DNA of 64,000 nucleotides. Source: Thunnus maccoyii. Its lineage: Eukaryota > Chordata > Actinopteri > Scombriformes > Scombridae. Both the position numbers and the translations under genes were made by a program. The stretch lies in assembly GCF_910596095.1 (NCBI RefSeq), contig NC_056540.1:17820501-17884500 (forward strand), given 5' to 3'. Below the pieces are notes generated by a model that saw only the letters and a program-made list of their open reading frames with translations, was not told the origin of the DNA and did no database searches. Positions 1 through 64,000 of the stretch are shown piece by piece (position 1 is the first letter of the stretch; the number at the start of each line of letters is the position of its first letter).

Positions 1-304
1 CCCGAAACACACTTGCAGATCTCAACCTAGGAGGTGAGAGATGGATGGAAATATGCACACACACAATGTGTTTATTTGATTTCACGAGTATTGATCTGTC
101 TTTGTATCTGTTTCTTTCCCAGGTTGCAGTAAACTGACAGACACGTGTCTCAAATATCTCCGCCGCCTGTCTTGCATATCACTGCTCGACCTGCGAGGCT
201 GTAAAGGAGTCTCCCGCAAGGCCTGTGAGGCCTTCATCTCTGAGCTGTCAGTCAACACTCTCTACTGCCTATCAGATGAAAAACTGATCCAGAGGATATC
301 TTAA
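1..304 (+). CDS. kdm2a: KDM2-family lysine demethylase, C-terminal end (last two exons, partial)
   Basis: Only the last two coding exons lie in the window: 1-33, with a GTGAG donor, and 123-304, with a CAG acceptor and stop TAA at 302-304. The joined reading gives leucine-rich-repeat sequence (NTLADLNLGG, then CSKLTDTCLKYL and ISLLDLRGCKGVSRKAC) ending in LSDEKLIQRIS. This is the terminal LRR block of the JmjC/CXXC/F-box demethylases KDM2A/KDM2B (FBXL11/FBXL10), nuclear enzymes that bind CpG islands and remove H3K36me1/2. The catalytic JmjC, CXXC, PHD and F-box parts would lie upstream of the window. I favour kdm2a over kdm2b because the next gene is ankrd13d; human KDM2A and ANKRD13D are near neighbours at 11q13. 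The family call is firm; the paralogue call is inference. Confidence 0.8.
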
Positions 305-1014
305 GCACCTGCCCCCTCTGATAGCAGAGGTGGCGGAGGCAGGGGGGAGTGGATCCTAATGTGAATCTGTGTGACAAAAAAGGACACAGAAAGGCAGGGA
401 AGTTCACATGCACCTGTTTCACGTAAAAGCAGGGGTGGGGTCTTTAACTGGGGGTGCTTAACTCACTTAAGTGGTGTTGGTTAAAGGGGGTTGTCACGGC
501 TGGAACAAGGTTTCTTTTCAATGTTACCTACATTTCTTTTTTCCGTGTACCTAAAAAGAGACTCAGGAGCTTTTTTTCTTTTTTTTTTTTTTTTTAATGT
601 TGTGTGACAGCAGATTTTTTTTTTTTATCGCCAGAAATGGGAGAACACGGACAGTTAATTAGCTGTACTAGACTACACATCCATTGGGTAACTGCTTTAT
701 GACAAAGCTGGCTTAAATCGTCCTTGGTCAAATGCCAATCTTGACTCCCAACACAAACTCCTGCCTTGCGAATGCAACTGATAAAGACTTTTGAGTTTCA
801 TATTGGGGGGAATAACTGTCTTCTGTTTTGCTGTTTTCCCCATAAACTAATATTTATCAAGTGACTCATTTGAACTTCTTTTAATTTCAGCTACATTTAG
901 ATGCTCCTTTTTAAATGTTGGATTGTCTTCTGTCACATTTGAGAGCAACAGTGGACTCACCGGCCGATATCTCATTTTGAAGACTTATGCTTTATGCACA
1001 AAAACTATGCGTTG

Positions 1015-1017
<3 letters not shown>

Positions 1018-1057
<40 letters not shown>
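1018..1057. repeat. Poly(T) homopolymer, 40 bases
   Basis: Uninterrupted T-run inside the kdm2 3'UTR. It could be a microsatellite or the reverse-strand A-tail of an old retroposed copy; no flanking duplication is evident. Confidence 0.85.
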
Positions 1058-1060
<3 letters not shown>

Positions 1061-1782
1061 GACGACTAAAGGTGACGTGTAAAGTGAGATTCTGTAATTG
1101 CCTGTTGACCAGCTGTATGTTAAGCTTGAAAAAGGCATTTTGGGTGCAACTTTCCAGTGGTATGCGTGATAAGAGTATACATGGACAAAAAAAAAAAGAC
1201 AATGTGTGAAGTCAATCAACTGGCAACAAGACCTCACCCCAACTAGGGCAGGTTGCATTAAGTGTTGGGGGTAAAGCCAAGGATTAGGTGTCAGATAAAT
1301 GGTGCATTTTCAAACAACCGTTAGACTTCAGGTGCTATTATTTCCAAACTCCTTTTTGCTTTGTTTTTTTGTACAGAGACAACATTTAGAGCAAAAATAT
1401 TAATATTCTAGGCGAAATTGCTCCCCCACCCCTCTTTGATACACTTTTTTTTCTCTTTTCATGGATGAAAATGTGAGCATCTACTTTTCACTGAATTTCA
1501 TGACCTTGTCCAATTCAATGTAGAGATGTAAGATTTTTATTTTGGGGGGGAGGCGTTGCTTATTTCTTTGTTCCCTACAAGTATAGTGGTTCTGTATCAA
1601 AAGGTCTCCTCCCAGACTGCTCTCCTGGCCATATCCCTTCAAATGAATATAAATATATAAATATATACTTTTGTGTAAATGTGTTTTCCTCTTTTAGATT
1701 ATCAAAACGGGAATCCTGTAGCATTGTAATTATTTTCAGAAGTGTTTTTCACTTTATGTTATTTGTGTTATTTTTCAAGAAA

Positions 1783-1788
1783 AATAAA
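1783..1788 (+). terminator. AATAAA polyadenylation signal, KDM2-family gene
   Basis: AATAAA lies in the A-rich stretch about 1.48 kb after the kdm2 stop codon. It is the best-placed canonical hexamer before the next gene. Its use is inferred from position only. Confidence 0.5.
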
Positions 1789-1842
1789 AAAAAATGATAA
1801 ACAATGGGCAACTTCTATTCTTACAGAGGGATTGATTAAGCA

Positions 1843-2110
1843 TAATAATGTCAACCATTTCAATTAACAATTTTTATTATCGAATTGGCTGATTATTTTT
1901 TAAATTAATTGATTAATCTGTAGAAATCTTTTGTTTGAGCAACAGTCCAAAATTTCAAGACATTCAGTGACAGAAAAGCAGCCAATCCTCATTAAAAGAA
2001 CAAGCACGTGGCAAACATAATTAGTCGGATCATCTAAATAGCTGCCAATTAAACTTCTGTCAGTCGACTAACTGATTGATCGACCAATCGACTGTATCCG
2101 TAGTTATTAC
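1843..2110. repeat. Dispersed AT-rich repeat of the 'ATTAATCGATTAATC' type
   Basis: The stretch carries repeated ATTGATTAA / AATTAATTGATTAATCTG motifs and 'cagtgacagaaaagc' sequence. These are typical of a very common degenerate fish interspersed repeat. Related sequence occurs at about 31926-32040 and 46030-46495. The ends are not defined. The rest of 1811-2450 is otherwise featureless intergenic DNA. Confidence 0.4.
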
Positions 2111-2439
2111 GGCCTATTATTATGTTATGACTGCAGTTCATGTGCAGGACTGAAGCATCAGCTCCTCCCTGGCTCCACCCAGCATCTCTCTATAACCTGG
2201 AAATGAAGCGACGCCTACATAAATAAATAAATAATAAACAAATAACGCTGCAGCTATAAAAAAAATGTCTTCATCTTAACAAAGCTGGGTTTTTTTTTTA
2301 CACGCATGCCAGCAGACAACAGATGTGATGTGGTTTTAATACTCTTTAAGACAAGCAGGACTGTTTCTCACCAACATCGGACTTAAACTGGAGTGACCTG
2401 GATGTGAAACTGGAATAATAAAGGCCGTATCTCTCTTTA

Positions 2440-3048
2440 TTTTGAGCTCTGCGATATAAACAGGGGATGGTCGCAGCAGCAGCGGCGGCGGCGGGGTAGC
2501 TAAGCCAACTTTACCAGCCGGCAATTTCACTCATATTTTTTCTTTCGTCGACAACATTTCCATCGTGTGTGTAAGGGGGGAAAAATGAACGGATGTAAAT
2601 TGTTAGCGGTGTGAAGTATTTTCCTGCGTTGTGCAGAATGGAAAACAGGTGCCGAGAAGAACAGGGAACAATGTTGTTATTAGCCAGTTAGCTAACGTTA
2701 GCTCAGCTAGCTGTTACTACATCAAATTAGTGGGCTGAGTTAGCCAGACTAACTCAGCCCACTAATTTAAATAGGTACACACAACATACCAGTTTGTTGA
2801 CTGCCTAACGGTGGCTCTTTTGACATATTTGCTTACTGACAGGTTTTGCGGGTGAAACACTTTCCCCTCCGGCGTTTAAGTTGTCCATTTTTCTGCTGTG
2901 TTAACTGAGCTAGCTGCCCAACCAGCTGTGCAGACCAGCACTGAAGTCGCTGCTGCTGCTGCTGCTGTGGTGTCACTGCAATCTGTTGTCATATTGCAAA
3001 CATACTGTAGCTTTTACTATTGTTTTAACTGTCAAGCGAGCGACAACC
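2440..3048 (+). promoter_or_regulatory. Probable ankrd13d promoter / 5'UTR region
   Basis: GC content and CpG density rise here relative to the flanks. There is a (CGG)n-like patch at about 2476-2497 (gcagcagcggcggcggcgg) followed by GTTAGC-type elements. It lies directly upstream of the ankrd13d initiator ATG (3049), with CTG/GCT-rich sequence at about 2950-2970. The transcription start cannot be placed by eye, and no TATA box is obvious. Confidence 0.4.
2724..2768. repeat. Perfect 20-bp inverted repeat with 5-base loop
   Basis: AAATTAGTGGGCTGAGTTAG (2724-2743), loop CCAGA, then its exact reverse complement (2749-2768). It would form a long perfect hairpin or cruciform about 280 bp before the ankrd13d start codon. 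Confidence 0.9.
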
Positions 3049-6000
3049 ATGGCTCAAGAAGCGTTTCCTCTGCATGTTCTGGTCTGGAACAATCAGTACC
3101 TGGAGCTGGACCGAGAGCTGCAGAAGAGAGAGGTGAGCAGGGAGGTTTATTTTGCAGCTGGTGCTTGGTGGTTTGTTATGTCGCACTGCATTGCGCTGAC
3201 GCTGCTCGTGTGTTTGGTTCTGCAGCAGGATGTGGAGCGCCTGGATCCGAGGGGGCGCAGCCCACTGGAGCTGGCTGTGTGTCTGGGCCACCTAGAGTCA
3301 ACCCGAGTGCTGCTCAGACACTCTGCAGACCCAACACACTGCAACGCACAGGGCTGGACCAGTGAGTGCTCTGCTGTGGCTTCCAGTTTCATGTCCTGAG
3401 GCTGCTGAGGGAGTAACAAACACCTACTGTTAAACGTAAATGTACAGATGGGTGACAAATTAAAGTAAAGAAACAGTACAGATCTGAATGCTTGACCCCT
3501 ACAGTGAGGGGATCTGGTGGCTCTGTTATGCTGTGGGGGGCATTTTGCTGGCATGGTTTGGGTCCACTTGTCCCCTTAGAGGGAAGAGTCACTGCAAATC
3601 AATACAAAGTTGTTCTGAGTGATCACCGTTATCCTATGATGAAACTATTCTATCCTGATGAGAGTGGTCTCTTCTAGGATGACAATGCCCCCATACATAG
3701 GGCACAAGAGGTCACTGAATGGTTCGATGAGTACGAAAATGATGTGAATGATATACTATGGCCTTCACAGTCACCAGATCTCAACACCTATGGGAGATTT
3801 TATGATTTATGGGAGATGTTAGACAGCGCTCTCCACCACCATCATCAAAACACCAAATGAGGAAATACCTTTTGGAAGAATGGTGTTCATCCCTCCAGTA
3901 GACTTGTTGGATCAATGCCAAGGTGCACTGAAGCTGTTCTGGTGGCACGTGGTGGCCCAACACCTTACTAAGACACCTCTGTATGTTCCAGTCTTGCAGG
4001 AGGCGGTGAGCACCGGGGACCCTGAGCTTGTTCAGCTGGTGCTTCAGTACAGAGATTTCAAGCGTGCCACTGAGAGACTGGCGGGCATCCCAGAACTGCT
4101 CAGCAAACTAAGACAGGTATCAAGGCCTCGCAGTGGTTCAACTCTGTGTCTGACACTCTACCTGTTGCACAGAGAAACACGTCAGATGATCAGCAACTGC
4201 TCAAAGCTTTGTTAAAGATTTCTGGAAAGTTTTTTTTTTTCAGTCACCTGATTTCCTCGGTCTCTTCCAGGCGCGGGACTTCTATGTTGAGATGAAGTGG
4301 GAGTTCACCAGTTGGGGTGAGTGTTTTTCATAAATATATATGTGTTTGGTTTTTTTTAAAGTGGCCCTGAAAACTCAACACACTGCAACTTAATAAAACA
4401 CATGCAAATAGACAAAACACAAGCAAATTAAGAAAACATCTTTGTCAATTTGAGAACACATGCGTAGCATTTTCAGACAACACAACGTATTACAGAAACA
4501 AGCTGCAAATACAGACAACGCAACACATTTTAGACAACACAATGGAAGTGTTCCCAGAGGACACTTAAAAGTGACGAACACGTCTGGACTTGTGATCACA
4601 ATGTTAAAATAAACTAAAAATACTTACATCTCAGCTCATTTTCCAACACCGCTGACAGATAGCCGACTTCAATAACGTCGTGAGTCACAAACCGTGGCAA
4701 CAACGAGCTTGTCCAGACGTGTTCATCACTTTTAAGTAGGGATGCACTAATCTGACTTTATCAGTCCCAATACCGATACCTGGGCTTCGGGTATTGGCCG
4801 ATACAGAGTACTGATACCAGTGTTGAATTAATAAGCTGTATGCCTCACTGTGTGGAAGAGACTGGGATCATTCTATCATGTGTAAGGCAACATCAGGCTT
4901 GACTTAAAAGTTGCTTTCCTAACTTTGTAAAACAAAATGAAACAAATTAATACATAGATACACATTTACTGAATTGTTATGTATTAAAATAAGGGTGTCT
5001 GATACCAGATCAGCCCAATGTCACCGATACCCGATCCAGCTATTTGAGTCAGTATCGGACCGATATCCGTTATCAGTGCATCTCTACTTTTAAGTATCCT
5101 CTGGAAACACTTCCATTGTGTCTGTAATGTGTTGTGTTGTCTGTATTTGCAGCACGTTTTTTTTTTTTAAATGCTGCACATGTGTTGTCAAATTGATGAT
5201 GTTTTCTTAATTTGCCTTGTGCTTACTGAAGTTACAGTGCGGTGAGCTCTCAGGGCCACCGTAGTTTTTAACCAAGGTCAGTTTCAGCACCACGGCAGTT
5301 GAACAGCTCCCGTCGCAGCAGCTGTCGCTCAGCAGGCTTTGAGGGATGTGACGGGAGGGAAAGTTTAACACAGGATGGTTTCAGAATGTGACCCGTTAGA
5401 GTTATTGTCTGTCATGTATTTGACAGGATTACTCAGTTCAGTTGGTCGCTGGTGGATTAATTTGCCTTCTCTAATCTACAAAATCTGCTGACATGAACAT
5501 TTAATTCAATTTTGCAACCTAAAATCTGGGTAATGTTGTTAATATTATTTACAGTAATTATCAGCTGGTACTTAAGATTAATAACATGTTTTTGCAGTAT
5601 ATTAGTGACTTTAGAACAAGGAATTTGTAATGGTCAGCCATATCTTAGTCATTTTTTTAAATACTGTGCTGAAATGATTTTTTAACTTAAAACATTTATC
5701 TGTCAGCAGGAAATTACTCAATTCTACTATTTACAATAAATGAATCTTTCTGTTCATTTATCTTTTCCTATGTTTCATATCATTATAAGTTCAATACTTG
5801 CTTTTAGTATTTTGGCTTTTAGTGAGAACACAAACAGCAATTTTAACTTCACTTCGGTAAAGCATGATGGGTATTTATCTTTTTACTTTTATATGAATAA
5901 TCATTAGTTGTAGCTCTAATGTAGTGAGTGATATTTAGAAATTTTTCAGGAAAATATCTCATCTTCCTATGTGAATCTGCGTTTCCTTGTTTGGTTCCCT

Positions 6001-9000
6001 CCCTCTCTTTGCCTCTTTTTTCCTGTTTCTAAAATATTTCCTCTTCAATTCCCCTCTCAGTGCCCTTGGTGTCTAAAGTGTGTCCCAGTGACGTCTATCG
6101 GGTCTGGAAAAGTGGCTCGTGTCTACGTGTGGACACCACTCTCCTGGGCTTCGAACACATGACCTGGCTGAAAGGACGACGCAGCTATATCTTCAAGGGC
6201 GGGGGTTAGTATGCTCCTAGAATCTGCATTACTTGTCGTTCCCATACAGAGACTTTGTTTGTGTGCACCTCGACCTGCACTTTTCTCATAAAGACGTGAC
6301 TTGGACTTGGATGAATGCAGAGATATCATGCTTCTAGTCAATCCTTAGTTCAGGTTGTGTCGTCCTCTGCCGTCCTAATCTGCCTGTGTGCTCCTCTTAG
6401 ATGACGGGGCTGTGGTGATGGAGGTGGACCATGAGAAGCAGGTGGTGTATACAGAGCCGCTCGTGTTGTCTCCTCGTGACGCGCCCTCCCTGCTGGCAGC
6501 CATGCAGCCGTCGCAGGAGAACACGGCCCAGAGACTCACGTCGCCCATCGTCTCCACACACCTCAACACACGCAACATTGCATTCGAGCGGTAAAACAAA
6601 CACACACTGCAGACAAAGTCACAAAACACAGTCATTTCACCAGCATGCACACTTGATTTTGTTTGTGTTTCTGCAAGCCTTGTGTCTTATGATTCAAATA
6701 CTCTTAGATGAAACTATAAGATGTCACTAAATGTTTTGTGGAGCTGCTAACTTAACTTTAAATTGTTTTCTTGGCATGTTTTCAGCTGAGTTTTTTTAAC
6801 ATATCTTGAGGCCATCGACCTGGTTTAAACCTGAGTCAAAAAATGAAAGCTTGTAGTTATTTTAGCATGGAAATTATTAAAATGAAATATTAAAAAACTA
6901 CCATAAGCTTTACTTTATCCCTTTGCTTCCTTTTCTTTTATTTTTAGGAACAAGTCGGGAATCTGGGGCTGGCGCTCTGAGAAGAGTGAGGTGGTCAGCG
7001 GATATGAAGCCAAGGTAACTGACTGCAGAGCCAGCCAGATTTTTCGAAATAATTCTTATTATAGGCTTTAATTTATTTGTAGTAACAAAGCCGAACCATG
7101 TGGCCCAGACCATTTGACAGTCCCTGAAAATTGACAGTAACATTCTTCAGTGACCGCAAATTGTCCAGCATTGTCTGAATTTTCCTTTTAAGGCCCATAT
7201 AGACAGTGTGATTGTGTAAGTTTATTACATGTCACAGTGGTGTCTAATAAAATCTTGATCACGATTTGTGTTGGACTCGATGATATGAATTTGGGCATGT
7301 CAGATTATGTGATGAATGTGTGTATCTGTGCCACTCTTGTGTTTTCAAAATGCAGCAAAGCAAAGAAGGTTTTCTCCCTTCCATAAACTTCATTTACGTT
7401 TTACCTCCATCATTTTGGTTTTGGTTTTTAAAAACTAAACTTTTTAATGAAACGTTGCTCGTGTTAGTGTATTCTGCGTCACTTCATGTCATATTCTGAT
7501 TGATTTGTAGATGTGGGTTGTAGCAGCAGTAACATTGTGAGAATTTGGTCCTAAAATTTTCTGTCTTTGGTCGCCGAAGCTCCAAATCGGCTGTCGGACA
7601 GATTATTTATGGTGTTTTTCAGCATAAATATTATATTTATTCTGGTTTCTCTATCTGAGATTGAAAATTAATCACAAAGAAGATGCGGTTTAGAAATTAA
7701 CGTGATAAGTTACAAACAAAACAGTAACAATATTCTGTACGTTCTCTCTAAGATAAACCAGGGAGGAATTTAGATCTTTACACTAAAGGCCAGTTTTACC
7801 TCCTGCTGTTTTACAGTAAATTACTGTTTTCTTGGTTATTAAAACTATTTTGAATGGAGCTTCACTAAAACTAAGTGTAAAAACAGTTTGTTTTTCCTTT
7901 GTGTGTGTTGATATGTGCAGGTTTACAGTGCTACCAATGTGGAGCTGGTGACTCGGTCAAGGACGGAGCATCTATCAGACCAGGATAAGTCGAGGAGCAA
8001 AGGTAAATACACAAACACCCAAACACATACACACACATTTGTAGTGGTTGTAAAGTAATATCATGTGGCACTTCAACTCATAAACACTTTTTTAGGCCCA
8101 AAAATAACATTTAAAGTATATTAGTTCTTTTTGACTCATAGTAGGTTATTTGTGTTATGTAAAATTTTGTGAAATGCTTCGGATGACAAACAAAAGTAGG
8201 TCAAAACCTTGTATACAGCTGCACCGTGCATGGTCAGTGTGTGAAATTGTGGCCAATTTGTTACAGGGATAGTCGGTGGTAGTGTCTATAATGTGAATTC
8301 CTGGATATTCAATATTCATCTTCAATTTTCTGTAGTGGTCCCAGTAATATTTATTATCAAAGTGTACTGAAGTAGCTTATCATATGACATGGTTAAACCA
8401 TGTTTGAGTCAAAAAAAAAGATATAAATGCAGTTGCAAGAACAACACTTTCCATTCATATCTTGGGATTTTTTAATTCACAATCATAATTATTCTAATTA
8501 CCTATCTGTTATCTCCCCCTGCTCTTTCATGTGTTTCACTCTACGGATGTCTCTCGTTTTTCACTCTGTATTGAGGGTTTTGTCAGAGTGATGGTTTATT
8601 GAGGTGCTTTAACTATATATTCTCCCTCATGCCTTTACGCACCTTTTTTCTGCTTTTTTCCGGTTGATGATCATGGAGGCTGCGGTGGAAATTGTAAATG
8701 AATGTTTTGACAGCATTTTGGGTGCAAATTCATGAGGCTTATCTCCACCTGGTTACTGCAGTTACAGCCAAATCAAGCGCACCTGCAGAGCAGTCACCCC
8801 ACACTAAACTGATATAACAGCTACATGAGTCGCATGTTTTACTTGCAAAACTCATGTTTTAAAGCTGTTGTTCAACGTTTGTGATGTGAAAACGTCAGAG
8901 AAATAAAAAGCTTGCCTCCTGGTATTAGTTCAGCTATAAAATGCAAGCGCAGCACAGAGTGTTTCTCCTGCTGGCTGCTGACAGCGCTGCCAGCCGGAGA

Positions 9001-12000
9001 GTCGATGACACGCTGGTATGCGACTGTTTTAAACAGGAGTTTAGCTGACTTTTCTGCATTTAACACTGGAGCTGAGAGCGTCAGAGCTGATTCATTTTGA
9101 AAGAGCAACGGCCAACTTCAACACTCTGCCGGCCGACCAGTGGTGTAGCTTCATCACTCACTCGTGGACAACCGCAGTCATTGGGCTTGTTCGTTGCTGG
9201 TCCAGCCAAAAATATAATGAATTTTCATTGCAGGTTGATAATGATCTCTCTACATTATTCCCACTCAGGCTCAAAGACTCCTCTGCAGTCCTTCCTAGGA
9301 ATTGCTGAGCAGCATACAGCTCACAATGGGGTAAGAATCTCCACAGTGCCTTTGTATCACATCCACATACACCACCTGCAGCCTCCTTGGATGAACAGCG
9401 TCACATATAAGTCTCTCTCTTTCTGTCAGAGTAATGTGTCCCAGTGTGCCAGTCCTCACAACCCCACAGCCATCACAGCAGAGGAATACTTCAACGCAGA
9501 GTTCAACCTGAACGGCCGGGACATCGGACGTCCCGTCGAGCTTACCAGCAAAGTCCAAAGGTATGACTGAGCCACGGCAACAAAACACGACCACGCATAG
9601 AAAGCTGCAGCGCTTAAAAGCTTTTTTAATGCGTCTTTGTCAGTGTCGGGAAGCTACTTGGAAAGTGAAGCAAGCCAAGCTACCAGATACTCTACATTAA
9701 ATGAATCTCCACTACATTAAATGCTATAATGTAGCAAGCTAAGCTACAGCAACACGGCAAAAGTAGTTTGCTACATTGAAGCTAACAGTGTTACATTCAG
9801 GAGCTGAGAGGAGAAATACAAAGCAATTAAATCAAATTAGCTAGAGGCAGGTAGGTTTAATTTAGGCTACATAAAAGATACATAACACAATCAAGAAGAT
9901 TAATTGTTAATATTTGTTTATAACCATCTGTGGGGGTTATGTCATACTGTAGCATTTGTATATTAATATTCATGTTTATGCTAAATCCAACCTATAAATC
10001 AATTCCTTCTTGTCAGTTGATTATTGTTGTTCCTAAAACCAGCCTGTAGGCAGATTACCAACAACAACTGGTCTGGTGTTGCACAGTAAAAAGTGATGAA
10101 TTGTGAGGCACACTTGGCTCTGAATATCACTTCACAGTGGCATTAGGAGCAGTGTGCAACAGTGTGGGTTATGTGTCTGTGTGTGACACTACTGCACTAC
10201 TTGATCAATAAAAGAGCTTTGCTACTGAAAAGCTATTTGATTCAATAAACAGCCACATTACCACCACGCTACTGAGAAATGTAGTTAAACTAGTAACGTC
10301 TTTTCTTTCTCCTCCCCTCTGTCTGTCTCTCTCTGTGTCGTCTCCAGGTTTAAAGCGACCCTGTGGTTGAGTGAATCTCACCCTCTGTCCCTGGCTGAGC
10401 AGGTGACACCCATCATCGACCTCATGGCCATCTCCAACGCCCACTTTGCCAAGCTGCGTGACTTCATCACTTTGCGCTTGCCGCCAGGCTTCCCGGTCAA
10501 GATAGGTGAGTGTGAGGAGTCACTTTTTAACATAGGTTGAAGCTCACATGCGGAGCAAAAACAGATTCCCCACCAGCTCTGGGCCTGTAGTTAGGCTGCA
10601 GCTTTTTATTTTGACATGTTATGACCAAAATAATGAGGACATTCTTGGCTCCTGGTTCACGCTTTTTGTGGTGCCATCACATCTTAGCATTCATGATTCT
10701 TCCTGTATGTTTTCATCCCTACTGCCCACTGTTCCTACAATCAGCCATCTGAATCTCCCAAAACGAAAAAAAACTCTTTTATTGTCCGGTTCTTTACTAT
10801 ATACTTATACTATATACTTGTTTCTACTTGACCCCATTACACCTTCTGACTGAATCGAACTCTCTGTCTGTCCTCCAGAGATTCCTCTGTTTCATGTGTT
10901 GAACGCCAGAGTGACCTTCAGTAACCTGTGTGGCTGTGACGAGCCGGTGAGCTCAGTGACGGTTCACAAACCGGAGGGCTCTGAAGAAACTGGTACCAAT
11001 CCATTCACACATACACAAGTCATTAAAATAACATTAAATGATTAAAATACATTTCAATGCCTCGTCACAGTGACCTGTAATGAGCAGGAATCTAAAACTC
11101 ACATTTGTACAGTACACAATAATGCATTTTTGTTTGAGGATAAAAAAGATGCTCAAAATTGAAGTCATTTCCAAAATGAGATTCTAAAAATAATTCAGTA
11201 CAGGTACAGTAAAGTTGTAAATTATCTTCATCCAGGTCAGTCTCCCTCTGCTCCCTTCAACTGTGAGGTGGACCCCTCTGTGTTTGAGCCCCCACCAGAC
11301 TACACCACCCTTGGTCCTGGTCGCAGTGAGCCAATGAGGGACGAGGACGACAACCTGCTGCAGTTTGCCATCCAGCAGAGCCTGCTGGACGCTGGTACAG
11401 AGAGTGACCAGGTCAGAGCACAGCCTGAAAGTTACCAGTCAAAGATTTATTATATATGAAAATGCCTCCAAAAAATCTTTTAAAAGTTAGTGATCAGTTT
11501 TGTTGAGGCAACAAAGTGTCTCTTCAGGTTTCTCTTTATATCTGAAGCCAGTTGTTAAACTCCACTTTCTCTCTCACACCTTCATATGTGTGTTTTGTTT
11601 TTCCTTATTTTTTTTAGGTGACCATCTGGGAGGCTCTGACCAACAGCCGCCCGGTGCCCCAGTCTCCGCTGTATGAGGAAGACTCTCAGCTGGAGAGGTG
11701 AGCCAACCTTCTGTCATATTACACTAACAGGCAGGAGGTCCTAACTTCAAGGAAACTACTCATTTGACAGTATAGTAATCATTTTCTGGCCTTGAATTCT
11801 GAAGTCAATGTCAAGCATAGAAACCAGAGAGCCATGCTGATCATCATTTATGTTAGACTGATGCACAAACTGATAGACCGACCAAATGACGACATCTGCT
11901 AAAAAAATATTTTTTGTCATTTCTCTTAGATTTTTCTTTAATTTTGTGTATTGTGTACAGATCATTTTGTAAAGAAAAGGGTGAATAATTTAGTCAAAAA

Positions 12001-13933
12001 CTTGTCAAGATGTTAGTGCATTAGTGTAACTTTGCTTTGCTTAGTATAATATATCCTTACACAAGATATAACTTTTATGCAGTCCACCCCAACCAGATGT
12101 AGAGTTTATTCTAAGTATGAGCATTTATAGTTGTTACTGTAAAACCATTGAGGTTCAATTCATGTCTGCTTCTTTTTTATTCAGGAAAACCTCTGGCATG
12201 TGCAGTAATTTAATTAAACTTCTCTGAATAGAACTCAGTGATTAGCTCTTTCTTTTGACCTTCTCATGGGAACAGTTCCTCCCAGACATCCTGTAATGAA
12301 GCCCAGCAGTGAAACTTTCCTTTCTTTTGTTTAACAATGTTTCAGTTCTTTCCTCTTTAATTGTATCTTTAACAGGGCAATCCAGGAGTCCCTGTCCATC
12401 TCGCTGGCCAGCAGAGAGGGAGACGACATGTCCGACCCCAGCCAGCCCTCCTCTGTCTCCCCGTTGGACCCCGCTGCCAATTCCCCGCTCTCCTTCAACA
12501 CAGCCACAGATCCGCGGTTATCGGGACACTTCGGTGTGGCGAGCAGCTTCGACGAGCAGCTGCGCATCGCCATGGAGCTGTCTTGCCGGGAGCAGGAGGA
12601 GATGGACAGGTGAGGCAGACATATATGAGAGTGGTACTGATCTTCTCACAAAATATCTGCTGAAATGTGGAACTATTTCTTTAACTGGAACTAAAGGAAT
12701 CGTTCCACATTTGGAAAACTTCTCAGCCACAGCTATTCTCTTCTCCAAATTTGTCATCTAGTCCTCTTCTTTTTTTTTTTTTCACCACAAGTAAGTGAGC
12801 ACACAGTTAGTGCCGCAGTGTGCTCTTGCGTTTCACTCCACTTTAGCTCAGTAGGGTTTGTTTTTTGTAATAGTAGGGTGTCAGAGTCTCACCCAGGGAG
12901 CTCCTCATCTGTTCCATGTTGTTAATTGCGTGCATTAATACAGAGACGGCACAAGAACGTTATATATTGTAATTTGCAACAGCCATGTAGTGGGCACCCT
13001 AAGATGACTGCTCATTGGCTGCTTGGATAAAACAGTCAGATTCACTTAAACTTGACATTTATACCTTTGTTAATTTTTTCAAACAAGGTAGTTCATTTTG
13101 CGGTTAAAGTTTCCCCCGTCTCTGCGGCTTTCAATTTCAGTTTTGGACAGTTTTTCCCCAGGCTTCTTTAATCTGTGACTACAGTCGAATACCAGGAATT
13201 AAGATTCAAGTATTTACAGGGAATTCTCCTTAACATCTACTCCCCTTTACCTTCTCCAGATCATATTGATGCTACTACCCTGCTACTGTAGCACTAAAAA
13301 AACACTAAACTGTGACCTTGAAATGCCGTTAATACAGTAATATAACTGCTTTCAGCTGTAGCAGTTTCTTTCAATCACTTGTCAAGCTAAAATGACAGCT
13401 GTGTGAATGAATGATTATGAAGGAAAATCTGTAAACACCAACAGTAAAGGTGGTTCAACACAAGGTTTGCAATAACTGGAGCAATGATTACATAAGATAG
13501 CCCACGTTACAGCGAGGCATCCAGGATCAGTGCTGCCGTGCTTCAATCCACTGCCATCATAGCAAAGCAACATGCCGAACAGATGCAACAGATTATCCTT
13601 CCCTGCCTCTGCACCCAGTAATAACATCAGGTCACTCAGCACTATAAAGATGTTGAGACGCTCCAGTATAACCACTCAAATTTAAACTGATAAGAGGAAA
13701 CGCTAAAAAAAAACAGAGGATCAAATGATTCTGTATACAATTTCTGTTTCTTCTTCTTTGCTGTGTTTTCTGCAGCTAAAAACAAACCGTATGTGGATGA
13801 AAACAATAAAAAATGGTAAATCACCGTCATTGCTCCTCTGATGAACTGTATCTCTTTCTGTTGTCACAGGAAGCAGAAAGAGGAAGAGGAGGAGCTGGAG
13901 AGGATCCTGCAGCTGTCACTCACTGAGAAGTAA
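3049..13933 (+). CDS. ankrd13d: Ankyrin repeat domain protein 13D-like (ubiquitin-binding endocytic adaptor)
   Basis: Sixteen coding exons join in phase to 630 aa: 3049-3132, 3226-3361, 3992-4116, 4271-4316, 6061-6204, 6401-6590, 6948-7014, 7921-8002, 9269-9330, 9430-9560, 10348-10505, 10879-10992, 11236-11411, 11618-11697, 12376-12609, 13870-13933. The start is [19 protein letters not shown], typical of the family's N-terminus. Ankyrin repeats occupy about residues 10-115 ([21 protein letters not shown]). The central GPCR-chaperone-like domain carries [35 protein letters not shown] and [18 protein letters not shown]. Four ubiquitin-interacting motifs follow: about 484-500 ([10 protein letters not shown]), 530-545 (AIQESL), 589-605 (LRIAMELS) and 615-630 (LERILQLSL). 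Family members bind K63-ubiquitinated EGFR at the plasma membrane and control its internalisation. The D paralogue is favoured over A/B by sequence feel and kdm2 linkage. All junctions are GT-AG. Confidence 0.93.
3480..3990 (+). mobile_element. Dead Tc1/mariner transposase fragment in ankrd13d intron 2
   Basis: The forward reading gives [25 protein letters not shown], a stop, then [19 protein letters not shown] and WPSQSPDLN. This is the C-terminal half of a Tc1-like DD34D transposase, around the second catalytic Asp. A stop before DDNAPIH and frame breaks after WPSQSPDLN show it is inactive. The 5' half and both terminal inverted repeats are absent, and it ends directly at the exon 3 acceptor. 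Confidence 0.75.
4361..5259. mobile_element. Palindromic DNA-transposon remnant with long terminal inverted repeats (outer element)
   Basis: It starts GTGGCCCTGA and ends with the reverse complement TCAGGGCCAC. The arms (about 4361-4575 and about 5087-5259) are inverted copies: AATGGAAGTGTT / AACACTTCCATT, ACAGACAACGCAACACA / TGTGTTGTCTGTAT, and AAATTAAGAAAACATC / GATGTTTTCTTAATTT. The centre holds non-coding sequence plus a nested hAT-like insertion. It sits in ankrd13d intron 4. Confidence 0.7.
4737..5086. mobile_element. Non-autonomous hAT-like element nested in the palindromic element
   Basis: It begins TAGGGATGCACTAAT and ends CAGTGCATCTCTA, an imperfect terminal inverted repeat. It is flanked by an exact 8-bp duplication, CTTTTAAG, at 4729-4736 and 5087-5094, the target-site size used by hAT elements. 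It has no coding capacity. Insertion postdates the outer element. Confidence 0.8.
5260..6060. other. ankrd13d intron 4, remaining part
   Basis: AT-rich intronic sequence with no reading frame or repeat that I can name; it runs to the acceptor at 6060. Introns 7 (7015-7920) and 8 (8003-9268) are likewise unremarkable. Confidence 0.5.
9641..9790. repeat. Possible terminal fragment of a DNA-transposon family in ankrd13d intron 10
   Basis: It starts CAGTGTCGGGAAGCTACTT and continues with repeated AAGCTAC / GCTACATT motifs, resembling one end of a common fish non-autonomous hAT-type repeat. Related GCTACTGA / GTAGTTAAACTAGTAACG motifs recur at about 10220-10300. A matching opposite terminus was not found, so the extent is uncertain. 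Confidence 0.35.
12610..13869. other. ankrd13d intron 15
   Basis: A 1.26-kb intron with a T-run at about 12769-12782. I find no coding exon or identifiable mobile element in it. Confidence 0.5.
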
Positions 13934-14389
13934 TGTCACGTCAACAGCGACGGAGGCGGGTTTTCAATGGGCAACAAATCCTCTTAAATTATTCTGTTTT
14001 TATTTTTTAAATCCAGAGATGTTAAGTTATTACAAATGTTTTATTTATCTTTTTCTCACATGAAGGCTGCTAAAAGAGAGTATAAAGGACCAGAAAAAGC
14101 AATGTGAGTGTGAGTGAAACAGGTGGGAGGGGTAAGAAAAGGGGAAACAGGTACTCTGAAAAACACTACAGTGAAGGAGACAAAAGGGAGAGTCTTTGTT
14201 TTTCTTTTTTTATTGAATATTTTTCACAGTCTTGCTGTCTTTATTGAGTGATGAATGATCCTTAAACTTTAAACCTATAATATGATACTGATGAAAAATT
14301 TAAAAAAAATACAATCTTAATGGAATATCTTACAGAAATATGATTATAACATTTGAAACATTTATGTTGACTTACTCCTATGTGTGAAA

Positions 14390-14395
14390 AATAAA
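14390..14395 (+). terminator. AATAAA polyadenylation signal, ankrd13d
   Basis: Canonical hexamer 457 bases after the ankrd13d stop codon. A second AATAAA lies at about 14576. The candidate signal of the convergent stap2-like gene is at 14474-14479 on the other strand, so the two 3' ends are close or overlap. Confidence 0.5.
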
Positions 14396-14473
14396 GAATA
14401 ATGATAATCCTGGATTACAGTATGTTTTTCCTTTAATGCTTATGAACAAAAGATTCAAATGCGTCAGAATTTT

Positions 14474-14479
14474 TTTATT
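14474..14479 (-). terminator. Candidate polyadenylation signal of the stap2-like gene
   Basis: TTTATT on the plus strand reads AATAAA on the minus strand, about 720 bases after the stap2-like stop. It is the only well-placed hexamer I see before ankrd13d; its use is inferred. Confidence 0.35.
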
Positions 14480-14821
14480 TTTACAGTTCGATCATTCTTT
14501 CATATCAAAAATGGACAATAATTGTGATCTGTACAACATTTTGCTCATTCAATGTTGGTCTAATGTTCCATTATGAATAAAAACAGAAAGCTTCATAAGC
14601 TTTTAAAGCTTTGAGACACAAAAAGTATGAATTGTGTAGTTGAAACCATATTGTAATCTAATCTGGGACATAAAGTACAAAGAGGTCTTATCTACAGCTA
14701 TCTGCCTTATCACATGATTAAACTCTGACTTACAGTTTAGTATAGTGGTATGTAAACCAGCCTTCACCATCAACAATAATGATATAATCTCATGTGTCCA
14801 AAAATGTCCAAACCTCTAAAG

Positions 14822-15165
14822 CAGGGATGTCAAACTAACAGCTTGGAGGTCGGATATAATGGATTTATGCCCCCACATGTTTAAAATTCATCGTTAAATC
14901 TGTAAATGTTTTTTTTGCCCACTTAGATTTTTTTTTTTTTAGATTAATCACTAAAGTTTCTGGGAAGGATGCAAAATATGAACATAAAACTATTTAATAT
15001 TTTTATAATCATATAATCATATAATTAATATATGATGATAATAATAATAATAATAATGTATTTACAATATATTTTATAATTTTAGATCACATTTATAGCA
15101 TTTAGCTAGCTGTTCATTTAGCAACCTGACCAGTAACTCCAGGTAATTAAGGTTTGAGACCCCTG
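14822..15165. mobile_element. Non-autonomous hAT-like element in the stap2-like 3' region
   Basis: It begins CAGGGATGTCAAAC and ends GTTTGAGACCCCTG, an imperfect terminal inverted repeat of the common vertebrate CAGGGGTGTCAAACTC hAT type. The interior is non-coding and AT-rich, with (ATA/TAA)n at about 15040. I could not find an intact 8-bp flanking duplication, so it is old. Confidence 0.55.
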
Positions 15166-15196
15166 TTTCAAAAAATAAAAAATAATTGCTTTCATT

Positions 15197-18100
15197 TTAA
15201 TTTGACCGCACAGCACAGTGGGATTTTCCAGTGGTTTCATTCTTGTTCATGTTGCCTTTGTCCTTGCTGGTCATAGCATAGAGGCTTTCCCGCCGTATTT
15301 GTAAAACTTCCCGAAGCTCACTTTCCAACGTAACTGGTTTAGACAAAAACATACAAATGTCACTGATTTAGACTGACTCAACTCACTCATACATACGCTT
15401 CGATATAAATAATAATAATGATTCTATTTGTATGGCACTCAAACAAATCTCAAATAGTACATAAGTACTAATGTTAAAATATTTTCTCATGTAACAACAC
15501 TGACATGCAATCATGTGCGCGTGTGATTTTTGACACTAATGTACTTCCGTATACTCCAACTCATTCATACCTTGCTTTAGGTTGTTGTAATTCGGGCTTT
15601 GGTCATCAGGAACCGCATATTCACCCTCCTCTGGCGTGGTTGAAGGGGGCAGAAGCTCCTCTTCAATTGCCAACTCAACTGGTTTAGACAAAAACACACA
15701 AATGTCACTGATTTAGACTGACTTTACTCACTCATACATACACCTCGATATAAATAATAATAATTCTATTTGTATGGCACTCAAACAAATATCAAATAGC
15801 ACATAAGTACTAATGTTAAAATATTTTCTCATGTAACAACACTAACATGCAATATCCATATACTCCAACTCATTCATACCTTGCTTTAGGTTGTTGTAAT
15901 TCGGGCTTTGGTCATCAGGAACCACGTATTCACCCTCCTCTGGCGTGGTTGGAGGGGGCAGAAGCTCCTCTTCACTTGCCAACTCAACTGGTTTAGACAA
16001 AAACACACGAATGTCACTGATTTAGACTGACTTTACTCACGCATACATACACCTCGATATAAATAATAATAATGATTCTATTTGTATGGCACTCAAACAA
16101 ATCTCAAATAGCACATAAGTACTAATGTTAAAATATTTTCTCATGTAACAACACTGACATGCAATATCCATATACTCCAACTCATTCATACCTTGCTTCA
16201 GGTTTTTGTAATCCGGACTTTGGTCCTCAGGAACCACGTATTCACCCTCCTCTGGCGTGGTTGGAGGGGGCAGAAGCTCCTCTTTGGTCTGCGCACGCAT
16301 CATGGGTGCTACTTGTGCCTTGGGTAGAGTTTTGGCCGATGGTGAGTTGACGCTGACAGGCTTTGGAGCAGGTGACGCCCCTGTTGAACAAACACATGTT
16401 AGGAGTTGTGCACCTGTAGGTGTCAGTAAAGCCGAGACTGTTTTTAACAGCAATGCTTTTCTCACCAATGTGAATGTCGTAGATGTCAGACACCGCGTAA
16501 GGTTGGAGACGGTATTCTGTCTTCTCAAGGAAGTATTGAAGTACATCATTCAAGGAGGAGACTGTCACCTACAGAGAAACAGACACATGAAGAAAAGCAA
16601 AGAGGAAGAATAGGTTTTACATGTATGAAAATTTATATTTGATTGCAGTTTCCTTTACTGTGGCCATTGAATATTGTCCTTGTATTCCCCCTGAGTAAAG
16701 TCAATGAAATCTGTATAATCCTATTTTGTAACTACAAGTCATAATCCACTGAAAAATTATTTACTTTTCCATCTTGAGGCACTAATGCTACTGGAAACAT
16801 AGACTGGACTGTTTGAAGATTTACCCCACAGTTTCACAGTTACACTTTTATACAGCATGGGTGAATTGTTAAGCCATTCAGTTTTAACTTATTGTTTAAA
16901 CTGATACACATGCACCTTTTATTACCATGCAGAGTTGAAGTTAATGTGTTTATGAAAGCAAAATGGAGCCTGATCCATGCTTTTCTTTGCAGGACATGAA
17001 TTGTTTGCCTTCCAGTTTTAATTTTCAAACAAAGTATATTTTTAGTAGCCAACATGGAACATATGTTACGGGAAATTAAGATGTTCCTTCATTGAATGTC
17101 ATTGAATTTAAAAGTAGTTGAGTGTAATTCTGATTAGTTAACAGTTGTGGGGAGGTGAGAGCTGTGGGACGTACTGCTGTTTCCAGTCCAATGACAAAGC
17201 CTGTGTTTGTGGACGTCAACCTGAAGTTCTTCATGACAGGACCACTGAAACACAAGGAAGAGGAGGATTATTTGCTTACAGCTGACAGGGGCTTAAACAA
17301 CAACATGTTGATTTTTTTTTGTATTTTCATATGACATTTTAACAACTAGAATAAGCAAAATAATAAATAGTTGTCAAATCATTCAGCCCTTTATCAAATG
17401 TAGTCATGATTACTTTTTATCAGGAAGTTACAATGATAATGCCAATGAGGGACTGTCAATAAGAAACTAATAAGTCTACAGTAACACTTGTTACATTTTT
17501 ATTTAGGCTTATCACCCTTTTACAATCAGATTTTACAAAACAAACTTCAAATTAACTCCTGTGCCAAACTGAAATGAATTCCAGCGCCGATTAATCAGGT
17601 GATTCAAATAAAAAGACCCGGATGTGGCTTCGGTTTGTTGGGCAAAATATTTTGATTGATTAGGAATTATTTCCAATGTGTCATGTGTGTCAGATGGCAT
17701 AACATAACACAGCTCTGATCTAAAAGAAAAACTATAAAACCAAATATCCATATTTATGTGATGAATGAACAGTAGCAAAAGCTGAGGCGAGGAAAGAAAG
17801 CCTGATATTTACTACTCTGACTCTGTTCTATTTGTTGTTGTTTACTTTATCTTGGACTAGGATGGTATACTATCTTTTATGTGTCTTTTATATATCTTTT
17901 ACCTTTTAATTGTTTTAGTTCTTTTAAAAACGCTCTGCCACTTAGTCTTGTGAGAATCGAAATACGACTATAAACTTCTGTATTATTTTTTAGTCAGTGA
18001 TACAGTTCAGAGCTTGAGCCGGAGCATCAGACCTGGGTGTGAGGTGTCTGAGGGTCAGGGCGTAGTTGTTGACCATGGTGGATGGGCGGAGGATGATGCT

Positions 18101-20312
18101 TCCATACTCTGGGTTCGCCTCCAACATCTCCTCCGCCTCCCTCCGAGTCACATTGAAGAAACACCTACAGGAATCAGATAAAATGTGAAGACTTCCTTAT
18201 TGGCAGTGGCGCCAATAAAAGGACAGGTATGTTGTTTTAGAGGGCAAAGGGCAAAACACACACACAAAGCCTGTCTTATTTGTGTTTGTCATGTTTTGTT
18301 TTGCTGTTTTTACCGTATTTGTTGTCAGAAAGATAGAAATTGCAGGAAGAGGAAGAATGACTTGTAGTCTGTGAGAAAGAGCATTAATGAAGAGGACGGA
18401 TCTGAAAAGAAACATTTCTGTAAACTGACTTACGGAGGCATCTCAGAGCCGCTGTGGTCAGGATTGTCTTTGGGCGGAGGAGGGGGGGCGCGGGAGGAGG
18501 GGGAGGAGGGGGAGGAGGCTGGGCGAAGGAAAGATGGACGGGGTGGGAGGGCTGGACGTGTTGGGGGATTTCTCCTCTTCTCCTCGGCCAGGACATCCTC
18601 AAGCAGCAACATCTGGCCAGGCAGCAGCTGCAGCTTACTGGGAATCTCTTTCTACAGGGAAACGGAGCTCGTCAACACCGGTTTACTCATTATTATTACC
18701 AATAACATTTTACACAGATTATAACAAGACACATCGTGGTATAGTCTTGTAAAATTTATAATAATCCCTGAAATGATAATATAAGAAATTAAACACACAA
18801 ACACTGAAAATAAACACGAAATAATCTGATACATACTGTAATTAAATTATTTATAGTCTTATTTTCAGTTAGTCTCAATGAGAGTTTGTTCCTAGAAGAA
18901 TCATGAGAATAATTACCGGCTTATTGTTAACCAGGAAGTACTTGTTTCCTGTTGTTAGTTATGCTTGACTGTGTGAGTCAAGTAGGTGAAGTATTGCATA
19001 CAGAAAATGATTATTTTCAAAAGAATTTTGAAACTACAAGGTGTGTCACAACACAACACCAGTGAGTTGAACATCTGTCCTTGGAGCAGGTTTGAGAGGT
19101 CTCAGACATTAAAAGCGTTTGTTGTTGTTGTTCATGGGAATTCTGTAATATTCTCAACTATTAGCACCAGCAACTGTACTGTAGGTCTGTTAGTATCACT
19201 GTGTCTGTAAGTGTGTGTTTGCTTACTTTGGCAACGGTCAGGATGTAACCCCTCCACACCTCTCCTGTGTCAGGGTTGTCCATCTGCACAGTAACACAAA
19301 CAACAGACATTTTGGTTACGTGCTGCAAAGAATGACAATGAAATGTGCAAAAGAAAGGCAGAAAAATGATATTCTCTATATACACCATGTATAGCGCTCT
19401 CCTCTTAATCAAATCCTTGAAACTGGAGCTCAGGTAACACTGATAATTCCTTTGGATATGCATCTTTTTATGTTTGTTTCAATGAGCAAAGAAGTGTCAG
19501 ATTTCACTACTACACACCTTCAGCTGCACCTTCTCTGTGTGCAGCTTGAGGGTGAAGATGGTCGCCGTCTTTTTCCGATACGGAGAATCTAACGTCATGG
19601 ACTTCAGCTGCTCCAGGTCCAGTTTCTCTGTGTACTGACAAAGTAAAACAGACAGATATGCAAATTAACACTTGGTACATGCTTGATTGCTATAATACGC
19701 ATTGATTCATCTGAAGTAAGGTTAATGGTTAATTGTAATTTCATTATATGTAAAAATGATGTATGTTTTTGGTCTTCACTGCACCCTCTGCATCTTTTAT
19801 ACCTACTTCCTTATACTCCTATTTCCCCAGGTTCATTAGACTGTCAGCATTGTATGTTGATTTATCGAGAAACACATGCTGCCTTCACTGTTTAATTAAT
19901 CATACTTACATTTTAATATTTCTAATGTTTGTAATTACTTGTAAAGTTAAGAGTGTTTGCTTACTGTATCTTGTGTGTCATCTTTGTACAGAAACAGTGT
20001 GGATCCGCGGAGCTCTCCATAGTAGTTCTTGAAATCCTGAAAATCATAAATGTCATTTTGAATTTCTGCTTTTAACACAAAATTCACATCAATTAATTAA
20101 AAAGAATTTACATAAACATTTTTATTTTATTTTATTCTTCACATATTTAGAGATGTTACTTTTTCTTTTCTAGCTTTTACAGTCTGGAACTTTTCCATCC
20201 TTGTTCTCACCTTCTCTTTGTTATTTTTCTTCAACAGGGGTCCAGAGAAGTAGAGAGGCAGAGCCGTGATGGTGGCTCTCCTCCTGTGGACAACTCTGGG
20301 GTGCACAGACAT
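15197..20312 (-). CDS. stap2: Signal-transducing adaptor (STAP1/2-type PH-SH2 adaptor) with amplified tyrosine-motif exons
   Basis: Twelve minus-strand exons join to 470 aa: 20312-20211, 20036-19965, 19634-19518, 19283-19227, 18651-18434, 18164-18033, 17244-17175, 16568-16466, 16380-16192, 15987-15880, 15678-15571, 15333-15197. A PH domain spans about residues 17-120 (ITALPLYFSGPLLK, YYGELRGSTLFLYKDD, EVWRGYILTV). LLPGQMLLLEDVLAEEKRR and a proline-rich linker (about 135-180) follow. The SH2 domain lies at about 189-285 (CFFNVTRREAEEML, GSIILRPS with the phosphotyrosine-binding Arg). The tail holds three EGEYxVP / SPxYxNL modules, then a helical end (LESELREVLQIRRESLYAM) like the human STAP2 tail. 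STAP proteins act downstream of cytokine-receptor and Src/Tec kinases. The N-terminus resembles STAP1 and the tail STAP2; length (STAP2 about 400 aa) and tail favour STAP2. Confidence 0.88.
15334..16191 (-). repeat. Tandem exon-plus-intron duplication in the stap2-like gene (about 309-bp unit)
   Basis: The block 'ctggtttagacaaaaacac' through 'ctcattcatac' plus the following exon recurs at about 309-312-bp spacing. Intron copies lie at 15334-15570, 15679-15879 and 15988-16191; exons at 15571-15678 and 15880-15987 (108 bp each); the parental exon is 16192-16380 (189 bp). The duplicated exons are phase 1-1 and stay in frame. Each encodes 36 residues with one EGEYxVP and one SPNYNNL motif. Confidence 0.92.
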
Positions 20313-21440
20313 CCTCCAGAGCTCAGTCAGATCTGTGTACGTCTTCTGACTAGGTTTTGATATGCCTCAGTTCACGTCTGTTCAGTCCAGCAGTGTTGTC
20401 ATTAATAAACAGTTCAGTGCAGTTGGATCCTGAGAGTTTTGTTCCTTGTTGTTCTCTCGTGGGGCTCTCAAAGCAATGATGGATTAAAGCTGCGTCTTCA
20501 GTATACCTGAGATGATTATTGGTCTATAAACCTGCACTGATAAGCTTCTCTCCCCCTTTCCCTTCAGTCTCTGTGCTGTTACTGACAATGAGGAAATGCG
20601 GCAATGATTTACAAAAAAGGAAGTAGTTATTATAAATTAGTAGATCTCTTGTACTTTGAACCTGTGTATAACTCAAGGAGGACAGTTTTACAACATACAA
20701 GAAGAGGCAAGGAAGCATGCAGGCATGTGTCCACGTGCGCACACACACACACACAAGGGCACAATATCACCCACATGCACTAAAACAGCTCACGTTTTAA
20801 AGGCAACACTCACACAAGTGTTTTGTTGTTGTTGTTTTTTTATGTTTCATTTTACAGCCTTATACACACCCAGTTCATAGACTGGACACTCATTGGTGCA
20901 GCTGATGGCTGTGAGTTCAGTTGTCGGAGAAATGTATATTCAATTAGTTAAAATATCAAATAAATGTAGTAATTTGTTTTTAGTCAAACCAGTCAACCAG
21001 TCAAAAGTTTGGATACACTTTCTCATTGAAGTGAATGGGAAGGTCCAAACTTTTGACTGGTACTGTAGAGTAAGTTGCTGATTGCAGCCGTTTTGAAAAC
21101 TTTTCTAATAAACTCCTGCATGTATCATTTATTGATTTGATCATAAATTATACAATAAATCTATACATTACTCCATGCATACATTTCTGTAATACATCAG
21201 ATGTGATGTTATGCCATAAAAAAATCAATTTGCATGTGATTATGATTATTTTAACACTTTAAACATTTAGAGAAACAGTATGTATGTACAGAAAATGCTG
21301 TATTTTAAACACCTGATTAGTTCACTTGTTTTTATTTTTCCAGTTTCCATTTTAGAGCCCATTGATTGATGTGAAATGATCTATTTAATCTCTATATAAC
21401 ATGATTTGTCTCTATAAAATAAATATTTTATTTACAGCTT
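20313..21440. other. Intergenic region between the membrane-protein gene and the stap2-like gene
   Basis: It should contain the stap2-like promoter (20.31-20.6 kb). There is a (CA)n patch at about 20739-20756 and a Tc1-type hairpin at about 20998-21060. Otherwise it is AT-rich with no recognisable gene. Confidence 0.5.
20995..21067. mobile_element. Short Tc1-type inverted-repeat fragment (MITE-like)
   Basis: CCAGTCAAAAGTTTGGA (20998 on) is followed by GTGAATGGGAAGG and the reverse complement TCCAAACTTTTGACTGG, ending GTACTGTA. This is the well-known fish Tc1 terminal sequence collapsed to a hairpin. Confidence 0.75.
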
Positions 21441-21737
21441 TCACCTGGTGAAAATGAGCAGTGAAAAGCCAACACTGAGAAGCATGCCATATATGTACAC
21501 GGGGCTGGTGGTTGCAAAATACACAGCATCACACGTGTAATGTAGAAGCAGCAGCACACAGGACAGAATGAACGACAAACAGTGACACAGCGGGGAAGCA
21601 AAGATGATGATGAACCACAGCAGAACTTTGATCAACCGGAGAAACATCTGGAGGAGGTGCAGGAGCAACCAAATGGTCCAGAACAGCAGAGAGCCCAACA
21701 ACCACAAGGCTTTGGATGGAAGAACAACATCTGCATC

Positions 21738-21827
<90 letters not shown>

Positions 21828-23173
21828 TACTCTGTTTTTGTTTATTAGGAAGCTGTGAATGTGTTGACAGAGTGTTTGGGTTTTTGTGTGCTTACATAGT
21901 CTTGAGCATCATGTTCTTCCCTGCTAACAGCTGCCACTTTAGCAAGAAAAAGACAAAAACAATCATAAATCATATACATTTGTGCATATTAAGGAAATTC
22001 AGCTGTGAACATATTTTTTTTTATCAACACGCCAACTCTGTCACTTACTGAGGAAAGTGAAGAGCAGGAGGAAGAGTAGTCCACAGATCATCAGCAGCCA
22101 TTTTTGTCTTGGTGGTTGAACCTGAAATGTTTTTATACCAGAACAAATCTGAATGATATGTATTTTTTTTTTTATTGTACAGACATTTTGTAAACATAAT
22201 TCCTACTAATCTATAATGAGTTTATCAATACATATATCCATCACCATTTATTGATTTGTGGTTGGGAAGCCAACATTGATATGAAAAGTCTGGGTTCATT
22301 AAAATTATTCAACTTCATCAAAACCATTTAGAGATCACTTTTAAAAAAAACTGTCCACTTGTTCTGATGTGTTATTTTTAAAAGTTTGTTAGTTTCTAGA
22401 GCAGACTTAAGTCAAAAAACTTAAGTCTAAAACTAAAAACCTAAGTTTTTTCATTAAAATGAATCAAAACCATTCTGTTTCTTTAAAAAAACAAACAAAC
22501 AAACAAACAAAAAAAAAAACTAAAATAGCCTACTGTTCAACTGCTTTGAAGTGTTTTTTGACTTAAGTCTGGTCTTGAAAAAGGAAAGTAGGCTACAATT
22601 GAAATTTAAATCAAACTAAATCAAAACATGGACAAAATCTGATTTTATGATGCATTGAAACTTTTAAAAAGTCACTTAAAAACTTGAAATGAGCTTTCCA
22701 TGGATTTATTTATAGCCTAATTTTAAGTAAGTTTAAATAACTTAAGTTTCAGAAGCTGGAGTAGTTTACATTTAACTGATATTGGTAGTAGATACTGGTG
22801 GTGTTATTAGTATCAATAGAAACAACCTACCTGTTGTACGTACATGTACATGTTTCAACTCCACTCCTATAAAACTATATTTGGTCTATAAAGAGTTGCA
22901 TAAGTCACTGCTGGCAGTAATAACAACAGAAGCAGCATAAAGCTTTTTACTTCCTCTTACCTGTGAAACACCTGGACAGAAAACGCCCTCTGCTGTGTGC
23001 TCATACTTCCTGCAGATGCTAATGATGTGAAACAGACAGCGGTGGTGTTTAAAGTCATCACAGCTGCTGGGTGATTGACACAGTGGGCAAAGATCATCAT
23101 CATCCTCATCATCATCACCACCACCAGTGTCCCTCAGGTTGTTAAGACAGCAGTCTGGGCAGCGGCTGCACAT
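21441..23173 (-). CDS. Unrecognised 207-aa multi-pass membrane protein with cysteine-rich N-terminus
   Basis: Four minus-strand exons join in phase: 23173-22961, 22121-22049, 21936-21896, 21737-21441. Residues 1-71 are cysteine-rich (MCSRCPDCC, a Gly/Asp/Glu acidic run, LCPLCQSPSSC, HHRCLFHIISICRKYEH). CXXC-type pairs suggest a metal-binding or disulfide head. TM1 is at about 79-95 (WLLMICGLLFLLLFTFL), then a short charged loop (SREEHDAQDYDAD). Hydrophobic segments follow at about 118-140, 142-176 and 189-206, so three or four further spans. The protein ends SLLIFTR. There is no clear signal peptide. I do not recognise the family. The ATG is chosen because it directly opens the Cys-rich exon; the frame stays open a little further upstream. 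A candidate AATAAA lies at 21432-21427, just past the stop. Confidence 0.7.
21740..21823. repeat. (AG)n / (CT)n dinucleotide microsatellite
   Basis: About 84 bases of uninterrupted AG on the plus strand. On the minus strand it is a (CT)n tract ending in the CAG acceptor of the membrane-protein gene's last exon (exon starts at 21737). Confidence 0.95.
22122..22960. other. Intron 1 of the membrane-protein gene
   Basis: AT-rich intron with short repeated phrases around 22340-22620 (ACTTAAGTC, AAATCAAAAC, AACAAACAAACAAAC). I see no coding sequence or named element. Confidence 0.5.
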
Positions 23174-25129
23174 TGTTACTACTGTGACGGTCGAGAGGTG
23201 ACAGAGCAGGTTTATCCTCTCTGGGCCAAAAGGAACGGGAAAATGAAACTAACAGGAGGCTAGAAGAGCGGATCAGTGCCTCTGATGTGGTGCTTTTATG
23301 TAAAATACTTAACAGTGTTGCATTCACTATGTCACTGTTAAAACTTTTTTTTTTTTCTTTTGAAGCCACGTTATATTTTCAACTTCAGACAGGAATGAAA
23401 CACAGAACAAGTATTAAACATTATCATGTGCAATAAAGTAAACATTGTACTTATGTCTTCTTTCTTTTGTAATGTTTCTCATAATGTATTTTAAAAATAT
23501 CCAGTAAATTATATCTTTATGCAGGTAAAACAATGAGTAGGCATGTTACAACATATCAACCTGCCAATTCCCAATGAAAACAGTTTTAGGATGTATTTTT
23601 TTCAATGTTGTGAGCAAAAAACAAACTTCTATGTGTCCTATTTCTGTTTCAGTGTTCTGCAAAAGGCACCTGTTTGGAGGAATGACTCAGTGGGTGGAAC
23701 TGGTCTGTCTGCATATCACACTGGGTGCATTGCTGCCTTTCACATTATCATCCTCTAGGACACCCTTAAACAAACATCTCACTAACAACACATTTAAAAA
23801 AGAAATGCACAGGCTTATTTTAAAAAAAATGCATAGACACATACACACACACACGAGTAATATAAGTAATTTCAGTACGGGAGGCTCTGCTGAGGGAGCA
23901 GGTGAGAATGAATGATAATTAAAGATTGACTAACACATCTCAGTGATTTGTTTCATGTTTACATTTTAGTTTCAGAGTTGGTTTAATCAGTTTTTACACA
24001 CTGAAAGGCCTGGCTCCCGTCCCGGCTCACAGAACACAGCCTGAGGTTTATGGTCAGGTCCTGGCAGGTTTTGTTGTCTAGACCTAAAATAAGAGCTCCC
24101 CTCTGATTGTCTGGCTGTGCACTTGCGTGTCACTATTCTCCAAGCAACCGCAGCTTGTCTCACAATGTAAGTGCACTGAAGAATTGGCTGTACGAAATGA
24201 ACACCTAAAAACAAAGGTTTGCCTGTAGGCAGAGCACACCCCTGTTGTTTGTACAAGTGTATCTGGCTTGTTTTAACGAGATGTCTTAACGAGTTGCAGC
24301 TTGAAAGTGACAGTTCTGAACAAACTTTATGGCTACCGAACAAGTTTACAAAGCAAAGAACTTTCTTTGTATTACTGATGCAAATTTCTACTAGATATGG
24401 TGGTGTTCACATAGTACAATCCTCAATTTATAGTAAAAGAACCCTGCAACCATGTTACAACTGGGAATTTAAAGACCTTAATCACAGGAGACATTTTGAC
24501 TTCTCACAGTATGAAAAGCACAGGTGCAGCTAATTATATGAATGATGACTCCTTCCAATTAGGTGTCAATGAGAACCATTTTCTGAAGAAACTTGAAACA
24601 GATGCTTAATATCATCTTTGTACTTTATTTAATCAATAATTCACCAATAATGATAATTTATTTTTTTTATTCCATTTAATAGAGATTCTTTTTCACCATG
24701 CTGTAATTCTACTCCTGCCTCTTCTATCTACTCTGTATGTAAAACACCGTTTATCCGTCCTGGAAAAAGGATCTATTCTCTGTTGCTCTTCCTCAGAATG
24801 TTTTTAAAGTACGGAAGGTGTTTTATAATATACAGATTGTAAAGAAAGAGATGTATTTGTGAAGAAAATTTGTGATTTAGGACTTTATAAGTAAAACTGA
24901 TCTGACTTTTGTGAGATGTCAAAATAGTTGGATCCAGCGTGAAGGCTCATTATGCAAAAAGTTGTTTGAAGCACGTTTTACTTGTAACTTTTGAATTTGA
25001 AGTAAATGTCCCAACCTGGTCTGCATGGCTTGTTTTCATTCATGATTCTATACTGAGTCAATATTGAATGTGTGTGTGTGTACAGATATGTACACATGTT
25101 AAATAAACACACACCTTCTTCCTGTCACA
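23174..25129. other. Intergenic sequence
   Basis: It begins with the putative promoter of the membrane-protein gene (about 23.2-23.4 kb). The rest is AT-rich, and the short open frames at 23.6-24.5 kb do not resemble known proteins. No RNA gene was recognised. Confidence 0.5.
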
Positions 25130-26212
25130 TCCTGTCTCAAAAAGATGCAGAAAAACTAGTCCATGCATTTGTTACCTCTAGGCTGGATTATTGCAGTTCA
25201 TTATTATCAAGCTGCCCTAACAAGTCTCTAAAGACTCTCCAGCTGGTCCAGAATGCAGCTGCACGTGTTCTGACAAAAACTAGAAAAAGACATCATATTT
25301 CTCCCATTTTAGCTTCTCCGCACTGCCTTCCTGTAAAATCCAGAATACAATTTAAAGTCCTTCTCCTCACCTACAAAGCTCTTAATGGTCAGACACCATC
25401 ATATCTTAAAGAGCTCATAATACCCTTTTACCCCACTAGAACACTGTACTCCCAGTATGCAGGTTTACTTGTGGTTCTTACAGTCTCCAAAAGTGAAATG
25501 GGAGACAGAGCCTTCAGTTATCAGGCTCCTCTCCTGTGGAACCATCTTCCAGTTTAGGTCTGGGGGGCAGACACCCTCTATATGTTTAAGAGTAGGCTTA
25601 AAACTTTCCTTTTTGATAAAGCTTATAGTTAGGGCCGGCCCAGGCTTGCTTTGGACCAGCCCCTAGTTAAGCTACGAAGGCCTTGACTGCCAGGGGGACT
25701 TCCCATGATGCACTGAGCTCCTCTCTCCTCCTCCCCCTTCACATCTGTACGCAAAAATCTGGCTGGTCTTTATGCTTTCTCATCTCACAGGTTCCTATGG
25801 ATCATGATCGTGGACCACCTAGTTATGGACTGAGAGCTTCCGTGGGTTGTGGCCGCGGGGACACTGTGCTGCCGTGGTCGTAGTCATATTTCTATTATTA
25901 TTATAGTTGTTATTGTTATTATTGTTGTTGTTGTGCTTCTCTATCTCTGTCCCCTCTCCCCCTCCCTCCCTCTTTCTCTTTCAACCCAACCGGTCAAAGC
26001 AGATGGCCGCCCACCTAGAGCCCGGTTCTGCTTGAGGTTTCTTCCTGCTTAAAGGGGAGTTTTTCCTTGCCACTGTCAACAACTGCTTGCTCATAGGGGA
26101 ATGTTGGGTCTCCGTAACATAAAGAGTACGGTCTAGACCTGCACTATGTGAAAAGTGCCCTGAGATAACTTCTGTTGTGATTTGGTGTTATATAAATAAA
26201 ATCGACTTGACC
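25130..26212 (+). mobile_element. Truncated LINE-2-type retrotransposon (reverse transcriptase C-terminus and 3' tail)
   Basis: The forward frame reads DAEKLVHAFVTSRLDYCSSL, then LVQNAAARVLT, LLTYKALNG, PSYLKELI and AFSYQAPLLWNHLPV: the end of a fish L2/Maui-type ORF2. A long 3' part follows (GTTTCTTCCTGCTTAAAGG, GTTATATAAATAAAATCG), typical of the family terminus. Everything 5' of the RT C-terminus is missing, the usual 5' truncation. No functional ORF remains. Confidence 0.88.
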
Positions 26213-26747
26213 TTCTTCTATAGTTTGCACTCGGATGTCAGCTTTTGGCAAAGTGTCCAATTTCTATGACACAACGTTCCCAACCCGTTTTAGAAATACA
26301 ACATGTGTGCTTATACATGTTGGCGTGTGCATATGCCTGTAGGTAAACTTTAAAAACATTTGCCACCATGTGTCTGTTCTCTACATGCAAACTGTAGACT
26401 GATGCCCACTGCTGGCCACAGATTTTCCTTCTCAGCGGTGTTCTTTGACCCTGCTGGTCCCTCTGGCAGCTCCCATCCTCTCCTTTAATCCCTCATCCTG
26501 GAGGGGAGGCCAGGGAGATGCACACTAAGGAGAGAAAAACAGTCACTGTTCTCCATCACAGGGCCCCTAATGATGCTTCTCTTCAACCACTGACTGAGGA
26601 GAAAATGGCCACAGGGGTGACAGGGACAGAGGATAATATGGCGGACTGATGAAGCTCTATTAAGCCTCTGAGACAACAGCATGTGTATATTCTTTGACAT
26701 CAATTTATGTAAATAAAACATGAAAAACAAGTGACATGTAATTTCCA

Positions 26748-26753
26748 TTTTAT
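26748..26753 (-). terminator. Candidate polyadenylation signal of the Pax gene
   Basis: TTTATT on the plus strand (AATAAA on the minus strand), about 140 bases after the Pax stop codon. Use is inferred from position. Confidence 0.45.
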
Positions 26754-26894
26754 TTGAACATACTTGTAATTGTGATATATTGTAGGTTTCTATCTTGATG
26801 TCAGTTGTGTTGTAATAAATGTAATTTCAGTCAATCCATTTTTTGGCACCAAGAAGATGATATTTTTTCCAGCTGAGGTCTTTTGCAGCCTCGT

Positions 26895-29800
26895 TCAGCT
26901 GTAATGACATGAAGACCCTAAACAAGAGCACAGATGAGAGAAAACCCTTTGAGAAACACATCAAAGCTGAACTCTTATTAGAGATAAGTGATCATATTTT
27001 GATGCAGACTGACCTAACAGGTCTGGATTTTGATTAGCTGGCAGGCCGGGGTAAAAGGTCAGGCTGGAGATAGAAGTCAGACAGGGGTCAGACCGCCCCC
27101 AGGCGTCATTACAGGAACATGGCTGCTGGTGGTAGACGTTGCAGGAGACGTCCCCGTCTGGAAAACAAAACATCTTCTGTACAAGTTTGCTTTTATTTCA
27201 GATATAAAGTGCCCCTTTTTACCTCTATCCTCCCACTGCTATATTCACTTGTTCTAATTAGTAGAATGACAAAATACATACATGTGCACACACGTGTCCC
27301 AGGTGTAACTGTGTGTATTTATCTCTGTGATCTCCTATTCTAATGGTTTCAGTGATTGAGGATTGGAGGTGAAAGCAGGCCTGTAATGAGAGGCCGAGGT
27401 GAAGGGGAGGAAAGGAGGAGGAGACAACCTGCTGACTGAGAGGACAGAAGCCTGGGGCTGTGAGGTGGATTTCCTGCTGTGGAGGCTGTTTCGGTCAGAC
27501 TAATACTAACACAGAGCCAGCAGCTCTACACATCAGTCTGCTGTACCACAGAGGATCCAGTGTAATCTTTGTGTCTGCTCTGCAAAACATCCATCTTCAA
27601 AACAATGTTTTACCTGTGGAGTCTTACATTTTGTTTTTGAAACACAGGAATAGAAGGTGTCAATTTCTCTTGTTGCAATGAAAAACAACTTTTTTTAAAT
27701 ATGAATATCATTTTCTTGATATAAGTGGGGCGATTTGTCTTCTGCTTTACTTTCGGATATTAATTCCGAGAAAACTGCAAAAAGCAAGGACACAGAAAAA
27801 CATGAGGATCAGTGACATCACCCTTAGATTGTCTGAAGTAAAGAAAACAAGAAATTGGAAGATTTTATAACCGAGTGTGAAACTGAATTACTTTTTGAAA
27901 TCAAGGAACAAACAGCACAACTAATCTGTGAAGTGTCTTTAAGTACATTTCCATTAGTCATTAGATGCTTGTTCCAAGAACCTTGTGTCCCAGTTTGATA
28001 CGACATTACAAATTCAATTCACTGATTTGATGCACCCACACAGAACAAGTGAATACTCAAAGTGGTCAGTATGCAGACCAAATGTGTTTTTTGATTGGGA
28101 TATTGAAAGACATAATTGTTTCATTATACAGGAAACAATTAAACCAAATTGTGGATGATGTAGAGACAGCTTGAAAAATAAATAAATGAATAAATAAAAA
28201 ACATTCTGATTTTTCTTGGTTAAGTTTCCACATTTAATACTGGCTATAGCAGTGTGAGGAACATCTGCCAGTATTTGTCTGCATCTTTTTTATATTACTA
28301 CAACAATTTCTTGATTCCTGTATAACAGTATACTGTTGTTGGGACTGTTATTTAAACTACAACTACTACTGCCACTACTACTACTAATAATAATATATTT
28401 TATTTAGGTTCTAGAGCGCTTTTGAAGGTACTGAAAGACACTTTATACAGAAGAAGAGACAAGAAATCTATATATAAAACCCACTAAACGCAAGATAACA
28501 CACTAAATTGATGGAAACATCATTCAGCTTCATCCAAACCTCAAAATCCACAAAAGGTTGAGGTCAGATTATTAATTTTACATCTGTACTGTATCTTGCA
28601 CTGTAAGAAGATATAGATGATTTTGGATGTCAGTGTGAATGTCAGGTGTCACAGTCAACCGTGGTGGATGTTGCTTGCTCAGACTCCACACCTCTGTGCC
28701 AAAATGTCTTCTCACTACTTACTTTGGGCTTCAGAAACCTATGGCTGATATTACTGATCCTACATTCATGTATTTTCTACAGTCTGTCATTGAGATGGAA
28801 AGCTGTATGTAGTGATTCTTTCATATGCTCACACACACTCACACACATGCACGCTTTGAAACTATTTTACCTTCCTTATGTTTGCAGCATTTTCTGATTC
28901 CCAGGATTCCACTGATGGAATAGGTGGACTCAGAAGAACAGGCTGTTCCCATGGCAACAGATGATGCCGATGACACTGCAAAGATCAGAAGGCGGTGTCA
29001 TGAAACACTGGAGAGTGAGACACTGAGAGATCAACAGAGAGAAAGTCTTACCAATTTCACAAGACTCTGACCGGACGTTGCTTCTAATGATCCTGCAAAA
29101 ACAGACAAGTCACTAAACTTTCTTTTTAAGTTAAAACACACTCACACAACATAATGACACATGTTACCTGTTGATAGAGCTGATGCTGGGCACGCTGTTG
29201 TCGCCACACACTCGCTCCAGCAGGAGTCTGTCCCGGATCTCCCAGGCGAACATGGTGGGGTTTGTGTGCTTCAGGTGCAGTATCATTTGCACCACCCTGG
29301 GTGTAGCCACTTTAGGCTTAGAGCCTCCAATTGCCCCAGGTGTGATGCTCCCCGTCTCATTGTACCTGAATAAACAATGTCGATATCTATCAGGAGATGT
29401 TGATGTTTTACCTGTGAGAAGGGGGTTTGATGAATATGGATGCTGATGTTCATGATAAAAAAAAACAAAACAAAGAGCAACACATCATATTTCCTGTGAT
29501 CAGATAAATCTAAATATTCTCAACCGAAAAGACTTTCTGTCCATATTTGACATGAAAGTGGATATTTTTTTATATTCATATACTCTACATTTCCACAGTA
29601 TATAGGTCTATGTGTGAGTCTGGTTTTCTTTTGTGTACATATGCAGGCTACAACAGGCTTTTGTTGTTTGAATGTGTAGTAACATCAAACCTATACATTA
29701 TCTTCTTAATTACAAATAGGCTAATTCCATCACTTTCAATATGAATTAAAGTATTTAAATGACTGAAGTCTCTTTACCTGGCCAGTATTTTGCTGACACA

Positions 29801-30105
29801 GCCGTGACTGACGCGCAGGCGGCGGGAGATCTCACAGGGACGCACGCCCCGTTGCGCGAGCTCCACAATGCGCTGTCTCACCGCGTGCGGTAACGGGCGC
29901 CCGTTAATGAAGACTCCGCCGAGCTGGTTCACCCCGCCGTGCCCTGAGCACCGGAGCGGATCAAAGAAACATCACTACACACAAACTTTCAAGCCAATTA
30001 ACAGTTAATAAGCGCCACTACGCGTACAGGGGTGACACCTGAGATACATCACTGTTACTTACTGTGCGTAACGGTGAGCGGCACCTGTCCAAAGTGTATT
30101 TCCAT
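26895..30105 (-). CDS. Divergent Pax2/5/8-family paired-box transcription factor (pax5-like locus)
   Basis: Seven minus-strand exons join in phase to 239 aa: 30105-30063, 29943-29778, 29365-29168, 29092-29052, 28975-28871, 27157-27014, 26917-26895. The paired domain (about residues 15-141) includes [61 protein letters not shown] and SISSINRIIRSN. An octapeptide YSISGILG is at 168-175. The 166-bp and 198-bp paired exons, with a short separate ATG exon, are the exon layout I know for Pax2/5/8; Pax1/9 encode the domain in one large exon. No homeodomain remnant and no family-type transactivation tail are present, and the C-terminus ([14 protein letters not shown]) is unfamiliar. Head-to-head placement with zcchc7 matches human PAX5-ZCCHC7. 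It is presumably a nuclear DNA-binding protein. It could be a diverged pax5 duplicate; a pseudogene is unlikely because every exon is intact. Confidence 0.82.
27158..28870. other. Pax gene intron 5
   Basis: The largest Pax intron (1.7 kb). It contains (ACT)n/(AAT)n triplets and a SINE/LINE-tail-like repeat at about 28370-28500. I looked for a missing homeodomain exon on the minus strand here and saw none. Confidence 0.55.
28370..28500. repeat. Fish LINE/SINE tail-like repeat
   Basis: Reads AATAATAATATATTTTATTT, then TAGAGCGCTTTTGAAGGTACT and CTGAAAGACACTTTATACAG: a very common teleost 3'-tail sequence of LINE/SINE families preceded by triplet microsatellite. Confidence 0.5.
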
Positions 30106-30667
30106 GTTCAAAAAAAGTCTTTCAGGCTACTTACAGTCTAGTTTGGTACGAGGACGCAACATTTCTTACGCATTCAAACAGAAAAGTAAAACAAAAAGTT
30201 TTATGAGAGCACCGTGAAGAGCCTCTGCTGTTGTTTTGGTGAGGAGTGTCAGGACGCGCTGTCTCTCTGCTGCTTTCAGCACCTGAGCGCCGGACAGCGA
30301 CAGGAGCCTTTGATTGGACGCACGCGCACTGTGCACACACGCGCTGAGTTACCTTCTTGCTTTTAGTGGTAAAGAAGCCAGTATTTTAGAAATACAGAAG
30401 TCATGAGTCAAAGTCCCCCTGACCACCCACAAGTCTCTAAAATGATACATTATTTGGATTCATAATTAATTTTTTAATTAGGTTATAGTTTTCCCAACAT
30501 GAAGGTCTAAATATTGTTTCAATGTCTTCTCCCCACTATCAGGAATAACATTCTGGTGGAGAAATAAGCTACTGAATCGTTTAATTTTGTGTTTGCCAAA
30601 AAAGTCTGTTGAGTCGAAATAAAAATGCTGGAATAGCAACTCATATAATTTACCCACCATGTACACG
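30106..30667. promoter_or_regulatory. Pax gene upstream region (candidate promoter)
   Basis: Sequence immediately 5' of the Pax ATG. It is GC-richer around 30220-30350 (gcgccggacagcgacagg, cacgcgcactgtgcacacacgcgc), consistent with a promoter. Pax and zcchc7 are divergently arranged with 3.6 kb between their start codons. Precise sites cannot be called. Confidence 0.35.
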
Positions 30668-31575
30668 CAGTGGTGGAAGAAGTTTTCAGATCCTTTACTT
30701 AACTAAAAGTACCAATACAGCAATGTGAAAATACTCTATTACAAGTAAAAGTCCTGCATGAAAAATACTTCCTAAGTTAAAGTACAAAAGTATTAGCAGC
30801 AAAAAAGAAAGTAAGTGAAAGTATTGCAGTAAAAGTAGTGGTTTGGTCCCGCTGAGTGATATATTATTACATATGACATCATTAGATTATTAATACTGAA
30901 GCATCAGTGTGTAAGCAGCATGTTATTGTTGTAGCTGCTGGAAGTGGAGCTAGTTTGAACTATTTTATATACAGTTAGCTAGTTCAGTCCAGTGGTTCCC
31001 AACCTAGAGGTCAGGCTCCTCCAAAGGGTCACCAGATAAATCTGAGGGGTCATGAGATGATTAATGGGAGATGAAAGAAGAAAGAACAAAGTTCTGATAC
31101 ACAAATCTGTTTTCAGTTTTTGGACTTTTTCTATAATCTTTGATTTTTCATGAAATATTGGATCATTTGAACATTTACTGAAATGAAACCATGTGAGAAG
31201 TTTAGAGTGAAAAATCACTATTTGGTGGAGCTGTTAACAACTCATAGACATCTGAAATGTGACCCCGACGACACACTGCTTTTTGTAAGACGCCACAAGC
31301 CAAAAAGGTTGGAAACCACTGGTTTCATTTTTAACAATGTGTTGTATTTTAAAAGCTTGTTATATTATCCATTGTGTCAAATCTTCATCTGAAAAGTAAC
31401 TAAAGCTGTTAAATCAATGTAGTGGAGTAGTAAGTACAATATTTACCTCTGAAATGTAGTGGAGTGAAAATATGAAGTAGCATTGAATGGAAATACTCAA
31501 GTAAAGTACAAGTACCTCAAAACTGTACTTAAGAACAGTACTTGAATAAATGTGCTTAGTTACTTTCCACCACTG
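30668..31575. mobile_element. hAT-like non-autonomous element (CAGTGGTGGAAGAAGT type) with a second element inside
   Basis: It begins CAGTGGTGGAAGAAGT and ends ACTTTCCACCACTG, the terminal inverted repeat of an abundant fish element with AAAGTA/AAGTAC-rich arms (AAGTAAAAGTCCTGCAT; AGTAAAGTACAAGTACCTC). The interior is non-coding and interrupted by the element at 30990-31321. No intact flanking duplication was recognised. Confidence 0.75.
30990..31321. mobile_element. Nested hAT-like element (CAGTGGTTCCCAACCT type)
   Basis: It starts CAGTGGTTCCCAACCTAGAGG and ends AGGTTGGAAACCACTG, an imperfect terminal inverted repeat. Its interior (AGGGTCACCAGATAAATCTGA) is typical of the vertebrate family with this terminus. 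It lies inside the element at 30668-31575, so it inserted later. Confidence 0.7.
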
Positions 31576-32200
31576 TATCTACATATTTAATTGTAGAAAG
31601 TAAGCTCCTCTAATGTTGCTTAACCCACAATTCCCAGAACAAATACGGAGGACATGACTTGATCCAGTGATTTTTTAAACTTAAAAAAACACTTCATGAA
31701 TCTTCATATTGTCAGATTCAAAATTCAAGACTTTCTAAAACAAGGAGTGTGAGATATAATTCCAGTTGTTCCCACAAAGTGCAGTTTCAGATTTTATAGA
31801 TAGTGATGTCAGTATTTTGAAATAAGTAGACAAGCATTTTTAAAATGACCACTGATTAAAACAAACTGGTTTGTATGAGTGGAAGCCCTGAAATGGCCAA
31901 AGAAATCCTTTTAATTATGACATTTAGAGCTGCAATGCTTAGTCGATTAATTGATTAATCTTCTACCAATTGACTAATGATCAGGAAATGAATCTGCAAC
32001 TATTTTGATAATTGACCAAATGACCGGGCCACTTTCAATTTCAGGGCTTTTGGGGATGGAACTAGCAGGCAAACTCTGTTTAAGGGAAAAGTTAAGATAA
32101 ACATAAATACTGATATTCAGCGTCTGATTCTCTGTTTTTTCCACCACTTACACTTATGAAAAAGTGTTTGACATCATAGCAAGAGCCTTAATGCTGTTTA
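31576..32200. other. Intergenic sequence between Pax and zcchc7
   Basis: AT-rich non-coding DNA. 31926-32040 carries the 'GAGCTGCAATGCTTAGTCGATTAATTGATTAATC' type repeat shared with 1843-2110. No gene seen. Confidence 0.5.
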
Positions 32201-32204
32201 AACC

Positions 32205-33025
32205 CCCTTTCAGATTTGTGAAACCTTTATTGTCCTTATGAAAACAGAAAAAAGGGTGATTTCACTGCTTTCCATCCAGACCACATCAGACTAGGGCTGA
32301 ACAGTTTTGAAAAAACAATGTTGAAAACAAAATTGAAAAAATATCTAATTGTGATTATTTTGACTGATATTGCAATTGCAATATGATTTGCGATATTAGA
32401 GTGAATGATATTTTTTACATTTTCATCATTGTCATTTTCATTGAAAAACATATAAAAATGATGTGATTTTTGTGGTGATCTGTACCAAACAAAGTCTGTA
32501 TAATATCATGTGTAGACCAGGATGTCTCTGCAGCACCACAGTATTTAATTTGAAATAGTATTTTGACACACATTTCTCCTTTAACAAACCTCCTGCGATT
32601 TGAAAATTGCAGTAGGACATATTGCGATTTTGATAAAATTTCGATTAATTGTTCAGTCCTACATCAGACCAGGTCCAGATAGAACACAAATCTGGAATAG
32701 ATCAACAAGGAGACTCCAGAGACTCATTATTACATAGTTTCAGATTTGTGAAACCTTTGTTCTGTTTGTGAAAACTGAAAAAAGGGCGATTTCACTGCTT
32801 TCCCCTCCATCCAGACCTCATCAGACCATGTCCAGATCAAAAACCACAGTACTTAGACTTGTCAAATCTGGACTAGATTAACAAGGAGACTCCAAAGACT
32901 CATTAAAAACAGAGTTTCAGATTTGTGAAACTTTTATTCTATTCGTGAAAACTGAAAAAGGGGCGATTTCAATGATATTTCTCCATCCAGATCCAGATCA
33001 AAAACCACTATACTAGACTTTTAAA
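32205..33025. repeat. Tandem repeat, about 0.15-0.19-kb unit, at least three copies
   Basis: The phrase TTTCAGATTTGTGAAACCTTT, then GTGAAAACTGAAAAA, GGGCGATTTCACTGCTTT, CATCCAGACC and GTCCAGATCAAAAACCAC, recurs from about 32208, 32738 and 32923. The first copy is split by the insertion at 32292-32661. No coding potential. Confidence 0.75.
32292..32661. mobile_element. hAT-like non-autonomous element (TAGGGCTGAACAG type) with 8-bp target duplication
   Basis: It starts TAGGGCTGAACAG and ends TTGTTCAGTCCTA (inverted repeat). It is flanked by an exact CATCAGAC duplication at 32284-32291 and 32662-32669. The interior (GCAATTGCAATATGATTTGCG; AATTTCGATTAATTG) is shared with the copy at 51318-51690. 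It splits a unit of the surrounding tandem repeat. Confidence 0.85.
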
Positions 33026-33703
33026 CATTTTCTTTCTCCTTGTTAATTCACTTAAGATTTAAGTAAGTATAATATAGGATTTAAACAGCGTTAAGGCTTT
33101 TGTTACGATGTCTAACACTCTTTCATTAGTGTAAGTGGTGCAAAAACAAAGAAACAGCCGCTAAATATCATTATTTATGTTTTCCTGTAACTTTCTCTTT
33201 AACCCGAATCGGAAGTTGACTTGAGCGTCGTGGTTCAGTTTTGGTTGTCCAACATTTTATTCAAACATGTAAACACGCGTGGAAGTAAATAACAGCCCTG
33301 GAGGGAATATTTTATATGGTGTGTGAAATTGTGTGAAATTACAGCCGAGATATACTGGGCTAAAACGGTAAGCAACAGAAAATGTCCGTAGACTTTATCT
33401 TGGTTGTGTTTGCTAATTTGACAAGGCTACTACGGAGCTAGTTAGCGTTAGCATAGCACCGGTTAGCCTAATGTTAACCCACGTGTCGAGATATGAAGAC
33501 GTTTCCCACCCACTTCATGCATTATATGTACGAAAGAAATCCTGCATCCAGCCAGACACTTTTATATCGGCCACAATGCTAATTATTAAGATAAAAGTTG
33601 TGATAAATGAGCAACATTAGCCGCCGCTGTTTGCTAGCAGTGCCGTGAGTGCTCGTTGGGTGGCGCTGTTCAGCTGCAGTTTTTGCCAGGTAAAGGTTGT
33701 ATT
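33026..33703 (+). promoter_or_regulatory. Probable zcchc7 promoter and 5'UTR
   Basis: The region carries GTTAGCGTTAGC-type sequence at about 33442. A potential donor CCAG|GTAAAG at 33690 could end an untranslated first exon just before the ATG at 33704. If that site is used, the coding start would change, so the 5' end of zcchc7 is the least certain part of its model. Confidence 0.35.
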
Positions 33704-36700
33704 ATGGACTTCATGAAAGAAAACGAAGATGATGATGGTGAAGAAGCCGGTGGCGAGGATGAGCGCTTCTTTATTGAGGGCTCCAGCTGTTCAGAAAGTG
33801 AAGAAAAGATCAAGTTTAGTCACCAGAAGCAGCACAGCAGCTGCAAACAAGCCACTGAGCGGAGCAGGGGAAGCTCTCCTCCGCTCCTCCTGGCCTTCTC
33901 CGTCACAACTGGACGGCTGCTGCAGGACAGCAGCCCCAGCTCCGACTTACAGGAAGAGGAGGACAGTGACCAGCACATCGAGGACTGGATGATCCTGGGA
34001 GGAGGAGAGCAGGAGGGAGACTCAAGCATCCAGCTCAATCTGAGCTACTGGAGCAGCATCTCTGGCGATGACTCTGGAGATGAAGGTGAGAGCTTTTGGG
34101 TGCCTCAATCTGTCCTACTAACTCAAAAGTCTCTCTGCTAGTGCAAGAAAATAGTATTGATAGGGGTCTATGTTGTGGGATCCAAAAGTATCTCACTGAA
34201 GTACAAGCAGCATCTCAATTTGCCACGTAAGGTAGTAAGAAAAATAACAAAACAAGAATCAAATAGGAAACCATTTAGTCCCAAAGTAACGTGTTTGGGC
34301 TCAGCCACTGTATACTAGTGTTACAGTATACAGGCTACAGCATCTACCAGCCACTTGCATATTTTACCAGCACTTGACTGGTGGCTGGTGCTAATTTTGA
34401 GCCCTGTGAACATAACACGTCTGGAGGGGGTCTTAAATAGAAATGTGATCAAACAAGGTGCTCTTCTCTCAAACACACATTTGGTCAATCATCGATTGTT
34501 CACATAACGTCCATGAGAAAGTGAATGGCTACAGTTTACAGCTGATAGCCAGTGGCACGAAGCAATATAAAGGGTAAAACTAGTAAGAAAAAAATATTTG
34601 TTAAATGAAAAGGCCTCAGAAATGCCTGCACTTTTATTTACAACAGTTTTGTTCAAATCTCGTGCAATATATTGTGATTTTAGCTGAAATTGTGTGAAAA
34701 CACTTCTCAGTTGTCCCTTAGTTTTCTGTCCCATTATCATCAGTGTCTACATGTATATTTTCACTTAAAGATTCAAGGTGATACGAGACAAAACTGTTGC
34801 TATTAAGGGACTCTGAGCTGGAAAAAAGATTTTATTAAAAACTCTGTACAACTATTTTTTGTTCTCTCCTGAAAAATAGATCCTATACGACATAAATAAC
34901 TCCATGAATAGTGATACTTTATAGACTGTGGAGTTTTCAGCTCAGAGTTACTCTAGTCAGGAGATATAGAAAAAAAAAAGATAGATCCTGATAGAAGATA
35001 ATTTCTGTGGATACATTCATGCAAAAACAGTACAGAGAGATTTCTGTAAATCTGTGGAGTTGCAGTTTATTTTTAAACATATAGGGAAGGTTTGCTGAGC
35101 ATGTACTCTGGGTTTCACCTTCACATTAATGAAGATACTCGCATTCACACCGAGAAGCTGCCCTACACAACCACTTCATCTTGTCTTGCCAGCCAACAAC
35201 TCCACTGGAGCGGAGGGAGTTGAAGTATTTCCTTACATCTCAGTGATAGTTTTTATAGGAAGGTCAAGTGTGTTTCATCAATTTTTAAAGCCCCGAGAGC
35301 TACAGCTTTTTACAAGACAGAATACCTGAGAAAGACTTCGTTTATTAGGCTTGTGAAAACTCCTGTTTTTGTAAGGGTTCAAGAAATATCTCTGCCTGAG
35401 AGCCATACAGTTAGATTTGTCATGGTGGAACAAATTTATGACTTCATAACTTTTTTTTGGTCATTCTCTCCATCATAGATCAGAATATAAAATCAGTTGA
35501 AGATACCTGGGCTGTATCGGAGAAAGACAAGGTAACTTTTAATATCAACCAATGTTCAGGAATACAAAAGGGAAGGAAATTTATTATAAAATATGTGTGT
35601 TCTTTGTCTTTTTTTCATCCCGTAATTTCATTTTCCTGCAGTCTAATATTGCAGTGTGGAATTTCAAATATTGCCTTTCATGTCTTTATCCACTTATATT
35701 ATCTAGTGTTTTGCTGATCAGTCTCTGCTCAGCCGCTACTTCGTGCGCGGCCGTTCTCTGATGTGTCACATCTGCAACAGGACGGGACACCAGGCCAAAA
35801 GCTGCTACATCCACAAGGTAAAGTAACACACACACATACATAAACTTGACATACTTACAGATCCAGATTTCATGGTCTTGTAGGAAAAACTAATTCCACT
35901 TCCTGGTGTCCCAATGGTCTAAAATGCTCACCGTGTAAATGTGACAACCCTGGTGTGAGTTCAACTGACATCACCTTCTCCCCCCCCCAGTGTTTCAAGC
36001 TGCTCTAAACTTTAAACTATCCAGTTATGGCAAAATGTTAAAACTATCTTTTATGTTGATTGAAATATTGAGGATATTGCTGTGAAATACATGTCACTAC
36101 ATGTTTCTGTTTGATTGATCGCTACTCTAATTTACTAGCTTATTCAGTCTTTAAAAGTCCCTCTCCACTGTTTTGATTCTTGTTCCTTTAGTTGGATGTT
36201 TGAGCTTCACTGTGCAGAATGATGTATGTGCAGAGTTTGGCACTAGAAGGCTGTTTTCACAATTATCTGCTGAAGGGGGAAAGTTTCTCTGTACTCATGT
36301 TAAATCTGAGTTTAAGATGTGTCCCTATGAGCATGGTTTGTGACATCACAACTTGTTGGGATTCAGTTGTTTGATGTGGAAACTTGAAACCTACAGTGTA
36401 CAAACACTGAGAGTGGACGTTTTCAGACAATTAAGAGACATCTTGTGTCCAATAGTTAAACCTTCAAAAAGAAAAATATTTGCATGTTCATAAATTCTGG
36501 AATTTTTAATGAGGGAGAAAGAGAAGATGTAATTTTAAGAATTTTAACAAGATAATTGAACCTTATTTTGTGGAAAAAACATAATTAGACACAATGTTTC
36601 TGTCTTTTACAGGCTGCCATAAGCTGCACTAGAGATATCAGTGTTGTTGCAATCTTAAGGCCACCTGTAGATTTTTTTTTGTTAATGAAAACATCCATCT

Positions 36701-39700
36701 TAACACCCTTGTAAGAAAATCAATTTTTCGTCTCTGTGTCTGCAGAAATGTCCCACCTGTATCCTTTGTGGGATCCAGGGCCACATCCAGAGGGACTGTC
36801 CGTGCCGCCCCTGCCCCAGCTGTGGACTGCCCTCACATGGCCTCAGGCCCTGTGAAAATCCCCCAACATGGAACCAACACTGCCAGCGCTGTGGGGTGAC
36901 AGGACACCTCTCTGATGTGAGTTTGTCCGTTAGCCCCCTAGGCCTGGCCCCTGTGAGTGTTTGTGTTGGAGTGTGTGTTGTCACGTTGAAGCAGTTGTCA
37001 GTTGTGTGTTGACAGATTCTTTAGCCTCAGGCGTGTGTGGGCCGCATTTATGAAGTGTTGTTTGAACTTGGCAAACAGTTCCTCATCTTCAGTGCAGTTA
37101 CACAATGCTTTTTTTCCCCGTATTCTTGCTCAGAAGACTAATTTTCTCCTCTGTTTTCCGCAGGCCTGCCCTGATATATGGAGACAGTATCACATGACAG
37201 TGAGTTGAAGCTTTTAGTTTAGTACACTTTCTCATCTCGCTGTCTTTAATAAGCAAAATGTCACTGATTTTGTTTTTTAATGATTTTGCTTTGGATCAAG
37301 GAATTAAAATCATCCAAACAGGTGTTAATCAGGTGTTTTTTATTAACTTGGTGAAACTGTGATCCTGAAAACATGGGTGTGTATTGATAAAACCTCCAAG
37401 AAATCAACTTTTTCCACATTTAAAAATGTTCCCTTGTTTGACTTTGTTTCCAGATCCGGTTAGAGATTCCCCCCGGGCCATGGAAAGTCCACTCCCTCAA
37501 ACATAAGAAACGCCCTGTTCATTGTTACAACTGCTCTAGGAGGGGACATTATGGCTATGTAAGTGGCCAATGAAAGGAATCCTTTACTGTCAGTCTTACT
37601 TTTACCATCTCTCTTTTTCCACTTGACTGATCTTCATCTGCCTACACTCACTTTCTAAGACTTAATAGTTCTTCTGTGTCTCTTTCTTTTTTCTGTAACA
37701 CTGTCTTACTCCTCTATATACCTCTGTCCAACATGCTCTCCCCCTCTCTCTCTCTGCATCTCCTTTTGGGTCAGACTTCTCTGTACCTGCCCCGCTTTGA
37801 TAATCTTGCTCCCTCACTTTTTCAATACATCTACAGTATTCTCTCTTCTCTCCCCCATCACTTTATCTCTGATTATTTCTCTGAAACAGCACCGTTCTCT
37901 AATATCGTGCATCCATCCCTCACTTACCTCTCTTTGTTTGGTCGTCTCCGTTCTTCTGTGCCTGTGTCGGTATCAGGAGTGCACTAAAAGGAGGATGGTC
38001 AGTGGTTCGTCTCCCTCCCTGCCTTATGTTTGCCACTACGACACCATGGAAGACATCCTCCAACGTCGCACCAGGATGCTGAGGAGAGCTAAAGGTAATA
38101 CTGCACAAACACGTGCACACACACACACACACACACACAAATAGCAAATTAAGTTGTCAGCACTTGCAAATAAGTATGTAACACTTTTAATAATGCACAG
38201 CAGCAGAAGGAAACGGACGTGTTCCAGCCCTAGGCTTTCCTCAGCGTTTCGGAGACATATGTGGGTGTGACCCCTATTAAACAGCAGCCGGGGACCTGCT
38301 GGTCATTAACAACCAGCTGATACGAATCATCAAAAAACATCTTCAAAAGGCAAATACTAGTAAGAAAAATAGTAGTAAAGAAAATTAAGTCATAAGAAGA
38401 AATATATCTCATTCTGTTATTGCAACAACCAGATAAGTGACCAATTAATTTACACACTAAGAATAAGAAAGTGCATGTATATACATATGTAAACTCATCA
38501 TGTCTAGAACCTCCATAGAAAATACAAATGCATATATAATACCCATCTGTATTCATAAAAAAACAAGACAAAAACAATTAATCATTTAAGCTGCCAGGAT
38601 ACCTAGTCTGTAAGTAGTGGATCCATTAGGCCTCTCTTTGGAGAAGTTTCCTCTCTTCATCTTCTCCCCTCATCAGTCGCCTAACAGCCTTAATACCCGT
38701 GAACAGTAGCCTACAAACTCCATAGCCAGCAGAATTAAAGTGTCTGGCTACAGGAGACCTCTCATCCATATTTTTGATGCTACTCTTATGCTCAGAGATC
38801 CTAATTCTCAATTCCCCTTTCTGTCTTGCCCACATAACAAAACTCACAAAGACATTTCAATAGGTAGACTACATGTGACTTTCATTTTTCTGCCTGTGTG
38901 AGGATGTAAAAAATTCAATGCAATTCAACCACCAACAGTTTGGTCAGAGATTCTGGTGTGTTATGCTAGTAGAAGCTAATGTAGCTCTGAGCCGTTAGCT
39001 TTTAAGCAGAGATTAGGAGCGGGCTACCGAGGTCTGGTAACCTCACTTGATCTTTCTAACTCCACAGCCCAGATCGTTTTCATTTGCAGACTTGTAGTCT
39101 TTAGCTGCAACTCATGCTGACTCAAGTGAGATCAAGAGATATCCCTTGAGACAATTTATCAGACTTTGCGCAGCTCCCTCTAGAACCACATTCAGGCTTT
39201 ATACATCTTTTTTCACATGCAGTACTATTCTCCAGCACCCATCATTTTAAAGAGTTTCCCTTTTAATATAACAACAAATCCTGTTGTCAATGTTATTTTC
39301 AGAGCTTGTGAGTGCTGGATCCCTGTTGCTCTTAGAGCAGCAGCATTTGTCCGAACCAACAGGGGAGAGCGGCGAGGAGAATCAGCCGGTACAGGGGAGG
39401 AGCAAGAGGAACCAGGAGGCACGGAGCCATGGCGGCAGGAGGAAGACTTGGCCTGAAAGGCGCAGAGAGAGACAGGAGGTGAAGAGGCTGAGGAGGGAGG
39501 CTCAGGCCAGACGTGAAGGAGGACTACTGGTGAGGTCCCGGGGTCACTCTGATGATGAAGCCTGCACTGCAGATCCCCTAAGGTCCCCCCTCCACGGTCA
39601 TGGACAGTCCACACCCCCTCCACAGAAGAAGAAGAGGAAGGATGAGGCAGGTGGCAGAAGGAGCAGGAAGAGCAGAGAGGCAGAGAGGTGGAAGAAGAGA

Positions 39701-39802
39701 GGAGGGATGAAACGTGGGGATTTATATCCCTATGTTGACCTTGACAGCGGTAGTAAAAACCTTCTTTCCCCAAAGCAGAGGGTACGCCACCGAAGAAGAT
39801 AA
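33704..39802 (+). CDS. zcchc7: Zinc finger CCHC domain-containing protein 7 (TRAMP-like RNA surveillance factor)
   Basis: Eight exons join in phase to 491 aa: 33704-34085, 35479-35531, 35707-35817, 36746-36916, 37164-37199, 37454-37558, 37977-38094, 39303-39802. The N-terminus is acidic and Ser-rich (ENEDDDGEEAGGEDE; IEDWMILGGG, matching the human ESWMLLG segment). Four CX2CX4HX4C knuckles lie at about residues 165-178, 187-200, 228-241 and 275-288, with the conserved DIWRQYHMT between the third and fourth. The C-terminus is basic Arg/Lys-rich (RRKTWPERRRERQEVKRLRR), ending RQRVRHRRR-like. ZCCHC7 (Air1/2 orthologue) is the nucleolar RNA-binding subunit of the human TRAMP-like complex with MTREX and PAPD5, feeding RNAs to the exosome. 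The human protein is about 540 aa. Its place beside a Pax2/5/8 gene agrees with human 9p13. The start site is the main uncertainty. Confidence 0.92.
34086..35478. other. zcchc7 intron 1
   Basis: 1.4-kb AT-rich intron. Repeated phrases such as 'ggactctgagctgg' and 'gagttttcagctcagagttactc' (34810-34960) suggest an old foldback repeat, but I cannot name it. No coding exon seen. Confidence 0.45.
36149..36560. repeat. Dispersed repeat copy in zcchc7 intron 3 (same family as 49318-49722)
   Basis: Shares long matches with 49318-49722: AAAGTCCCTCTCCACT, TTTGAGCTTCACTGTGCAGA, GACATCTTGTGTCCAA, ATTCTGGAATTTTTAATGAGG, ACAAGATAATTGAAC. The terminal inverted arm seen at the other locus is not obvious here. 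Confidence 0.75.
38175..38860 (-). mobile_element. Penelope-like element remnant (GIY-YIG endonuclease end) in zcchc7 intron 7
   Basis: The minus-strand frame 38847-38626 reads ELRIRISEHKSSIKNMDE, then SPVARHFNSAGYGVCRLLF and ERKLLQREA. This is the C-terminal GIY-YIG endonuclease region of fish Penelope/Neptune-type retroelements. It is followed by a frame break and a non-coding tail down to about 38175. The reverse transcriptase part is absent, so it is a dead 3' fragment. Confidence 0.7.
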
Positions 39803-40255
39803 AGTAATTTTTTTTCTTTTGTTGTAACTAATAACAACAAAAAAGATTTTGTGTTTTGTTTTCTTTTGAGTAATTCATTTATTTAATGTCAATACAAAGA
39901 CCTGTAGAATAGGAGGATATACAGTTGAAGGATGCTAATTTTTAGTGTAACTGTATGAATGTATTTTAGTACTTTAACCTTGGTTTGTGTGTGCATCTAC
40001 TACTATGAAACTGGCGGGGCCAAATTTTAAGCATGTACAGTTTTCAGCATATTTTGGAATATGTTTTTACACACTGTGCCTGTTTTATTTGACCCATATG
40101 TATCGTGTGTTTTGGGGCTGATTTGTTATCTTCTTAAATATAAAGATATTTTTACGGTGCTGTAGCCTTTTCTGTCATTAAAATACTTGAAACCAGGTCA
40201 CACACCTTTAATTGGCAAGTGTAAAGGTTAATATTTATATTGTAAAGACAACGAC

Positions 40256-40261
40256 AATAAA
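40256..40261 (+). terminator. AATAAA polyadenylation signal, zcchc7
   Basis: Canonical hexamer about 455 bases after the zcchc7 stop; an ATTAAA variant also occurs at about 40175. Use is inferred. Confidence 0.45.
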
Positions 40262-40269
40262 CATGAATT

Positions 40270-41812
40270 TACAAATAACATCATGTAGCGTTTGTGCTTA
40301 ACGATAGAGGATTATTGTGTGATGTTTGATACGTTAAAACATATAAGGGTAGTAATAAAACATGTGGGGTAAAGGTTCATTTAGTCTTCCAGCTTAAGCG
40401 TGTGTAGAAAAGCTGTATGAAGCTGATCTCTTTCAAAGCTTATAGTATTTCTGGTATGAAGCTGCTGAATTATTAATGAGCTGAGCAGTTGCCCGCGGAT
40501 TGCCAGGCAGAAGTAGTCAAACCTGCTAACAAGCTGCTACTTAAAAATCGACTTTGACAGCCGCTGATCAAAGGAATCTTGTTTTGCGGCGTGTTGTACG
40601 GATTTTAGCGTTAATTGGCTTTTAAGTTTGTGTGATTTGCTCGCAAATACAAACCGGATCTCGCCTGTTACGAGCTACATGTTTCTCTGTGATCGATTGG
40701 GAGTGACTCGGCAGAGATGTGAAACTCCCATTGATTGATCTCCACTACACTCCCCGCTGACCGGAGAAAACACTCGACAGCGAATACGAGAGGGGATTTA
40801 AATTGGACAAATATTGTCCAGCTTACTTGACGCATAAGGTAGCTATCGTTTTCGCTCATGCGGTATGAGCTAATCCGCTAGTAGCACTAGTTAACTAGTA
40901 GTCTAACATCGATACAAAGCGACGTTTGCTAGCTGGTAATGTCGGCACTGTTGGACTTGTTTTCCCTGCCAGATCCTGCTTCCTGTTAGCCTTGGGCTAG
41001 CTGGAAAAATCAGAAATTATGCTAATGAACGAGCAGGTATAGTTAGCCAACGCAAAGGGGTGTAACTTAACTACGTAGAGTGGGCTACCTGTTGCAGTTT
41101 ATTTGTATTTTTTTTCACGAACTTATGCTAATAACTTTGTTTCACAGCCAGCTATCAGGGCAGCTGGTTTCTTTTAGTTTGCTAACGCTCGGTAGCTAGC
41201 CATCTTGCTTGTGTTGAGGGATTTAAGTATTTAACTTGGCCAGCTCTCTGGTGCCGATATTCACCTCAGTTAGTTGCAATTTCCTATTAATATATTCGTC
41301 GGTAATGAGCTCACTTGTTTGGGACCTAATTGCTTTATATTAATGCTTATAAAAATACTTTATTTCACTGTGTCAAAGCCAGTCAGAGCTCCGCTGTGAA
41401 AAGACAAAAGAGAGCCGGAGACTGTTGTTGTGGTAACGACGTTAACCAGAGATAACGAGCTTAGAAAAAATAGTATTTCATCACAGTTTTGTTATACTAC
41501 ATGCTTATATAAGTAGAATATTTTTGATTTACTTGTGGGCGTTGAAAAGTGGTGAAATAATTAAGGGGGAGACGAAGAGTGGATGGTGCTTGTGCGACAT
41601 AAGCTTCCCTGAGCTGCTTCCAGGTATCTCATCTCATTTTAAAACACCAGCTTTAGATGCATTAGAAAACACTCATCCGGCCGTCATCAAAGGTAACTAG
41701 CTGGGTAGAGAGACGCGGACTGAAAAGGGAGGTTCCTGCCCGTTTCTGAGCGTCCATCTCTCCAGCCTGCCTTCATCACGTCCATCCAGCACCGCCCTCC
41801 TCCTCTCCAGCC
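40270..41812 (+). promoter_or_regulatory. Intergenic region and rnf38 promoter / 5'UTR
   Basis: The 1.5 kb upstream of the rnf38 ATG holds GCTAGC/GTTAGC-rich sequence (40.86-41.2 kb). CpG content increases into the first coding exon (41.7-42.1 kb), consistent with a CpG-rich promoter. There may be an untranslated exon here; no coding sequence seen. Confidence 0.35.
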
Positions 41813-53747
<11,935 letters not shown>

Positions 53748-54167
53748 TCACATGACAGAGCCAGACACTCCCGATTGTCTGTCGAACACGTTCAGCACTG
53801 CCTGCTCCTGATCTAAACATACACATGCACGTGTTTGTACACACACACATTCACACACTGTTTCCTTACCCTTTTGTGTAACACTTTCTGCTCCTTCATC
53901 CTTCCTGTTTTTAAGTTGTGTCTATCCTCTCTCCTTTTTGCTTCTTGAGTCGTTTTCCCTCCCTTTCTCACATGCATGCAGGCTCTCACCTCTTTCAGTG
54001 AATGACCTGCCTGACCCACCATTTTGAATTCTGTGTGTCTGTGTGTGTGTCTACACGTGCATGCACCACAACTGTGCAAATGTTGTTTAGTCAGCCCTAA
54101 ATTGGGCTGACCAAACAACGTCAGCCCTTACATGATAGTGTGTGTTTTCAGTATGTGTGTGAGTGAG

Positions 54168-54207
<40 letters not shown>

Positions 54208-54476
54208 AGTGAGAGTGAGAGTGAGAGATTTTTAGACGTCCTGGAGCATGCCTGAGTGTCTGTTGTGTATCAGACAAGAGTAATGACATCTGAGACTTTT
54301 TGCTCTCATGAGTGACTGACTTTACTTCCTGTTTGTACGTTTATGCACTGTCTGTCTGTATGCATACTATGTGTGTATGTATGTTATAGACTTTAAGCCT
54401 TTTCTCTAGTTTGACACTAAGGGTCCATGCTGCCACTATACTTCTCGGTTGCCTATTTGATCCGCTTGTTTCAGTA

Positions 54477-54477
54477 G

Positions 54478-54545
<68 letters not shown>
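54477..54545. repeat. (ATT)n trinucleotide microsatellite in the rnf38 3'UTR
   Basis: About 22-23 perfect ATT units in a row, directly readable. Confidence 0.95.
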
Positions 54546-54798
54546 TCGACCATTTTAAGTGATTGTTTTCCTGCCTGGCAGTTACCTCATCATTCCGGTT
54601 TTGGTCATCATTCATTACAAGCGCTTCACAGCACTACTTTGAAATTAAGCACATTATATATATTTTCTTTTCCTTTCTTTTCTTAGCAAAAATAAGTTTG
54701 TCTGTGACTTTGCAGTGGCACATGTGAGATATATATATATATATATATCTATATATATATCTATATATACTGTATAAATCTATGAATATCTGTATACC

Positions 54799-54804
54799 AA
54801 ATAA
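54799..54804 (+). terminator. AATAAA polyadenylation signal, rnf38
   Basis: Canonical hexamer (CCAAATAAAAGGC context) about 1.05 kb after the rnf38 stop. Confidence 0.6.
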
Positions 54805-54830
54805 AAGGCTTGATATGAACTTTTTAAACT

Positions 54831-57408
54831 TTGCATTTTGTATATATATTTTTTGCTTTTTCTTAGCAGCAGATAAAGAGCTAGTGCCGGATTTCTGTGT
54901 TAGATTTGTATTGGTGGTCGACTGCAGACTGGTGCTTCATTCAGATGGTTTGATTTTTTTCAGATTTTGGTCTGGTGTTGCGATGGCTTCAAGCAGCCAC
55001 TAGGTGGTGTCACTGCTCTTCCTCTTTACCATCATTCCACATCTGCCCAAATTGTGGTCCTAGTGTCTTATTTCTCCTGATATATATATATATTTTGTTT
55101 TACAGGTAAACAGTATGTATTTAACACTATTTATATAGGATTTGTTAAACAGAAAGTGCACATTACAGCCTTTATACATAAAAATACATTTTGAGCTGGC
55201 TTGTTGACCTTTGACGAAGTGAGACTGTGGTGACTCTGAATAGTAACCGTCTTCCACAGGGACACAGATTGTTTAACCTGGAGTTCTTCATTTTCCGATC
55301 ACTCTGGGCTGTAGGTATTAAGCTTTCCCAACATCAGTCTCTGAGGTTCACACCAGACTCTCGACGCTGCAGTTACACCTGTACATATCCATAAAACAAC
55401 CACAGGTAGGAAATAAATCAGCCTGAATCAAGGGGGCATGAACGAGCAACTTAAAGGCTTCACACAAACAATATTAACAGTTACAGCTCTGTAAGTGACA
55501 AATAATAAGAATATATTAGACCTAAAATATGAAACAGTCCAACAGTTGAATCATTCACAAATGTATAATGTACTACAGTGCATTATACAGCTCAAACCCA
55601 CAACATGAATGATTGAGGTAAACTAGATAAGTTAAAATAAATCAACAAGTACAGTAAGATTATGATTGTGTATGAATCTGAAAGTTAAAGAACAAACGGA
55701 ACAACAAACAAAGGAGCAACCAATCAATCAATTAAAGACCACTGTAAACAACTTAATGAACTGAGTGCATTATCAGTGAATTGCTCCTTTATCTTCGATA
55801 ACAATATTAAATATCAACATTAAATAGTAAAACAATATTAATATATAAATGTCAACATACAGTTGGTTTACACACAGGCACTCACAGCTTGCGCCTGTTT
55901 CTCCTCCGTCACTGTTTGTTTCCCTGACCGCACACAGCTGTTCCCCTAGCAGCACACACCTGTTGTCTTGTGCCTTCTGTCGATGAACAGTTACAGGAGT
56001 CGTGTTATTGTACGTATGAATACAGTATATTTAACAGGAAATCTGCAGATGAATTCTAAAAGGCAGATGTCACCTCTAGGCTCTACGGCAGAAATGGCTG
56101 CAGTTTTGAAAGTAACTTGCTTGAGGCACAGAGAACACAAATGTCACTGTTTTTCAACTGGAGACAATTTATAGAGCACATTTACAAAGGATACGACAGA
56201 AGTTAAGGACAACTTTATTATTCATAGTGCTTTTCATCCTGATAGATATAAACACACCCTGTTTTTGGTGCAGTTTTTGCTGTCTTTCAACTTGTGGAAG
56301 AACTTATGGTGACCTAAGGCTGAAGATACTGGTTTTGTGCTGTCACCAGTAAGATTTTGTGTCAGATATGCATTCAATCAAAGTGTAGATATAACTATGA
56401 TTTTTTTTAATACACGGTCTAGTAGCCAGTTTTCTTATTTGGAGTCCAGCCTTGGATGTAAACTGCACAACAGTAGTCAAAACATACAGAATAGGGTGAT
56501 GCAGGTTTATGCCATCTAAAACTTGCAAAAGTCAGAAAGTTTCAGAGAGAGAAGAGTGTATATTTTTCAAGTTCATGTTTAATTAAATGAGAAGCCTCCT
56601 GGCCTAATGACTCACTGTCTTCCCTTCCTTGTGCTTCAATCTGTGCAACTGTTTGCCTCCTGTCTCCTTCTATCTTTCAATTCTTCCTTATCGCCTCTAA
56701 TCTGCCATTTCTCTGCTTCTCTTCCTTTTAGTTGGTTTTACTTCTCATCCTTCTATCACCTCCCTTTTCTGATTTTGTTTATCTTTCCTCTACCACTTCT
56801 ATCCTTTCCTCCAATGACTTTGATCTTCTTCTTTCTCCTGTCTTCCTCCTGCACTTTCCCCCTTCCACTCTGTTTTCTACTTTCTCACCACTCTGTTCCT
56901 TCTCCTCTGCTGTCTTTTTACTTATGCATCCTCTCTTCTTGCCTCTGCTGTGATCACCACCCACTCCTTTAACTGCAGCTGCGCTGCAGCGCAGTGAAGT
57001 AGAAGCGATGGGGGATTTCTGCCTAAAACTGTCTGCCCCGTTACCCACCTCAGGGAGCAAACAATATTTGTCTTGTCTTGCTTTCTCTTTCTCACTCGCC
57101 CATCTCTAATTTTCTGACCGGGGTTTTATGAGGCCATCATTCGCCTAAACTTTGATGGCAGATGATCCCACACTCAATACTTCAAAATGCAGCAATGACC
57201 AGGTATTAGTTTGGTTGTGTATAGTTGTACATCTTAACAGCATCATATTCACATTTACACCCTGACTGCAGTGTAAAATCTGCATAAACTTACCAAAATA
57301 ACTTTCTTCTTACAGTAACACTGTAGCTGCCAAGAGGGGTCCCATGGGTAAAAATTCTGCTTTAAATGTGTAGCTGCACTCCAATCACTCGTGTCTGTCT
57401 GTCCTCAG
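54831..57408. other. Intergenic sequence
   Basis: AT-rich with a long pyrimidine-rich stretch at about 56600-56950 (CTTCC/TTCTCC runs), whose long open frames are compositional artefacts on both strands. I see no gene in it. Confidence 0.5.
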
Positions 57409-57568
57409 GCTGCGCCTGGACTGTGAAGAAGAGGAACTTTCTTCAAGTCTGTCAGTTGCAGGTCAAACAGAGGGGAAGAAGCAGCAGAAGAACAAGAGCA
57501 AGAAAAACAAGAAGACCCACTTGAATTTCTGTATTTTTGCACATGCAGCTTATTGTTTCTATATATAA
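57409..57568 (+). other. Candidate orphan terminal coding exon
   Basis: After a good acceptor (CTGTCCTCAG), an open frame reads LRLDCEEEELSSSLSVAGQ, then TEGKKQQKNKSKKNKKTHLN and a short hydrophobic end to TAA at 57566-57568. The acidic-then-lysine-rich composition is protein-like, and base use changes from the flanks. I find no upstream partner exons in the window and do not recognise the protein. It could be a lost or decayed gene's last exon or chance. Confidence 0.3.
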
Positions 57569-60053
57569 ACTTTCAGGAGACTATTAGGGACATTGCCTAA
57601 ACTGCCTCTGTATTCTATTATGACTTCCTTGAGTCACCTTACTAAATGTAGAGCCCTGCTCTGCTGATATATGGCTGTTTTTGTGTATTTATACAGAATG
57701 TGTGGTTGCATGTGTTGAAGGCTCTGACTTTTTAAAGCATTTTAACAGTTTAAAGTGAAGGAGCTGCTGCTCTGGACTAGTTACAATGTGAAAATAAGAG
57801 CAATGACGTCATTGCTGACGACTACTCAGGGCAAACCTCAGGCACTGCTTCTATTTGGCTTTTTATTTCTGCTTTAGTCTGTCTATGCTTGTGAGAACTG
57901 AATTGTGACAGTCTTAGAAGAACATTATGATTTGTGAAGTAATTTTGGTCTGTTCTCACAATGAATTGTTAGTTGTCAGGACTGCAAGGAGGTAGAAAAA
58001 GGACAGATAAAGGATTACAGTTAGGCCAAGGGTCAGGATAAATTAATGTCAGTACAGTGTCTCTATTTCCTCTGTGTGCATACAGTCACAAATCAAACCT
58101 CACCAGCAGCAGCAAACACCTATTGGATGAAAGTATTGAGGCCCATATTTAACTGTGCTGTGTCTCTATCAAATGTATTGTCTTTGGGACAAAAACAAGT
58201 TGCTTCAACAGGGAAAAAAACTCCATAAATAATTCTGTGATGGTCGTACAAAATTATATACTAATACTGCAATGATTAGGACCTACATCATTTTTTCTAC
58301 AAGAAAAAAATACTTAATTTCTCATATTTTTGTCTTCCTTCATTCTCTCCTCCCTCTGAACCAACAGAGGAGAAGCTTTTACACCTCAGCTGTCTCTGCT
58401 CCTCTCCTCCAGACAGCCCACACTTTTAATGTCTAAATGCAAGACTGTGTGTTTAAGTGTGTGTGTTTCTGTGTTGTGCAGACTGTCTCAAGCTGACAGG
58501 CTACATGGATTCTCCATCCTGCTTGTATATAAAAAGAAAGTGAGGGCATCAAGCTCTTCCCGCTTCACTTCTACTCACACTCATATACGGTACACACATG
58601 CTCACGCACGCATGTGCACGCTTGCACGCACTGTATCTTCTTTCTTTCACTCTCTACACATGAACGCACTCAGCAGTGTGAGGGTTAAATGTGGTAACGT
58701 CAGCAAGGCAGGTTGTTTCCTGCCTATCTCCCAGAGTGAAGTGTGCGTGGGTGTGTGTGTGTAATATTTATTTCATAGGGATTTCCCCCTCTGCATGCTG
58801 GGTGGCTGCTGGCCATGTCATCATGTTCTGAGCTGTCAAAGGACATCACTGTCACTTGTGGGACATGAGGTGTGTGTGAGAGAGAGAGAGACAGAGTGAG
58901 GGAGAGACAAGATTGAAACAGAGAGACAGACGGAACTAGGATGTGTTTATGTGTATGTGAGTGTGTGTGTGTGTGTGTGTGGATAGGTGGAGTGGAAACA
59001 GTGCAGTATTGAGGGCTCAGTGGGAGTGGCAGCGTCAGGCAAAGGCTTTCCATTTGACACATTTAGTTGGTGAGGAGAGGCGAGCTTGGAGGCAGAGTGC
59101 ACCCCACGTGTTTGTGATATATACACACTGTGTGATATACTGTATGCACTGTACACGGACAGCAGGACCCTCCGGTCTTCTTCCCAGTCTACTGGATAAT
59201 TCCCTCTCCAGGGAGCTGGTATGAGCCATGTAGAGAGGAGCAAAGTTCATGAAGCCATCATTGTCAGTTAGCTTTTTTCAGTTTAAAAAGAGTTTCTGTC
59301 CAAAACAGAAAAACTATCAAATCATGCCCCTTACGCAGAAATAAAATCTAGCATATTACATGATAATCATTTGAAATTAATGTAAAACTCACAGTATGAA
59401 ACAATTACAATGTAGATTATTTTAAGACTGTATTTATGTACTCATCAAGTATTGAACTGGGAAATCTGAGCTACATCTTGTTCTGAAGACAGATAATGAA
59501 GATTATGAAAGACAATTGTTGTTATGTTGCCATTTTGTCATACGTATATTTCTGATTATTAAATAGTAATGTACATACTATGATGATTTAAGAGTGTCAA
59601 TTTTCCATCAAATGGCTCGACAAAACCCTGAAAGATATCTAAAATTCCTCCAGTACTCTACAGTACAAGTTGATTGTAGACATGAAGATCTTAAGATCTG
59701 ATTGTGAAAATTATTTAAAATGGCTTTATTCATTTTTGGACTAGTTAATGTTTGAAAATGCATTCACACTATTCATCTAAAGGCTTCATTAATTCTTGCA
59801 GACTCATATCCCAGTTTACTTTTCTTCAAAAGGTTTTAACAAAATTGCACCTTCATGTTTTTTAATCCAAATCCTAACTCAGGTCCAAACCTCATCTTTA
59901 TTCTAGCCTCAAAACAAACCTCAGCCCTGACAATGAACTTTCATCTTATGAAAACCTGCAAAAATGACTCAGAAAGTCTAAATCAAATTAACTTCATTCT
60001 CACATTGATGGAAGTATTAGAACACACACATTCATGCCTCTATGAATCTATGA

Positions 60054-60055
<2 letters not shown>
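57569..60055. other. Intergenic sequence
   Basis: Non-coding by eye. It has a (GT)n patch at about 58960-58980 and GAGA repeats at about 58878-58926. The candidate frames around 58.4-59.2 kb are rich in CA/TG repeats and not protein-like. Confidence 0.5.

Positions 60056-60091
<36 letters not shown>
60056..60091. repeat. (CA)n microsatellite
   Basis: About 18 perfect CA units; a separate (TC)n-(TA)n compound repeat follows at about 60200-60259. Confidence 0.9.
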
Positions 60092-60094
<3 letters not shown>

Positions 60095-60635
60095 ACACAT
60101 AAATCAACAAACACAGACAAATAAAATATGCAATAAATGTGACTGATGTTCTAATACAAAATCATCTTTAATGTGAGTGGCATCAGCCATATTTTCACTT
60201 TCTCTCTCTCTCTCTGTCTCTCTCTCTCTTGCTATATATATATATATATATATATATATCTGTCCCTTTGGTTATCATTTTATTTATCATGTGGTGTTAC
60301 ATCAGTTTTCTCCAGTGATTTGATATTATTTAAGAGGCTGAAAAGTACATCTGATGCCAGCTGGCTTGATAATTTGTCTGGGGGTAATTTTTTGTCCAGG
60401 GGTTTATGTCACCTCATGCCAGTATAGCAAATCAGGCCATAGAAACAAAATTTATAGCACTGTGTAAGTGATGGCTCCAAGGCAACGTTTTGAGACACTG
60501 AAAATGGAAAAGTATTACACTCTGTCTCAAGGAGGTTTGGTAGACAGGTCAAAGTTGCATTGAGAAAATATTAGCCACATATGTTACCTCCTGAAAGCGA
60601 TGATGGCTACAATTTGTGCCATGAAATTGAGTCAA

Positions 60636-60725
60636 ATCAATTCTATTTATACAGCCCAATATCACAAATCACAAATTTGCCTCTAGGAGCTTTACAGCAT
60701 ATGACACCATCTATCCATGAATTGA
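60636..60725. repeat. Common fish LINE/SINE-tail repeat
   Basis: Reads TCAATTCTATTTATACAGCCCAATATCACAAATCACAAATTTGCCTCTAGGAGCTTTACAG in pieces: ATTCTATTTATACAGCCCAA, TATCACAAATCACAAATTTG and CTCTAGGAGCTTTACAG. This is a typical teleost interspersed-repeat terminus in reverse orientation. Confidence 0.55.
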
Positions 60726-61914
60726 ACAGAGCTGTGAGGTTCTGGTTGTTTTGATGGAAACCTCTGACAAACATCTACACACACTTTATGTTCACAGAAT
60801 TTAAAAATCAATTGGATAAAAGAGAAAGGCAAATTTCACCAACTAATTTCTGAAATTTTCAAAACTAATTTCTGAAATTAACCATCAAATTCTATAACTA
60901 ACTTAAACTTACAATAATAGATTTTTTGGTTTGATATTTTGACCTTGCTGTAATTCTTAATCTCTCCTCAAGACGTCAGTTGTCTGTGATGTTTTGGTGA
61001 AAGCAGAAACCTCTCTGATAAAGAGTACATCAGCACTGCGATGGTAGGCCAAGGCCAGAGAGGACCCTTCTAGACAACAAAGATAGGTGGTATGTGTAGC
61101 CAAATAGAAACTAGTGAAGCGATTAGACTGATTTTTCATATCGTAGGCCAATCTGCTTGGGTTAAATACTAACACTCAGACTGTCAGGGGGCAGAACGGG
61201 AAGAGACAGTATCCGAGATACACCAACTTGGATGTTCGCTGTTTACAGTTCTCCTTGATCAAGTAACTTCAATAAACATTCTCAGCAATAAGACATCAAA
61301 GGCTTGTGTGTGCCTCTCTCCACTGAAGTGTTGACCATCGCTCAGAAATATGACAAATATGAAACAATGACATATCGTTACTTTATAAAAGTGAACAAAG
61401 CAATCAGTTGCCTATATTTACATATCCAGGAGACACAGATCAACATAATTATTTATTTATTATGTGTTTCTGTCCACCTGATGAATGTAAGTCTAATATT
61501 CATTTCAACTCTGTTTTCATTCTTAGATGTAACAAATATAATCTTGACCTTCCCCCTTAATATATGGCTCCAGTTATTATTTGAAGACAAAAAGAACATG
61601 TGCCATGTGGCACTTATGGTCTTAAATAATTGAATAAATAATGTAGAAGCCCACGCTGCATCCTTGTCACAGTTAACCTCATTAAACTGCTGTTTTCTAA
61701 TGCTCAAGTAGTCACTCAAATTTTACATTCAATCCTTTTTTATCTTATGTAAAAGCTTTGCAGAATGTCAGCCTGCTGCCTCTCATGGCTTTGTACTATA
61801 CATTATAACTTCACTAACTTATTATATCTTCAACAAGAGCTCAGTAAGTTCTTAGGAGGCTCAAATAATCATATCTGCATTGATATGACAGTAGATTATT
61901 ATTATTGTTCGGGG

Positions 61915-62060
61915 CATGTTTTTCTTTATTGATAGTAGCTAGTAGAGAATTACAGAAGACGGGGGTGAAAGGGAATGACATGTAACAAAGGTCTCTGGCC
62001 GCATTCAAAACAGGGACACTACAGTTATGTCCACGCGTTTCCCCCCTCTAGGCTAGCAAG
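61915..62060. repeat. Fish SINE-like repeat fragment
   Basis: TTTCTTTATTGATAGTAGCT, then GGGGGTGAAAGGGAATGACA, TGTAACAAAGGTCTCTGGCC and GGGACACTACAGTTATGT match the layout of an abundant percomorph repeat with a degraded tRNA-like part. Too decayed to be an RNA gene. Confidence 0.5.
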
Positions 62061-64000
62061 ACGCCTAACAGTAAATGATTATAATAATACTCAAGATAAT
62101 ACATAAATATGTCATATAGATTCTAAACAGATCAGTGCTCAGTATAAAGTGCGTGTCTATGTGCAACATGAGTGGAATATATCTCAAATGTAAATAAACA
62201 CATTCATTTTACCCAGAGGATCAGCTGCTGTCTCTCTCTACAACTCACATACAGACCAAAAGTAGAGAATATATTATTTACTATATGTATATCCATACCC
62301 ATACGCAGTGGGTGGATGAGAAATAAAAGATATGAAAAATATAAACATAAAGAGAAACACGGTTATCATGATGCATCTTAAGAGACAGAAAAATGTGTCT
62401 TTGCTTAAAAGAATAGAATAATAGAATAGAGGAAACATCTAGGCTGCGTCTTTCAAAGGTAACAAAATCAGCCTATAAGCTCACTGATTAACACTTTGTA
62501 TCTTGTTTGTTTAATCTGTAGAAAAAAACTATATGTAAAATGACATGTTGTTGGGTTTACAGGCAGTAATGAGCTGGACTATTTTCTTCGCTGGGTGCTT
62601 TCTGGAGAGAGAGGTATCAATCTTCTCATCTAACTTTCGGATAAAGGTGGAAATCATGAATCACGTTCCAGATTTGAGTTGTTTTGTTCAGTTCAATTCA
62701 GAGAGTCACTGACTATATAGTTCGTTCACATCACCGTTGAATACGTACATCAGTACATTTGCTTTCTGTGTCTCCTTTTGCGTGTCTGTTTATGAATGCG
62801 CCCTCACCTATGCATGTAAGCGGTGCATCTGTTTGTGTGTGTTTGTAGACACGTCATTTCAGGACGAGGCTACAGGCCACGTAGCAGCCTGAGTCAGGTG
62901 TGTGGAGGTCAGACACGGACTGAGTCACGCTGACATTACACTGCACAGGGTGTAAACATCTCAGTCAGAACTTTAATGGAATACACACGCACAGAGTTTT
63001 GTATTTTCCAGTTCTCTTCCCCTGCAAAGCATTGGTGTGTGTGTATGAAGACTTTTTTCAGGAGTATGTTGTCTCCTTGTTGTCTGTTCGCTGACCTGTG
63101 TTTGATTTGTTGGCAAATGGAAAACTAATTTACTGTCACCTGGTGTTTCCTTCGAGGATTAGAGCCCCATCTCGGCTTTTTTAATCGTCTAAATAGCACG
63201 AAGTTTGTCAGCGTTTTCACTCTGTGTAATTAAACTGGTAACTTAAATATAGAGAAAGTAGTTAATCTGCATTCACATTTAGTAATTTATTATTGTATAT
63301 TAACTATATTCTACTATGCATGTAAAAACTTAAATGTATCTGACCCCAAATACTGTTGTTACATCATGTTGTCAGTATTTCATTTACTGCCATGACAGTA
63401 CAATGGAGAGAATAGCCAGCTGATATTGTATAAATGTGATCTAAATCATCAACATTCCTCATAAAAAAACCCCAAAGCAAAGCACCAGAGGTCTGCCAGG
63501 CTGTTTTTCGGCAGTGACTTGGACTGCGGCAGCAACCTTTTCATGCTCCAACTCTGACCTATTCCATGGGGCTCATGTGTTCCACGGCACAGTGTATGTT
63601 CTGCCCCAGATAATTACTTCACATCTTGTTTTTTACGCTGTAGTGCAAGCTAGGTTCAACCTATGGGATCTCTGCTGATCTGTTTACATATGGCATGGAG
63701 AACAGGAGGTCTGAGGTTTTAACTAGGCCACTTCTGTGCTTCTAGACTTGTGCTTCATTCACCTTCTGCCCCATCAATTTGGAAAGACTGAAGAATGAAA
63801 AAATGTGCAGTTTCAAACCAAATTCAAACTGTTGAGGGTGATTAATTTGCAACCATTTGAGTGACTTTACTCTGCAAAAACAAATATCAGGAACTACATT
63901 TTGAACATTAAAAAAGGTCAAAAGATTTTATACCAGCAATTAATTCTGCACATAAGTGCATTTGAACTGTTTATCCAGTTTGCATTCTCTTGCATCGGAG
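62061..64000. other. Intergenic sequence to window end
   Basis: No convincing exon, RNA gene or complete mobile element. A short open stretch at about 62562-62612 bounded by splice-like sites was considered and not accepted as a gene. Confidence 0.5.

Follow-up and report, generated by a model that had tools for sequence, protein, structure and literature searches.

The human PAX5 splice form delta6/7/8 is reported to join exons 1-5 to exons 9-10 (PMC9456430). In mouse Pax5, according to a domain-deletion study, the octapeptide is chiefly repressing and the homeodomain remnant chiefly activating, and CRD1, encoded by exons 8-9, mediates repression too (PMC10509461). Across eight ray-finned genomes, one survey reports extra copies of seven of nine Pax genes, PAX5 and PAX8 not being among them (PMC3759438), and another names pax2 alone as having held on to both of its teleost-duplication copies (PMC2532684). 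An eel gene has also been named 'paired box protein Pax-5-like' (PMC9780358) and may be a related copy of the gene described below.

Here we analyse a short Pax gene within 64,000 nucleotides of Thunnus maccoyii chromosome C8 (the window), which we call pax5b, a name unrelated to the mammalian isoform so called. Our best reading, to which we assign a probability of roughly 0.68, is that of a pax5 copy from the teleost whole-genome duplication (3R), shortened and now a putative repressor or competitor of Pax5/2/8. No description of such a gene was present among the matches listed in open-access PMC. Searches of a bacterial and archaeal collection (267 pattern matches) and a viral collection (35 pattern matches) gave no confirmed relatives, results with no bearing on other fish.

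Gene structure and surviving exons

The window Pax gene is real. Seven in-phase coding exons, joined through GT-AG splice sites, run from 30105 to 26895 on the minus strand and splice to a coding sequence of 720 nt with a single, terminal stop (Table 1). The gene model and Pfam bear out what the earlier note had described, namely seven in-phase exons, a full paired domain, the octapeptide YSISGILG, paired exons of 166 and 198 bp, a protein of 239 aa and a span of 3.2 kb. The paired domain (128 aa) carries the conserved Pax2/5/8 intron, exon 3 encodes ERVC, as in pax5, and exon 1 is identical to exon 1 of the conventional pax5 on contig C2 at 28 of 43 bases.

Table 1. Features of the window Pax gene and its neighbours (positions in the window)
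Feature	Position	Strand	Evidence or remark
Exon 1, coding part	30063..30105	-	14 residues; coding length (43 bp) and phase as in own pax5 exon 1 (MEIHCKHDPFAAMH)
Exon 2, 166 bp; paired domain, PAI half	29778..29943	-	Pfam PAX (PF00292) 1.3e-29
Exon 3, 198 bp; paired domain, linker plus RED half	29168..29365	-	Pfam PAX (PF00292) 8.7e-29
Exon 4, 41 bp, 13 residues, paired domain end	29052..29092	-	Start point as in C2 pax5 exon 4
Exon 5, 105 bp, octapeptide YSISGILG	28871..28975	-	tblastn match to assumed human PAX5 exon 5, E 0.005
Intron, 1.7 kb, at expected place of pax5 exons 6-8	27158..28870	-	Exon 6, 7 and 8 scores inside range of 100 shuffles
Exon related to pax5 exon 9, ~20 residues longer	27014..27157	-	Shuffle test
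Last exon, 23 bp, GSSCHYS*, TGA stop	26895..26917	-	Like start of pax5 exon 10 (GSPYYYS); by eye, weak
AATAAA polyadenylation signal	26749..26754	-	~140 nt downstream of stop
CpG-rich stretch across exons 1-2, possible promoter	29800..30399		CpG o/e 1.17 and 0.88
zcchc7 duplicate, likely 5' exon	33638..34138	+	By eye only
zcchc7 duplicate, tested exons	35710..37202	+	Head-to-head with window Pax gene; best exon 8.9e-16 against C2 zcchc7 locus
zcchc7 duplicate, likely 3' part	near 39800	+	By eye only
rnf38 (RING finger)	45825..53744	+	Second rnf38 at C2:28.62 Mb

Judged by sequence, the exons appear to correspond to pax5 exons 1-5, 9 and, weakly, 10, with exons 6-8 missing. The exon at 27157-27014 shares its phase and its NPxLLG|GT end with pax5 exon 9, and its alignment score was reached by 8 of 2000 shuffles when the target was own pax5 exons 9-10. 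With assumed human sequences as targets, it was reached by 6 of 2000 for PAX5, none of 2000 for PAX2 and 458 of 2000 for PAX8. In pax5, exons 6-8 comprise the homeodomain remnant, exon 7 and the first half of the activation domain, and the octapeptide is a Groucho/TLE-binding motif. Remnants of exons 6-8 sought in the 1.7-kb intron did not exceed 100 shuffles, and the partial homeodomain (exon 6) gave no tblastn match above 24 bits within the window Pax gene, in agreement with the proposal that the homeodomain remnant is gone. The accompanying proposal that the known C-terminal region is gone holds for exons 6-8 but not for the rest: the activating and inhibitory region (exons 8-10) is incomplete, with exon 8 not found and an exon 9 relic kept together with seven exon-10-like residues, a weak exon 10 start.

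Duplicated neighbours and paired-domain affinity

At least five Pax2/5/8-type loci are present in the genome, the window gene and conventional pax2, pax2, pax5 and pax8 genes. The second, conventional pax5 that the earlier note had suggested looking for lies on C2 (C2:19840607-19887611), head-to-head with zcchc7. Exon 5 of this pax5 is presumably inside a run of 5000 N.

The zcchc7-Pax arrangement is thus found on both C2 and C8, the window copy of zcchc7 having been seen only by direct comparison; with human ZCCHC7 as a genome query, the C2 gene alone was among the matches listed. Copies of grhpr also occur on both chromosomes (on C8, 2.2 Mb from the window Pax gene), the C2 rnf38 lies 8.7 Mb from C2 pax5, and melk was found only on C2, ~24 kb from pax5. 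The human PAX5 block, on the map that we assume, has ZCCHC7 head-to-head with PAX5, and GRHPR, RNF38 and MELK linked. When window positions 20001-40000 were compared with five stretches around the other four Pax2/5/8 genes, matches besides the paired exons fell outside the Pax gene and were taken as dispersed repeats or simple sequence. Support for the pax5-copy reading and, with it, for the earlier suggestion of a fast-evolving teleost pax5 duplicate comes not from the tree but from the duplicated zcchc7-pax5 pair and from the presence of grhpr and rnf38 on C2 and C8 alike. A 100/99 branch divides RNF38 from RNF44 and both rnf38 copies sit with RNF38, so their duplication is later than the RNF38/RNF44 split, which disfavours the other suggestion of a Pax lineage not usually annotated, in the sense of an older and separate one.

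The paired domain is closest to own pax5 of those compared (97 of 121 columns identical; assumed human PAX1/PAX9 sequences, 88 of 121), and the best of four PDB matches was Pax5 1K78 (222.5 bits), ahead of Pax8 (213.1), Pax6 (184.3) and Drosophila Prd (174.2). Among seven Pax2/5/8 sequences, the window gene has R107 in common only with own and human PAX5, and S113 only with own pax5. The octapeptide of own pax8 is YSISGLLG, so that YSIS by itself is not PAX5-specific. In the phylogeny that had been proposed as a check, the best trees placed the window gene beside PAX5 at only 35/74 and 48/79. The topology constrained to pax2 was slightly better, by 1.2 log units (p-AU 0.62), and that constrained to pax8 was likewise not rejected (p-AU 0.29), such that the gene's place is not fixed firmly by trees. 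The 15-row tree included a single own Pax1/9-type locus (L002) and a single own Pax3/7-type locus (L004), leaving out L001, L003, L005-L008 and the other own Pax loci. This tree used 122 columns, the first a placeholder from a splice border; the identities, the counts of codons and of 4-fold sites, the column tests and the neutral runs rest on the other 121, and the relative-rate tests are unaffected. The human rows are assumed sequences, with which PDB alignments agree for PAX5 and PAX8 (paired domain) and GRHPR (full); PAX1, 2, 3, 4, 9, ZCCHC7, MELK, RNF38 and RNF44 are used as assumed, and PAX6 was seen only as an aligned PDB chain.

These trees are also compatible with a deeper origin, in which the gene would be the missing fourth Pax2/5/8 gene of the two early vertebrate duplications (2R), which tetrapods would have lost and the lineage of this fish retained. 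Third-position differences from pax5 (60 of 121) are as large as those among 2R paralogs (56-69), and the grhpr and rnf38 copies are no closer to one another than to human: the former are identical to each other at 181/298 and to human at 221/323 and 195/299, and the latter at 157/208 and at 196/259 and 209/269. Tetrapods are stated to have three of the four expected paralogs (PMC2532684). However, both rnf38 copies fall on the RNF38 side of the 100/99 split, and the gene carries the PAX5-type residues ERVC and YSISGILG. C2 and C8 moreover share zcchc7, grhpr and rnf38 of what is, on the assumed map, a single human PAX5 block, and we regard the 2R origin as improbable. Silent divergence gives no date for the duplication because it is near saturation. 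Two of its values nonetheless count against the pax5-copy reading: dS to the C20 pax2 (1.12) is below dS to pax5 (1.53), and 4-fold divergence between window gene and pax5 (28/51) is above that in the pax2 pair (22/59) and equal to that in the lowest 2R-age pairs (29/54). The GRHPR tree, with shared-residue counts of 4, 1 and 3 over 244 columns, likewise yielded no date.

The paired domain had also been described as a mosaic of Pax1/9 and Pax2/5/8, as might arise through exon shuffling or gene conversion. Five changed residues match Pax1/9 (V21A, H31Q, G55A, Y58N, V67A), nine of the 18 changed columns coincide with the 19, out of 107, at which Pax1/9 are different (p 0.0005), and the topology grouping the gene with Pax1/9 was not rejected outright (p-AU 0.081). 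At the DNA level, however, the tract is identical to own pax5 at 84/111 and to own pax9 at 76/111, the latter equal to pax5 against pax9, and Pax1/9 gene conversion was rejected for want of any excess identity to pax9 in the 12-residue tract. The tract also crosses the Pax2/5/8 intron, absent from own pax9 (the paired box of the pax9-type locus is unsplit, that of the window gene split 166/198 as in Pax2/5/8), and the Pax2/5/8 residue is retained at 10 of the 19 distinguishing columns. A mosaic is therefore extremely unlikely; the Pax1/9-like residues look convergent, and tolerant columns changing twice would account for the overlap.

Constraint on the paired domain

Over 121 codons the window gene and own pax5 differ at 17, 14 and 60 first, second and third positions, respectively, with a paired-domain dN of 0.131 and dS of 1.53 (dN/dS ~0.09). 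Silent change far above replacement change indicates that the gene was constrained through most of its history. In neutral simulations at 0.2 substitutions per site, none of 1000 runs kept 97 identities, and 149 were stop-free. Divergence was one-sided, five overlapping relative-rate tests finding 20-23 unique changes in the window gene against none in pax5 (p ≤8e-6).

A long-selected duplicate whose use was recently lost, its paired domain merely unbroken so far, would fit some of these observations. Eighteen of 107 family-invariant paired-domain columns are changed, exons 6-8 are lost, exon 10 stops after seven codons in a degraded C-terminus that could signal early decay, and 0.1 neutral substitutions per site still left at least 97 identities in 663 of 1000 runs. 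Every splice site and the frame are intact, however, the excess of silent over replacement change runs counter to decay, and the CpG-rich start is retained, making such a loss of use unlikely.

Likely function and comparison with known Pax5 forms

Under the pax5-copy reading, the teleost whole-genome duplication would have left a second copy, pax5b, that kept exons 1-5 and a C-terminal part (exon 9 and possibly the beginning of exon 10), with exons 6-8 lost and exon 5 joined to exon 9 in phase 1. Its paired domain, judged by conservation, would bind Pax2/5/8 sites and its octapeptide would recruit Groucho/TLE. Without the homeodomain remnant, pax5b could not contact TBP/Rb and would activate poorly or not at all. 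Since the DNA-binding and repressor-recruiting parts are kept and most of the activating part is lost, the gene may brake Pax targets; predicted binding, Groucho/TLE recruitment and weak activation together point to a putative repressor or competitor at Pax2/5/8 sites as the likely role. As CRD1 is repressive in mouse, loss of half of it may also weaken repression by pax5b. A paired-domain-only competitor, as suggested earlier, is too strong in its 'only', given the octapeptide and C-terminal relic, whilst the competitor part is plausible. More tentatively, and with some doubt, one pax5 copy could have been fixed at gene level as the delta6/7/8 form, with its own compact promoter, as a selected, dedicated, repression-only Pax2/5/8 antagonist.

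Two surveys hold that the teleost duplication left no lasting second pax5 (PMC3759438, PMC2532684), and a retained, remodelled copy would be a new player in fish Pax2/5/8 settings. It would also permit a test of whether a splice form can pass to a separate gene.

Among known systems, own pax5 and vertebrate PAX5 are alike in exon 1-4 layout and phases, the exon 9 relation, head-to-head zcchc7, ERVC and 97/121 identity. Own pax5, however, spans 47 kb rather than 3.2 kb and retains a complete C-terminus as well as exons 6-8, and its paired domain has no unique changes compared with 20-odd in the window gene. The own pax2 pair (C20, C14) is likewise a Pax2/5/8 pair, taken as retained after the teleost duplication, but unlike the window gene its exons reach the C-terminus and its paired domain is conserved (dN 0.011 between copies). 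The mouse Pax5 deltaHD and deltaCRD1 alleles also lack the partial homeodomain or exon 8 and retain the octapeptide, but each is a single engineered loss that leaves the paired domain as it was (PMC10509461); pax5b would be a natural version of these hand-made deletions. Finally, pax5b would be a gene-encoded counterpart of human PAX5 delta6/7/8, which likewise runs from exons 1-5 to 9-10 but is a splice form of one gene (PMC9456430), whereas in the window the layout is fixed in a gene of its own, whose exons 9-10 are degraded.

Pax2/5/8-type genes and architecture of the additional copy

A six-frame PF00292 search of the 782-Mb Thunnus maccoyii genome (54 contigs) returned 58 matches, many of them weak, among the 150 scored out of 192 candidates. 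At least five loci carried split paired exons of the Pax2/5/8 type, on contigs C20, C14, C2 and C19 and in the window (contig C8, 17820501-17884500). With human PAX2, PAX5 and PAX8 sequences as tblastn queries, the best fits were PAX2 for C20 and C14, PAX5 for C2 and PAX8 for C19, and all four genes had exons through to the C-terminus, the C2 gene being the conventional pax5 that the earlier note had proposed to look for. The window gene is an extra gene beyond the two pax2, the pax5 and the pax8 loci.

The seven exons previously described for the window gene were borne out, joining into 720 nt that encode 239 aa with a single, terminal stop. Its paired domain is encoded by a 166-bp and a 198-bp exon (Pfam PF00292, 1.3e-29 and 8.7e-29), an AATAAA lies ~140 nt 3' of the stop, and exons 1-2 are CpG-rich, with o/e values in 300-base steps of 1.17 and 0.88 versus 0.07-0.45 elsewhere in the gene. 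Because the gene spans 3.2 kb compared with 47 kb for pax5 of the same genome, intronic enhancers have probably been lost. The gene was negative in the partial-homeodomain test, and by architecture its protein is not a standard Pax2/5/8 protein.

PMC3759438, on eight ray-finned genomes, reports no extra PAX5 or PAX8, and PMC2532684 names pax2 alone as duplicated; among the open-access PMC papers listed in our searches we found no description of such a gene. An eel 'paired box protein Pax-5-like' is named in PMC9780358, so relatives may already be present in automatic annotation.

Relationship to pax5

Exon by exon, the coding parts of exon 1 in the window gene and own pax5 are both 43 bp, of equal phase, with 28 of 43 bases identical. 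Window exon 6, as numbered in the earlier note, is related to pax5 exon 9 (aligned stretch in pax5, GGDFSGSPYSHPQ), and both close with NPxLLG before a phase-1 donor. The exon 9 score was attained by 8/2000 shuffles for own pax5 and by 6/2000, 0/2000 and 458/2000 for human PAX5, PAX2 and PAX8, respectively; two other pax5 exons gave 224/2000 and 1887/2000. These alignments vary in detail, the PAX2 match crossing the exon 9/10 border and registration being loose after NDAW. The last exon, GSSCHYS before the stop, is similar to GSPYYYS of pax5 exon 10, at a length too short for testing. No trace of pax5 exons 6-8 above 100 shuffles was found in the 1.7-kb intron, and since the end of exon 5 and the start of exon 9 are both phase 1, their junction is in frame. 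The octapeptide YSISGILG equals that of human PAX5, and own pax8 has YSISGLLG. In own pax5 the octapeptide exon is hidden, presumably within a stretch of exactly 5000 N that lies after exon 4 and before exon 6 (C2:19854490-19859489).

Across 121 paired-domain columns, the window gene shares 97 identities with own pax5, 96 with human PAX5, 95 and 94 with the own pax2 genes, 94 with human PAX2, 92 with PAX8, 90 with own pax8 and 88 each with PAX1 and PAX9. The best tree of the paired-domain phylogeny suggested earlier placed it with PAX5, but at a support of only 35/74; the branch uniting it with all seven other Pax2/5/8 rows had 43/74, and constraining it to Pax1/9 cost 8.9 log units (p-AU 0.081). 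A longer alignment again gave PAX5 (48/79); constraining the gene to pax2 improved on that tree by 1.2 log units (p-AU 0.62), and a pax8 constraint was not rejected (p-AU 0.29). Residues R107 and S113 favour pax5. Phylogeny does not decide the placement of the gene, and synteny is more telling on its descent.

The paired domain had been described as a mosaic of Pax1/9 and Pax2/5/8. Among the 107 columns invariant in the seven other Pax2/5/8 sequences, 18 are altered in the window gene; nine of these fall among the 19 where Pax1/9 differ (p 0.0005), and five carry Pax1/9 residues. A mosaic origin is very unlikely, as the DNA of the Pax1/9-like tract is not drawn to pax9 and the tract crosses an intron. 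We read the Pax1/9-like residues as tolerant columns that would have changed twice.

Synteny and age of the duplication

We take the human order to be RNF38, MELK, PAX5, ZCCHC7, GRHPR, with ZCCHC7 head-to-head with PAX5. Window zcchc7 is head-to-head with the Pax gene: 5.6 kb separate the Pax ATG from the closest zcchc7 exon tested, and 3.5 kb from a likely 5' exon recognized by eye. A genome search with human ZCCHC7 gave two matches, in the C2 gene only, and missed the window copy. The diverged copy is visible in direct comparison, three frames of the C2 locus matching collinearly (3e-4, 8.9e-16, 1.5e-7) with strong divergence (38-43% in two exons, 13/15 residues in the third). Both head-to-head partners may have evolved fast. 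Amid the zcchc7 exons lies a ~440-bp repeat (window 36151-36594), probably a dispersed element, with relatives at 72-88% adjacent to the C19 pax8 and 5' of the C2 pax5.

Locations of the window Pax gene, own pax5 and neighbouring genes
Feature	Location	Strand	Remarks
Window Pax gene, 7 coding exons	C8, window 30105-26895	minus	GT-AG borders, one reading frame
zcchc7 copy	C8, window 35710-37202	plus	direct comparison with C2 zcchc7 locus
rnf38	C8, inside window		
grhpr	C8 15.66 Mb		
zcchc7 (locus L031)	C2 19.790 Mb	minus	
pax5	C2 19.841-19.888 Mb	plus	
melk	C2 19.911 Mb		
grhpr	C2 19.991 Mb		
rnf38 (locus L036)	C2 28.62 Mb		

In an RNF38/RNF44 tree, both own rnf38 copies grouped with human RNF38, apart from the C8:11.38-Mb gene, which fell with RNF44 (100/99); the branching order inside the RNF38 group is loose. 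Both copies are therefore younger than the RNF38/RNF44 split, which is taken to date from the early vertebrate (2R) duplications. We read C2 and C8 as putative counterparts of one human block, and by descent the window gene is most likely a pax5 copy.

That the window gene might instead be the missing fourth Pax2/5/8 gene of 2R draws on the neighbours, whose C2 and C8 copies are no closer to each other (grhpr 181/298, rnf38 157/208) than to human (221/323 and 195/299; 196/259 and 209/269); these copies either evolve very fast or predate the teleost duplication. Its fourfold-site divergence from pax5 (28/51) also exceeds that of the pax2 pair (22/59), with grhpr copies at 52/93 and older pairs at 29/54 to 37/55; distance alone leaves the duplication date undecided. 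With both rnf38 copies younger than the 2R split, we consider this origin unlikely.

Elsewhere in the window, the rnf38 copy bears a ~40-residue histidine-rich stretch ahead of QDENY (46703-47200, plus), which we take to be absent from human RNF38. An open frame of 166 codons (25057-25557, plus) presumably resembles the C-terminal part of a LINE reverse transcriptase, and an ankyrin-repeat exon (2914-3399, plus; Pfam PF00023, 1.1e-5) presumably belongs to an ANKRD13-family gene.

Constraint and predicted function

Over 121 paired-domain codons, differences between the window gene and own pax5 number 17 at first, 14 at second and 60 at third positions (NG86 dN 0.131, dS 1.53). When own pax5 was evolved neutrally to 0.2 substitutions/site, none of 1000 simulations reached 97 identities, and 149 were stop-free. 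At 0.1 substitutions/site, 663 of 1000 reached 97 identities, and decay of the gene with a recent start may thus apply. Five overlapping relative-rate tests gave 20-23 unique changes in the window gene versus 0 in pax5. The gene is constrained yet fast-evolving.

Among the parts of the paired domain that are expected to contact DNA, the window protein keeps the turn (13 residues, one change), the recognition helix (11 residues) and the SSINRIIR end of the second half, from which binding to Pax2/5/8-type sites is predicted. The roles of individual PAX5 isoforms are called undefined in a review. According to PMC10509461, 83% of 35 target genes rose when mouse Pax5 lost its octapeptide, 78% of 41 fell when it lost the homeodomain remnant, and CRD1 (exons 8-9) was required for much activation and repression alike. 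The window protein retains the octapeptide, but the homeodomain and exon 8 are absent and its exon 9 is damaged; by analogy with mouse Pax5, the likeliest outcome would be a weak repressor also competing with Pax5, Pax2 and Pax8 for sites.
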